Shown piece after piece: positions 1-64,000 of a stretch of DNA of 64,000 nucleotides (position 1 is the stretch's first letter; each line of letters starts with the position of its first letter). Source of the DNA: Spirometra erinaceieuropaei. Its lineage: Eukaryota > Platyhelminthes > Cestoda > Diphyllobothriidea > Diphyllobothriidae. The notes beneath the pieces are model-generated. The model was not told where the DNA came from and did no database searches. It saw nothing but the letters and a program-made list of their open reading frames with translations. The position numbers and the translations under genes are program-made. Location: positions 1-64,000 of the forward strand of contig CACRXP010001305.1 in the NCBI GenBank assembly GCA_902702965.1. Reading direction: 5' to 3'.

Positions 1-59
1 CGTCCTATACACACTGTTACAATATATCAATCTGTCCATACTGTTTACTTCTGGTTCGG

Positions 60-775
60 AATTCATTCAAGGGTCTTTGAACCTGAGACCCGTTAGGCAC
101 GAGGAGGGTTCATTTCCCTCAGATTCATCAGAAGGAGATTTCTACCCTTTGTCTATGTCTATACAGACTACATCTTGGTTATCAACTCCAACGCTGACGA
201 ACATATGGATCAACTTGTCATGGTTTTTGGCCGACTTCAACGACTTGGTGTCGTTCTCAATCAGTCTGATTATGCTCTTGATGTGTCTTCCCTCGAGCTT
301 ATAGGATATTTTTTCATCCACGCTATCCGGAACAGCATTCCATAGTCGAAATGGAGTCTCTTGGGAACTCTGAAACTTTCTGGGAAGAGTTCATAAGAAA
401 TATCTTAGACCCATGTTTAGTCCAGTGCGAAGTACAAGCTATCAGCAGGACCACCTTTTACATTTTGTTGACGGCTTCATCTTCGTAGTCGTCCAAATAC
501 CCAAATTTTTGTGCGTTTTCACATCTTTTAATGGGGTCCATAAATAGAATACTGTTGTTTTGGAGAGGGGCTTTTTGATCGGCGTTCAGGAGTAGAGCCA
601 TGAATTGGGACTCATAAGACTTGAATAGCTAGCTGTTGGACTAAACACTCAGTTTATTGATGGTTAATCGCAATTGTTCGCGTTATCAGTACAAATGACT
701 TCGTAGCATATTTTTACATCATCCGCAAAAGTGACAGCGTCACACTCAAATTTCCTGATGCGGTCGAATGCATGA

Positions 776-811
<36 letters not shown>

Positions 812-1060
812 TGGGCTAAAACCAGAACCCCGCGAGACACCGCTCTCAAACTTCTCCCATATCGAGGTCTAATAGCCAATAAAAACTCCGAATCCATGTG
901 AGCATTCTGTGTTGACCGCCTATTGCGCATATTTTTGATAGAATGCTCGGCCTAGTACGTTAGTGAAGACCTACTTGAAGTCAAAAAATACATCATCTAC
1001 TAGATGACTCAGTCTCCAGCCCTTGAGAAGTTTGTATGCGAGTGAAGAATACTCCTGAAA
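60..1060 (-). pseudogene. Decayed LINE reverse transcriptase (CR1/Jockey-like), C-terminal half
   Basis: Read on the minus strand, this stretch keeps recognisable reverse transcriptase pieces in the correct order but in different frames with stops. Near 973-995 is DVFFDFK followed by a stop and VFTNVL, resembling the catalytic DVxFxDFxKAFDxVPH block. Near 700-760 is TFADDVKICYEV, the second catalytic block with its ADD triad. Near 480-560 is ILFMDPIKRCENAQKFGYL, like the segment before the thumb, and near 300-340 is AWNAVPDSVDEK, like the extreme C-terminus. An (AG)n tract sits inside the reverse transcriptase. The family is known to encode the polymerase of target-primed retrotransposition; this copy is dead. 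The subfamily is my inference from memory. Confidence 0.6.
779..808. repeat. (AG)15 microsatellite
   Basis: Uninterrupted AG dinucleotide run of about 30 bases, lying inside the LINE remnant and so arisen after or during its decay. Confidence 0.95.
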
Positions 1061-2929
1061 ACCCTGGAAACTGAACTGAACCTATCTTTTACCGATTTTC
1101 CGCCAAAACATACAATTGCGCATGTGCTCTTCGGTGACAGTTAGTCAAAACGCGTTGAAAAATGATTTCTTTATTAAAAAGGGGACTGAATTTCGGAGAT
1201 CATTCACTGCGGACGGCTTTTGATGGTCATTCTCCCGAAAGGACAGTCAGCGTCAGTAATCCTTCTAAGGAACGAACTGAAAGCCACCCATACGTCTTTT
1301 ATTCCACCAGGCAATTCTGACCCCCATGAAACCTCTGAAACATCTCTTTCGATAAGTGGTTACTCTCCTTTCTAAACGTTTTTGTTACAGTTATTGGACA
1401 AATCCAGTTAAGAAAATACTGAGCACTCGAAGTGCGACGTGAGGCGGGCGTAAGGTCACCTTGGAAGGTCAGGCACAGTTTCTTCTTCTCGAGCAAAAAT
1501 AAAGTCAGGAGAGTTTAGTAGTTGTCTTTCCCTAGACGGTGATCCGAAGGTAAGGTTTCGACAACGCAGCTTGTTCGTTGCCCACAACAGCAATTTGTAG
1601 TCCAGGTTAGCTGATAGGCTTAACCAATTACCAGTTTGCTTCCCTTTTGATTGTCTTGCTGACTGAGTATTTTGTCTCAGGATGCATTTACAGGACGAGT
1701 GAACACACGCTGCCTGACGCAAATGGGAGGGGTTCGGCTCATCGGTGGGCCCCCCAGACATTCCCCTGTGTTTTCTGGTATATGAACCCTGATTTTAACT
1801 TGCCTTGCATAATGTGCAAGGAAATTAATGCGCGAACGTGAAGGAAATCCTTCGGAACAGACCTTTTCAGACCCAGTCCGAAGAATCTCTCGCAGCTGCA
1901 TCAGTTAATGGCATAAGATAGGCGAAACACAAGGGTTTGGGCTTTTAGCTAGGACCAGTGCTATCGGTACGGTGAAATTTTGTCCATATATCCGATTCAC
2001 AAACCTGTATCGCATGGGAGGAGATGGAGTACAGAGTTCCACTACCCTCATTGTCAACTATTTCTGTCCAAATTTGCGCCACCTTCGTCTCTTGAGTCTT
2101 CCAACTGCTCAAAATCGTCCTCCATTATCCGACTCAGAACTTAGCTGACACGTTTATGTTATGGGTTGCTATTTTATTATCCGCTGAAACCTTGCTTCTT
2201 CCACGGTTATATGGCGTATATTTCTCGTTACTATTACAAGGATTATGCCATATGAAAAAATCCCTAATGAGAAAGGAGGTGAGGTGTTTGGGGATGACCA
2301 GTAATGAGTGGTAGGCGATCGCACTTAACTCCTGGTGTCGGGGACATACGTGTGCAAACCCTCGCCGGTTGGTTGGACCTGTGCTGGCTAGAGTTATATG
2401 GTCGAATTCCATCTAGGAGGTGGTGTTCGTTACCAGTTCGCTTCCCTTCTGCATGTCGTACTGACTAATTTTGTTGTTTTAAAATGCAATTAAGGCCCAG
2501 ACAGGCATGCACGACAGAATCAATGCTTCCGTATTGCGTGCTGTTTGGCATGAGGATAATATAATTGTAATATTTATCTGAATTCCATTTCCCATTGTTC
2601 GTTTAGATTGATGACATCACATATAATTGACGATTTCCCGTTAATTACGGACTGATTGTCTAAGAAAACCTCCATAATGTGGGGGCAGAGTGCTCGTATC
2701 GCACAAGATTTTTCAGTATGTATTCTGTACTTTCTTATTACCCGTATGCATTTGAACACAGCCAACTGCACAAGGCATGCGATAAATTCGCTCATCTACG
2801 AGTCCCCTCAATACTATGGCTTCGCGTTTCTAATGCTTAGCAGAGTGCTAATCAACTCAGGACGGTTAATTTTATGAAAAACCATACGGGTTCAGTGAGC
2901 TACAATTTAACCGAGAACCTATGATCTAA
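1061..2929. other. Non-coding interval with repeat debris
   Basis: Apart from the R3 fragments I see no gene. A motif of about 50 bases containing CAGTTTGCTTCCCTT near 1628 recurs near 2434 (CAGTTCGCTTCCCTT, with TACTGACTAATTTTG downstream), so part of the interval is a diverged local duplication. Short ORFs here lack recognisable domains. Confidence 0.5.
1690..1990. repeat. Dispersed repeat R3, two fragments in opposite orientation
   Basis: Bases of about 1735-1800, read on the minus strand, match about 63030-63115: both contain CCAGAAAACACA, a GGGGG-CCCA stretch and GAGCCGAACCCC. Bases of about 1880-1975, read on the plus strand, match the following part of the same unit at 63085-63170 (CGAAACAC, GGGCTTTT-GCTAG, GTGCT). 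The two fragments are therefore head-to-head. A weaker third match lies near 2330-2400. No coding potential is apparent and the element class is unknown. Confidence 0.55.
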
Positions 2930-3190
2930 CTTTTGTAGTTAATAACGGTCTGTCGTGAATTAGCGTGGAGACAGCGCATTCAGTACACGTAAGCAGCAGC
3001 TCCGTGACAGAGATCGATTCGGCGGTATGCGAGCACGAGATTCAACGGCAGCCACGTGCTATAAATACTGCACTCCTGGTGCCACCATCACCTTTATCAG
3101 CGAATGTCTCTGATGATGGATTCGAGTGAGAATCCGAAACGTCAGGCAAATAAATTTCTTGTTCCAGTGATCGCATCGTCATCTTCCGAG
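2930..3190 (+). repeat. Dispersed repeat R1, 3' portion, carrying the hammerhead-like core
   Basis: The block around 3040-3180 (CACGTGCTATAAATACTGCACTCCT, split here as CACGTGCTATAAATA then CTGCACTCCT, followed by the hammerhead-like core and AATAAATTTCTTGTTCCAGTG) has counterparts at 34125-34625 and 37395-37925. A TATAAATA motif near 3059-3066 lies about 45 bases upstream of the conserved core in this copy and at a similar distance in the other two. The element class (SINE-like, or the LTR of a Penelope-like element) is unresolved. Confidence 0.65.
3105..3148 (+). ncRNA. Hammerhead-ribozyme-like motif, best-preserved copy
   Basis: The order of elements matches the hammerhead consensus. TGTCT (3105-3109) can pair with AGGCA (3144-3148) as stem I with one G-U pair. 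CTGATGA is at 3110-3116. GGATTC (3118-3123) pairs perfectly with GAATCC (3130-3135) as stem II around a GAGTGA loop. GAAA follows at 3136-3139, then CGTC at 3140-3143, so the predicted cleavage site follows C3143. Stem III would be the self-complementary ACGU, too short within one molecule but able to pair between two copies, as proposed for known dimeric hammerheads. One oddity is an unpaired base (3117) between CTGATGA and stem II. The motif is seen directly; catalytic activity is inference. Confidence 0.5.
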
Positions 3191-3984
3191 GTGCAACTGC
3201 CCGACTGCACACCTCCGCGCCCGATGGATCAAACGTTAATGCGGGAAATAGTAAAACGTGTAGAGATGACAAGGTGCACGTGATGGTGCCTCGGTGTCAA
3301 AGTCGGGCACGCTGGAACAGTAAAGACCATCGGCTTGGCAGACAGTCGGTGGGAACTGGCACGTCGATGTACTTTAAATGAGTGCATCCGATTAATTATA
3401 GTGTAGAGACTCGTGGATCACCGAGCACGACATTTAATGTTACTCAGGGTACGTGGTGTACACCCCTTTACAAATTGCACACTCGGAGAGCTGATCGAGT
3501 GTCTGTACAGACAGCATGTGCTGGACGATTTAACAGGCAGGGCAGTTAATATGGTTAGCTTAATCGTCCTTTACACCGTACGATCAAAAAATCTTTTCAA
3601 CAAGACACCGCCTGGATAACACGGAAGAGCTCACCGCTCATAATTGAAACGCGCAGTTTAATAATGGCACAGTTAAGGAACTAGGCAGATCCAGTCAACA
3701 TACACGACACGTCCTATACATACCCACTTTCCGTCTTGTACGCCATTAACGCGACGAAACCTCATTTCCAGCCCTACTTATCGGTACCCGAGCGTCTCTA
3801 CCCCCAGTAACGCTGGCCCAAACTGAACTAAAACCATTACAGCAGGGAATCTTTTGCGTAAATTCGAGAACATGGAAGACTGCAAGCGTAAGACAATATA
3901 GGAGAAAATGATTTGTTGCACAAGGTTACTGTAGAGTATCAAAGAGATCATGATAAGGCAACACCGAAAACATCTCATGCTGTC
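3191..3984. other. No gene recognised
   Basis: Short ORFs only, none with a recognisable domain. A 66-codon minus-strand ORF (3778-3978) just downstream of the tyrosine-rich gene is hydrophobic at its start but has no supporting context. Confidence 0.4.
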
Positions 3985-4197
3985 CTACGGGCCACTGTAA
4001 CCATACTGCGGCCTGTACTGATATGGACGGTATTGCGATCTATAATACGGCTCCTGGTAGCCGTATCTCTCGTTATAGTTGGCGGCGCCCAATGGTGTCA
4101 GCCTGTCGGTAGCAGGAAGAACGGCGACGGAACCGATCTCCATCCAGGCACCCAAAAAGATGACCGTAGGGAGGACCAGACAGAGTTGCAGCTTCAT
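3985..4197 (-). CDS. Small secreted tyrosine-rich peptide (70 aa)
   Basis: A 70-codon ORF opens with a classic signal peptide: MKLQLCLVLPTVIFLGAW, charged at residue 3 and hydrophobic to about residue 18, with likely cleavage around residues 22-26 (GSVAV). The mature part is short and low-complexity. Its last 30 residues hold about ten tyrosines in motifs such as YGYQEPYY, QYRPYQY and PQYGY, with Arg, Gln and Pro between them. A weak TATA-like box lies 40 bases upstream. No domain or close homologue comes to mind. The composition resembles secreted structural precursors whose tyrosines are oxidised and cross-linked, such as flatworm eggshell (vitelline) proteins, but a processed peptide is also possible. 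It has no counterpart elsewhere in the window. I see no AATAAA close downstream, so it might be one exon of a longer gene. Confidence 0.55.
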   Translation of the reverse strand: MKLQLCLVLPTVIFLGAWMEIGSVAVLPATDRLTPLGAANYNERYGYQEPYYRSQYRPYQYRPQYGYSGP

Positions 4198-4235
4198 CTC
4201 GATTAGAATACGGCTGAGTCTACTCCGACCCTGTC

Positions 4236-4243
4236 CATTTATG
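4236..4243 (-). promoter_or_regulatory. Weak TATA-like box upstream of the tyrosine-rich gene
   Basis: On the minus strand the sequence reads CATAAATG, about 40 bases before the start codon at 4197, leaving room for a very short 5' UTR. It is a weak match and could be chance. Confidence 0.3.
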
Positions 4244-4581
4244 GAATTTCCAGCGAACTACAAAGCCCACCGCCAAGGCCGCGATTGGCTGATACGGTCT
4301 GACGATGTAATGCATTCTCAAGGTCCTTTCCAACGCGTGATTCCCTTCGCAAACGTGGCGGTGGTTATGGCTTGACCGCTCCACCTGTGAGCGCGCAGCC
4401 GCCACCCGAACTGTGATGAATCCCGATGCCTCAAAATGGGTTGAGAACTTGGTTGGATTTGGTTACATGCTCGACCATATTAGTCTACCTGCGGTACGAT
4501 TACTCCTGGTAATTTGCGATTGGCTGATATCCGTGTGTGGGTATGTGGTGTTGAGGAGGTTGGATTTCAAAACACAGCAAG

Positions 4582-4903
4582 ATGTGGTTATGTAGCCCCA
4601 CCTGGTGGACACAACACTGTTTGGGTTGCGGTTAGAGTTAGAGGCCATAGTTGGGGGTAGTGGTGGGGTTAATGGCTAGAGTTAAAGTTTAGGGTTGGGA
4701 CTAGGGTTAGGGATTAGGGCAACTAGTTCTCAGCCACTCAATTTAGAACCGCGTATTCCCAATAGCTTTTTGTTTGCATGTAATTACTTAACCTCGTCGC
4801 CCGTGCGTTCCCTGGCTCCATAGGTAAAAACCCCTATTACCACCGGTCCCGTCTTACAGGTGGCTGGTGTTTGTTTACTTCAGGTGGGGCTACATAACCA
4901 CAT
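4582..4903 (+). mobile_element. Inverted-repeat element with telomere-like repeats, copy 1
   Basis: The element starts ATGTGGTTATGTAGCCCC and ends in its reverse complement (GGGGCTACATAACCACAT), giving terminal inverted repeats of about 23 bases. The left half (about 4621-4726) is a degenerate run of TTAGGG, TTAGAG and TTAATGG units, including GGGTTAGGGATTAGGG. The right half is a conserved unique segment ending in a poly-C/A stretch and an ACCACC block. It is non-coding and non-autonomous. Two diverged relatives lie at 14779-15062 (opposite orientation) and 57461-57738. I found no clear target duplication, and flanks of copies 1 and 3 show slight similarity, so the true ends may lie a few bases further out. 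Confidence 0.75.
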
Positions 4904-5878
4904 TTGGCCCATTTCTCTCTACATCGTTTTCACTCAAGAGGGAACATTTAGCTTGTGGGAGTAAACACTTTCGAATTCCGAGAAAGGATTGAACCCTTAT
5001 GTTTGGGATAAATATTGCTCCACATTAAATCTTGAGAGAAGACCAAATTAAAAATAAGCAAAAGGAACAGCATGACCGATTTCTGGCTCTTGGAGTCCCC
5101 GCGGCCTACCCCGAGCAATGAACTTAAAATGCTCGAGGCATTTTTAATCCCTGCCTTTGCTGTTCTGTGTTCAAATCTCACAGCAACGCCGAGTTTTAAT
5201 ACGATTAGACCAAACGAATGTGGGTTTTGCACAGCAGGGAGAAGTTCATTCCGACCGCGAAACTGCCAAAAAATTAGGCTGCAGAAGGTGGACACACAAA
5301 GGTCCGCGTTTATCATCCTACCTGGTTCTAAGACAGACCAGCTGTACGTTATGACCCAAGGTCGAGCAATTTCACAGTACCCTTTTGAGGAAAATATGCC
5401 TAGTTTAATACTAAAAGTTACTTTCCGAGTTACTTACTCAACCTCTTTTATCGTTCTGTTTGATTGCGTTCATCTTCGAATTTCAATAATCGCCACAGAA
5501 TTCGTTCTGCCCCCGTGACTGAGGTGTTTGCTGAAATTAACTGAACGGTGCCAAAACGGGAGCGTTTTATGCTAAATGACCAGCTGATTTCGTTAGCCTA
5601 GAAGTGTGCATTCACTTGAGGATCGGATTCCCACCTTCGATTACTGATAGTCGACTTTTGTTCCTCACACTGAAACGAGTCGTGTAGAATTTGACAAGTA
5701 GCTACCTACTTTACACGCCTACAGTGTTTTTTTTCGACAGCAAGGACATTCTGTCCCTATGTCAGCTTTTGGCCTACAGACACTTAAGGTTTCTGGAATG
5801 TCCGCGCCCACGGTTTGTCAAGGTCAGGGAAACGAGGTCATCCTGAGTATTTGTGACTAAGTGCAACGAGGGAGCAGT
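4904..5878. other. No gene recognised
   Basis: A 148-codon plus ORF (5072-5518) overlaps a 122-codon minus ORF (4948-5316). Neither shows a domain, a signal peptide or conservation elsewhere in the window, so I treat both as chance. Confidence 0.45.
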
Positions 5879-6832
5879 CAGTGACCGATCTCATGAAGTG
5901 TTAACCAATAAGCTGAAATGTGCATTCGATTAGCATGGATTACTTAGGTGGGGTTGTAGTATTGATTATCCTGCGGCATAATCCCATAGTAATTCGTATT
6001 CACCAGGATGTTGAAATTTCAACGCACCTACTTTCAGCCACAGTAAATAATTAGACTCTGCAAAATGAACACTTAATTAGTATGCACTGTTTCTATTGGG
6101 TTTCGATGTCCTTTTAAACTCTTTTATGTTTTGGAGAAAGCATTCATAAGGATATTATTCCTCGCACTCATTCGGTAGCTAATTACGCCTTATTCAACTT
6201 TTGCCCTCAAACAAAGAATACCTATCAGTTTGAATTCCGGAATGATTTTGAGCGCAATCTGCAGATGCAGTTGCCTTTAGGAGCTCCAGTCTACCAGCTG
6301 CATATTATCTGTTTGAGGAAAAAGCATGCATTCCTTTATGTCGATAGGTGGAAACTACCTAGGGCTCATAGAATTTTTCAGTGGATGTGGATTATGCTCT
6401 ATACCGAACGAACAGTATTATTAAACAGACAGATATGATGCTAGTTGAATGAATACCGCAGGTCCTTAAAAATATTATAGAAACTTTTGTAAAATCGACA
6501 GATGATAACATATGAAGAAGATGTGATTTGTTACCTAAAGTGTGCGAGAAATAATATTGTTATAAACGTTTTCTATAAAATATAACTGAATTTATAAGGG
6601 CATTGAAACCAAATAGAAACAGTGCATACTAATTAAGTGGCCATTTTTTTCCGAAAGTGTTTATTGCAGGTGGCCGAAAAGATGTACATTTAAACTCCAA
6701 CATCGCGGTATGTCTGAAATATCACAGTATTATGCTGCAGGATAATACATATTGCAACTTCACTTAAGTGATCCTTCCTGATCGCATACGCATTTAAGTA
6801 TGTCGGTTAACATATCATAAGATCTGCCACTG
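5879..6832. mobile_element. Long-inverted-repeat DNA element (family T), about 954 bp
   Basis: It begins CAGTGACCGATCTCATGAAG and ends with a degraded inverse (...CATAAGATCTGCCACTG). The two halves are reverse complements over several hundred bases; for example, the sequence at about 5970 reading CCTGCGGCATAATCCCA recurs inverted near 6735. It is homologous to the copies at 22090-23077, 41921-42866 and 50114-51106. It has no transposase. The immediate flanks are too decayed to show the TA duplication seen in the younger copies. Confidence 0.75.
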
Positions 6833-8559
6833 TTTGTAAGTGGTATCTGGCCAAGACCATCGTGTCATTATTGAAACAGTCAGGGTTCGTTTAATTCGGG
6901 TCTAACTAACTGCAATCTTGTCATGCGCTGCCCATGTGCTCGTCAGATTAGATGAGGGGCCGCATTGGGAAGGTCTGCTATGTACTTCTCTCTCTCAGAC
7001 ACATCTTTTCATTCACGAAACTCTCTGCTTCACAGGGTATGGTGTGATTTTTTGAATAACTAAGTGGCCACTTTGAGGTTCAACTGCACTCCGGTCGTTG
7101 TATGATCGGCCTTCCGGGTGTAAGACGTAAGTGACCGCTGCTTTTTATCTCAGTGCCTAGGAAATACTCCTGCATATTCCCTTTTGAGACGGACGTCGGT
7201 TTGCACGATCCTGATTTTTGCGCATTCCAATCGATGCCGCATAATAGGTTGTAACAAAACCCACCTATACTTTACGATAGGTGGGAAGCAAGCCAGTGTT
7301 TACAGATATAGCAGCGATCCCACAGAATGACCAAAATGCGACAACCGTGACCAAGATATTTTGTAGATACATTGGCGGGCCTAAAAAAGATATCATTTAC
7401 CTGTGCTCTGGTCATGCGGTGTGGGATTGCTCATTGGTTCATCTATTCAGTCAGATCATGCCTGTAAATTTCTCCACTAACGAATTCCATGGTCGTTTTT
7501 TCAAGGAGCCCATACGCCTAGCTCTTCCATCGGGGAGAGCATGAAGTCCTGCATGCGAGCACAGCATCCAATTAGCGCCACCATGCCTAGCCCCACCGCA
7601 ACGCAAGCGACCGAGGCGTACAAATCAGGTGATGGTGGTGCCGCATGGGTCCAGGTACGCTGAATGCGGATACGGGTGTCAACGTTGACTGGGGTGGGGG
7701 GGGGCAGGGGGCAGCGATTAGCTCCAGTGCAGATGCTGACTCTGACTGTCTAAGAAAATCACTTGTCACCGTAACCTCCCCCGTCCGATAGCGATCACAA
7801 GGGAGGTGGAGTGGGGACGGGGTTATGTCAGGGTGATCGAGAACAGCCGTCGCAATGGCACACCGGGCAGCCGGCATTTGCCGAACGCTGACGTATGTCT
7901 TCCGACCACCTAATTGCCAACGTTACCCGATCCAATGTTACTTAATTTGATGCAAATTACCACTACTGCCCTGATGACAGAAGTTTACTCGCTGTGCAAT
8001 AATGACGAAGATTAATGCACGCGACCCGAAGTCATCACCTCCGCTTCTCATCGCTCCCCATGAAGACGGATCTATGCGAAGCTAACAGTTCACTGTCCTG
8101 TCTACGATTACCCATAAATACCTGGGTTGTCGAAGTCACCCCGGTCTATTTTGCACAGATCCTTCCAGTTGGCAGTTTTAAGAAAGGGAAAATAGTAGTC
8201 GAAGGCAAAATGTCGTTTAGCCGGCTGCGAGCGTGAAGAGACACAGATGTAGGGGGGGTCTCGAGAGGCGCAAATCTTGCTTACAGTAAATCATACTGCG
8301 GCCTGCATCTGGACCTGGGTGTTCATGAAATTATCTATCTTACCCTCTTAGACTAGACTGCAGCCATCCAGCCCTCTTCGAAATTTAAATTCCCCAGACA
8401 CTTGCGGTAGAGCAGTCAGGAATTTGAAGGCCGTTGGAAGTGGCACATTTCAGTCTCCCTAGGGGTGATGTTCATGACCCAAAAACGGGTCACCTGGCAG
8501 ATGCGCTGGACCAACACGGAGCCTATATCGGATTCTGGCAGGTGTCATAGGATTTGCAC
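6833..8559. other. No gene recognised
   Basis: This interval includes a GC-rich stretch of about 300 bases (7560-7870) with a poly-G run near 7690 that may be an old repeat. Short ORFs show no domains. Confidence 0.4.
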
Positions 8560-8960
8560 ACCATGAGTAATGCCGACATTTCGGGGTGCAGTGGCAAACC
8601 CGGCTGCCGGTAGGCGTCGTGTATACTGAGACCGCTGCCGCCTCCCTTTGTTGTCGTTGGTCAAAAACCTGGTCATTTGTTATTTGGACCAGGGGGTGTG
8701 GAGTGGTGCACCAAGGTATGGGTTCGATCGTGTCATCCACCTGCGCCCTCGCCCGCCTGCGGTCTTCTTGACTCTGTCTTGACGGGAGGTCCAGGTGAGG
8801 AAGGAGAAAGTGGGGTAGACGCTGTGTAAGTCTGTTATCACTATAAACTAATTCACGCAAAATTACTCGTCCCCGTTTTTACCCTGCTGTGGGGCATACG
8901 GTGGACATAGTAGGAATACACAATCGAACTGACGGCTGGTGTTTAATCTCGCATTCGAAT
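8560..8960 (+). repeat. Dispersed repeat R2
   Basis: The block from about 8590 to 8880 recurs in diverged form at about 56330-56600 (GTTGGTCAAAAACCTGG near 8660 versus GTTGGCCAAAAACCTGG near 56427, then a GTGGACCAGG-like block and CATCCACCTGCGC). Its end (CACTATAAACTAATTC near 8839) recurs at about 13867. The segment GTGGAGTGGTGCACCAAGG followed by GGTTCGATCG faintly resembles a tRNA-type A/B box pair, so a SINE origin is possible. Confidence 0.5.
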
Positions 8961-10170
8961 GTGCAGCTGTTCAGAACTCCTTGACGGAACCACGGCCACG
9001 GAAGCTCCCCGAGCAGAATAGTGGTTTATCATTTATACAATTAGGCGAACAAACACCATTCCAGCTGCCTTCGGGACCTTAGGGATTATGATAAATATTA
9101 AAATTCTTTACCACATAGCGAATAGTAATTTCTTGAGATCATCTCATTCTGGATTCTGAGGTAAAATTTTACAGCGATGCCTGACAGCCCATCCCCCTTC
9201 CACTGTGTCCTGCGCACTCGAACAAAGGGTTTTGCACATTTTACGACCTTGTTTGATCTTACGGGGACGTTTTGTCTTGTGGGGCATCTTTCAACTCTCG
9301 AAGCCTTCCTAGCTTTTAATAGGGGAAGACTTCAGAGTTTTATAGTTTCTTATCTCAAAACTGTTACGCTCAGGAAGTTATGATATCTACGGTAATGATC
9401 AAGTCCATTGATGTGTCGAGGGAATTATTCCAAGGAACTGTGTATGGCTAACCCTTTTGTGATCTTCGGAGTGATGCACTTTACATTTTCCAGGCTGGTA
9501 AACATTTCATGTTACCTGACTGTCTAAGAGAGTTCTACCATTACAGATTGACAAATTGCGAAATCAAGTTTGAGGCTGCTGTGCTTGGCACCCCTAACGT
9601 GCCTCACATGAATGCGCAATTGTGACTGTTGGCGACTACCACCCACCTGGTAATAGCATCAATGGTGATCATAGTATAACTTTGCCAGAATCAATAAAGT
9701 GTTTGGGTGTATCCTTTGTGGGCATCCCCATTGTCGGGCCATTGTGACGAAATTGTTCTCATAGCACAATGAATGACTGTATGTATCCCTTCTGGTTGTT
9801 GTGACTGTTCGTTCGTTTGCCCACAGACTGCCCGCACTTCGATATTCACCGTCACGAAGTCTCATGCCATCCGCTTACGCCGACAATTAACTGTCGCTCC
9901 TTCTTTTCACATAATGCAAGTTCCATCTGAAGTAACTTGCGCGGTAGCGTTGGGGTTATGCAGAATAGTCCTGTGAGAACATAACTCTCGTTCGTGTCTT
10001 CAGCTAGCAACATATCCAACAACCTGAGGCTACATAATGAGCTCAATCAAGGTTTCTTTGCGCTCCTGCGAAGAGAAGTAGGTGGTCGCTCCTCGTCGAT
10101 GGACTCGTCAGGTGGCAGCAAACTACAGCTCATCACTGAATCGTCCCAATCACCACCAATAACAACAGGG
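8961..10170. other. No gene recognised
   Basis: Only short ORFs without domains. No repeat recurring elsewhere in the window was noticed. Confidence 0.4.
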
Positions 10171-10217
10171 TCATCATCATCATCATCCTCATTCTCACCC
10201 TCCTCCTCCTCCTCATC

Positions 10218-10308
<91 letters not shown>

Positions 10309-10309
10309 G
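10171..10309. repeat. (TCA/TCC)n microsatellite
   Basis: About 139 bases of almost pure TCA triplets with some TCC interruptions. It produces artificial poly-Ser and poly-Met ORFs on the two strands. Confidence 0.95.
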
Positions 10310-10854
10310 CTTCTCCTTCTCCTCCTCCTTATTGTCTGTGGCCACCTCTCGACACAAACCCTCGACATGCGATCGGAAGAACATTCTAGCTGTAAGTCTG
10401 AAACCCCGCGGCATGCATCTGTGCCCATGTGACCCATGTAGAGTAGTGAAATCCAAGGACTCCCATCCATGTTCGTGAAAGCCAGACATCTCGGACGCGA
10501 GGTAGCAGGACGGCAAGCAGAAATTACCGGATGAGTGTTGGAGACGTGACTTTGAATGTCAATCCCAAGCCGATGTATTCGATTGGTTTGGAAGGGCACA
10601 TTCAAAAGGATGGCACTGTTTTCACGGGAATAGTCCTCCTGATGACAATTGCTCTGAGTCGGTAACAGAAAAAGTGTGCTTAGAGTCCCCGTACCTTTCA
10701 AATGACACGCCAAGTTGCCGACCCAGACAACCATTTTAGCAGATGCACAGACAAATTCAGGACTTTTGTTAGGAAGATAGGATTTCACTTTGATAACCCA
10801 AAGCGAGGTCGGAACTCCATGTGAGTATAAGAGAGTATCGATTGCATAGGATTG
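10310..10854. other. No gene recognised
   Basis: A 160-codon minus-strand ORF (10306-10788) partly rides on the microsatellite. It shows no domain and I do not accept it. Confidence 0.4.
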
Positions 10855-11728
10855 CAGCCCTTATGAAATGCGTTTTAAATCATAAAGGATTAATTAAATA
10901 GGACATTAATAGTTATTACAGTGCAGCATAAACCCAAGATATTCCAGACATGTTACGATACCGAATTCTGGATGCAATTCTTTCCGGCCGCCTGAAGAAA
11001 TTCCGCTTGATAATAAAGAATTACCTAAATAGTATGAATTTTCCCCATCTATATTTGACGACCATATACATTCAGGTGTTATTTATGTGGTGGCATGAAC
11101 AAAATTTTCGTTCTGTTATTTATTAAACAGAAATTCACTTCTTCAAATTTTATACTCAAAAAACGCGTAGCTTTCAGTCATAAAAGGATTTTCCTACTCC
11201 CCTGTAGTTTTCAACCGAACCTCAGCTGCTTTAGCGCTCAAAGTTTCGAAATTCCCTGGCGTAGACTTTCTGCGTAAGTAAAATCAAACATTCCTCTGCG
11301 CTACTAGGAAGACGTCATATAACATTCGGGAAATTTCACGATTGACTTGGACCGTGTTGTTTACTTTACAAGTGGCGAATGATACTCTTCTTTTGAGTAT
11401 AAAATCGGAAGAAGACGTGATTTTCTACCGAATAAGTAAAAGAATGAATTTTTTATGCATGTTTGCCATAAAATATCATTGAATTTTCAAGGGCATCGAA
11501 AATCAATGAGAAAACCGCATGCTACTTAAGTAGTCATTTATGCAGAGTATAGATCTTGCATGCAGCCGAAAATAAGTTCTTTCGAAAGCCGACACCCTGA
11601 GGTAACTGGAGCATTATAGATTTATGCTGTATCATGATTAGTTTTACAACACTACTTAATTTATCTTTTCGAAATGAGAACGCATTTCGAAATTTTGGTT
11701 GACATTTCATGAGTTAGCACATCTTCTG
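10855..11728. mobile_element. Long-inverted-repeat DNA element (family T), internally deleted left end
   Basis: The right arm (about 11395-11728) is nearly identical to the right arm of the copy at 50114-51106 and ends ...GAGTTAGCACATCTTCTG followed by TA. The left end is shortened, apparently by slippage between two GAAATG(C/T) motifs, so its exact start is uncertain. No coding potential. Confidence 0.65.
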
Positions 11729-12214
11729 TAATTAGCTTAGCTGTCTTAGAAAGCCTGGTATTGACAATATTTCCAAACCGTGGATAAAATATGGTGCGAG
11801 TCAATTTTTCTGTATCGACTGCAGACGCTCTCGGGGTCTCTGGGAAATTTTATTGACCATCTCAAGGCCCAAACGAAACGGTGTGTCGGCCGCTTGCGAA
11901 CACGTTTGTGCTTTGAGACTCTAAAGATCTCTCTGTCAAACAGACACCTTTAAAATCAGACCAAACCGACATCTGTCGTGGACCAACGCTTGAGGATCCC
12001 ATTCTCCTCGTCTCCTACGAGTCTTTTCCTCACCCATAGTGGACGGTGGCATTTTCCGTAAAATTAATTAAGGAAATACAATGTATCTTCTCGTATATGA
12101 GTTTCCATGTGTTAAACCATATACATTTTATATATCAGACCCCATTAATATTTCATTTCTGTGCTCATTCGGTACATACTTGCATCCTTTTATTAATATT
12201 CGCTCCCTCTTCTT
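11729..12214. other. No gene recognised
   Basis: Unique sequence between the family T element and the start of duplicated block A. No matching sequence lies left of block B, so this marks the outside of the duplication. Confidence 0.4.
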
Positions 12215-13144
12215 CTTCTTCTGTACTTCCGAACAGAGCTTGAACTATCGCCATTCCTATAAGGCGCGAACTTCAGGCTCAATGTTTCCTCTGAAATGAA
12301 TGGAGATATGCACTTGTATTCCTATGAATGGTGGGAGATGTTCATAAAATAACGCAATCGATATGGATCACCCCATGCACTTTACTAGCACAAACAATTT
12401 CAAAATTGAATCCAGATACCAGTGTAGCAAATTGCTATACTCTTCACCCGCACACTATCGCCTGATCCACGTCTTAAGCAATTACTCAGTCCTCGCTCAC
12501 GCTAGGTCTGCCATACTGGACATTCCATGCCCTGGATCCACGGTGAGTCGTTAATTATGTTATGCAATTAGTACTCATCCAATCGCTCGCAAGCTTATTT
12601 GAATTGTCTGCGTTACGGTTCACATACACACTCTGCATATGCGTGACGTGTAGGTGTTCTTCCAGCCCCCTATCTCTTCATTGTCTGAGTGCAGGCGAGG
12701 TAGCGCACTTAAAATCCGAGTGAAATATCAGGCCGCTTAGACGCACTGCAACTCACTACAATCGAAGAAAGGAGTTGTGCCAACATCACGCCATTAGTGC
12801 GACTAACCCTGTTCAAATGCTTCACCGGTGGCGCAACGTATCAGCGCCACCGGACACAGCAAATCCTCTCACAGCGAAAAGTCGAAGGGGAAGGTTACTG
12901 TTACTGGTTTGAAAGTGACGATGCTCAATTAGTAATCGTTGGTTGTCGCCCTCGTCTCAGGTTCAGGTAGCGTAGAATGGGCCTGACCATCATAATTCGG
13001 TTGAGCCCTTCGGTGATTGCTGCATACACAGATAGATTCGAAAGATTTTTATCTGGTCTAAAGAGTGTTTACCAGTTAGATTACGGAAATTCTTGTTCTG
13101 TTGCGCCTCGGGACTCAGTCTAGAGCCCTTGCGGGCATTTTTAT

Positions 13145-13260
13145 GACGACTAGTAATGATACCGGTATAAAGGCCAACAAAGAACAGGGAGTCTGGGAAG
13201 GTCATTTATGGCTTATCAGCCGTCGTCAACTAGGCATCCTCGGCACTAGGTTCGGATAAC
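13145..13260 (-). mobile_element. SINE fragment, minus strand
   Basis: Reverse complement of the body of the tRNA-headed SINE seen at 51853-52160: it shares the GCTGATAAGCCATAAATGACC-like segment and the TTGTTGGCC stretch. A second minus fragment lies at about 13440-13515. Both have weak counterparts in copy B (about 40030-40110 and 40270-40345). Confidence 0.5.
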
Positions 13261-14061
13261 CTGGTATTTGGGTTCAGATTCGCTGGTTATTTAGCGCTAT
13301 CTAGTCCATCGAGTTCGCTTCCCTTCGGTTGCCTCGGGAATAGTGACCATGGTGGGAGGATTACCCACTGATCTGGTTAGGGGGTAGGCGCGGTCGTTGA
13401 GCCTTGAGGCTTAATCTAGAATTATTGTAGGGAGTCGCATAGCGAGCAGTATTGATGTGGGAAAGAATGTCGACGAAGACATGGGAGATTAGGAAGGCCA
13501 TTTCTAATCTGTTAGTCCACATTCATTCTCTACATCTGCTGCAGATTTTGTATGTTTAAGATTAAAAGAGGTCACTTGTTCTGGCCAATGATGGACCTAA
13601 TTAAGCCTGAGTCCTTCACAAGACTAATGAATATGAAGATTAGTGAAGTGACCGTGCAGATTGAGGCGACTGCATACAAACACCTTACGTTATCGGGGTA
13701 GGGTTGTGATAGGCCGGCGACAGCGTGTGTTCTCGACCACAGACTGGAGCTGTGTAGGTGGCTGCCATCACATTCACTGCTCTCAGACCCACATCCGATC
13801 GCCATGACATTGTCTTGTCACTGGCGCCTCGTGAACGAGGGAGGAAAGAGCGCGGCGCAAGCGTCACTATAAACTAATTCGCACTCAAGTTACCGTGCTG
13901 CATACAGTGGACGACGTGCTGTCAGTGCAAGAAAAGTGAAAAAAATAGGGTGCAAATGATGCTGCAAAAGTCGTCACCGCTGCATCCACTTCATGTGTCA
14001 CACAGAGAACATCGTCGCTCACGAGGACTGTACTCTCCCCTAATGGTCCTTTCTGTGTGAC

Positions 14062-14104
14062 TGTCTCTGAGGAAGGGTTCGAGTGCGAATCGGAGACGCT
14101 GGGC
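14062..14104 (+). ncRNA. Hammerhead-like repeat core, degenerate
   Basis: TGTCT-CTGAGGA-A-GGGTTC-GAGTGC-GAATCG-GAGA-CGCT-GGGC. The stem II pairing is mostly kept, but GAAA has become GAGA and the cleavage triplet is altered, so this copy is probably inactive. The counterpart in copy B is at about 40978-41022. Confidence 0.45.
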
Positions 14105-14131
14105 TAACTAACTTTCTGTTCTCACGATCGC

Positions 14132-14164
14132 TTCTTCTTCTTCTTCTTCTTCTTCTTCTTCTTC
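14132..14164. repeat. (CTT)n microsatellite
   Basis: Run of about 11 CTT triplets directly after the hammerhead-like repeat tail, at the same place as a CTT run in copy B (about 41071-41095). Confidence 0.9.
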
Positions 14165-14194
14165 GTCTGAATAGTGTTGTATCTATGGTAGATG

Positions 14195-14460
14195 AGCATT
14201 CATTGATCCTTTTAGAGAGCATTCTCGATTCGTTGTGCATTGAAACTCGATTTAGAGTTTCGCAGACTGTCGCACAGCGACTGGTAATATATGCAGACAA
14301 GGAGAGATCGTGGACTAATGACCAGAGGGTGTGGACTTAAACCCCAGACATTACCGAGCCTTGAGTTAGGAAAGACTGACTGTGGGACGACTAATAAACT
14401 AGAAGTGGCCATCTCAGTCTCCTTTTTCTTTGCCGGTAGTCTTTTTCTGCATATACTAGT
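14195..14460 (+). mobile_element. SINE, degenerate, copy A
   Basis: The body AGAAGTGGCCATCTCAGTCT, then a TTTGCCGGTAGT stretch and CATATACTAGTACTGC, corresponds to the SINE body at 51990-52060. A worn tRNA-like head precedes it. The same insertion is present in block B at about 41130-41405, so it predates the duplication. Confidence 0.6.
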
Positions 14461-14778
14461 ACTGCATCTCATTGTGTCCATGTGACTACAAAAAATATAT
14501 CTAACTATATAAACGGAATGCGGTTTTTTCCTATGTGCAGACCCCAGTGAGGGCAAAAACTGGAAGCGCGCATGATAATCGTTCGAGAAAACATGAAAAA
14601 GACTACAGCTCATAATAAGGCGTAAAAACATCCAAGTGAAGCAAGGAAATGAGTTCCAGCACCCTTTATCGGCGACTATATTTGATGAGAGATTCGAGTG
14701 ATAATTCGAGATGTCAGGCTAATAAACCTCATGGTTTAGCGATCGTATGTTTGTCTTCTGAGAGGACATACGGGTCAG

Positions 14779-15062
14779 ATGTGGTTGTGTAGCCGCACCT
14801 GAAGTAAACAAACCCCAGCCACCTGTAATACGGGACGGATGGTAATAGGGGTTTTTACAGGCGGGGTCGGGGAACGCACAGGCGACGGGGTCAAGTGGTC
14901 GTATGCGAAAGAAAAGCTATTGAGAATGCGCGGTTGTACTTTGAGTGGTTGGGAAAGTGTTGCCCTACCGCTAACTCCAACCTTTACTCCTAACTCCAGC
15001 CCCTAACCCTAACCCCTATCCTCGCAGTATTGTGTCCGTCAGGTGGGGCTACATAACTACAT
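14779..15062 (-). mobile_element. Inverted-repeat element with telomere-like repeats, copy 2
   Basis: It begins ATGTGGTTGTGTAGCC and ends GGGGCTACATAACTACAT. The telomere-like part is on the right here as CCCTAACCCTAACCCC (about 15001-15016), so this copy is inverted relative to that at 4582-4903. Block B has no such element at the matching place. Confidence 0.75.
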
Positions 15063-15104
15063 CTTACCGATCTTAGTCTCCTGACAGTGAAACGGGGTCC
15101 TTCA

Positions 15105-15486
15105 CCCTACAATTGCCATCTTTCAATCCATAAATAGTTTGGAGTCCTATTTTTATGTATAAATTAGCCGTAGACATGCTTTCCCATCAAACTACCATAA
15201 TAAACAATATTTTTTAAAGTTATTTCTTTAAAATATGCCTGAATGTAGAGGGACGTCGAAAATCAGTAGAAAATTTGCATACTATATAGGTAATCGTTGT
15301 TTTACCGAGTGCCATCCGTGCAAGCAGCCCCAGTGAAGTGCATTCGAAAGACAACACATAGTTGTGTCAGCAGTTTTCTTGAATAAAATCCCAAAATAAT
15401 CAATAAATCAGCCCCGCTTAAGTAATACTTAATGATTGAGAATGCTATTCATAACTTTGGTTAACATTTCATAAGATCGGTTACTG
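15105..15486. mobile_element. Right arm of a family T long-inverted-repeat element (copy A)
   Basis: It matches the right arm of the complete element at 41921-42866 in block B and ends GATCGGTTACTG. The left arm is missing, replaced by the telomere-motif element and a deletion. Confidence 0.65.
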
Positions 15487-18400
15487 TGTTAGTAGACACA
15501 TCGCGTTCACAATAGCTGATTAGTTGCGCTGCATGATCTCTTACGCCAAGGGGATCGATGGCTTATTCTCTGCGCTGCTTAAGTATTCTTCCAAAGTCAT
15601 CACGATGTCCAGCGGAGAGAGTGCACAACATGGGCGGAAATAAGATGCGGAGATAAGGTAGTTAATTGTATGGGTAAACCCACAACCGTTATTTTTAGAA
15701 ATTATGGAAGAATACGATAAAACAGATTATTACTAGCGGATTTTTGATAGAGGTTATGCAAGTATACTAACGGTTTAGATCACGGGAATCTATTAAGGTG
15801 CATGCATTGAAATTGACTGGCAGTATCTCCCGTTTTGCAAAGTGAAAGTTGACTCAAAACATATTAGCCTACGGCGAGAAGACTTTGAAAAAAACGTTGT
15901 TTATGGGTAAAAAGACGGCTTAAGATGCCCTATTTAAATCGAAATAACAGTAAAACCCGTTCACATTGGGCTATGCAGTGATTCATACGACGTTTTCCAG
16001 AACGGAATTACGTTTGTTTAACTGATGTGTCAAGATTTTGAGTAGGAAGGATTGCTGGATGAGTCTGGTTTTGGGTGTCAAAGACCGAACGATTCCGTGA
16101 CGGAATAAGCGCCTCGACTCTGCGAGGTGTTGGAGGATGCGTCAGTGTTTTACAGCTACCTTAGGTTCAGAAAAGGGCACTTCGACTTTCGCTTATCAGA
16201 GCATTAACGGTTTGTACTACAATTTCGCACTGCAGTTGCATTTATTCACAACGTTGACAAACCTCCGGGGACAGATTTATTAGAATGACAATTAACCAGT
16301 CCATCAATGTCCAACAGCTCAGGATTGTAAAAACGGATTTTTTTATAAGGTGCTTGTAATGGCCAGCCGGATTGTCTGGCGGCAATCTAGTTTGGCATGT
16401 CTTGAGCATTTCCAACAGATAATTCGCAAAATATCGAAACTACCGATGCCCTCTCATTTTAGGACAATACTTGAAGATGTCAGGGTGGGGTAAATCGAAA
16501 TTAAGTATTAAATTAATTTGATCAAAAGAGATACGAGTTGAAAAGGGAAGATTTTGATCGGATTTTTATGAATTTTACAAATTTCAGCATAAATCCATCT
16601 TCAGACAACATTTTAGCTAAAGATATGAAACGGCCTGCAGTCGCTTAACAGGGACGACCTTCTTTAAAGTGAATACTGATTGAGAAATTTTGAAAATGGC
16701 CAGTAGATGAGGAGCTGATTGTTTGTGTGGAATTAAGATATTTGTTTTCGAAACACAAATACTCATAAGTTTTTTAAATTTATACTGATGAGTCTATCTG
16801 ATGGTGTGACTTTAGGAGAAAGGCGTACCCGCGAACGTATACCGGATTGGTTTATGTTGGCGACTTATTCATTCAGTCCTGTTATAAGAGATCAGAAAAC
16901 AGGACAAAGCATTGTCCCAAAAAGCTCAGTACCTTTTCTGGACCCTGCCTAAGGATTAAAAAAGAAGGGGACCTCGTCAGGCTACTTGGAATAGTTTTTA
17001 TGAAATAAAGTTCTCATATGACGCGAAATGTGTCGGACTTAGTGTCGCCACTCAGATAGCCAAAGTCCATTGTAATAAGGATTCGGTAACATGTATGCAA
17101 CCATAAAGACTTCGTTAGCTATGCAAAATTCGAAAAGGTTGCCTCCAGTGAGAACTGCAGCAAAATTAGGATCGTGGAGGGCGCAAGTACTAGTCCAACA
17201 CCGCAAAGACAGCGGCACAAGGTTTACGTATTCTGCGAGTGCTTTTGTCTATAATACGAACGAAGGAATAAATGTTTGCGCACCCCATGTAGGGGCCGTA
17301 ATTAAATTTTTGCGGCTCGGGAAAGTCTGCTATTACAATGAGCATTAAGTAAGGAGTAGTTTGTTGCAAGGCCCTGTTTACAAAACTTCCTGGGAGATTG
17401 ACCAATAAAGAGAGAGCACACACAGTACACAGTCGCTCGGATTCCCGTTCAAAGGTCTAGGCCAACTACCACTAAAATGCTTCGCGGCGTCGGTTTTAAA
17501 AAGCGCTGACGAAATCTTTGTACAAACTAAAATTTGAGCCCATTTTAGGTCGGAAGACGTCCTCAAATGACCTTGTTATTATTTGTACACCAGGGTCTAT
17601 TCCTGCTCACCATGTGGACATGCAACTGAACTTCAAGCAAAAGGGAAGGTTAAGAAATCTTAAAAAAACTGTTATACGCCTCGCAGCTATTGCATACAGC
17701 CAAAAAGGGTCAAATGCACTCAGCAATAAAGTTATTTATGCACATTAAGTACGATTCACGCACGATACTGTCACTGAAACAGAACTGAGCCTGCATCTCA
17801 TCTTAAGACTGACACGGGACGCTTTATGCTGTTAAAGCCCCTTTTAGCCATCTTTGGATGGGTGACAAACTAATCCTACTCATCATTTGTGTATAGTGCT
17901 CGAGGATATAAACCCGGAAAATCTGAATTCCAATCTGGTTATCACTTAAACAGTAGGACTGACTGCGTCAGTCTCGAATTCACCTGACAAAAAGCAAACC
18001 TATAAATACACCTTTTCCTGGAGCAGGATACTCAAGACAGATTGAGATGTTGCTCACGACCTAAACGGTGCTTCACAGGCCAGTGAAATTTGTAAAGTAG
18101 CGGCTTTACGTCAAACCTCCAGTCAACTCCCTACAGGCTTCCCATCTATCCACACCACATATAAACTCAACCCTTCTATCCAGAGCCTATTTTTTACCTT
18201 ACAAGAAATCCGCCGCCCTTTTTATCTGAAACAGTGGGCTAATAGTATTAACTTAAACGACTACCAACTCATGAAATGATTTGCATCTCCTCTCACAAGA
18301 GGACCAAACTGCTGAGCATCCTTTCATAAGGTGACCTGCGTTTCACCTTCCACATCTCAGTGGTGTCAAGTAATAAGACCTGACTCGCCGTCGTTGAAGT

Positions 18401-18752
18401 ATTTGAGCGCGAAAGGCCCGCTGAGACCTCGGCTTTGACAACTTAACCGTCTTCACACGCTGCCGGGTCAGGAGACAATGTGATTTTAAAATCGCACAAG
18501 GCTCCACACAATAATCTGGCTCGTTACTACGTCGTCACCACCCCCCCCGGCATTGATGACCCTCATGGAGTACAATGGCTAGTCTATGGTGTTCTAGGCT
18601 CTACGAACTTGCCTATAGTTCCTGAGTAATTCTGTTTTTCTCGTCTGGGCATTAAAGACAAAACCTTTAACCGCAGGAGGCAGATAAGTTACCTTTTTTT
18701 TAAGAAATCAAGGTAAGAGAGACTTGGAACAATATTTCCCAGGAATGAATTT
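15487..18752. other. Duplicated non-coding sequence, no gene recognised
   Basis: Parallel to about 42867-45790 in block B with small insertions and deletions (for example extra sequence near 17200-17500 in A). ORFs such as 17091-17348 are not preserved between the copies, which argues against coding function. Confidence 0.55.
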
Positions 18753-19316
18753 AGAGCAGGCATAGATAGCAGAATTTATTGGAACCAATAAATTTCGCGA
18801 CTGCAATTGACAGTCAGGTCAGTTGAGCACCTGCCTAAATGGCTTCTAAAGCTGTAGAATAAAATTCCACAGTCTTCTATTGCAAAACACCTCCTTGATG
18901 TTGGTTGACCCCAAAACATCTTTTCGAATATTATTTTGAGCCCGAACAACTACGTTAATGCGCTACTTGGAGGCAGCCCATATACGACGGGAGAAACCCG
19001 ACCTGTGCAAACAGTTAGACCACGTGGTCAACCTCAGCTTGCCCTGGTAGATCTGAGCCCTTTTGATTTGTGATATCCTTCGGCGTGTTAAATTCCCTGT
19101 TTTCTTCCCTGTGTTGCATCTTCGAATTATCGTTTTATGGATTAGTCCACGTGCAGTATGCGATGACCTTGCTATTTTATATTGGTTTCATCTGTGGAAG
19201 TTCAAACCTCTGTATCATTGTCACTTATTATTTGTGTTATGCAACGACAGGCTGCAGTTGATAATCCCTAGCGAAATGTATTGGTTCCAATATATTCTGC
19301 TATCAATGCCTGCTTT
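18753..19316. mobile_element. Foldback-type insertion present only in block A
   Basis: The left arm, 18753-18815 (AGAGCAGGCATAGATAGCAG, then TTATTGGAACCAATAAATTTCGC), is repeated inverted at about 19248-19316 (ATACATTTCGC-type block, CAATATATTCTGCTATC, ATGCCTGCT). Block B reads straight through at 45790-45830, giving an empty site. About 430 bases lie between the arms, with no clear gene; a hydrophobic ORF at 19063-19368 spans the arm and is not supported. Confidence 0.7.
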
Positions 19317-19528
19317 AAAAGAACGGTTAGACGAACGGTTACCGTCAGCCTTTTGCATTAGTTGGTAAAACAAATAGCAATACAGTAAAAATTTGAAACT
19401 GTCTGAAACGTTTCGCCTCAAAGCCAAGTTCTATGGAGGGTGGAGGAATGAGAAGAGGCCCAAGTATAAATAGGCGACCTAAAAGCATTCTATTGCCAAC
19501 AGCACAGAGAAATATTTTCAAGCTTTTC

Positions 19529-19534
19529 TTTATT
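19529..19534 (-). terminator. Polyadenylation signal downstream of glutamate-rich gene A
   Basis: AATAAA on the minus strand, about 65 bases after the stop codon at 19598. The equivalent place in copy B lacks a perfect AATAAA. Confidence 0.5.
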
Positions 19535-19597
19535 TTACTCTGCAGCATCTCCTGCCCCGGAGTCTGGTTGCGGTTTTTCTTCTTCTGAAATGCCTGT

Positions 19598-20141
19598 TTA
19601 TCCTTCTTCCAATTCTTCAGACCCTACCTTTTGCTGCTGCCCCTGCTTCTCCTCCTCTCCCTCTCCTTCAAACTCTTCACCCTCTCCTTCGCCTTCCTCC
19701 TCTTCTTCCTTCTGCTTCTCGTCTTCTTCATCTTCTTCGTTCTCCTCCTTCCCGGGCTGCTCCTCTTGTTCTTCCTCTTCCTCCTCCACTTCAGACTCCT
19801 CACTTTCCCCCGCTTCTTCATTCTCTTTTTTCTCAGGCCTCTCATCCAGCTCCTCATCTTTTTCCTCTTCTTTGAGCTCCACTCCATCAGGCCTCTGCTC
19901 CGTTGTCCCTTCTTCTTCCCCTACTTCAGGCTCTTCACTCTCCCCCTTTTCTTCATTCGTTTCTTCCACAGGCCCCTCTTCCTGATTTTCTTTTTCTTCT
20001 TCTTCTCCTTCTTTTTCGGGCTCCAATCCACCAGGCCTCTTCTCCGTTGTCCCTTCTTTTTCCTCTACTTCAGGCTCTTCACTCTCTCCCTCTTCCTCAT
20101 TCTTTTCTTCCTCAGGACCCTCTTTCTGATTTTCTTCTTCT
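19598..20141 (-). CDS. Glutamate-rich repeat protein A, C-terminal part (5' end in gap)
   Basis: An open minus-strand frame runs from the gap edge to a TAA at 19598-19600, about 180 residues ending EELEEG. It is dominated by Glu with Gly, Lys, Pro and Asn. Two imperfect 46-48-residue repeats are visible, each built around NQ(K/E)EGP, GESEEPEV, EGTTE and RP(G/D)G, followed by a more uniform acidic tail (EEEEEEQEEQPGKEENEED). The frame passes through the gap edge without stops, so the start lies in or beyond the unsequenced 945 bases. It is the paralogue of the gene at 46043-48346, shown by matching 3' flanks as well as composition. The LINE sequence beginning right after the gap suggests that the 5' part is interrupted, shorter than in copy B, or misassembled. 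By analogy with copy B the product would be secreted. Confidence 0.6.
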
Positions 20142-21086
20142 NNNNNNNNNNNNNNNNNNNNNNNNNNNNNNNNNNNNNNNNNNNNNNNNNNNNNNNNNNN
20201 NNNNNNNNNNNNNNNNNNNNNNNNNNNNNNNNNNNNNNNNNNNNNNNNNNNNNNNNNNNNNNNNNNNNNNNNNNNNNNNNNNNNNNNNNNNNNNNNNNNN
20301 NNNNNNNNNNNNNNNNNNNNNNNNNNNNNNNNNNNNNNNNNNNNNNNNNNNNNNNNNNNNNNNNNNNNNNNNNNNNNNNNNNNNNNNNNNNNNNNNNNNN
20401 NNNNNNNNNNNNNNNNNNNNNNNNNNNNNNNNNNNNNNNNNNNNNNNNNNNNNNNNNNNNNNNNNNNNNNNNNNNNNNNNNNNNNNNNNNNNNNNNNNNN
20501 NNNNNNNNNNNNNNNNNNNNNNNNNNNNNNNNNNNNNNNNNNNNNNNNNNNNNNNNNNNNNNNNNNNNNNNNNNNNNNNNNNNNNNNNNNNNNNNNNNNN
20601 NNNNNNNNNNNNNNNNNNNNNNNNNNNNNNNNNNNNNNNNNNNNNNNNNNNNNNNNNNNNNNNNNNNNNNNNNNNNNNNNNNNNNNNNNNNNNNNNNNNN
20701 NNNNNNNNNNNNNNNNNNNNNNNNNNNNNNNNNNNNNNNNNNNNNNNNNNNNNNNNNNNNNNNNNNNNNNNNNNNNNNNNNNNNNNNNNNNNNNNNNNNN
20801 NNNNNNNNNNNNNNNNNNNNNNNNNNNNNNNNNNNNNNNNNNNNNNNNNNNNNNNNNNNNNNNNNNNNNNNNNNNNNNNNNNNNNNNNNNNNNNNNNNNN
20901 NNNNNNNNNNNNNNNNNNNNNNNNNNNNNNNNNNNNNNNNNNNNNNNNNNNNNNNNNNNNNNNNNNNNNNNNNNNNNNNNNNNNNNNNNNNNNNNNNNNN
21001 NNNNNNNNNNNNNNNNNNNNNNNNNNNNNNNNNNNNNNNNNNNNNNNNNNNNNNNNNNNNNNNNNNNNNNNNNNNNNNNNNNNNNN
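20142..21086. other. Assembly gap (945 N)
   Basis: Run of undetermined bases at the edge of the polypyrimidine tract of gene A. Its size may be an estimate. ORF translations that cross it are meaningless. Confidence 1.
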
Positions 21087-23275
21087 CCGATGTCGACCTC
21101 GGCCTTTTGCCCTCTCCCCTCGAAACAATCAGGGCCGTACAGAAACTGTTCAGCGAGAAGGCGCCCGGGTCAGACGCGATCCCTGCGACGATTATCAAGC
21201 ACGGTGACCCTTAACCTATGGACCACCTGACAGCGCTCCTCCAAGAGACGTGGCACCATGGACAGGTCCCTCAGGACTTCGAGGGCGCTTCAATTGCCCA
21301 TATTTACAAACGCAAGGAGAACTGCCAAATCTGCGACATCCACAGAGGCATTTCCCTCCTTAACGTCGCCGGAAATATCTTCGCTCGCATCCTCCTCAAC
21401 TGTCTCAACAGCAGTCTGGATCAAGGACTCCTGCCGGAAATCAAATGCGACTTCTGCCGTCATCGAGACACCATCGACATGATCTTTGCCGCCTGTCAAC
21501 TATAGGAGAAGTGTCAAGGAATGCGGATCCACCTCTACCCTATTTCATGGATCTGACGAAAACCCTCGATACGCCAAATCAGGAAGGATTGTTGAAAATC
21601 ATGCAGAAATTCGGCTGTCCCGATCTATTCACTCGAGCGCTGCGCCAAATTCACGATGGCATGACGGTGCGCGTCACGGACAACGGAACCGTCTAGAAGG
21701 CACTCGCAATAACCGACGGAGTGAAGCAGGGCTGCTTCCTAGTGCCTACCCTCTCTATTCTGATGTTAAGTGCCAAGCTAATGGGCGCCCATGGTGATGA
21801 GCATTCTGAAATCTACATCGCCTACAGGATGCACGATCAACTCCGCATTCAGCGACGAATGCACTTCCAGTCGCGTGTACCCACTACTTCCGTCCATGAA
21901 CTTCACTTCACTGACAACTGCGCTCTTAACGCAACCTCTGAACGGGAAATGTAAAGGAACATGGACCTCTTCGCCACCACCTGCGGCAAATTCGTCCTGC
22001 TCATGAGCACAGAGAAAACGATGGTCATGAATCATCCGTCACCCAGCGCTGGCTACGTCGCACCCAAAAAACAACGTGAACGGCGCCTACAGTGAGTAAC
22101 CGATCTCATGAAATGTTGGCCAAAATTCTGAAATGCGTTTTTGATTAGAAAGGATTATTTAGGTGGGAATGTATGATTTATTATCATGCGGCATAATCCT
22201 ACAGTATTTCAGACTTGCTGGGATGTCGGCTTTTAAATGCACTTTTTTTCGACCTCCTGTGGAAACCGCACCCGGTAAAAAATGACTACTTACGTAGCAT
22301 GCATTTTTCACATTGATTTTCGATGGTCCCATAAATTGCAATATATTTTATAGGCAGCATACAGAAAAGTATTCTTTCTTTCACTCGTTTGATAGCGAAT
22401 CGCACCATCTGCATACTTTATACTCGAAGAGGGAGTATAATTAGGTTTTAAAAAAGTTTCCCAATTCCCGATCAATTTTGAGCCTGATCAGCCGTATCAT
22501 TAGCGCTTAACGATTTCTGCTACGCGGTGTGTGCTTCCTGCCTCAGGAGAATAATGTATTCCTCGATGTTTTTAAGAAGATACCATGTGGAGTTCATTAA
22601 ATTTCGCAGTTACTGCGGACTCTGTTGTACATCTCATGAAAAGTAGTGGTAAACAGGTAGGTACGATGCCGTATGAACGGACATTAAAGGGTCAAAAAAT
22701 CTCATAACTAGAAACTTTTTAAAAGTCTTATTATTCTCCTTCTTCGAGTTTAAAATGTGAAGATGACGTGATTTTCTATCAAACGAGTGAAAGAAAGTAT
22801 ACTTTTCTTCATGTTGCCCATAAAATATATTTCACTTTATAAGACCATCGAAAATCAATGTGAAAAATGCATGCCACTTAAGTAGTCATTTTTTACCGGA
22901 TGCGGTTTCCACAGGAGGTCGAAAACAAGTGCATTTAAAAGCCGACATCCCAGCAAGTCTGAAATACTGTAGGATTATGCCGCATGATAATAAATCGTAC
23001 AACTCCACTTAAATAATCCTAATCGAAAACGCATTTCAGAATTTCGGCCAACATTTCATGAGATCGGTTACGCACTGTAACTGCTGGCCATGCGTAACTT
23101 CACCTACCTGAGCAGCACCCTCTCTCGCAACACCGAAATCGACGATGAAGAGGAATTTGGGATCTTCAAGGCCAGCCAAGCAAAGTTCATCATTGAATAG
23201 TGACTTTGTTTGCCTGGAATTGGCATGTACATCTGGAAACATGCACATTCAAACTGCACAATGCTCTTGTGAAAA
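21087..23275 (+). pseudogene. LINE reverse transcriptase remnant (RTE/BovB-like flatworm family), split by an insertion
   Basis: Successive frames give the family's reverse transcriptase in order. After the gap comes KAPGSDAIPATIIKHGDP. GQVPQDFEGASIAHIYKRKE and the RGISLLNVAGNIFARILLN block lie at about 21260-21400, with GLLPEIKCDFCRHRDTIDMIF after them. DLTKTLDTPN (catalytic region, DLTKAFD-like) is at about 21550 and GVKQGCFLVPTLSILM at 21720. The LHFTDNCALNATSE block (normally FADDCALN) is at about 21900. At 22090 a 988-bp inverted-repeat element interrupts. Beyond it, at 23078, the protein resumes with MRNFTYLSSTLSRNTEIDDEE and decays by about 23275. Stops (for example after HGDP and ACQL) and frameshifts show it is dead. 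The finger-palm-thumb polymerase role is known for the family; the family name is from memory. Confidence 0.8.
22090..23077. mobile_element. Long-inverted-repeat DNA element (family T) inserted at TA inside the LINE
   Basis: It starts CAGTGAGTAACCGATCTC and ends with the inverse GAGATCGGTTACGCACTG. The bases TA at 22088-22089 and 23078-23079 are the target duplication. The arms are reverse complements for at least 350 bases (left from 22090, right to 23077) with a middle of about 250 bases. It encodes no transposase. TA duplication and CAGTG termini are typical of Tc1/mariner-type elements, so this is probably a non-autonomous MITE mobilised by such an enzyme. Confidence 0.85.
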
Positions 23276-24244
23276 AATCGTCTGAGCACTTTATTAATGA
23301 ATATTTTTGCCGCATAGTTGTCGTGTAAGGATGAACCGACTCTCATTGGCGACCTCTCAATTTCGCACTTTCGTTCGCAGCTCAGGGCACGTGGAGGCTT
23401 GCTGGGACAGTAAGACCTCATGACATGCAGTGCCAGAAATTCTTAAAAAATGTGTGCACTTAATCTAGGGACATAAAAAGAATATTCTCTTAATGACCTC
23501 CTGCTCTGACATTGTTCATTAGAGGCATGCTGACTAATAGTATATCGTTAAAGTTGGATTTTCAAGACTGAAAGTGTCCACTCTACGTGAATGTTCAAAT
23601 CGGTCGTACTTCAACTGACAAGCCGCGGACTTCTGGATCGCATCTGGATTTAATGATTATAAGGTTAATAAGGGAAATACAACCGCTGGGATTTCACAAT
23701 TTTTTGTTGTGAGACAGACATTCACTGTCTTTACCTCGCCTTATCCTCATATATTCACAGTGCCCAAGTGGTAGGGTAAAGTCAAGACCAACGGGGCGGA
23801 CATGGACGAATATACATAAGTTTGAGGAATTTGCTCACTGATGATTTAGCCTCCAAGCAAGTAACATATTGACAGGAGACAACTGGACTAGTTTGCATTT
23901 TTAAAAGACTGAACGGAGTAGGAAGGAGTGCCAAAAATGCAAGGGAGAGTGGAATGACTATTCCTGGCTCATTGGCGGTAACGATGTGACTTCCTGCGGT
24001 GCCTCTTGATGGAGTTCCAAGAGACTTCGCATGGGAAACACGGGACGTTCATTCACCGTATATCACGCTCCCTGACCCACACATCATATACTTGACCAGG
24101 ATGTTTATGAACAGCGGGGGGGGGGGGCGCAAACGTATCTACCGGCAAGAAACCAGATGCCAGGGAACTGCCAGCGCTCATTGCAGGCTGCGACCACTTA
24201 ATAACAGTAGACATACAGATAAGTAAACGTAGACTGAATTGATC
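23276..24244. other. No gene recognised
   Basis: Only short ORFs without domains. A run of about 15 G lies near 24114-24127. Confidence 0.4.
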
Positions 24245-24320
24245 ATTTCCGAGTCGTTGGCTGCCGTCAGCCTGTAATGCTCTTCTCTCCTGTGGCAGCA
24301 AAACTTTTGTACAATTACCG
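24245..24320 (+). repeat. Possible decayed tail of the hammerhead-like repeat
   Basis: GCCGTCAGCCTGTAATGCTC followed by a TTCTCTCCTG stretch resembles the conserved tail CGTCAGGCTAATAAAGCTC with TTGTCCCGG found at 62823 onward. The catalytic-core part is not recognisable. Confidence 0.3.
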
Positions 24321-27300
24321 AACACTCGTTAGTCTTGGAAGGAGTGGCTTGAGTTCTAGTTCCATGCAGCGACAGAGAATGGCAGGTGGCAAGGCACTGA
24401 TGAACTTCGGTTTGATGAAGTGCTTATGACCCATCCTGTAGACCCCAGTGGTGGACCAGCTGCGCCAGGTGCGTCTGAGCGCATGTTTGTGTTTCCGGTA
24501 CCAGCTACTGGTGGTCAGGGTTATGATTGGCTGAATGAAGGCAAACAAGCCCGAAACAGGGCTGTATCAATCTACCCCCAGACTCTGTCGTCTCCCCCCC
24601 CTGATAAGAAAATGTGTCCGGTTAAACTATAGAGGAAACGCATCAGTTAGGTCAAAAACCAACCTACTTATTTTAAAAAGTAGATTGTGTTGATTTGGTT
24701 GAGTTTATTGTACATAATTAATAGGTTTGTCAGGCCTTGCCAACAGAATCGAGTGTACGACCCATCAGTACGGCAAAAGTAAATGTGCCTTAGTTTACTC
24801 TTCTCTCAATTTTGGTGGGCTCTCCTCCCGTCTTTCCGCCTCCAAGAAATGAAGTTACTGACTTATGGTAAGCAGTTTTCCTCATCCTCTCAACCCCAAT
24901 TACTTCATCATGCTGGCATGCACTCGCGAGAACAGGAAGAAAAGCGCGCAGGCCCTTCCTCTTACACCTCGCTCGTTACACACCAGACATGAGATTGTAG
25001 TACAACGCTGTGACCACAGGCTTCCCTTAGAGCATCTCGTATTTACTATGCTTGCATGTGCTTTTTGTGACCTATTTTTTCAAAAAAGAAACCTTTCCTT
25101 GCCGTGTGCAGGGCAATAAAATCCTCACTCCGCTTAAGATTGTTGTGCCACGACAAGGGAACAGTGTATCCGAGGAAAGGGAAGTGCTCACCGGATGGTG
25201 AGGATTGTTCGGCTGAAGTTTCGAAGAATTTGAACAGCTCTCCATTATCAAAGGGTCTAGTGCAAAAATCGATCAGAATTTTGAATACACAACCGAATTA
25301 GTTGGCCCTTGGCTAAAAGATTTTTTCTTCCTTCGCCGCCTTGGCCTACTGGACGTCGCTTGTGAGTGTTGGTAGCCTCATGTGTTATGTGTCGTCACCT
25401 CAATTGGGTTCAGTTGCCGTTTTGCTCCCTCCTTTGGGAAAATTGATCGATGGGCCGTGCTTGCTCAGTATTCTTAAGCTCCCTATGACTGTCTTGTCCT
25501 CGTCATGGCGTAGGTAGTGACGCAGGACTTTCTAGGTCGCAGGAAGGTCTAGATGCCTGTTTATGGAGTTAGCATCTGAGTAAAAAGCCTCAAATATGAA
25601 ACCTTCTGTCCCTGAGGTGCCCCGGCCTAAGACGGCTGCTCCTTTAAAGTCAAAACTGTAGCCAGTCTAAGTGAAGAAGTGAAGAAGAGTCGAGCCCCGA
25701 AACACTTCGTTTATTATCCTGAGCTTTCAGACTCGTAAAGGAGTCCATCGTCAAGGTTAATGGCAGAGATAGGACAGGCGGCAGTTATAAGGCACGAAGG
25801 CCCAATCATCGACCGACGTCACACTACTGGAGGTGACTACGAAGGGCTCTGTACGCCGGCGCCAGATCGATAAATCGATTGACCGAGTTCTCATCCGAGG
25901 CCCAGGCTTCAGTCAATTTTCGGCCTGTTTTGTTTACGGCGTAGGCGACTGTAGCCAGTCTCTCCGAGTTGCCAGTTTGTGCTCATGTAGGCGGATCCAG
26001 TGAGCACTTCCCTCCCCTCAGATTGTTGACACGGATATCTTACGTTTGCTAACCTGAGGTTAAGTGTATGCTCGTGGTAAGAAAATGCCAACTGTTGTTT
26101 AATAAATTCATCAGTGTTTTGACACTCATGCTCTACTGGCAGACGTATGCATACCATCTACCCTTATTTTGAGAATTATTTACGGCCTAACTGCTCCCCG
26201 CATCGAAGCCTTTTTAAAAAATGAGCTTTCAGCTTACTAAAGAAATACGTGTAGATTGCGCAGAACGATGACACGATATAGACATTGTAGCAGTATCCGC
26301 ACCTCGGGGGAAGGGGAAGGGGAGGGAGGGGCGGGGTACAGATAATCGAATGTTATCTTGCTGACAAAGAGACAACCAAAAACTCTGCAGGAAAACACCT
26401 AATTTGAAAAATAAAGTTGCCAGTTCTTCACAGTCTTTCCCTACCGCACGCATATATTACATCGTTACCCATATTTACAGCTAACAGGGCCAACTTCATG
26501 CTTCCGCTACCTGCGATTGCCAAAATTACGTATTGATCATAATAGATTAGTAAAAATCTTACCGGTAAAACACTTTCTGTGACGATTTCAATATGCTGAT
26601 AACCTCGTCCCGTTTACTTGGAAACACTGAAAATTACTGCGGTGTTTTCTACTGTACAGTAATGAGAAAGAACGGCTTTACAGTCTGCTTCTGCTCTATG
26701 GTGGAGAAATGTGGTCTGGTTTTATAATGGGAATCTTTCTGATGGCAAATTCGGCTATAATATTTTCTGTACGCCGATGAATTTATTCTGTGCCCTTGAA
26801 ACATTAAGCGCGGTTGACTAGCCTTCCATACACAACTTAAAAGCCTGATGAAGTCTCGGGTGGTGGTAGTATTCAATGCCAGTTTGGTTGAGATTTTTTT
26901 ATGCTGCTGAACTAAGACTAGTGTGTCCACTGAAACAAACCTACCTTGCTCCCAATTTTGCACGGCTCCCATATGCTTCTTAATCACTTACTTACTTCAC
27001 AAATATTCGGATTTCGATTTGACTATGAAGGGGAACCTAAAACTGCCAGGAATGTTGGAGGTTAAATCCATGAGGGGATACTTTTCTGAAGACATTCTTG
27101 CGTACGACTCAAGTTGACGTCTTAACTTGACGTCAGTCCTAATTCCACTTGCGTATTTCTAGACCTTACCCCGGCAGCCTCTCTCAGTCCTTTTCAACGT
27201 TACTTGTACTAATGCATAAACCTCGATGTTAATCTCAGACGCTCATGTACGCTTATGAACTTTCGTCAGAAAGGTTGCCTGAAGCTCGCTGCATGTAGGT

Positions 27301-28706
27301 TGTGCCTAGGATCTAAAAGAATATAATTCAAGCTGGTGCGGGCAAAAAAACGAGATCCAGGTACGCACCGGGATCCTTTCTCTACCGCCTTGTTGCAGCC
27401 TACTATCACGTGGCGCGAGGCAGTTGTGCCTGGTATTCGCATTAATTTCTCACCTAGACGAAGAGGACTTGCCTCTATGCAGTCCAGGACACTAAAAACA
27501 CCCTCGCATAGACCCGATTGATCTTAGTGCCTGGCAGAATGCTTTATGCTCGACTGATGCGAAGAACACTGCATAGAAAATGCGACGCAGATATGACATG
27601 CAACCTTTGTCAACAGTTGTAGAATATGGGTGCCTTTGTATCGACTGGCTCACCGAATCTTCTGAAACCTCAGCATTAGTTTAGAAATGTTTAAGGTCGA
27701 TTGCTTATGTTGCCAGAGAGATACTCACATGTTCTGAACGACGCAACCGAAGTGCGACCGGCTCCGATGCTCAGTTTTATTTAAAAGGACCAACGATGGA
27801 TGTGAAAACATGTTGGTACCCCTGAACACCGTAGCAGAAGTGTTCGATACCTGATCACGCTCATTTAGGAATTAGGTGCGAGCTGCTTTCCCCAGTCCTC
27901 AACTGGGATTTAGGGTGCCTAACGCTGTGTTTGAAGCCTTATGATGTTTATTGACCTACTGCTTGTTTCGAGCCCAACCTTCACAGAAAGACGATACCAG
28001 CTGTCGCTCCGGGTAGCCATTAGACATCTCAAGAAGCGGACTCTATGCCAGAGCGGGTCCTGTCTACTGCGAGACTGCTGGAATATCTTCCACGCTCAGT
28101 TAACCCTTAACAGTTTTGTTAGCTACGGACAACGACTTCATTTAGGTTCATAGTAGCTTGATTTCCAGAACAACTGTCAAGGCAGCAGGTGGTTCGGTAA
28201 ATCGAACACTAATCATTGGCTACGCCTCACGGCGATTGTCAAATCCGACGGAAAAGGCTCGAAGTCGGTGGAACGGTCCGAAGGACAGAGCCTACGGCTC
28301 GATACTTATCCAGTCTTTTCGGCAACCTAACTTTAGTTAAAACCTTCAAAAGTTTTCTAAAATGCCTTATTAATTACGCGGCTTCGCTTAGCATTGATAT
28401 GACAATTAATTATTGCAAAGAAGCCAGAAATTGCAAATTTAGTGTCTGTAATCTGTGACAGCAGCAGTTACCAGCGGAGAAATGACCCTCGTTATGTAAC
28501 AGGCGGGATGGGTTCAAGAGCTGGAGCTCCAGTACAAAACCGTGACTCCCATTCCCGTCCCGCGATAGGAACACACCAGCGCACTCTACCGTAGATAGAG
28601 CGTTTGACCCAAAGTGCTCAAAGATCCACTGAAACGAGTTTAAATCTGTGGCGGTCAAGGATGTGAGATCAACTTAAACCACGCACAATAAGTTCGTTTC
28701 GTCTAC
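24321..28706. other. Long gene-poor interval, nothing firmly identified
   Basis: About 4.4 kb with only short ORFs. A 112-codon minus ORF at 26649-26987 has a segment (LMFQGHRINSSAYRKYY) vaguely like DDE transposases, but too weakly to call. No repeat family identified elsewhere in the window was recognised here. Confidence 0.4.
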
Positions 28707-29146
28707 TGTCAGAAATCAGGGAGCTGTGAGGAATAGTTTATTCTGTACACGGGGCAGGTTGCCGTAAGTTGGCGATTTGCTTGCAACAGAGAAAAGCGTT
28801 CGCTCACGGAGAGCGTCAGTCACGGTGTGTCTTGTTAACGCGAGTGTGTGTGTCTAAGTTAGCAGGAGGGGGTGACTGTCTGCGTGGTGGTCGTGTGATT
28901 GGACTAATTAGGGGACGTATGGAGGGGGCATACTCACAAGGCCTCACGGGAATCAAGCCAAAGCGTTCGACGCGCGTTAAGCGATACTAGTTTTTGAGTG
29001 CAGCCGGGGTTCACTGCAGCTGGACCGGAGGTGTCCCAGTTCTAGCCGGCGGGGGTGGTCGTGCGTCAGCGGCCTGTCAGTGCTTGTCACGGCCATCGAC
29101 CGACAAAACGGAGCCGGAGAAAAGGGGGGCTGGAGCGGCTGCTACA
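28707..29146 (-). mobile_element. Probable 3' LTR of the Gypsy element
   Basis: On the minus strand this 440-bp segment begins TGTAGCAGCC and ends TTTCTGACA, so it has TG...CA termini. It directly follows a purine-rich tract (GGGGGGGGAG at about 29148-29157), the expected polypurine primer site. An AATAAA (plus-strand positions 28737-28742) lies about 30 bases before the end, as expected for the LTR polyadenylation signal. I could not find a matching 5' LTR in the window, so the boundary rests on these signals only. Confidence 0.65.
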
Positions 29147-29188
29147 ACTCCCCCCCCAGACACCAAACGAAGTGAAGGCGTCGACATG

Positions 29189-32089
29189 CTAGCCAGCAAC
29201 AAACCTGTCGGGCCAGTGGACGTGACGACCAGATCGTGTGTGGCGAACCGGAGGGGGGCTGTCGCCAGTAGGTGGAGGAGGCCGCACTGTCTGAGGCGGG
29301 GTGCGTTGTTGAGGTGAGGAATGGTCACTGTCGTCGATGTAGGCCGGCTTGACGCGATCAATGCTGACTGTGTCGGTCTTGCCGTTGCGTTCGATGACAA
29401 CATCTTTGTCAGATCGGCGAAGGACTTTATACGGCCCGTCATAGGGTGGTTGGAGTGGTCGTCGGACAGCGTCATGCCGAACCCAGACGAAATCGCACTT
29501 ATCCAAGTCGGGTGGGATGAAGGAATTGGCCGGTGACGCCCGAGGGGGCGTTGCGCGGAGATTTCGCATGGCACTACGTAGTCGCTCCACATAACTGCAA
29601 GGTTCGAAAAACGTTAGCGTGTTTGAAGGAGAAACTAACTCACCGTGCAGTCGTAGGGAGGTTCCGTAGACAAGATCAGCTGCAGTGCAACCGATGTCGG
29701 CCTTGAGAGTGGAACGGAGGGACAACAGCACCAGGGGAAGGTGATCAGACCATCGGGAAGGATCAGGCTGGGCCATAAGGGAAGTCTTGAGCTGTCGATG
29801 GAAGCGTTCGACGAGACCATTTGCTTGAGGGTGGTACGCTGTTCGGATTCGGTTGGTACCGAGAAGGGATGTGAGTTCGAGAAACAGCGTGGACTCGAAT
29901 TGGTATCCGCGGTCAGTGGTGACAGTCGCAGGAACTCCAAAATTGGACACCCAATGAGTCAAGAAAGCTCTTGCTACGGTTTCGGCACTGATGTCCGGAA
30001 TGGGCACAGCAACCGGCCACCGAGTAAGGTGATCAATACATGTCAGCATATAGGTAGAACCGTTAGATGGTGGCAGCGGACCTACCAGGTCAATATGCAC
30101 ATGACTGAAGCGTGCATCAGGGGTGGCGAAAATTCCTGGCGGAGTAATAGTATGCCGATGCGTTTTGGCTCGTTGACATGGTAGACAGGATCGGGTCCAA
30201 GGCCGTACATCCCGGTTGATGTTGGGCCAGACGAATCGGTCAGTGATGAGTTTCACTGTCGCCCGGGCTCCAGGGTGGGATAGATTGTGAAGGACGTTGA
30301 ACACGTGTCGTCGTAAAGTTGCAGGGACAAAAGGACGTTTGTGTCCGGTAGAAAGGTCACACGTGATGGTGCCTGTGCCAGTGGGAAGGGGGACATCTTG
30401 AAGGCGTAAAGAAGAGTTCTCGTGGCGGTATTGGGGAAGTTCGCCATCCGATCGTTGAGCCTCAGCCATGAGCGTGAAGTCTATGGCGTCTGTTGTGATG
30501 GAAGCCATCTCGATTCTTGAAAGAGCATCAGCGACCACATTTTCCTTACCGTGGACATGTTGGATGTCGCAGGAAAACTGTGAGATGAAGTCTAGATGAC
30601 GAATTTCACGGGGCGAGTATCGATCGGGAGAGGCCCTCAGTGCGAAAACGAGTGGCTTGTGATCCGTGAGAACAATAAATTCACGACCCTCGAGGAAATG
30701 GCGGAAGTGCCGGATGGATAGATAGACGGCAAGGAGTTCTCGGCCGAAGACACTGTAGCGGGTCTCTGCTGGGCTGAGCTTCTTCGAGAAGAAAGCCAAA
30801 GGCTGTAGAACACCACGAACAGTTTGCTGAAGTGACGCACCAACGGCAGTGCTGGAAGCATCTGTCATGAGAGTTAGTTGGGCATCTGAGCGAGGATGGG
30901 CAAGCAATGTTGCGTCCGCAAGTGCGGCCTTGACGTCATTGAAGGACCTGACGGCCTCCTCGGTCATCACTAGTGTCTTCTTGGAGTGGGTCAGCAAGCT
31001 GTTGAGAGGCTGCAGTATGGTGGCACCATGGGGAAGAAAACGGTGATAGTAGTTCACCATCCCCAAGAATCGGCGTAATTGGCTGATGGTTGTCGGGACG
31101 GGGAACGTTGATATGGCCGAAACTTTTTCCGGGACGGGCTTTATCCCATCTGAGTTCACTTCGTGACCAAGAAAGATAAGGCTGGGGACTCCAAACTCAC
31201 ATTTAGCAACATTGATGATAACGCCGTAGGAGTCGAGCCGTTCGAAGAGCTGTCGAAGATGAATCTCGTGTTCAGCAGCGTCAGAACTAGCCACTAGCAA
31301 ATCATCAATGTAGGCGTAGACGAGGTCGAGACCTCGCAGAACCTGATCAATGAATCGCTGAAAGGTTTGAGTGGCGTTCCTCAGACCAAAGGGCATACGA
31401 GTGAACTCGAATAACCCAAAAGGAGTGGTCACTGCAGTTTTCGGAACATCACTGGCCTCGACTGGGATTTGGTGGTAGGCGCGCACAAGGTCGATCTTAG
31501 AGAATATTCGCTTACCATGTAGCGAAAGAGTGAAGTCTTGGATGTGCGGGACGGGATACTGGTCGGGGACCGTCGCTGAGTTCAACGCCCGATAGTCACC
31601 ACACGGTCGCCAGTCGCCGTTCTTCTTGGGGACAAGGTGGAGGCGTGATGCCCAGCAGCTGTCGGACTGTTGGATGATGCCGAGCTCAAGCATGTGATCG
31701 AACTCTGCCTTGGCGATCTTCAAACGGTCCGGAGCAAGACGACGTGATCGGCAAGATTTGGGAGGTCCGGTAGTGGAAATGTGGTGAGTGACTGTGTGTT
31801 TGATGTCCACTTCACGAAATGACGGGTTGGTCAGGCGGGGAAACTGCCTGAGGAGTGAGTGGAAAGGACAGTCAGAGATGGGCATGGCAGTGAGAGGGTT
31901 GACGCAGGGGTTCACATCGGATTGACATCGGGCATGAAGGTCGGTGATGCAGTCAACGAGTCGGCGATTCCTCAAATCGACTAGCAGATTGAAGTGAGTT
32001 AGGAAATCGGCGCCTATGAGGGCGACGGAAACGTCGGCAATAATGAAAACCCATCGGAAAATTCGACGTTTTCGGGATATTGCGGTTTT
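29189..32089 (-). CDS. pol: Ty3/Gypsy pol polyprotein (end of protease, RT, RNase H, integrase), gag missing
   Basis: An open frame of about 966 codons runs from just after a TAG at 32090-32092 to a stop at 29189. It opens with the end of the aspartic protease ([17 protein letters not shown]). Counting from the codon at 31975: reverse transcriptase has [12 protein letters not shown] (D162) and YIDDLL (222-227). RNase H has TDAS (D372), RELLAVY (E413), TDHKPL (D438) and ADALSR (D483). Integrase has an H563-H567-C597-C600 zinc site and the D629, D688, E724 triad with D688-E724 spacing of 35 intervening residues, then a GPY/F-like module at 843-855. Every catalytic residue I could check is present and no stop interrupts, implying a young copy. 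The gag gene, protease active site and 5' LTR are absent, so it is 5'-truncated. Assignment near the CsRn1 group is from memory. Confidence 0.9.
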
Positions 32090-34124
32090 CTAAAAAATCG
32101 GCATTTCTAAACAAGGCAACACTGCCTTTATGATTTCTTTTATGTTTTTAAATCTTTTAAACTTTTACTTAATTAATACAGACATTGTACTCATGAAGTG
32201 GTGTCAGTTTGCGAGTGATTGGGAATCATTCGTAAATTTCGACACACGTCGTGAGTTACGTAACGCACTGTATATGTCGAGAATGAAAGTGTTTACGCGC
32301 ATAGTCACACTCCACTTCCCGCTCTAGGTCAGTAAATGTGCACGCGAGATGCTGGCAAAAACGTTGGGTACCTTGAGGCTCAATGACAGAAACATTTTTT
32401 GAACAGGAAGCAGGGTCTACTCACGCGTGGGTAATGTTTACACTCTTCGGCCTACACGATGACTTTTCATACACGAATCTCAAAAGACGAGTGGTACTAA
32501 AGTGTCACTGCATGAATTCTCAGCTCGACTGGCACCACCCTTACCCCAGTCTAGTGTGTGACACAGGTAACTAGATAGAACTAGTCTTAGGTTGAGGTTT
32601 AGCTGGCTGATAACGGTAGAGTAGTCAGGTATGGCAATCTCAGTTTATCCTGAGTTTATCGGTGATGTTTCTTCATTGTGGTTGGTCATCGTTATGCGAC
32701 CGTTCCTGCTGGTTTAATGAAATATCTAAATGTCAAAAGGGTTCACTCCTGTCTCAACCTGCAATCAGGACTGATCGATGAACACCGTCAATGTGTAACA
32801 TCAATAACCGACTTCAGATGTTCCATTGCACAGCACATCTTACGTCGCAGGCACCTGGTACAGAGGGCAGACCGCGACGCAGAAATTGTTGACCTAGTTT
32901 GGCGCTCAAATGACAAGCAGTGCAAATACTCCGCGAGTGTTTAACTATCACAACCTTCCCCTCGGTGAGTCGCTTATCAAAGTTGGCAGGGCACTGTGAC
33001 TTCGTCCACGGAATAAGAAGTCGTGGCGGGCCATTAGTGTCTCAAAGCAGAACAACGTACTTATCGACTCGCAGTCCAGCTCACTTGCCCTGCGAGGGTC
33101 GCGCTGTGGCTGAATTCCCCGTAGTCTCCCTGCTGGTTGTCCTCTGGATTCCATGGAGTTGTTAGTCGTGGACGTCGCAGACATCCGGATCTGCGGCATA
33201 AAGAGCGGCTCGCAGCAATGCGTAATCAAACACACGAAGAAGACGACGACGACGACATTGGCCGACCGATCAGCCGTGGCCGTACGTTGGGGGAGAGTCC
33301 AAGCCTTGTACTACGTCGTGTCATTGCGGCTCTCGCAAGTTATATACTGTTCCTGTGGTCGTCTGTACCAATGCATCACTTGCATTCCTGATGGCGGAAA
33401 TTCTGACGTCACTGGTGTGTACGACGGTGCGCACGCCTCAACATGTATGGACCGAGGCATGGACGGAGGTGTCGGAGGAAATACGTTGGAGTCAAAGTCT
33501 CGAGCCGCGTGACGCCTTACCGTACCCGGCGTTTTCTCACCTGCTTGCCGGCAAACCCTAACACCTCCTCCCAGTTTGTGACTATTTGATAAAAAAGGAC
33601 TGCGATGTTATAGGACCAGGGAGAGGCGTTCAGAACCAGCTTGAATTTTTCAAATACTCTATCATATGGATTATTTCCCTAGAAGAGGCAATAATTATCA
33701 GTCCACCTGTAAAGACTCATTGAGAGTCCTGCAAACCCTCAAATTACCTGTAGGATGATAAGTCAGGGAAAGTATGAAACCCTCCCGCTTCGCCCGGGTT
33801 ATCAGCCGTTTAGGTATGCGAGAAATCTTGTTTAAATGTATGTGCATATGCATGCCCAATGACAACAGGACTTACCCAAAGAAAAAGGGTTGTTCTGAAG
33901 AAACTTCAATGTCTCCGCCCTCAGTAGATGACCATATTTCTTTAAGTCCCCCAGGAGCTACCGAAGACGCACCAAGTGATCCCCAGTTCAATGTCAGACG
34001 ACGATCATTCTGCCAAGACAACCAAGGCGAGCCGCCTGAGATACAATGAGTAGCATGGTCGTCATGCTTCAATAATGTTTGGCTAACACCTCTGTCAGCC
34101 TAAAGGATGTCAAGATTAAATCGA
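32090..34124. other. No gene recognised; CpG-rich patch and SINE debris
   Basis: No gag-like ORF occurs upstream of the Gypsy pol. Bases of about 32585-32690 resemble the SINE body (TAGCTGGCTGATAACGG, GGCAATCTCAGTTTATCC). The stretch 33100-33560 is GC- and CpG-rich with overlapping short ORFs in all frames but no recognisable domain. A 91-codon ORF at 33774-34049 has no support. Confidence 0.45.
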
Positions 34125-34625
34125 CCGAAATGAACACTTAGGTTCCCCTGATTTTATTCATGACACATTTCAACTACTTATTGCAAAAGCAACGCGACCA
34201 CCTTAGTGAATTAAATGCCTTGAGATTCAACAAATAAGACTGTTGATACGGTAACAGAGTTCATATTCGTTGCTAAGGCATTCCATGTGGAGGGGAAGCG
34301 GTCACATGGAAAAGATTCGGGTGAGCCAAATGACGGAGTAATCATTACGCCCACATCCAACGCGGATGACGAGTCGCGGCGATCAACGGAGCGGACGCGG
34401 ACTGACGAGTCATCATAGCGTCAATTACGACCCCAAACGGCGATCACAAGAGCTGTTTAGAATAGTACGCATGTGGTCCCACGGCAGATACGTACTATAA
34501 ATACGGTACTTCTTATGCCTGTCTGTGACTCTCTCTGATGGCGAGTTCGAGGGAGAATTCTGAATGTCAGGCCAATAAATTTCTTGTTCCAGTAATCTTA
34601 ACTTCTTCATCGGAACAGCGTCCTA
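34125..34625 (+). repeat. Dispersed repeat R1, copy with hammerhead-like end
   Basis: About 500 bases align with 37395-37925: shared CCCCTGATTTT and ATGACACA near the start, GCATCCAACGCGGATGAC-like middle (ACATCCAACGC against GCATCCAACAC), GAGCTGTT, CCCACGG, a TATAAATAC/TATAAGTATTGC block, the core, and AATAAATTTCTTGTTCCAGT. The core at about 34530-34573 reads CTGATGG-C-GAGTTC-GAGGGA-GAATTC-TGAA-TGTC-AGGC, with stem II preserved but the catalytic bases mutated. Confidence 0.65.
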
Positions 34626-35197
34626 GGACTCGCATGTTCGCTTCTATCGAACGATTTCACCTGCGTCTATGTGCAGCTCAAAGTCAAATTGCCTCACTTG
34701 TCGAGTAAGGGAGGCTCTGTTGACCGGTTCTCCTTCTGACCATCTTTACAGTTGTTCGTTGGCCACAATCGAAGAATGAGGAGCAAACACCGTAGGTCGA
34801 TGACTTTGGGGCTGTTCCGCACTGACATTTGGTCGCAGACAGGCAGCAAATCTATTCATATCTGCGCACCAGGTGCTCGCACATTTAATTTACCGTGTGA
34901 ACCCAGTTCTCTGGCTCGACTAGCCGGACGATAGCATCGCGTCCGCATGCATCCCCTGCCGTGAATGCCCTCGCTCTCGGTGAGCGTTCGAATAACCGTC
35001 GTTCACCGCTGACTTCCTAAACTCTAGCCCACCGACGCTTTTGCGTTCTTTACCTTCAGACGTGGCTCATTTCTTCCAGGCTCTGTTTCTGACTTTTATT
35101 TGCTAGTCGTGTTATTGTTGACCATTTCACAGGACCGCCAGATGACATCTGCGAACATCAGACTTCTCCTGCCGGACGGACTAATCAGGGCGTAGTA

Positions 35198-35760
35198 ATG
35201 GGGCAGAGTGCAACTGGAAACAATAGACAGTATAGCATCCGCTTCAGTTCCTCTCTCTGCTTAAAACTTTATCAAATGATCCCCGGTCAGGGTAGATGCT
35301 CGACCAATGAGTCACTGTCATTTGCTATCCTTTTCGACATCTCCACCAGCCTCTATCTGCCACATAAAGCTCCAGCCAGAGAAAGCGTCCCAAGCTTTGA
35401 CTTTTCTTCAGGCACCGTCAGTTTGCCTTTCGTCCTGGAGTTCATATGGACCAGCTTCTCGGCAAGCCCAGCCCCCTCCTCGAAATGCGGACACTATCTG
35501 TTGGCATCACAGTACATTTGGCTTTATGGACCGTCAATGGCTCCCTCACTACTTCTTGACTTCCAAACAGGGTCGTTGAGAGCAACGGTTAGGCCCGAAA
35601 GTCAAGAAAATAAATCAAGCTGGTAACCCTTGACGCTCCAACTCTCTATGTTTGCGGCAAAGAGAGTGGTAGATTTATTTTAATCGATGCTGGCGCTTAA
35701 ATCAGTACGGTCAATGCTACACTCAGTGACGATCAGCCCAGCAATTCTCTCTGCCCCTTT
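35198..35760 (+). pseudogene. Ty3/Gypsy gag-protease remnant
   Basis: Two frames carry a decayed gag/protease junction. At about 35487-35580 the sequence reads NADTICWHHSTFGFMDRQW, matching the zinc-knuckle-like C-W-Y-H-x-x-F-G motif ending many flatworm Gypsy gags, with the later Cys lost. At about 35645-35730 LYVCGKESGRFILIDAGA precedes a stop and ISTVNATLSD, matching the protease active site, where DTG has become DAG. Upstream Ser/Pro-rich translation fits gag linker sequence. It is plus strand, opposite to the pol at 29189, so it is a separate, older insertion. Confidence 0.55.
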
Positions 35761-37394
35761 AAGATCGTCAAATTCTTGTTTTCCACCTAGTTACGAGAGC
35801 GCGGAAGCGTTATTTATAAAAAGGCCAGGACGCAGTTTACCACAATGATCTCGTTTTTGTTCCCTGAGTGGGGTCGCATACTATGTCTTTGCCTCTGGCC
35901 CTTTCAGTTCGTCAACTCCTCGTCCCTCATCTGGCCACCTTCGGTTCCCACTAATTGTCCCTGGACATGGGTCTCCTGTTCCACATCCTCTTGGTCATAA
36001 ACTAAAGTGAAGGTCCCTGAATCGTTTTTGGTGCAAAACTCCATACCGCTGATATCTTAACTTTGCTGATTAGAGACAACACCGCCTTCATGAAAAACCG
36101 CTCCTCTCTCTATTGGAGAATCCCTACCTCCGACATATCCTGTCCCTTTTTCGACCCTGATCCTGATCTGACGTCTTCACACTCGCCCGTCTCAGTTTTA
36201 ACACTGGAACTCTGTCACAGCACCTGACGTACGTCATATGTATGACCTTCATCCCGGAAGTATCCTCGCTGCGTAGTCTCGCTGCAGGTGAAGTTGAATT
36301 CGAGCACGCGTTGCTATGTGAAGCAGCCGATACATATTCGGCAATCGTCTTCCACAGAAACATCTTATATTTTTTCTTAACGAATGCGCAAGTTCTAACT
36401 TTGGCTAGGTTGCTGTTTGTGCAGGGTATTGCGAGTACAATGTTCCCATCAAACGCATCATTCTGATGCAGGAGACTTCCCGCTAAGGAGATGACTGTTT
36501 GTATATCTTCTCAAGTTTTGTGCCACTGGTCTGTCACATGACGCTAACACCTTTCTTTAATTTTTTAAATGCTTCAGCTGGCTGGAGCTCCCGCCCTCTT
36601 ATACACTTCCGATATGCACCGATAAGGCAGGTCTATTAAGCTACCTTGCGAAGGATGTTTGTCCAGCAGGCTACAGGACGTGTCTTAGAATTTCAACAAA
36701 AGCCCTCATAGGCAGTTGCAACGTTATCAGTAATAAGCCAGGAGTAGCCATTACCTTTTCTAATCAGTTTTTACCAAAAGACAAACAGGTCAAGTTTTCT
36801 CCTCTGAATATGCTGATTGAATGGAAAGTCAAGCCGTCAGTGAGTGAATTCTTAAAATGTATGTAAATGCGCCCTGAATATCAACTTTCGAAGGTCACCA
36901 AAGCGAGAATAAATTAATTCTGTTCTTCACTGTCCTCATTTTCAAAATGAATCCAGGACCGGCTTAGCAGGTTCTCTCTGGTCGAAGAAGTCTGCTAGAG
37001 GTTACGTGGGATCCATCAGGCGGTTGGGGAGTGGGATTCATTTAAAGGTCAACTGTCGGACTGATGGGTCGTCTAAAGTCGAAACTGAACGTGAACAAAA
37101 CTGCCAAGGCGGATCACTGCTGATAATACGCTGGACACAAAACGACTATAAGAACATAGCTGACACCATAGCATAATTTGTTGGGGGGAATCGCATTCGA
37201 ATTTGGCCCCCTAACATACGCAGGAGGCAATAACAAGCGGATGCCAAATCATCTTCCTACAGTAAATGTTTTTGAAGTTTTCATTACATTCTTGAGCTGG
37301 TCAGCCAGGACACTCACCAAAGACGTGGATACAGGACAGAGAAAAATATATGAGGAAACTACACAGAGCGTTCGGAGACTTGCGTCAGTGAAAA
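35761..37394. other. No gene recognised
   Basis: The rest of the old Gypsy copy is not recognisable. Short ORFs show no domains. Confidence 0.4.
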
Positions 37395-37925
37395 TAGGCC
37401 AGAAATAGACATTTGAGCTCCCCTGATTTTGTCTATGACACACTTAGACTATTTATTGAGAAACGCAACGCGGCTTCCTGAATGACTACATGCCTTGTGC
37501 TCAAATAAATAAGATTGCCGATATGCTGCCGAAGGTCATAGTCAGTACTGACACATTCCCTGTGCATGGAAATCAGTCGGGTAGGAAGGGCGCAGGCGAG
37601 CAAAAATGCCAGTGACAGTGAGTAAAATAGCCATGTAATCGTCACACCTGCATCCAACACAGGGGACTAAATCGTGGTCATTATTGACTTGAACGCTGTC
37701 TAACAAGTCGTCGTCGCATTAAATAATACCCCCAATGGTGATGACGAGAGCTGTTGATTAAAGTAGGTGTGTGACCCCACGGTAGCTGCGTGTTATAAGT
37801 ATTGCACTCCTTGTGTTCCCACAAACGTTGTTTGCGAGTGTCCCTGATGATGGGTTCGAGTGAGAAACCGAAACGTCAGGTCGACAAATTTCTTGTTCTA
37901 GTGGTCGCATCATCGTGTTCTGAAT
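37395..37925 (+). repeat. Dispersed repeat R1 with hammerhead-like end
   Basis: Counterpart of 34125-34625. The core at 37839-37880 has CTGATGA (37844-37850), GGGTTC, GAGTGA, GAAACC, GAAA and CGTC-AGG. All catalytic bases are present; stem II has one mismatch and stem I is weakened (TGTCC against AGGTC). A TATAAGTATTGC stretch lies about 45 bases upstream. Confidence 0.65.
37844..37880 (+). ncRNA. Hammerhead-like core with intact catalytic bases
   Basis: CTGATGA, stem II of six positions with one mismatch, GAAA and CGTC are in register exactly as in the 3105-3148 copy, including the extra base after CTGATGA. Predicted scissile base C37877. Confidence 0.45.
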
Positions 37926-38363
37926 AAATAAGATCTTTTCCCATAAATCTGAATACTAAATGACTTAAGACATATTTTGCCTTCCTTCTGAAATAAATTA
38001 ATAAAATATATTTTCCCATATAAGGTTAGAGGCATAACCCTTGATGACCCTATTTATGTACAATACTTTCACAGATTCGCACTCAAAAATCTGTGGACAT
38101 TTACAGTGTGATCGGATCACAGTACAGTTATAATGACAAAGAAGCTCATCTGTCCACTGTCAATCAGTACGGAAAGATTGCGTATGACAAAGTGTTTTAC
38201 AGAGCTGTCTGTGAGAAGTCGTGCTGTAAAAGCCGGTTTCTGTCGAAAATCAAGCAAGCGAGTTTTGTTTTAAACATGCAAATCGTGAAGGCCGTCACGA
38301 TCTCACTTAGTAGCGAGTTGCATGGTTGGACAGCCCGCTGACTAAGTGAGAACTTCCTTCGTT

Positions 38364-38606
38364 TTAGCTGCCTGCCTTCACTCTTGATGCGTAATTGGTT
38401 TGTACGGGCAAAATAAAAGAGTTCTCCGTTCTTAGTGAGCACCCTTGGCCACGAACAATCCGGAATGTCCGGAGTAGACTACAATTTAGCTGCCTATAAG
38501 AGAAAGAAAATAAACCAAGCAAGTTCAGCCTCTCTTGATAAGACAAATGCTTTAGGCCATCGACCTTCATTGCTCCGCGCTGCACCTGTTCGATGAAGCT
38601 TCTGGC
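38364..38606 (-). pseudogene. LINE reverse transcriptase C-terminal fragment
   Basis: The minus strand encodes VEQVQRGAMKVDGLKHLSYQ followed by ERLNLLGLFSFSYRQL, then LLRTFRIVRGQGCSLR. These match the conserved C-terminal region of CR1/Jockey-like polymerases of flatworms (LEKVQRRATKL, YEERL, LFPLSYRRLRGDLI, TYRI). The fragment sits just left of duplicated block B and has no counterpart left of block A. Confidence 0.65.
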
Positions 38607-39639
38607 ACTCCCTACTCCAAATGGGGTTTTACAAAAACACCAAAAAGTCTCTCGAAGAGTTTGAAGGGGAGAAATACTTTAAATGGACGTGAAGGTACTC
38701 GTTGTTTTCTGAACCATCTTCCTACAGTGTTCTGACGGCATTAGATTCGTGGTCGTCCACACACCCAGATCTTCTTTAATACTTCCGGACAGAACTGTAC
38801 GCTCGCCCTTCTTATGATGTGAAAACTTTATATTCTAGGTTTCCTCTGGAATAATTGGGGATATGTACTTATGCGTCTGTGAAGGGTATGGGAAGGGACT
38901 CCTGATGTCCATAGAATAATGAAACCAATATGAATAACCCCATAAACTTTGCCAGCACAAGTAATTCCAAAAATAAATCCGAATACTAGGGTAGGATTTT
39001 GCTTTACTGTTCACCCGTACACTGTCACACGATCTATTTCTTAATAAATTACTCAGCCTCCGCTCAAGCTAGGTCTGCCTTACTGGCATTCCCTGCCCCG
39101 AATCCACTGTGCGTCGTGAAGTATGTCGTGCAGTTATTACTCACCGAATCAATCCCGACTTACTTGGATGCCCTACGTTACGGTTCACACGCGCACGCTA
39201 CGAAAGTGTGTCGCGTAGGTGTTCATCCAGCCACCAATCTCGTCTGAGTGCAGACTAGATAGCACTTCTAGAATTCGAGTGAGACGGCACTGCAGTTCGA
39301 TACTACCGAGAAACGAGTTGTGCCAACGGCACTCCACTTGTATGACTAACCATGCTGTAACGCTTTGCCGTGTGCGTAACGTGTCAGCGTCCGCAGAAAC
39401 AGCAAGTCCTCTCATTGCAAACAGCCGCAGGGGAAAATTGTTTGTGCTGAATTGTAGGTCGAGAAGTTTGATTAGTGATCGTTGGTTGCCGCCGCCGTCT
39501 CAGGTTCAGGTGGCGTAGAATTGGCCTGTCCATTGTTATTGGTTGGGTCTTTCGCTGACCTCTGCGCACACGGATAGATTTGAAAGATTTTCTATGGTTA
39601 AAAGAGGGTTTATCAATCAGGTTATGGGTATGCTCGGTC

Positions 39640-39960
39640 CGCTGCGGCTGACAGGACTCATAAAATGTTTGCAATGAATACGGAGTATACCGTACGCTAC
39701 ATAGTGGGCATCAATAAACGGGCCGCTGCGGTGCTACTTGATCGGAAATTTCACAGTCATAAGAAATTTTATAATTAGGAAATCAAAAAGTGCCAGATCT
39801 TCATGTATAAACTTAGGAGGTGGCTTAACTTTCGACTGAATGAATATAGAAACAAATGACCCTTGTGCAAATGTTCAATAAAAGGTATTTAGACATATAA
39901 GGACATTGAAAATCAATGGAAAAATGCGAAAATGCCCATTTATTCACTTCTTACCGAAGG
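39640..39960. mobile_element. Partial family T copy inserted in block B only
   Basis: The sequence GTGGGCATCAATAAACGGG to TTTAGACATATAAGGACATTG parallels 42400-42620 of the same family. It is bracketed by two related ~30-base stretches (TCAATCAGGTTATGGGTATG at about 39614 and GGTCAGATTGCGGGTATACT at about 39971). The matching point in block A (about 13080) has a single such stretch and no insert. Confidence 0.55.
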
Positions 39961-40357
39961 TCGTTTGCCGGTCAGATTGCGGGTATACTTGTTCGGTTGC
40001 ACCTTGAGATTCAGTTTAGAACCCTCGCAGGCGACCAGTACTAATACATGTAGAAATTTCAATAAGGATAGGGGAGTCAGTCGTAGATTTGTATAACTTG
40101 GCATCTGGGATCGGATTCATTAGTTATTTAGCCTCTCTAGTATAACGGATCGGCTGCCCTGTCGGTTGACTCGGGCAAGGCTAACCATGAAAGGAAGGTC
40201 ATCCACCCATCTGGTTAGGGGACAAGCGCGGTCGTTGAACCTTGGTGTTCAGTCTAAAATTCTGGCGACCAGTATTCATGCAGGTAAGAATACCGTCTAA
40301 GACATAAGAGATTAGGTAGGCCATTTCTGGCCTGTTTGTCCAGAACCATTATACATA

Positions 40358-40359
<2 letters not shown>

Positions 40360-40390
<31 letters not shown>
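40360..40390. repeat. (AT)n microsatellite
   Basis: About 31 bases of alternating AT in block B, absent from block A. Confidence 0.95.
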
Positions 40391-40394
<4 letters not shown>

Positions 40395-40977
40395 TCAACT
40401 CGACTTTTCCGAAGAGCCTCTTCTATTTTTTCAATATGTATTTATGTTTACTGTATATTCCGTGTGTTTGCAAATAATTTAGGTCGCTTTTTCTGGACAA
40501 AGTTTCAACTGGTTAAGCCTGAGTCACTTTTACGACAGATGAATACGCAGATTAGAAAAGTAGCTGGGCAGATAATGAAAAATGTTAACTAACACCTTAC
40601 ATTGTCGATGACGGAATTTGAACTTGGACGCAGTAAATGACGGGATAGCTTGTCAGACTGGAGCTGTTAAAGGGGCTGTCATCTCATACACCGCTTCCGA
40701 ACTCGCCTCCAATCGTCCTGACATTGTCCTGCCTTTGGGGCCTCGTGGAGAAGGGAGGAGAGTGCGCGGCAGTGGCCTCAATTCGAACTCGTTCACCTTA
40801 ATGTTACCAGTGTTGCGTTCATTCCGTGTTCCACACGGTGGACGTCCTGTTATCGATTGCAAGAGAGTGCGACTAATGTTGCGCAGGTCACCTCTGCTGC
40901 GTCCACTCCGTGTGACACACAGTGGACGTAATCACTCACGGCGGTCGAATTCTCCTGAAGTGGTCCCTTATCTGTGA

Positions 40978-41022
40978 TTGTCCCTGAGGACGGGTTCGAG
41001 TCAGATTTAGAGGAGTCAGCTC
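40978..41022 (+). ncRNA. Hammerhead-like repeat core, degenerate (block B)
   Basis: TGTCC-CTGAGGA-C-GGGTTC-GAGTCA then a decayed 3' half ending GTCAGC. It is orthologous to 14062-14104. A further worn copy lies at about 41608-41650, matching 14685-14730 in block A. Confidence 0.4.
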
Positions 41023-41129
41023 AATTAACTTCTTGTTTGCGCTATCGTTTATTCTGCTTCTTTTTCCTCCTCTTCTTCTTCTTCTTCTTCTTCTGAGTGA
41101 TGTTGTATCTATGATAGGCGGGCATTCGT

Positions 41130-41405
41130 GGATCGCCTTACAGAGCATACTCAATTCGTTGTGCGTTGGGGCTCGCTTTAGAGCCCCGCAAACTGTCGAA
41201 CTGCGACTATCGATATATGTAGGGAGAGAGAGAGAGAGAGCGAGACTGGACTTATGTCCGAAATGACGTGGTCTTGAGCCCCAGACATTTTGAAGCCTGG
41301 CTTTAGGCAAGGCTGGCTGTCGACATGCAATAAGCTAGAAATGGCCATCTCAGTCTCCCTTGACTTCGCCTGTAGTCTTTCTCTGCATACACTAGTATTG
41401 CAGCT
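41130..41405 (+). mobile_element. SINE, degenerate, copy B
   Basis: AGAAATGGCCATCTCAGTCT and the CATACACTAGTATTGC stretch match the block A SINE at 14195-14460. An (AG)n run lies in its head region near 41223-41240. Confidence 0.6.
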
Positions 41406-41920
41406 TGTTTTTTGCGCGCTGCCGAAAACAACATGCATTTTTATTTGAAAACCCAGAGTAGGGCAAAAAACATGAAGCGGGAATGGAAATTATTCAAAAA
41501 ACTCTCGACTAAAAGTATACTTTATGCGAAGACGGAAAGCCTGCGATCGAAGTAAGGAGGCAAGTTCCAAGGCCTCCTTATTTTTGACGGTATTTGCTTA
41601 GGAGTTCGAGAAACATTTCAAAATTTCGGACTAATAAACGCCTTAGTAAAGCGACAGAATATCCTTCTTCTGCGAAAACATACGTTCCCAAGTCGTAGAC
41701 ATATATCGAACTAGACACTTCAGGATTTTAAAAGAATTTGAGGAGGACGGAAATTATAACGATTATATTTTGAAGTTTAAAAGTTTTAATCTACCAAGAT
41801 GCCATTTGCATTTTACCAAGTGACCGGAATGATTTCACTGCAACCAACGAGTACACTCCGATTCGTCTGTTTGTATCGCTTAGTTTTCTCTTAGAGTCAA
41901 TACATGCTCCAAATTATAGC

Positions 41921-42866
41921 CAGTGGCCGGTTTCGTGAAATGTGAATCTAAATTCTGAAATACATTTTTTATTGGGAAGGATTATTTCAGTAGGGTTGTC
42001 ATACCGTTTGTTTTGCGGCATAATCCCACGGTACTTTATACGAGCTTTCGAATACACATTTTGGCCGCCTGTAAGAATCGCACTCGGAAAAAATAACATT
42101 AATGTAGTGCGTAGTTTTTCTGTTGGTTTTCGATGTCCTTATATATTCAAGCATTTTTCCTAGAAATAACGAACAAAGATATTCCTTATTACGTTCAGTT
42201 GATAGAAACGTACGCCTTCTGATAACCCCATACACGAACAGAGGGTGTCTGTTGGCTCAGAATGCTTTTTTAATCCGTGAATAATTCCGATCCCGACCTG
42301 CCGTCCATTTGTTTTTAGTGTGCATGCTGTACACGTTCTTCTGAGGAGATCATAATTCCTCTTTGCTAATAGGAAAGTTCCTGACAGGGTCCACAAAATG
42401 TTTACAATTAATATGGGCCATATCGTATGCTTTCTAATGTGCCTCAATAAACGCACCGCCGCGATGCTACTTGATTGGACCTTGCATGCTTATAAGAAAT
42501 CCCTTAATTGGAAAAACATAATATACCCTTTTTCCATGTAGAAGCATGGAAGAAGCCTTGGTTTTTGACCAAATAGATGAAGGAAAAACCTTTTTTGAGA
42601 ATATGTTCAATAGAATGTTTTTAAACCTATAAGAACATCGACAATCAATGGAAAAATAAAAAGCTACACGTGTATCCACTTTTATCGAGTGCAGTTCTTT
42701 CAGGCGACCATAATGAAGTGTCTTTGAAAGCCATCATTCTGTTGTGCCTGCTCTGTCATTGGATTATGCCGCAAGATGAGCAATAAGTCAACCCCACTAA
42801 AGTAATCCTTCCTTATCGAAAACCCATTCCAGCATTTGGGTTAACATTTCTTGACATTGGTTACTG
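41921..42866. mobile_element. Long-inverted-repeat DNA element (family T), complete, block B
   Basis: It starts CAGTGGCCGGTTTCGTGAAA and ends ...TTGACATTGGTTACTG, with the arms inverted copies of each other (for example TTTTGCGGCATAATCCCA near 42013 against TGGATTATGCCGCAAGAT near 42760). About 946 bp, non-coding. Confidence 0.75.
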
Positions 42867-45800
42867 TGCTAGTGGACACGTCGCGTCCAAGATAACTAAT
42901 TAGGTGCGCTGAATGATCCGTTCCGACCAAATTATCGATGTCTTACTCACTGGCCTGCTCAACTATTTATTCGAAGTCATCAAGATGTCCGACGGAGACA
43001 GTGTATAACATGGCCGGAAATAAGTATGTGGAAGAAAGGTAACCAAATATCTGGGTTAATTCACAACTATTGTTCTTAAGATTTCTGGAAGAATACGTTG
43101 AAACAGATAATCATTGACAGATTTTAGATGGCATTTATGCAACGATGCTAACGGTACGGACTGACGAGAGGCTAATGAGGTGTATGCATCGCAATCCGCA
43201 AACAGTACTTTCTACATCGTAAAAAGAAGGTTGACTTCAAACTTCTTTACTTAAGACGGAAAAATATTTTAAAGAAACATTTTTTGAGGACAAGTATGCG
43301 GCTTTTGTTGTCGTGGTCGAATCAAAATCATGAACAAACCTGTTTAGATTGGGCTAGGGAGGGATTTACATGGTTCTTTCCCACGGGTCGAAGTTATTTA
43401 AACTGATGCTCCACGATTCCGGGGTAGGAGGGTTGCTGGATGAGTCCAGATATGGAGGTCAAAGAGCGAACGATTCCGTGACGAAATAAGTTTTTCGAAG
43501 GGGCTAGATAATGGAGGCTGCGTGAGTGTTTCGCAGCTGTTGGAAACTCAGAAAAGGCACTCAGGCTCTCCTTTAAGAGAACATTAGTGGCTTGTGCTAC
43601 AAAGAGGTACTGTAATTGCGTTTAATTTCGACATGCTTAAACCTACCGGGACGGACATATAACGATGAAAACACACCGGTCTGGTGACACCCTACCGTTT
43701 AGGATTTTGGAAACTCATCTGTCATGATCGGTCGTAATCGTACCCCTAGTTTGTGCAATCTTAGCAGTCCATATAGTCTGGGAATATGCGGCCCTACGGG
43801 CGGTTTTAACGGCCAGCTAGATCGTTCAACATTAACCTAGTTGGGCATGATTCGCGCATTTTCAGCAGATGATTCCCACGACGCCGGAGTTACAAGTGCC
43901 TTGTCATCTTAGACTTGTTTTTTGGAAATGCCCAGAGTGGGATAAATCTAAAACTAAATCCTGACTTAAATCGATCGATGGAAGAACGAGTCGGGACGGA
44001 AAATAGTGGTTGGATTTTTATAAATTCTGCACGTTTCAACATGAATCCATTTAGCTTTAATTAAGATGCGAAACCGCCTGCAGCCGCTTCACTAACAAGA
44101 CTTTGTCCGATGACGACACTGGCTGAGAAATTTCGAAGATGGTCAGGATATTAGACCTACAGATGAAGAGTTGATTGGTCGTCTGGAATTCGTAAACTTG
44201 TGTTCAAAATACAAATAATCTTCATTTCTTTACCCCTGTTGACGAGTCCACCTTATAGTACGACTTTTGGAGACAGGTTTACCCCAAAACTTACACTAAT
44301 TTGGTTTGTGTTCGAGAATTATTCATGATGCCTTAATACAAGAAGTCAGAAAAAAGAAAACATTGTACCGCAAAACATTGTACATTTTCTATAGCATCTC
44401 TGAGAAGAGCAAAAGAGGGCAACCTCGTCAAGTTAATTTGCATAGCTTTTATGGAATAAAGTTCTTCTATGACGGGCAGTGTGTCAGGCTTGGTATCACC
44501 ACTCAGACTGCCAAAGTTCATCGCAATAACGACTTGGTAATTTTAACGCGGACAACCAAACTCCGGTAGTTAATTAAAATTGGGTTAGGTTGTCCCAAAC
44601 GGGGATTTCAACAAAATTAGGGTAAACGATGATGCAACTACCAGAATAAAACGGCAAAAGCATCGACATCTGTGGTAAATTTATTTTGCGTCGACGCAAT
44701 TATTATACAAACAAAAAGCACGAGCCCTTTAAGGTCTGAAGACTTCGTCAAATGACTTTATTATTTTTGATACACCGGGGGCTACTCCTGTCATCCATTT
44801 GGACATTCAAATGAGTCTCAAGCAAACAGTGGTGGCAAGAGGTCTTGAAACTATTGAAGATGCCATGAGGTGATTGCAGAAGGGCGAAGTAAGTTAAGAG
44901 GCTGCATCAATAAAGTTATTCAGGTGCATTAAAAATGATTTACTCACGACATTTTCTCGGATGCGGAACTGTGACTGAGCCTCATCTTGAGATCGAGATT
45001 AGACGGCTTATACTGCTAAAGGAATTTAGTTGTCTTTGGGTGGGCGATAATAAATTTATTTCTATATTTTTTATAGTGGTAGTGCATGAAGATAAAATCC
45101 CTAAAATCGGGATTTAAATTTGATTTTGACTCTTATAATAGGATGGGCTGCGCCGGCTAGGAAAATTTGGTATCAAGCAGGGTTACATGTGGAGATTTCC
45201 ATAAAGGAGTATTTAGAAGACGGAATACTATGGTATTCGCTATCTAAGCAGTGTTACACAAGCCACTGGCACCAAAACTCCTCTTCAGTCACCTAACTAC
45301 GGTTCTCTCAGCGACCCCGAGCTGCATGTACACACGAAATGCATATTCAGGGCCCATTTTCGCCCCTCAGCGGAATAACAGTCTTGTTTTAAATGATTAC
45401 TAACTTATTGGATCATTTGAACCTCCTCCTGCAAAATGACCAGGTTGCAGGGGCCTTTTTTGCGGCTTTCAGAGAGCCTATTACTTAAGGGTTAGCACGT
45501 GGAAGGCACGCGTAGACATCAAGTTTGCCAACTTAACTATCTCGAGGGACTGTCGAGTGAGGAAAGAAAGCGCCTTTAAAAGCTCGCAGGGCTCCGCATT
45601 ATAGTGGGATTCACCATTACGTCATACCTACTCTTCTGGCATCGAGGACACTCATGGAGCAGAGTGGCTAATCCGTGCATCTTAGGCTCTACGAACTTGC
45701 CCGTACGTCCTAAGCAATTCTGTTTTCCCATCTGGGCATAGAAGACAGGAACTGTTGACCACAGGCTGAAGATAAACTAGTTTTTTTTAAGAAATAAGGG

Positions 45801-46042
45801 TTAGGCTTACAGCTGCTGACGGGCAATTGCATTAGTAGGTAAAACAAATAATGGTACAGTAGAACTTTACAAAACGGAATGAAATTTTGTACCGCAGTGT
45901 AAATATTTGCGAAATGTTGAAAAATGAGCAAAAACCAAAACATGGCAATTATACCAAAAAAACATTCTACTGTCAGCAGTGAGGAAACATGTCCAATCCT
46001 TCATTTACTTTGATTTACAGTGTTCCCTGTTCCGGACTCTTT
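42867..46042. other. Duplicated non-coding sequence, no gene recognised
   Basis: Parallel to 15487-19597 in block A. The 3' flank of the glutamate-rich gene occupies the right end. No ORF is conserved between the copies outside that gene. Confidence 0.55.
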
Positions 46043-48346
46043 TTATGCATTCTCTTCTTCCTCATTGGCTTCTCCTTCCTCTTCATCAGACTTTTCGCTT
46101 TCATTATCTTTTTCAGGCTTCCCTTCCTCAGGTTCTCCCTTATGCCCTTCTTGCCCTTCCTCCACCTCCTCTTCTTCCTCTCCTTCTCCTTCCTCCTTAT
46201 TTCCTTCCTCTTCTTCTTCTTCCTCAGGCTCTTCGTCTTCTCTCTCTTCTTCATTTCCCTCTTCCTCAGGCTCATTCTCATGCTCCTCCTCCCCTTCTTT
46301 ATTTTCCTCCTCTCCTTCTTCCTCTCCCTCTTCTTCAGATTCTTCGCCCTCATTTTCTTCTTCAGGCTTCTCTTCTTCTTTCTCTCCTTCAGGCCCTTCG
46401 CCCTCATCCTCATTTTCAGGCTTATCCTCGTGCTCTGTCTCATGCCCTTCCTGCTCTTCTTCCTCCCCTTCTCCTTCCTCCTTCTCCTCCCTTTCTTCTT
46501 CTTCTTCTTCTTCTTCTTCTTCTTCTTCTCCCTCGGGCTCTTCGTCTTCTTCCTCTTCGTCATGTCCTTCTTCCCCAGGCTCATTCTCATGCTCCTCCTT
46601 CTCTTCTTTATTTTCCTCCTCTTCATCTTCCTCTTCCTCTTCTTCAGATTCTTTGCCCTCATTTTCTTCTTCAGGCTTCTCCTCGTGCTCTTCCTCATGC
46701 TCCTCCTGCTCTTCTTTCTCCTCTTCCTCTCCTTCTCCTTCCTCTACCTCTTCCCCTTCCTCTTCTTCTTCTCCTCCTTCTTCTTCCTTTTCTTCTTCTT
46801 CTTCTTCTTCTTCTTCTTCTTCTTCTTCCTCTCCTTTATGCTCTTCGCCCTCATTCGCTTCTTCAGGCTTCTCCTCCTCGTGCTCTTCCTCATGCTCTTC
46901 CTGCCCTTCTTTCTCCTCTTCCTCTCCTTCTTCTTCCTCTACCTCTTCCCCTTCCTCTTCTCCTTCTCCTCCTTCTTCCTCTTCTTCTTCTTCCTCTCCT
47001 TTATGCTCTTCTTCAGACTTCTCCTCGTGCTCTCCCTCATGCTCTTCCGGCTCTTCTTTCTCCTCTTTCTCTCCTTCTCCTTCCGCTACCTCTTCCCCTT
47101 CTTCTTCTTCTTCTTCTTCTTCTTCTTCTTCTCCCTCTCCTTTATGCTCTTCGCCCTCATTCTCTTCTTCAGGCTTCTCCTCGTGCTCTCCCTCATGCTC
47201 TTCCTGCCCTTTTTTCTCCTCTTTCTCCTCTTCTCCTTCATCTTCCTCTTCCCCATCTTCTTCTTCTTGTTCTTCTTCTTCTTCTTCTTCGGTCTCCTCT
47301 TCTTTAGGCTCCCTCTCTTGCTCTCCCTCCTCTTCTATATTTTCCTCTTCCTCATTATCATCATCATTATCATCGTCATCATCTTCCTCTTCTTCGTCCT
47401 CGGACCCCTCACCTTCTCCTGCTCCTTCAGGCTCCTCCCCCGACGCCTCCCCTTCTACCTTTTTTTCAGACTCCTCATTTGCTTCCTCCTCATGAGACTC
47501 TACAACTCCATGTTCAGCTTCTTCCTCTTTCTCATCAGACTCGCCCTCCGCGACCTCGTGGTCATTCCTCTCCTCTTCCTCCTCCTCCACAGGCTCCTCT
47601 TCCCCTTCTCCAGCATCTTCTTCCTCGTGATTCTCATGCCCCTCCTCCTCATCTTTTTCTTCCTCCTCTCCCTCCTCATCCCCCTTTCCTTCGTCCTCCT
47701 CTTCTTCCTGATTATTATCTTCCTCGTCACCACTTCCATCTTCTGCCTCTCCAGACCCTTCTTCCTCTTTCTCCTCACCTTCCTCCACCTCATTCTGGGC
47801 TTGCGCTTCGACAGGCTTTTGAACTTCTTCATCTTCTTCAGACTCTTCACCTTCTTCCTCTTCATTGGACTTAGGATTTTCTTTACTTTCTCCTTCGTCT
47901 CCAGATTCTTCACCCTCTTCCCCTTCGGACTCTCCCTTTTCTTGCTCGTCCTCCTCCTCTTCTTCTTCTTCTTGTTCTTCTTCCTGTTCTCCTACTTTTG
48001 GTTTCTCATCCTCCTCCCGCTCTTCGCTCTCTGATTCATTATTTTCTTCGTCTTCACCCTCTTCAGGTTCTTCCTCTTGAGCCTCCTCGCCTTCTCCCTC
48101 CTCATGCTCTTCTTCCTGAGGCTCTTCTCCATTACTGGCTCCTTCGTCTTCCTGGTCCGCGTTGCCTTCGTTATCGTCTACGCTCGGGGGCACCCCAGAT
48201 CCTTCTTTTCGTATATCTTTCGTAAGACCCCCCGGTCCTTTAAAATCCTTGGTATTCTTCGGGGGAAACTTTACAAAGGCATCGCCCCTTTCGGTCGATA
48301 GGGTCAAGAGAAAAAGTGCTCCAGCAAGAAGGACTAGAAAACGCAT
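46043..48346 (-). CDS. Secreted glutamate-rich repeat protein B (about 767 aa)
   Basis: The frame opens further upstream at 48385, but the Met at 48346 begins a clear signal peptide (MRFLVLLAGALFLLTLSTERGD, split as MRFLVLLAGALFLL and TLSTERGDA; likely cleavage before FVKF), so I take that start. A short normal segment follows (FVKFPPKN, GPGGLTKDI, VPPSVDDNEG). The remainder, over 650 residues, is mostly Glu with Gly, Lys, His, Asn and Pro. Imperfect repeats of 45-60 residues centre on QEEHE-EHEEKPEEENEGEE-HKGE and on EEHENEP-EEEG. The protein ends EEEENA before TAA. No Cys-rich or catalytic domain is visible. A TATA box lies upstream; no intron is needed. It must be extremely acidic, so ion binding or an extracellular matrix or mineral role is conceivable, but function is unknown. 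Repeat number may be affected by assembly. Confidence 0.75.
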   Translation of the reverse strand: MRFLVLLAGALFLLTLSTERGDAFVKFPPKNTKDFKGPGGLTKDIRKEGSGVPPSVDDNEGNADQEDEGASNGEEPQEEEHEEGEGEEAQEEEPEEGEDEENNESESEEREEDEKPKVGEQEEEQEEEEEEEDEQEKGESEGEEGEESGDEGESKENPKSNEEEEGEESEEDEEVQKPVEAQAQNEVEEGEEKEEEGSGEAEDGSGDEEDNNQEEEEDEGKGDEEGEEEEKDEEEGHENHEEEDAGEGEEEPVEEEEEERNDHEVAEGESDEKEEEAEHGVVESHEEEANEESEKKVEGEASGEEPEGAGEGEGSEDEEEEDDDDDNDDDNEEEENIEEEGEQEREPKEEETEEEEEEEQEEEDGEEEDEGEEEKEEKKGQEEHEGEHEEKPEEENEGEEHKGEGEEEEEEEEEEEGEEVAEGEGEKEEKEEPEEHEGEHEEKSEEEHKGEEEEEEEEGGEGEEEGEEVEEEEGEEEEKEGQEEHEEEHEEEKPEEANEGEEHKGEEEEEEEEEEEEEEKEEEGGEEEEEGEEVEEGEGEEEEKEEQEEHEEEHEEKPEEENEGKESEEEEEEDEEEENKEEKEEHENEPGEEGHDEEEEDEEPEGEEEEEEEEEEEEREEKEEGEGEEEEQEGHETEHEDKPENEDEGEGPEGEKEEEKPEEENEGEESEEEGEEEGEEENKEGEEEHENEPEEEGNEEEREDEEPEEEEEEEGNKEEGEGEEEEEVEEGQEGHKGEPEEGKPEKDNESEKSDEEEGEANEEEENA

Positions 48347-48398
48347 ATTATCTGGCTGCAAGAAAACCGTCTGTCTAACAGTCAAGATTTTGCCTCCA

Positions 48399-48406
48399 TA
48401 TTTATA
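48399..48406 (-). promoter_or_regulatory. TATA box of glutamate-rich gene B
   Basis: On the minus strand TATAAATA lies 53 bases before the chosen start codon at 48346, which would place transcription start near 48370-48375. This position supports the 48346 start over the upstream Met at 48385. Confidence 0.6.
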
Positions 48407-48429
48407 CCTATATCGCGGGATCCCGTCTC

Positions 48430-49842
48430 AACCAAAGAAACCACAACCTTGACTCAGAACTCACAGAAGCAGCAAAATACGAGGCTCGTCTCTTCATCGC
48501 TTGTTGAACGAATGGCTTGAGCCGTTCTGCTGACGAATGAGTGAATGGCGCACACACGGGGAACAGGCACTTTTCGAGTACTGGCAGGAGCACCGACGCA
48601 CGAAAAAACCCCCTGTCAACAGAATCCGTTGGCAGGGGTAGGATGCGGTTAAAGAGCTAAAAGAATTGAGTTGACTCATTTTTCACGAATATGTTCATAT
48701 GCTTTGGTGATTTTGTTTGGGACTATATCTTACTGTTGCGGATTACTAAGAAAAAACGAAGGCCACGCACTTATAAAACCAGTATAAGTATGCAGGCAGG
48801 TTTAGTAATTTCTTGAGGTTTTGTCTTTTTTCTCAGAGACGGTGCAGATAGGAACGAAAAGTTATTTCACAAATTATATTTGTGTGAGAAGTCAAAGAGA
48901 CACAATATTGCTGAAGACACTTATTGAGTGACCCCACTCAATTGTGGCACTTTGCTTCCGAAAACATAGCTGTTTAGGATCGTATAAGTCTAACGACTAC
49001 TGCTTTGCTTTAACTGAAGTAATTGAAACTAGTAAACCAGGGCGTAATGCAGTCAATATATTAACAAAATATTCATTTTTTCATCTAACCCTTTAAAATA
49101 TGCGATGATTAGAATTCAAAAAGGGAGTTTCCACTTTTTGACTTGTGCCTTAATCCTGCGTGAAGAAGAGGACGGTATCTTTAAGATATTCCTTAGCGAA
49201 TTTCCCAGAGAAAAATTCTGACTGGTCAGCACCGCCCAGCTCTGATACGTCATAAAAAAATAATGCGCGCTGCACGTTGTAGACACAAGAATTAAACTGG
49301 TTGATTTACCCGCTATCACCAGTTTGTGATGTCTCAACCCCAGATGCTGACACGGCGGAGTAATTCGAGCGGTCTCGACGACTCGCTGGGCAAGCTGGCT
49401 GCCCATTTTTGATGCAGGGATGCACAAGTACGTATGATGGTGACGATCAACGAGATTTCCATTTGCCTTCAGGCTAAGTGCTTATGGCCCAGTCCGTCGA
49501 CGAGCAAGTAGTCAGTTAATGATGTCGAAGAAGAGTAGCTACAGCATAAGTTCACTGTGTCCTCTTCTTCTAAAATTCTAGGTACGAGTGCGCACGGGAA
49601 GAAAATCGGAAATAAGCATGAGCAGACTGACGTATATACTGTAGACGACTGTAGACTGTAGATGAAATGTCGATATCAGTATTTGATTTGGTGGAACGGC
49701 ATATATTTTGTGTGGTCGAAAACCTATCAGAGACCGTTTTTCGTTTGCTCGAAAATGTATTAATTAAAGACTTTCCTTTTCAAAACGCATTTTCTTTTGT
49801 GATGAGGTCTTATTTTAAGACAAGCCACTGAAGTCGGCTCAG
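48430..49842. other. Upstream flank of glutamate-rich gene B, no gene recognised
   Basis: No ORF with a domain. The equivalent region of gene A lies in the gap, so it cannot be compared. Confidence 0.45.
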
Positions 49843-50111
49843 GTGGTCATATGTTGGAAGAACTTCTCACCAGAGCACACAATATCGACACCAATTTTCA
49901 AGAACTCTCGACGCATGATGGTTTGGATAGCCATCGAATTCGGAGAGCGACCGGTCCGGCGTTCAACAACGGAGACGATAAATAGCAATGTGTTCATCGA
50001 CATTGCAAAAACTGTCTTCAGTTACATCGACATTCATCAACGTCGAATGGACACGAGCATGTTGCAGGATGCTGCCCCTGTCCACCGCCCAAATGGGCTA
50101 TGATTCCTATG
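49843..50111 (+). pseudogene. Tc1/mariner-type transposase fragment
   Basis: The 86-codon frame contains SRRMMVWIAIEFGERPVRR, like the xxVMVWGaIS-x-GxGPL block after the first catalytic Asp. Then come TINSNVFIDIAKTVFSYID and MLQDAAPVHRPNGL, matching the QDNAPVHxA motif of the second catalytic Asp. It stops soon after and lacks both the N-terminal DNA-binding half and the final catalytic residue. The family cuts and pastes elements into TA sites. The fragment ends immediately before the family T element at 50114. Confidence 0.6.
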
Positions 50112-50113
50112 TA

Positions 50114-51106
50114 CAGTAGATGTGCTAACTCATGAAATGTCAACCAAAATTTCGAAATGCGTTCTCGTTTCGAAAAGATTAATTAAGTAGTGTTGTAAAA
50201 CTGACCATGACGCAGCATAAATCTATAATGATCCAGTTACCTCAGGGTGTCGGCTTTCGAAATAACTTATTTTCGGATGCATGCAAGATCTGTACTCTAC
50301 AAAAATGACTACTTAATTTGCAGGCACTTTTCTCATTGATTTTCGATGCCCTTGAAAATTCAATTATATTTCATGGAAAACATGCATAAAAATATTCATT
50401 CTTTTACTTATTCGGTAGAAAATCACGTCTTCTTCCAAATTCACACTCAAAAGAAGAGCATAATTCGGTTTTAAAAAACTTTCCTAATTCCCGAATAATT
50501 TTCAACCCGACCTGCTTTACACTTGCATTCAGGGTTTCAAAACTACAAGCTGTATATTTTCCGTGTATGGAAAACCATGCATTTCTCTACGGTGTTAAGA
50601 GGAGACCATATGAAGTTCATAAAATTAAGCAGTGGATTTGAGCAATATTGTTAACTTTACAAGCCACATTCGTAAATGCAGATACATGACGTTTCATGAA
50701 CGGCCATTTAACGGTATTAAAAAATCTCACAATTAGAAACTTTTTTAAAACCGAATTATACTCTTCTTTTGAGTATTAAATTGGAAGAAGACGTGATTTT
50801 CTACCGAATGAGTAAAAGATTGAATATTTTTATTTATGTTTTCCATGAAATATAATTGAATTTTCAAGGGCATCGAAAATCAATGAGAAAATTCCATGCA
50901 ACTTAAGTAGTCATTTTTTGTAGAGTATGGATCTTTCATGCAGCCGAAAATAAGTTCTTTCGAAAGCCGACACCCTGAGGTAGCTGGATCATTATAGATT
51001 TATGCTGCATCATGATTAATTTTACAACACTACTTAATTAATCTTTTCGAAACGAGAACGCATTTCGAAATTTTGGTTGACATTTCATGAGTTAGCACAT
51101 CTACTG
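50114..51106. mobile_element. Long-inverted-repeat DNA element (family T), best-preserved copy
   Basis: 993 bp bounded by TA duplications (50112-50113 and 51107-51108). The termini are CAGTAGATGTGCTAACTCAT and its exact inverse. Arms of about 374 bp (50114-50487 and 50732-51106) are nearly perfect reverse complements, leaving a middle of about 245 bp. No ORF. The high arm identity and intact target duplication suggest recent movement or gene conversion between the arms. Confidence 0.9.
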
Positions 51107-51639
51107 TACCTCGTTCCCATATAAGCGTAGAGACCCGATGAGAAGTTATCGAAAGCACATGTATGCTCTCCAAATGATCTTCTGAATTTATTGAATACTA
51201 GTAATTCATTTAATCACACTCAAAGAATATGAAACAGATCGTAAATGCTCCATTAATATACTTCGACTAATTAAGATGACCATTCCAATAAATTCCGACA
51301 GAATTTGAGGATGGCTTCAATTTTGGACTAAGAACTACTGTAGTCAGTGGTTTCCCTAGGCCATGTGAGATTACGCTAGCCGATCTTTCACAAGGAGTAT
51401 GAGCACCAAGCATGCCGTGCCGTACCAGAACTGCGACCGAAAAGTCGGAGCTGAATTATGCGGAAACCATCCTTGAGAAGGGGGAGGAAAACGAACGACA
51501 GCCATAACCCTTATTGAGAACTATGGTTTCACAGCTTGGGCCTGTGGGAGTATCAGCCGTGACAGTCGCCTTGAGGTATAGCTCCCGTCCACGCAGCGGG
51601 ATGCCACGGAATGATTTAACCATACTTGAATATCTGTTC
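51107..51639. other. No gene recognised
   Basis: After the family T element the transposase frame does not resume. Nothing else is recognised. Confidence 0.4.
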
Positions 51640-51852
51640 CAGCAGACATTGCTAGGTCTGTGTTATCACCGACAAAGACAAGGGAGACTGGAGTGGCCAT
51701 TTCTGTCTTATTAGCCGTCATCAACCAGTCATACACAATTCCGTGTGAAAAACCCGGGGTTCGATAGACAGAGAGAGAGAGAGAGCCCGTAAGGCACAAC
51801 GGAACGAGTGAGTGTCGTAAGAAACGATCCGTGAACGCCACCTACCATTGTA
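51640..51852. mobile_element. Head-to-head SINE fragments joined by (AG)n
   Basis: Bases 51640-51765 are the SINE body on the minus strand starting at its B-box-like sequence (ATCGAACCCCGGG on the minus strand). After an AG run (about 51770-51785) the plus-strand SINE tail follows (GCCCGTAAGGCACAACGG, then GAAACGATCCGTGAACGCC, CTACCATTGT). Confidence 0.65.
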
Positions 51853-52160
51853 TATTCCCGATCAAATCCGATAGGGCAACGGGTTCGTGGCCCAGTGGTT
51901 TGAGGCGCGATCTTCTAACTAACAGGTCGCGAGTTCGAGGCTCGGATGTTCCACACTTCGGGCTTGGGTATGGCTGGCTGACGACGGCTAATAGGCCAGA
52001 AATGGCCATGCCAGTCTCCCTTGTCCTTGTCGGTAATACAGTTCTGCCTATATTATGTGCCGCTGTGCGGCTTCTGGTTGAACACGAGAGAAAGCCCTTA
52101 AGGCACAACGGAACGAGTGAGTTCCGTAAGAAACGATCGGTGAGCGCCCTCTACCATTGT
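51853..52160 (+). mobile_element. tRNA-derived SINE, best copy
   Basis: The head resembles a tRNA gene: an A-box-like GTGGCCCAGTGGTTTGAGG (51888-51906) and a B-box-like GGTCGCGAGTTCGAGGCTC (51925-51943). These correspond to an internal RNA polymerase III promoter. The body includes GGCTAATAGGCCAGAAATGG and CCTTGTCCTTGTCGGTAAT. The tail is GCCCTTAAGGCACAACGG, GAAACGATCGGTGAGCGCC, CTACCATTGT. No poly-A is seen. Related copies lie at 59055-59370, 56610-56735 and elsewhere. Confidence 0.8.
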
Positions 52161-53611
52161 TAGGTCTATAATCACGCTCGTGTTACGACGAGAGACAAAC
52201 TTTGGGGTGGGGGGGAGTAAAAGGGAACTAGGGTGGGGAACCACGGACGGCAATGAAGCTCACTTTCGATGGTTCTCTAAATTTAGTAAACAGTGGCTGC
52301 TTGCCAGTGCATCAGACAGCTGATTTAGAAACTGGGTTATGGCATTCTGGAAGCAGCAGGTATTTCCTTGTTTAGATCAAAATTGACATCTACTATTGAA
52401 TTTCAGTGTGAACACGGCAGCGGTCAAGTCGCTGAAAGAATGCGTTTTTAAATACGAGTGCTAAAAAAATTCCTCGAAATCGTTCGAGGCATTTGCTGTA
52501 GATGACATTTAATGCATAATGAAAAGCGAAAGGCAATATATTAATATGTCAGTCTAGATCGTTTTTTGAATTATAGGTACACAACCTTGTACATCCACAA
52601 AGACGTTTTGCTGCCCAAAGACTCACAAACTGGTAAAAACTACTTTCTCTGTGCAATCGAATTGGCGCCGACTGGAGCCATCATATCCGTTCTAGGTAAC
52701 TCTGCGTCTCCTGAGGTGCCGAAATAAGGCGATCTTCAGAACCAGGCGGTTCCTGTGACCTACCGCATCACTATTCATACAACTGTCTCCTCTACGTTGT
52801 GACTAACGGCTTGATTTTCAAGTGCGTCTCACTTTCCCTATCTAGCGGTTCAGTCGCTACAGATAAAACGGTTGCGCTTTGTGCAATTCTCTTCTGTACG
52901 TGTGCATCATCAGTACCCTGCGTCTGATCAGATGCCGCGAGGACTGCTATGCTCTCGACGATGGCTAGAATCCGCTCAAATGCGATTCTCGGTGATGCTT
53001 GATCTGGCAGAGAAGAGGAGCTTTCGTCTGACTGGCGCTTTAAAAGACAGATTTGTGTTAATGAACTAAGCATTCCTCAGAACCTGGCACCTTTAAACTC
53101 TATTAGTCATGATCTAGCAGTTGCACCTAGCAGAGGCGGGTGACGTACACACTAATTTTCACATGGTTAAAATCTCTGTCGTTGGCACAGAATGAGTTCT
53201 CACTTTCTAGTAAGCGATGAGCAGTCCTTTCCTTCATCCGTATTGGTCAGCTTGCCTCTTCATCATCCAGCCACTGGCAGATGTCCGGACTAGCCGATCA
53301 CCGGGGGCACAGAAGAATAGGTCAGAACGCGTGACTGGACGCATTGCACGTCATGTATGCTCAGGGTCTTGACACAGGCAGGGTGCGTAGCCTTAATTGC
53401 TGCAATTCCACCACGTGTGTTGGATGAAATTGCAGCAATTAACGGCGCGAATATCGGCCATCAAACAGTCATCACATCAAGTGCAACGATCCCTGATGAA
53501 GAGGGCAGGGGGGGGGGAGAGAGCCGTAAATATTCATAGGTATGCGGTAGCATGGCGACTGAATCCCACAAATACCGCAGCCCATAATCATGAACCACCC
53601 GTATCTGCTGT
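52161..53611. other. No gene recognised
   Basis: A 93-codon minus ORF (52792-53073) has ordinary amino-acid composition but no domain I know, and no supporting signals. It could be an exon but I do not call it. Confidence 0.4.
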
Positions 53612-53655
53612 TGTCTCTGATGATGGGTTCGAGCAGGAATCCGAAAGGTTAGGCT
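53612..53655 (+). ncRNA. Hammerhead-like repeat core, cleavage site mutated
   Basis: TGTCT-CTGATGA-T-GGGTTC-GAGCAG-GAATCC-GAAA-GGTT-AGGCT. Stem II and both catalytic boxes are intact, but CGTC is GGTT. Followed by AATAAAGCTCCTGTCTCAG, the usual tail of this repeat. Confidence 0.45.
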
Positions 53656-55080
53656 AATAAAGCTCCTGTCTCAGCGACGGTGTCTTCTTCACGACCGCTT
53701 CCTGGGACTCGTCTCTCCACATCTATTGACAGGTAAGGTGCTTAGCCTTAAGGCGAGCCTCTAGACCGAGATCTGGTTGTTAAAGAATGGTCCCCCAACT
53801 GGCGGTCCACACCTATTAGGTTAGGGCTCCGCCGCCAGACAGTCGGTTTGCCAGACCTCTGTCCCCCACGTTCTGTCAACACTGCCCCTGCCGGTCCGCG
53901 AATATTTGTTCGCTAAACGCATGCATGCCTCCGCTACAGCTAACCCTTCCCGAATGCCATCTTACTGCTAGCCACCCGTGGCCAAACAGTTCCCTCGGTT
54001 CGTAGTCATAGGGTTCCCAATGTTCGTTTCTGTCTCTGCATACCGCCACGCTCCTTGCCGGTTGTTTTTGAAAGGAACAAAACAAGTCACCGTAACTATG
54101 CCCACTTCGTTAAGGCTCGTAAAGTGGACATCGTCCATATAGAGGGTAGAACTGTAGAAACGAGTAGAAGCACTCACACAGTAGAACACCAATATCTCTC
54201 ATTAACTTACTTCATTATACGTCAGTATACATATTTTTTGTCCAAATTGATAAAATACATTTCATATTTCTTTGCCTTGCGAAATTCTCACGCCAGAAAG
54301 CGCAGACATTGTACATTGTATATTCTATATGATGTGTTAGAACAAGAATGTGCAGTTATTAGTAGAAAAAAACTGAAAAAGTCATGACATAGGAAAAGCC
54401 AATTTATCTTACGGGAGTGTAAAACAATTGTTGCGTTTGTAGACTCTGCCCTGAATGGCATTTCAACAAGTGATCTCACCAAATGTTTCATTTCTGTTTT
54501 CCCAACAATAACAAAAGATAGAACAGAATCATCCACATAATGTTCAGTCATCTCGTGAGCAGGCATAAAGGAAACATCCTAACTTTTGACCGGAGTATGA
54601 CTGTGAGGAATTTTGTTCAGCCTCGAAAAATTGGACTGTTCACATTTTGACTGTTAAATCAAAAAGTCCTATGAACGTTGAAGTGGTGGATTCTCTAAAA
54701 CGGCGACTTAAAATTCATTACATGGAATGCGTTCGAATTAATTGATTTGCCCAGAGAGGAACTAAACATTTATCAGAAATGGAGTTTATTTCCTCGGGAC
54801 CATTTTCGCGTTTTCTTCACTTCCCCTTCTCTTTTAAAGATGATTTCTTGATTGCTTACTACTGCCTTTAAGATCGCCTTAGTTTTCTTTCTTACTCGAG
54901 GAATTCCATTTTTAATTGGGTTTTTCGATTTATGAATTGAGACTAATTTACGCCTGACTCATCGATTTCCTGCTGTTAAGTCATTTGACTGTCTTTTCGA
55001 ACGGACTTCCAGCAGCTGCCATGCCCTGTTAATCGGCCTTTAAAGTCCTGACGCACACGTTCATACGTGTCTCTGCTTTC
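53656..55080. other. No gene recognised
   Basis: AT-rich in the second half; short ORFs only. Confidence 0.4.
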
Positions 55081-55124
55081 GTCTCCGAAAATGGGTTCGA
55101 GCAAGAATCCGAAATATCAGACTA
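55081..55124 (+). ncRNA. Hammerhead-like repeat core, degenerate
   Basis: GTCT-CCGAAAA-T-GGGTTC-GAGCAA-GAATCC-GAAA-TATC-AGAC, then TAATAAAGCTCTTGTCCCAG. Stem II is intact but the CTGATGA box is lost. Confidence 0.4.
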
Positions 55125-55747
55125 ATAAAGCTCTTGTCCCAGAGATCGTGTCTCCTTCTTCAATAGGTGTCTCTGTTAGGGGCTGTCATCCAAAAAACGG
55201 GGCTGGTATTCAGACGGCTCCCATTGCCTACAAGCTAAATACGGCGCCGGATGAACCCAAGCAGGCTGTTTATCACTTCGTGTTGACACCGCCTACACTT
55301 CCCATTGATCTACCGCCGTCTTTCTGCTTCCTGAAAAATCCGTTGTCTCCCCCCTTCCACAGTGTTGTTTACGGCAGTCTCCAACTTGCGTTTTCACACT
55401 GTGCAGACGAAGTTGCAATCTGGTATTCCTGATTTGTTCTGATCTACCACGCCTCAATTCGCAGTCTTTGTCACACTCTTCTGATTCTTAAAATTTGTCC
55501 TTTTTCCGAATTTTCTTCTCCTTTTTCTCCTGATTCCTCGCCTCCCGGATCTTTAACCCTTACCATGATTAACTCATTCTTAACTTCTTGACCGTAATTA
55601 TGCTTCCTTCTGTGCCCATAATCGTCCAGTTTACACGCCTTTTTCTTCGTCTGCTTTTCTTTTTCTTCGCGTTCTTATTTTTGGTTTGTTGTTGTCTCAG
55701 TGCTTATCCAGGTACTTCCATAGCAGACCACTGTTTCTGCTTATTTT

Positions 55748-55800
55748 CACCACCACCACCACCACCACCACCACCACCACCACCACCACCACCACCACTA
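55748..55800. repeat. (CAC)n microsatellite
   Basis: About 17 CAC triplets, coding poly-Thr in the frame of the adjacent zinc-finger remnant. Confidence 0.95.
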
Positions 55801-55994
55801 CCACTATAGCCGATACCTCCGCCGCCGACTTCACATGCCCACACTGTCCCCGCACATTCATCTCACGCATCGGCCTAGTTGGTCACTTGCGAATCCATCG
55901 CCCAGAGACCGCCATCTCCCACGCAAGTGGGAAGCATGCTTCTCGGCTCCTTCTCTATGCGACCCCCCTAGCTGCATGTGTGGTCGGGATCTGA
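55800..55994 (+). pseudogene. LINE-associated C2H2 zinc-finger remnant
   Basis: The frame through the CAC repeat continues as TSAADFTCPHCPRTFISRIG then LVGHLRIHRPET. This has the C2H2 spacing C-x2-C-x12-H-x3-H and matches the C-terminal finger I associate with the same flatworm LINE family as at 21087-23275. The frame then decays, so this is the 3' end of a dead LINE copy. A host zinc-finger gene is the less likely alternative. Confidence 0.55.
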
Positions 55995-55999
55995 GAATT

Positions 56000-56600
56000 C
56001 CACGGTGCGTAGAGCGCCGTGGTTTGGAAGGGAGCCGACGGACGTCACAGCTTAGTCCACGCAGTCCGTCCAGTTGTGTGCGTGAGTTTGTGTGGAGTGG
56101 CGGACTGGATGGCTGAGAGCCAGGCTGTCACGACCCCTTCACGCGTACGTGGGGAGCGTGTGCGCTTTATGGGTAGTGCCACTCAGTTGACGACTGTTTG
56201 GTTACCCATCCTCGAAGGGTGACGGCCCAGGCTAAATGCAGGGCCACGTATCACCATACTAGGTCAAAAGGTCTGAAAGCGTGTGCTATGCCAGTATCAA
56301 CAAACTGTCCCTTACACCTGGTACTCTGCTGGTAGGTGCGCTTGCGATTCCGCTGGGTATACACGTGACTGCCCAGTTATCCTTATCCTCCTGATCCTTG
56401 TTGGGGTGTTGTTGTTGCTTCCGTTGTTGGCCAAAAACCTGGACATGTGCTGTGTGGACCAGGCAGTATGAAGTAGAACGCCAAGGTGCGAGCTCGACCG
56501 GGACATCCACCTGCGCTCTCCTCCGCCTCCGGTCATTCTAACTCTGTTTTGACACCGGTTCCATGTGGAGAGTGGGGAGGAGAGGGTGCGGTAGATTACC
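56000..56600 (+). repeat. Dispersed repeat R2, second copy
   Basis: Bases of about 56330-56600 align with 8610-8840. Sequence before that shows no recognised gene. Confidence 0.45.
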
Positions 56601-56609
56601 GGTCGGAAA

Positions 56610-56735
56610 TAACATACTGTCTATGTTATACACCGCTGTGCGGCTCTTGGTTGGGCTCGAGAGAGAGCCCGTAAGGCACAACGCAGCGAATGTTTTCCGT
56701 AAGAACGATCGGTGAGCGCTCCCTATCATTATACA
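56610..56735 (+). mobile_element. SINE 3' tail
   Basis: CACCGCTGTGCGGCTCTTGG, an (AG) run, GCCCGTAAGGCACAACGC, AACGATCGGTGAGCGCTCC and CTATCATTATA correspond to the tail of the 51853-52160 SINE. The tRNA head is missing. Confidence 0.65.
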
Positions 56736-56995
56736 TTTATATGTACACCTAAAGTGTTTCAGAGGGCCTTTCCTGAATCCCTGAAAAAAAGAAGCAATTC
56801 ATAAATTAAGTCCCTTCTCTCAATGAAAAGGAGACTTAAAATATGAATCCCAATATTAACGTTATTTCTTCTACAGCCCGGCTAGTCACCCTGTACACGA
56901 GATCCACGTTTATTGGCACCTCCAGTCTAACTCAGACCTGCCTCTGGCACTGGGAAGCAAGGGGGTCGACCTCGTGTTCACTTCCATCCCCCCCA

Positions 56996-57247
56996 AGACT
57001 GACCCTCCTCGCTATAAAGATGCTGAGTTATAGGCAGTTGCGCGGAGGCTTGATAAAAATTCTCCGTATCGTGCGTGACTTGGACTGTGCCCTCCGGTTT
57101 GACGACGTTTTTAAGCTCATCGCTACAAATAACCTCCGGGACATCCCTTCAATTTACGTGTTCCCAAAGGAAGATTTGATGCGAGAAAGTAATTTTTCTC
57201 CTACCGTGTCTTGGAATCGTCGAATAACCTGCCTGAGGCGATTGTGA
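56996..57247 (+). pseudogene. LINE reverse transcriptase C-terminal fragment
   Basis: The translation KMLSYRQLRGGLIKILRIV, then RDLDCALRFDDVFKL, TNNLRDIPSIYVFPKE and SNFSPTVSWNRR corresponds to the end of a CR1/Jockey-like polymerase (LSYRxLRGDLIxTxRI, LRGHPxKL, NxFSxRVVxxWN). It ends at a TGA at 57247. It is isolated, without the rest of the enzyme. Confidence 0.65.
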
Positions 57248-57460
57248 TGTCGCAGTGTGTGAAGACATCTAACTATCGGCTTGACAGGCATGTGCCACAC
57301 CAAAAAGAAGACTATGAAGTTTTGTAGCCAGAAAAAACCAGTGTCCTATGTGAATCGGCGTCTACATTCACTTTTTGCTGGAATTTCTTTATGTTGCTGC
57401 TAATTTTTCAGATTTGTATGTGCAAATAGGGAATTCAAAGGCGTAAGCCTGTTTATTAAG
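57248..57460. other. No gene recognised
   Basis: Spacer between a LINE fragment and the telomere-motif element. Confidence 0.4.
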
Positions 57461-57738
57461 ATGTGGTCTGGCAACCCACCCGCTAGGCACAGTACTGTTG
57501 GGGTTAAACGCAAGGGTTAGGGTCAGGGGTTAGGGTAGGGGTTATGGTTAGGGAGTAACGCAGCTATTCATCAACCATTCAAAGTACAACCGCGCATTCC
57601 GAATAGCTTTTCTTTCGTATACAACTACCTGACCTCGTCGCGTGTGCATTCCACCTGTTAAAACCCCTATTACCACCTGTCCCGCATTAGAGGTGACTGG
57701 GATTTGCTTACTTAAGGTGGGGCTATATAACCACATCC
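57461..57738 (+). mobile_element. Inverted-repeat element with telomere-like repeats, copy 3
   Basis: It starts ATGTGGTCTGGCAACCC (degraded) and ends GGGGCTATATAACCACAT. The region 57500-57555 holds GGGTTAGGGTCAGGGG, TTAGGGTAGGGG and TTAGGGAG. The unique half (CCGCGCATTCCGAATAGC, AAAACCCCTATTACCACC) matches copy 1 in the same orientation. Confidence 0.75.
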
Positions 57739-58862
57739 GGCCGTCCATTTCTCTTAAATATACTGAATACAAGATTCTAACCTATCACGACGATCTAACA
57801 GTCGTCGCCTAGATGGTTACCAACCCACAAATTTAGTCGGCCCTCCGAAAAGAATGCCATGCTGTCGTTACATTTTTTTTATCATAACTAGCACGACAAA
57901 GTTCTCCGCTGTGAGATCTAAATTGATAAATTTTAATCAACTATGCCGACGGTAAAAATGCGCATTTTTACGTATTTTATGCCATGCAATTGTGCAGCTG
58001 CAAGGGGTTTCCTCGCGTTCCCTATGTGCTTTTTTGGCATTTACGTCAATTACGATGCTGACCTTCTTCATTTCCTCTGAAATTTATGTGTCAACTTGGA
58101 TCAGGCCCTCTAAAACAAAGTTTTCTAGGCTTGTGAAAATTCCCATGGAGCAGTTCGAAACACCATTCGGTGAGCACACGCGTGCTTTCGATTAATTCTC
58201 GATGGGCCAGTACACTTCTGAGGGAACGAGGTACAAAATAAAACGTGTGAGCGATAAGAGAACTCGATTGCGGTTCGTCTCTTCATGCAATCGGGGTGTG
58301 TGAATAGGGGGAGGGAGGAGGCAGTGTGCCAGCGAGGGCTGGGTGGAGCCGTGCCACAGGGAGACGGGGAGCGGGGAACGTGGTGCAGAGGGAATCGCAC
58401 AATTGATCGAATTTTGGCCATGGTAGACGCGGAGCAGGCAGGAGGTTCTTCTGCGCGTACAGTCGCTTCTGCTGTTACCAGTAGGCGTTGACCCAGTTGC
58501 TTAGGCTACTTCGGTGGGACATGGTCCGGAAGCTAATATGGATAGCCACGTATAGAAGGTGGGCGCGCGAAGATGTGAGCCTGACCACCTCAGCTTCCCC
58601 GATACGACCATTCCCGTTAATTTTGAACTTGTTTTGCCAGGAGGCAGGATAGAAGATTGGTGTAAGAAAGAGAGTGACACAGTTCAATTTTTCCTTGTTT
58701 TAAATCAAATTTGGCATAAAACAAAACTACACTTCCGTCAGTGATGGTCCTTATGGAGTACAAAAATATGTCCATAAAACTGTTCTTAATGATGCAATCC
58801 CTTGGGAACTAAAATTAAGCAAGCAGCCCGAGCCTGATGTATCACCTTTTTTGGAGGCAACT
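57739..58862. other. No gene recognised
   Basis: Short ORFs only, including a purine-rich G-rich stretch at 58300-58390. No domain identified. Confidence 0.4.
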
Positions 58863-59050
58863 TTGGCCAGGATTACATGACTGACAAAGATAGGGGAGAC
58901 TGGAATGGTCGTTTTTGGTTTAGTAGTCGTAGTCAGCCAGCCACTCCTACCCCAGTAGTTAGAACACCTGCGGCTCGATATCGTGACCTGTTGGTTAGAA
59001 GTCCAACGCTTTGTACAACTGAGCCACGGACTTGTTTCGTGTCGGTTGCG
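58863..59050 (-). mobile_element. tRNA-derived SINE, minus strand, head-to-head partner
   Basis: On the minus strand: AGTCCGTGGCTCAGTTGTAC (A-box-like), AACCAACAGGTCACGATATC (B-box-like, mutated), then the SINE body with GGCTGGCTGACTACG and CCAGTCTCCCCTATCTTTG. The tail is missing. Confidence 0.7.
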
Positions 59051-59054
59051 ACTG

Positions 59055-59370
59055 GTGTATATTCCCAATCGCAACCGATAAGACAACGAGTCCGTGGCTC
59101 AGTGGTTAGAGGCATTGAACCTCTAACCAACAGGTCGCGGGATCAAGCTGCAGGCGTTTCACATTTCGGAGTTAAATATGACCTTCTGACAACAGCCAAT
59201 AGGCCGGAAGTGGCACCCTCAGTCTTCCTTGTCTTTGTCGGTGGCGCTATTCTGCCTATATTATGAGCTGCTGTGCGGCTGATTTTTGGCCCAATAGAGG
59301 AAGGGAGCCCCAAGGTACAACAGGACGTGTGAATTCCGTAAGAGGATCGGTAAACGCCCCTCTATCATAA
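59055..59370 (+). mobile_element. tRNA-derived SINE, plus strand
   Basis: Head: GAGTCCGTGGCTCAGTGG with TTAGAGGCA (A box) and AACAGGTCGCGGGATCAAGC (B box), followed by the same body and tail as 51853-52160. It lies about 5 bases from the start of the minus-strand copy, so the two heads form a large inverted repeat. Confidence 0.75.
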
Positions 59371-60397
59371 GTCGGAATCGGGCATTTAAAAATACCCGTT
59401 TCATCTGTAGAGCGTTTCGGTTATTGACGCCAAGTCTTTACACCCTCGCCTGCTTCGGACCTAAAGCAAACCGAAAATGTCCACTTCGTGTTTAAGATTG
59501 GTAGACCTTACTCCCACGTTATGAAAATGCAGCGTTGCTTACGATGCTGCTCAAGTTTACTGCTTCGCACTCTGAGAGTTGCTCTGCACACGCATGCCAA
59601 TACCGTGACTGCTAGTCTGCGTTCCATTCACGTCGACTGTCGAGACAAGAACGAAGAAATTCGGTAAACACTTATTCATTTCGGTCCGCTGGCTATACTT
59701 CGATCCGAAAATTAGCATAGGCAAAAAGTCTCGGAGTTGAAAAATGCAAATCTACTCCAACCTTCACAGAAGTGGGCGATACTAGTAGAAAGGGTTAAGA
59801 AGTACACGTTTCAATCGACATAATACACGACCGTTTTGCTAATATGTGGTGGACCATGTTGCGCGCGGAGATCCTATGGGAGCTTTTTGTGCTTTCTCTG
59901 ATACCGGATTCTTATGATCCGTTGCCAATACATAGCACGATAGCGTATTTGAGGTTGCCGTTAGACATCTATAAAGCATCCGGGAGCCTTTTTTTCGCGA
60001 CATTCCGCCCTAACAAGAATGTGAAGGGGATGTTTGGCTTGGCCAGTTTCTGTGACCTAGCTGGCCCTTAATTTTCTTGTCATTGTTTTAGCGTTTGAAC
60101 AAACTGGGCGGGCGATAAAGGGAGCACAGTAGATTTTTGGGAAGTCTGAGTCATCATTAGCAAACCTACTGTCAAGCTACCGGTGCTGGTCCCTGTCTCA
60201 GCTGGTTGCTTTCGTCGTTCACGATGGTCAAACTGTCGACTTACACCACCATTGGTGCAATATTACGTAGTTGAGCGAGGTTTAGTCCTGCAGCCCCACT
60301 TGAGTGATAGCATATGGTTAGCTTTTTTAAAAAAATTTGCAAGATGCAAATACGCCAACTTTACAAATATCAGGTATTTGAATCTTCCTTACCATTT
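59371..60397. other. No gene recognised
   Basis: Short ORFs without domains. Confidence 0.4.
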
Positions 60398-60790
60398 TAA
60401 TCCAGCGAGTGACTGTGTCAGAGGGGAGGAGTGCTTAAACGCCAGCTTTGGTTACATCAGGCATCAGTTCACACGCGCTTCCCTGTGCGTGCTTTGAGCC
60501 CTGGTCGCGCTCTTTTCAGTATCCTAATCCAGCGAGTGGCCAAGTAGACTTGCTAATGGAATTCTTCCGACAATGTGGAACTCCGCCGGTCCCACTACAG
60601 TGCCCACGCACTGCGTATTACCTCACGGAACCCTCAGTGGCCTTCCATTTGTGACTGCACTCGCCATATCCTCCTAATCCAGCGAGTGGCTGTATCTGAG
60701 AGGAGAGTGTTTACACGCCACCTTCACTCGCTTCTCCGCGCGTGCTTCGAGCTCTGTTTGCGCTCTCTCTCTTAATCCAGAGAGTGGTTA
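60398..60790 (+). repeat. Compound tandem repeat with TAATCCAGCGAGTGG motif
   Basis: The motif TAATCCAGCGAGTGGC or a close variant starts at 60398, 60525, 60675 and 60773. Units 1 and 3 resemble each other (shared GAGGAGAGTG-type block, ACGCCA, CTTC, CGTGCTT-GAG-CTG, CGCTCT). Units 2 and the start of unit 4 resemble each other (GCCAAGTAGACTTG against GTTAAGTTGGGTAAG). The structure is therefore an old duplication of an a-b dimer. It is non-coding. Confidence 0.7.
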
Positions 60791-60879
60791 AGTTGGGTAA
60801 GTTAACTACAATTGTCTTGGGAAGCTAACCATTCGATATTAATTAAATAGGGTGCAGAACCAAACCTCGCACGTAGTTG

Positions 60880-61960
60880 GTCCCCGACGTCTAAGTCCCC
60901 AGAACATTACTTACAGTTTTGGCAGCAGCCGTTCCGTTGACTTTGGAGATGCCTGCTACAGTTCTTACAATCGTACGCCAGACCTGATGATTTCGATTCT
61001 AGCTGATCTGTGAATGCTTAAGGAGGTTTTCAATTCGCCCTTTTAACGGGTATTTTGCCCGCTTTGTCTGCGAGCTCCCGTAGCCACATTATCATGGAGT
61101 GGCTGCCTGTGCCACTGCTTATCTTTAATCCCTACGACGCGTCTACTCTGACGCAGTTGCATTGGCTTCCATAAGGCCAAGAATCGCTGGTTCTTTCCAG
61201 TTTCTCTGTCTGAGGAACCATTTTTTGTTACTTTGGCCTAGTCGATTTTCGGCTGTGACTGCGATGAAGATGACTTGATTTTCTTGCTTAGTCTTCATAG
61301 AGAGTCTTTTTACAAGAGCGTCGTCAGGACGACTGCCTCAGCGGTCAGCAAGTCCATGTAGCGCAGGAACCGGTCTAGGACCCAGCTGGTTCTGAAAATC
61401 GGACTCGCAATTTCGTAATCGATCTGGGTGTTTCTTGAATTGTACTCCTCTGGTACGCTCATTTGTCCACTGACACTAACATTCCGTGGAGGGCGGTCAT
61501 GATTTGGTGCCGCTTGGTGAATTTTTACTAGCTTCTCCGCGCTGATTGTCAGTAAGCTGTTGGAGTGGCCGATGACAAGGAGATCCACATTCCCTTCCGG
61601 TGAGGTGTTTAGCGTGCAGCCATCTGCAAACAGGAAGTCGTGGGCACTGGTCTTGGAGATTCTTCAGGGTGTGCGGTTGTACGACGTGTTGGCAGCCAAT
61701 GGCAACACGCAGCCGCATTTTACGTTGAACATGAGACTAAACGGAATGGGATCAAGTATGCAGCCTCTATATTCATTCCATTTGTCACGGCATACACACA
61801 TGGGATTGCCTCGTTGTTCATCATGCGCGACTTCGTCCTGTCATACAGGCCTTTCCATTTGTGTAAAGAGATTCAGACATTCCGATTTCACCGTGATTCA
61901 TTGTGCCGAGGGCTCACGTTAGATTTACGAAGGTGCCATTGGATCTGGTCCTCCTTTTTG
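60880..61960 (-). pseudogene. LINE remnant on the minus strand, same family as 21087-23275
   Basis: Minus-strand pieces in order: YAVTNGMNIEAAYL near 61800 (for AVTNGVKQGCVLAPTLF), DFLFADGCTLNTSPEGNVDL near 61640 (for LLFADDCALN), and ISAEKLVKIHQAAPNH near 61500. NSRNTQIDYEIASPIFRTS is near 61400, TAEAVVLTTLL near 61315, and QVWRTIVRTVAGISKVNGTA near 60960 (for WRRTVKTGAAIYEANRIAAAKT). Frameshifts and stops throughout. The order and family match are clear; exact ends are not. Confidence 0.65.
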
Positions 61961-62723
61961 GCCGTTTTCTTGCAGTTGGCGGACAGCAAAGATTCAGTTG
62001 AATTATTCTTGTCCGCTAAAATGCGCTATAAATCCCTTACACCCTCTGTAATTTCTGATCGTTTACTCAAGCAGTGAATTACTAAAATAGGTGTTCGTAG
62101 TTAAGAAATGGCTAAGAAGCTTACTCTTTGCTACGTGACTGACTTTACATTTTTATATTGTAAAATAAAACTCCGGAAGTAAGATTCACAAATCAAGCCG
62201 GGACCGCGTATAATATAGCAATTATTTACAGAGAAGTACTTTGAAGATAGACGGCGCAAAAAACAGCGAATGTATTTGTAGAGATAACGCACTCCAATAA
62301 TCAATACTGAACACTATGTAAAACGATGTGCAAACTACGGGGTTGAAAATAGACATAGCACGCGGAAAGCATTTGTTGGCTGCGCAAGCGAGTACGAAAA
62401 GGATAGGAAAATAGAGGAAGGCAGAAGTTTTGCAAACGTAAGCTTCTGGTTTTGCCGAATTTTCAGGAATCTTCCAGATTCTTATTTATTTGAGACCACT
62501 TACAGATACGCTCATTTGACCTAAAAATTTTCTAGTAACATTTGAATCGCTTGTTAGATTGGCTCTACATTGCGGAATGTTTGGGATCTTTCTTAGCATG
62601 AACATTTAGTTTACTTCTGCAAATTAGATTTCGTTTTAAAATAAAAAGGTTTTGTGTTAACCTTTGCCTGTATTCAGTCAGTCCAAAATTATAAGGTTTG
62701 TCGCTTTTTGGTTTCCTCAGATT
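61961..62723. other. No gene recognised
   Basis: AT-rich, short ORFs only. Confidence 0.4.
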
Positions 62724-62871
62724 TTGAAGAAGGAGACACAATCGCCGGGACAAGAGCTTTATTAGCCTGACGTTTCGGATTCCTACTCGAATCCATCCTC
62801 AGATTCGAGTAGGAATCCGAAACGTCAGGCTAATAAAGCTCTTGTCCCGGCGATCGTGTCTCCTTCTTCAA
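62724..62871. repeat. Palindrome formed by two hammerhead-like repeats head-to-head
   Basis: Arms 62724-62792 and 62803-62871 are 69 bases each, reverse complements with about one mismatch (ATTGTG against ATCGTG), separated by 10 bases. The minus-strand copy has CTGAGGA-T-GGATTC-GAGTAG-GAATCC-GAAA-CGTC-AGGC with all other catalytic bases intact; hammerheads tolerate any base at the G replacing U. The plus-strand copy lacks its CTGA box. Both tails (AATAAAGCTCTTGTCCCGG) point outward. Confidence 0.85.
62765..62802 (-). ncRNA. Hammerhead-like core, minus strand of the palindrome
   Basis: CTGAGGA, stem II GGATTC/GAATCC with loop GAGTAG, GAAA, CGTC and AGGC, in the same register as the 3105-3148 copy. 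Stem I is not formed by the local upstream sequence, which instead belongs to the other arm. Confidence 0.4.
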
Positions 62872-63029
62872 GACTACTTCCTGGGACTCGGCTCTTCGCT
62901 TCTATTGGCAATTTCCTCAGATATTATCTACGAAGTTGGAGTAGATCAGTTTATTCAAGATCGGTCGGCTCAGACCGAGAATTTAAAACATGAATATTTG
63001 GGCCAAAGTCTATCAGCCGCAGCGGAGTA

Positions 63030-63170
63030 TCTGCCAGAAAACACATGGGGAATGCTGGGGGACCCAATGACGAGCCGAACCCCTTGCAGCTGCGCCATGC
63101 AGCGGCAGCACATCGACGAAACACGTGTGTCTGGGCTTTTGGCTAGTACCTGTGCTGAAAGTATGGTATT
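63030..63170 (+). repeat. Dispersed repeat R3
   Basis: Contains CCAGAAAACACATGGGGAAT, GAGCCGAACCCC and GGGCTTTTGGCTAGTACC; matches the fragments at 1690-1990. Unknown element. Confidence 0.55.
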
Positions 63171-63230
63171 ACCTTACCCGAAATTATAGTGTTTGTTGCA
63201 GAGCTACAAGGAAATCAGGCCAATTCACCA

Positions 63231-63625
63231 AGAAAGTGTTGCTTTATGTTTGGTGGAGTATGGTAGGCGTACTTTAATTTGAGATACTGCAATGCGATCA
63301 GAATAAAAACAGACCTCTTTTGATACCACTTAGAACGTTCGGACCAAACTCCTTCTGCCAATTATTCAGCGCTAATGGGTACAAAAGGTGCTGTCTAACC
63401 GCGCTCTAACGAAAGACCACATTCGGGTTTGCAGACCCAGAAAAAGTTCCGATGGAACTACTGCTCAATCTGCCCTATTTAGCTGATTGTGCACCAAGTG
63501 ATTATAATTTTAGTAATATATTTGTAGAACGTCTTGGGTAGGACAACTATATAAAATCTCAATAAAGTTAAATTTGAGCTCTCGGATGTCATTGCATTAT
63601 AACAAACTTTCTTTTTTAGAGAAGT
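63231..63625 (+). pseudogene. mariner transposase remnant
   Basis: Shifting frames give KKVLLYVWWSMVGVL (family: KVLLCVWWDxxGVVYFELL), ALMGTKGAV then SNERPHSGLQTQKKF (around the HxDNARPH catalytic block), and LPYLADCAPSDYNFSNIF (family: PPYSPDLAPSDYHLFRSL). KVKFELSDVIAL follows near the C-terminus. The last catalytic Asp of the D,D34D triad corresponds to the D in APSDY. Stops, deletions and loss of the N-terminal DNA-binding half show it is inactive. Terminal inverted repeats were not found. Confidence 0.75.
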
Positions 63626-64000
63626 TGCTGAAAACATAATTTCTAAATGAGTATTGGTGGTCGATAATGATGGCGATTGAACAACCGATAAAAACGTACC
63701 TTCCGATAAACACTTCTCTTATTGTTCATTAAACTATCGCATTGCTTACCGGTACCTCCAATATATTACACCAGTATTAACTTTCATCACACCGCATATG
63801 TTATAGCAAGGGAGGTATTGTCTTTTAAGTCTGGTAGGTTGAACAATTAGTGAGTTTTTAACCCACCTGCACGACCGTTTTTCATACTCAGCATACACCG
63901 ATTGCTAATTTTACAACCCAGTTATTGCAATTATTGTCACTTCTCAATTACTATTTAATGAAAAAACAGCTCCAGACAAATGCGGTCTCTTAGATGAGAC
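63626..64000. other. No gene recognised
   Basis: AT-rich sequence to the end of the window without recognisable features. Confidence 0.4.

What the first reader, a model, noticed from the sequence alone, without database searches (positions are those of the whole stretch)
3105..3148. A dispersed repeat with a hammerhead-ribozyme-like core
Seen: CTGATGA, a perfect 6-bp stem II, GAAA and CGTC occur in strict order, flanked by TGTCT and AGGCA that can form stem I. The same register recurs at 37844, 53612 and 62802 (minus), and in worn form at 14062, 34530, 40978 and 55081. In copy 62802 and the 14062/40978 pair U is replaced by G at the one core position hammerheads allow to vary. Known: hammerheads occur in schistosome retroposons and Penelope-like elements, often with tiny stem III and dimeric action. 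The self-complementary ACGU here fits that design. Against it: one unpaired base sits between CTGATGA and stem II in every copy. I do not know this family as described.
Basis: partly seen in the sequence, partly recalled or inferred. Interest (0 to 1): 0.82.

Follow-up and report, generated by a model that had tools for sequence, protein, structure and literature searches.

The report
Tapeworm Penelope element's hammerhead ribozyme motif
The repeated motif is most likely the worn end of a common tapeworm jumping gene of the Penelope type, a kind already known to carry a stripped-down self-cutting RNA; the ribozyme-like reading is right in outline, but the kind is not new.

Summary
A strict hammerhead descriptor hits 3 loci, against 1 hit in 300 shuffled windows.

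The element is most likely a Penelope-like retrotransposon (PLE) of a tapeworm close to Spirometra. A further copy at 25754 (minus) lies 72 nt downstream of a decayed PLE C-terminus, and a second PLE C-terminus follows it. Relatives of the first are Spirometra, Sparganum and Schistocephalus proteins, several with RVT_1 and, weakly, GIY-YIG. The 62.8-kb copy is a 189-bp head-to-head inverted repeat flanked by an 11-bp duplication, one arm longer, as described for rotifer PLEs.

PLEs are already reported to carry minimal type I hammerheads without helix III, thought to act as dimers. The 'extra' unpaired base is the U of an AUG that opens an ORF inside the core.

Self-cleavage is untested. Rfam finds no hammerhead, covariation in 11 copies does not exceed shuffles, and a rival hairpin folds better. 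The source genome could not be searched (16 requests unanswered).

New member of a known kind; interest low.

The parts
3105..3148 (+). Best-preserved minimal hammerhead-like core: stem I strands 3105-3109 and 3144-3148, CTGATGA 3110-3116, extra T 3117, stem II 3118-3123/3130-3135, GAAA 3136-3139, CG-T-C 3140-3143 with predicted cleavage after C3143
   Evidence: cleavage inferred, not shown
3116..3190 (+). ORF start overlapping the core: ATG at 3116, reading MDSSENPKRQANKFLVPVIASSSSE, about where homology to other copies stops (PLE 'tail', short form, inferred)
   Evidence: 23 of 26 residues match the N-terminus of Spirometra protein P0001
3060..3066 (+). TATA-like box TATAAAT 50 nt upstream of the core (pseudo-LTR promoter, inferred)
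   Evidence: 4 of 10 copies scanned have such a box 35-50 nt upstream; 3.6% of random places have TATAA in -65..-25
14067..14141 (+). worn copy in an old duplicated segment
   Evidence: E 1.1e-15
   Evidence: E 5.1e-7 with a profile that did not contain it
25827..25982 (-). decayed PLE ORF C-terminus (...KTGRKLTEAWASDENSVNRFIDLAPAYRALRSHLQ stop), 72 nt upstream of the 25754 core
   Evidence: 87% over 45 aa to P0003, E 3e-19
25508..25666 (-). second, more divergent decayed PLE C-terminus right after the tail (partial tandem); one alignment (P0004) starts it at 25705, so the border with the tail is not sharp
   Evidence: E 5e-7 to P0011
34535..34650 (+). worn copy with long tail (to ORF nt about 110) and about 450 nt of upstream sequence shared with the 37844 copy
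37844..37923 (+). copy with exact CTGATGA and GAAACGTC, one mismatch in stem II
40983..41058 (+). worn copy, duplicate partner of 14067
41594..41668 (+). very worn copy, duplicate partner of 14682
   Evidence: (E 1.5e-4)
53617..53732 (+). copy with long tail, GAAAGGTT instead of GAAACGTC, in-frame stop in the ORF start
55085..55159 (+). worn copy, core CCGAAAA
62723..62911 (.). 189-bp insertion: head-to-head inverted pair of the repeat; minus arm from 62802 down ends at ORF nt about 72, plus arm from 62802 up runs about 37 nt further
62712..62722 (+). left target-site duplication TTTCCTCAGAT
62912..62922 (+). right target-site duplication TTTCCTCAGAT
   Evidence: 63 of 20000 random 189-bp segments share an 11-mer at their ends

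Best explanation
The repeat is the pseudo-LTR/ORF-start junction of a Penelope-like retrotransposon family of a diphyllobothriidean tapeworm, left behind in many worn, mostly coding-free copies. It carries a minimal type I hammerhead without a usable stem III. The element's AUG lies inside the ribozyme core (A9-U-G10.1). Proposed working: the pseudo-LTR promoter drives transcripts of tandem units. The ORF is translated from the embedded AUG. The RT starts copying inside the ORF start, about nt 72 or nt 110, so each new copy ends with a short or long 'tail' of the next ORF; self-priming on a complementary strand gives the palindromes. Two ribozyme copies, or one copy helped by the element's protein, pair ACGU with ACGU as stem III and cut after GUC, separating units of a tandem transcript. 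Shown here: the motif, its conservation, PLE C-termini beside one copy, the palindrome with flanking duplication, and two classes of 3' ends. Inferred: promoter, RT start sites, dimer cleavage and its role.
For: PLE C-terminus 72 nt upstream of the 25754 core and a second one just after it. Relatives of the first: 13 proteins with E <= 10 of 78 candidates, all from Spirometra, Sparganum or Schistocephalus; of 10 of these scanned, 7 have RVT_1 (P0004 below cut-off; in P0012 it belongs to a fused LINE) and 4 a sub-threshold GIY-YIG match. Main-family N-terminus matches a Spirometra protein, 23 of 26 residues. The 62.8-kb copy has an inverted pair, unequal arms and an 11-bp duplication, matching A. 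vaga Penelope: inverted pseudo-LTRs, optional 31-bp tail on one, 9-10 bp duplications, palindromic head-to-head junctions, TATA box, first 12-22 aa of the ORF inside the repeat (PMC3846280 passages). Of 28 pairs of copies (the duplicate pair 14067/40983 left out) homology stops at ORF nt 68-74 in 12 and at nt 107-110 in 3, these being the 3 pairs among the copies 34535, 53617 and the plus arm; in the lizard PLE, RT starts 111-118 nt into the ORF, the tail is 30-40 bp, the ORF begins at stem II and the cut is 26 nt after the start codon (PMC11167929); here the cut would follow ORF nt 28. Spirometra and Sparganum genomes are about 10% Penelope, about 198,000 pieces each (PMC8166898 passages).
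Against: Only 1 of 11 copies has PLE coding sequence beside it. The 25754 copy differs most from the main family and its frame shares little with MDSSxNPKRQANK. No full-length PLE protein with the main-family N-terminus was found: the one match, P0001, continues as a LINE, taken here as a chimeric gene model. 13 of the 28 pairs lose homology earlier, at ORF nt 12-58. Ribozyme activity has no direct support: no Rfam hammerhead, covariation not clearly above shuffles, a non-hammerhead hairpin is more stable and better kept (90% versus 76% of cells). No codon-phase signal in two tests.
Confidence: 0.86

Rival explanations
1. Same PLE element, but the hammerhead is dead or only a look-alike: what is conserved is the ORF start plus a simple hairpin (CUGA with UCAG around stem II) used for RNA recognition by the RT. 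(This rival shares the PLE part of the best explanation and differs only on catalysis.)
For: MFE of the 3110 RNA is that hairpin, z -2.71, 1 of 200 shuffles folding as well; the hairpin keeps 90% of cells paired against 76% for the hammerhead, and its covariation score is reached by 11 of 500 shuffles against 33 of 500; hammerhead dimer -22.5 against twice -16.5 kcal/mol for two hairpins; lizard PLE RNA did not cleave without protein (PMC11167929).
Against: GAAA lies in the hammerhead place although the hairpin leaves it unpaired (seen in 3110, 37844, 53617, 55085, 62802(-) and 25754); stem II has both-side changes in 2 of 6 pairs, though it serves both structures; PLEs in general are reported to carry minimal hammerheads.
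Confidence: 0.3
2. A metazoan retrozyme: a small non-coding tandem repeat with a classical type I hammerhead moving through circular RNA, as Sm-alpha in schistosomes.
For: Flatworms carry such elements and many copies here have no coding sequence (PMC7229834 passages).
Against: None of the 26 arrays of Tandem Repeats Finder overlaps a core; no helix III; ATG and, at one copy, a PLE C-terminus joined to the motif.
Confidence: 0.05
3. The block is the 5' end of a LINE (RTE/BovB-like by my reading) whose protein starts MDSS...
For: P0001 has this N-terminus followed by Exo_endo_phos and RVT_1.
Against: Only one such protein in two searches of 4 and 6 candidates; the N-terminal stretch seems to end after 37 codons, the length of the long tail, and is followed by a serine run; a LINE of the same kind is fused to PLE C-termini in P0005, P0010, P0012 and P0013, so such gene models are chimeric.
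Confidence: 0.05
4. Chance resemblance.
For: The motif is short.
Against: 1 strict hit in 300 shuffles against 3 loci; 12 significant profile matches.
Confidence: 0.01

Closest known systems
Minimal type I hammerhead ribozymes of Penelope-like elements (Cervera and de la Pena 2014; Lunse, Weinberg and Breaker 2017; neither text was held, known through citing papers)
   Same: Core order, helix III missing or reduced to ACGU, dispersed copies mostly in non-coding DNA, place in the pseudo-LTR
   Different: One extra base between A9 and stem II in 11 of 11 copies; whether the published ones share it I could not check
Poseidon PLE of Anolis carolinensis, PAc (PMC11167929)
   Different: No activity data here; tapeworm host; PAc's own core sequence not seen
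Penelope families of Adineta vaga (PMC3846280)
   Same: Inverted pseudo-LTRs with tail on one arm, palindromic head-to-head junction, 9-11 bp duplications, TATA box, solo pseudo-LTRs
   Different: Here reduced to a 189-bp palindrome with no ORF between
Penelope elements of Spirometra and Sparganum (PMC8166898)
   Same: Same or sister lineage by protein match; their abundance fits about a dozen copies in 64 kb
   Different: The word hammerhead does not occur in the paper's main text
Viroid hammerhead with an extra core nucleotide (de la Pena and Flores 2001; only its title seen in a reference list; that it is chrysanthemum chlorotic mottle viroid, and where the base sits, recalled)
   Same: An extra nucleotide in the core of a natural hammerhead
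   Different: Unrelated replicon

Membership tests
Penelope-like element | Single ORF with telomerase-like RT and C-terminal GIY-YIG endonuclease | tested here: inconclusive
   Only decayed C-termini are in the window, beside 1 of 11 copies; their close relatives carry RVT_1 and sub-threshold GIY-YIG matches. No intact ORF was seen in the window.
Penelope-like element | Pseudo-LTR repeated behind the ORF, partial tandem arrangement | tested here: met
   At one locus: C-terminus, core with ATG and tail, then a second C-terminus, 25982-25508 minus
Penelope-like element | Optional tail of 30-40 nt of ORF start at the 3' end; inverted pseudo-LTR pairs with target duplication | tested here: met
   3' ends at ORF nt 68-74 (12 of 28 pairs) or 107-110 (3 of 28), 13 of 28 earlier; 189-bp inverted insert with 11-bp duplication
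Minimal PLE-type hammerhead ribozyme | CUGANGA - stem II - GAAA - UH with stem I, no helix III | tested here: met
   3110 and 53617 meet all; 62802(-) all but stem I; an extra base follows A9 in each
Minimal PLE-type hammerhead ribozyme | Self-cleavage as dimer or with protein | not testable with these tools
   Needs an RNA assay; a nested dimer fold exists but is not the most stable
Hammerhead families of Rfam | Covariance-model score at or above gathering, or at least a reported match | tested here: not met
   0 matches at gathering; no hammerhead at E <= 10 in the window or around 3110 and 53617
Hammerhead (structure conserved by covariation) | Compensatory changes above shuffles in stems I and II | tested here: inconclusive
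   3 pairs changed on both sides, 226 of 500 shuffles do as well; covariation score reached by 33 of 500; stem II 88%, stem I 62% of cells paired
Metazoan retrozyme | Tandem array of about 150-400 bp units with type I hammerhead and tertiary contacts | tested here: not met
   Of 26 arrays reported none overlaps a core; tertiary contacts not tested

The most novel reading that the evidence does not exclude
The start codon is built into the ribozyme: A9 of the catalytic core, the 'extra' unpaired U and the first G of stem II spell the AUG of the ORF. Cutting after GUC would remove the first 28 nt of the ORF, AUG included, so an RNA could be either an mRNA or a processed template, not both. The extra core base would be kept because translation needs it, and switching from the stable hairpin to the hammerhead (dimer or protein-bound) would decide between translation and template. 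6 of 11 copies keep the ATG, and no copy has T at the extra position without it.
Probability: 0.2. Interest if true: 0.5.

Novelty: new member of a known kind. Interest (0 to 1): 0.22.

Why it matters
It identifies about a dozen 'dispersed repeats' in a tapeworm window as probable Penelope ends and suggests that the PLE plan known from a lizard and a rotifer (hammerhead over the start codon, internal RT start leaving a tail, palindromic inverted ends) also holds in cestodes, where Penelope makes up about a tenth of two sequenced genomes. It also gives a reason for the odd unpaired base: it belongs to the start codon. The role of PLE hammerheads is called unknown in a review seen here (PMC7761336), and this family, if as abundant as the genome paper suggests, is suited to a covariation and activity test.

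Tried and rejected
Rejected: chance; retrozyme; LINE 5' end; MIR7504 and mir-3202 matches of Rfam at 62735-62860, which are the inverted repeat read as a hairpin, below their gathering scores; C/D snoRNA resemblance at 3099-3180, E 0.2. A 12-bp repeat beside the 37844 copy looked like a target duplication but lies inside sequence shared with the 34535 copy, so it is not one. A 14-bp repeat at 25961-25948 and 25668-25655 is better explained as GIY-YIG coding sequence shared by the two PLE pieces, since both read T-G-Y-S in one frame (my reading). In one search one control used the wrong right flank for the 62.8-kb insert; the control replaces it.

Led nowhere: DNA patterns in viral contigs, 0 matches; P0009 in viral contigs, 4 pattern matches, none a relative; a pattern in the window with a wrong spacing of mine, 0 matches; codon-phase test, no signal; Pfam scan upstream of 25754, no family although the C-terminus is there; tRNA scan, none. 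Papers not held: Cervera and de la Pena 2014, Arkhipova 2017, Lunse 2017.

Full report
What was checked. A profile from these eight finds 12 matches at E 1.5e-4 or better in the window: the eight, the second arm of a palindrome at 62.8 kb, and three new copies with core positions 14682 (+), 25754 (-) and 41594 (+). The reversed window's best match is E 0.82. With the palindrome's plus arm left out because it lacks the 5' half of the core, 11 copies were aligned. A strict hammerhead descriptor hits 3 loci, against 1 hit in 300 dinucleotide shuffles. Two pairs of worn copies (14067/40983, 14682/41594) are partners in one old duplication, so there are fewer than 11 independent events.

What it is. 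In 6 of 11 copies an ATG begins at the last base of the CTGANGA position. In five of these the frame is a version of M[DG]SS.NPKRQANK.LVP.I.SSSS, one of them (53617) with a stop; the sixth, 25754, reads MDSFTSLKAQDNK and has drifted far. Of 28 pairs of copies that BLAST aligns in register, the duplicate pair 14067/40983 left out, homology stops at ORF nt 68-74 in 12, at 107-110 in 3 and earlier, nt 12-58, in 13. The three long ones are the three possible pairs among copies 34535, 53617 and the plus arm at 62.8 kb. A TATA-like box lies 35-50 nt upstream in 4 of 10 copies scanned, against 3.6% of random places with TATAA in -65..-25. The copy at 62802 is a 189-bp insert made of two head-to-head arms, one about 37 nt longer than the other, between 11-bp direct repeats; 63 of 20000 random segments of that length share an 11-mer at their ends.

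The link to an element class came from the 25754 copy. The DNA just upstream encodes KTGRKLTEAWASDENSVNRFIDLAPAYRALRSHLQ and a stop, 72 nt before the core; a second, more divergent version follows the tail. A search with the first one gave 13 proteins with E <= 10 of 78 candidates, all from Spirometra erinaceieuropaei, Sparganum proliferum or Schistocephalus solidus. Of 10 of these 13 scanned against Pfam, 7 have RVT_1 (P0004 below the cut-off; in P0012 it belongs to a fused LINE) and 4 have a GIY-YIG match below the cut-off; P0002 and P0010 show only integrase pieces of other elements. RT plus GIY-YIG in one ORF is the canonical PLE plan (PMC11167929). A Schistocephalus protein, P0014, runs on after the same C-terminus for 25 residues and then reads SDDGLQ, which is what CTGATGATGG could encode at about this distance; its DNA was not seen, so this is only a hint. 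The main family's N-terminus matches Spirometra protein P0001 in 23 of 26 residues; P0001 then becomes a LINE. Since a LINE of the same kind is also fused to PLE C-termini in P0005, P0010, P0012 and P0013, I take these as chimeric gene models.

Against the PLE reading stand these results. That copy differs most from the main family. No complete PLE with the main N-terminus was found. Solo pseudo-LTRs are reported for PLEs (PMC3846280 passages), so the first is not unexpected. The abundance fits as well: Penelope makes up about 10% of the Spirometra and Sparganum genomes, about 198,000 pieces each (PMC8166898 passages).

How it most likely works. In the lizard PLE PAc the ORF begins at stem II of a hammerhead, the cut is 26 nt after the start codon, RT starts 111-118 nt into the ORF, the tail is 30-40 nt, and the ribozyme cleaved only when the PLE protein was present (PMC11167929 main text read in two parts). 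The positional features recur here. I therefore propose the same cycle: transcription of tandem units from the pseudo-LTR, translation from the embedded AUG, internal RT start at about nt 72 or 110, and cleavage at the junction as dimer or with protein. Cleavage here is inference. Folding favours a plain hairpin that pairs CUGA with UCAG, and an explicit dimer hammerhead is possible but less stable by the nearest-neighbour model, -22.5 against twice -16.5 kcal/mol. Covariation does not decide: 3 pairs changed on both sides, with 226 of 500 shuffles doing as well; the covariation score is reached by 33 of 500 for the hammerhead and 11 of 500 for the hairpin. Rfam reports no hammerhead; I recall that its models expect a real helix III, which would explain the miss, but did not test that.

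What is known. Reviews state that PLEs carry minimal type I hammerheads without helix III or the tertiary contacts, that metazoan genomes hold thousands of such dispersed motifs, and that they may cleave as dimers (PMC6155905 and PMC7761336, passages). The original papers were not held. In the held library no paper has hammerhead with tapeworm and Penelope, nor hammerhead ribozyme with Cestoda; two searches do not prove absence from print. The motif is therefore a new member of a known kind.

The one fresh point is the extra base. It is present in 11 of 11 copies, is T in the 6 that keep the ATG and in no other, and is the U of the start codon. Whether the published PLE hammerheads share it I could not see.

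Limits. The source genome could not be searched (16 requests unanswered), so copy number, full-length structure and covariation rest on one window. The host is inferred from protein matches, not known.

Noticed in passing
29189-32089 (-): Long open frame of a Ty3/gypsy-type pol with RT, RNase H and integrase domains (965 aa).
   Followed up: partly
46043-48427 (-): Open frame of 794 aa, very glutamate-rich with internal repeats (periods of 156-195 bp reported); no Pfam match. A similar glutamate-rich repeat frame at 19598-20141 (-) runs into an N gap at 20142-21086.
   Followed up: partly
12214-16109 and 38770-43490: Old duplicated segment, 69-72% identical over its main aligned pieces, carrying two worn copies of the repeat each.
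   Followed up: partly
14963-15013 and 57514-57553: Short runs resembling degenerate telomere repeats (CCCTAA / TTAGGG types) inside the sequence.
   Followed up: no
Proteins P0005, P0010, P0012, P0013: Spirometra gene models that fuse Penelope C-termini to LINE proteins; a warning for annotation in this genome.
   Followed up: no
14131-14168 and 41052-41094: CTT/TTC microsatellites at the 3' ends of the 14067 and 40983 copies, as if the serine run of the tail had slipped and grown.
   Followed up: no
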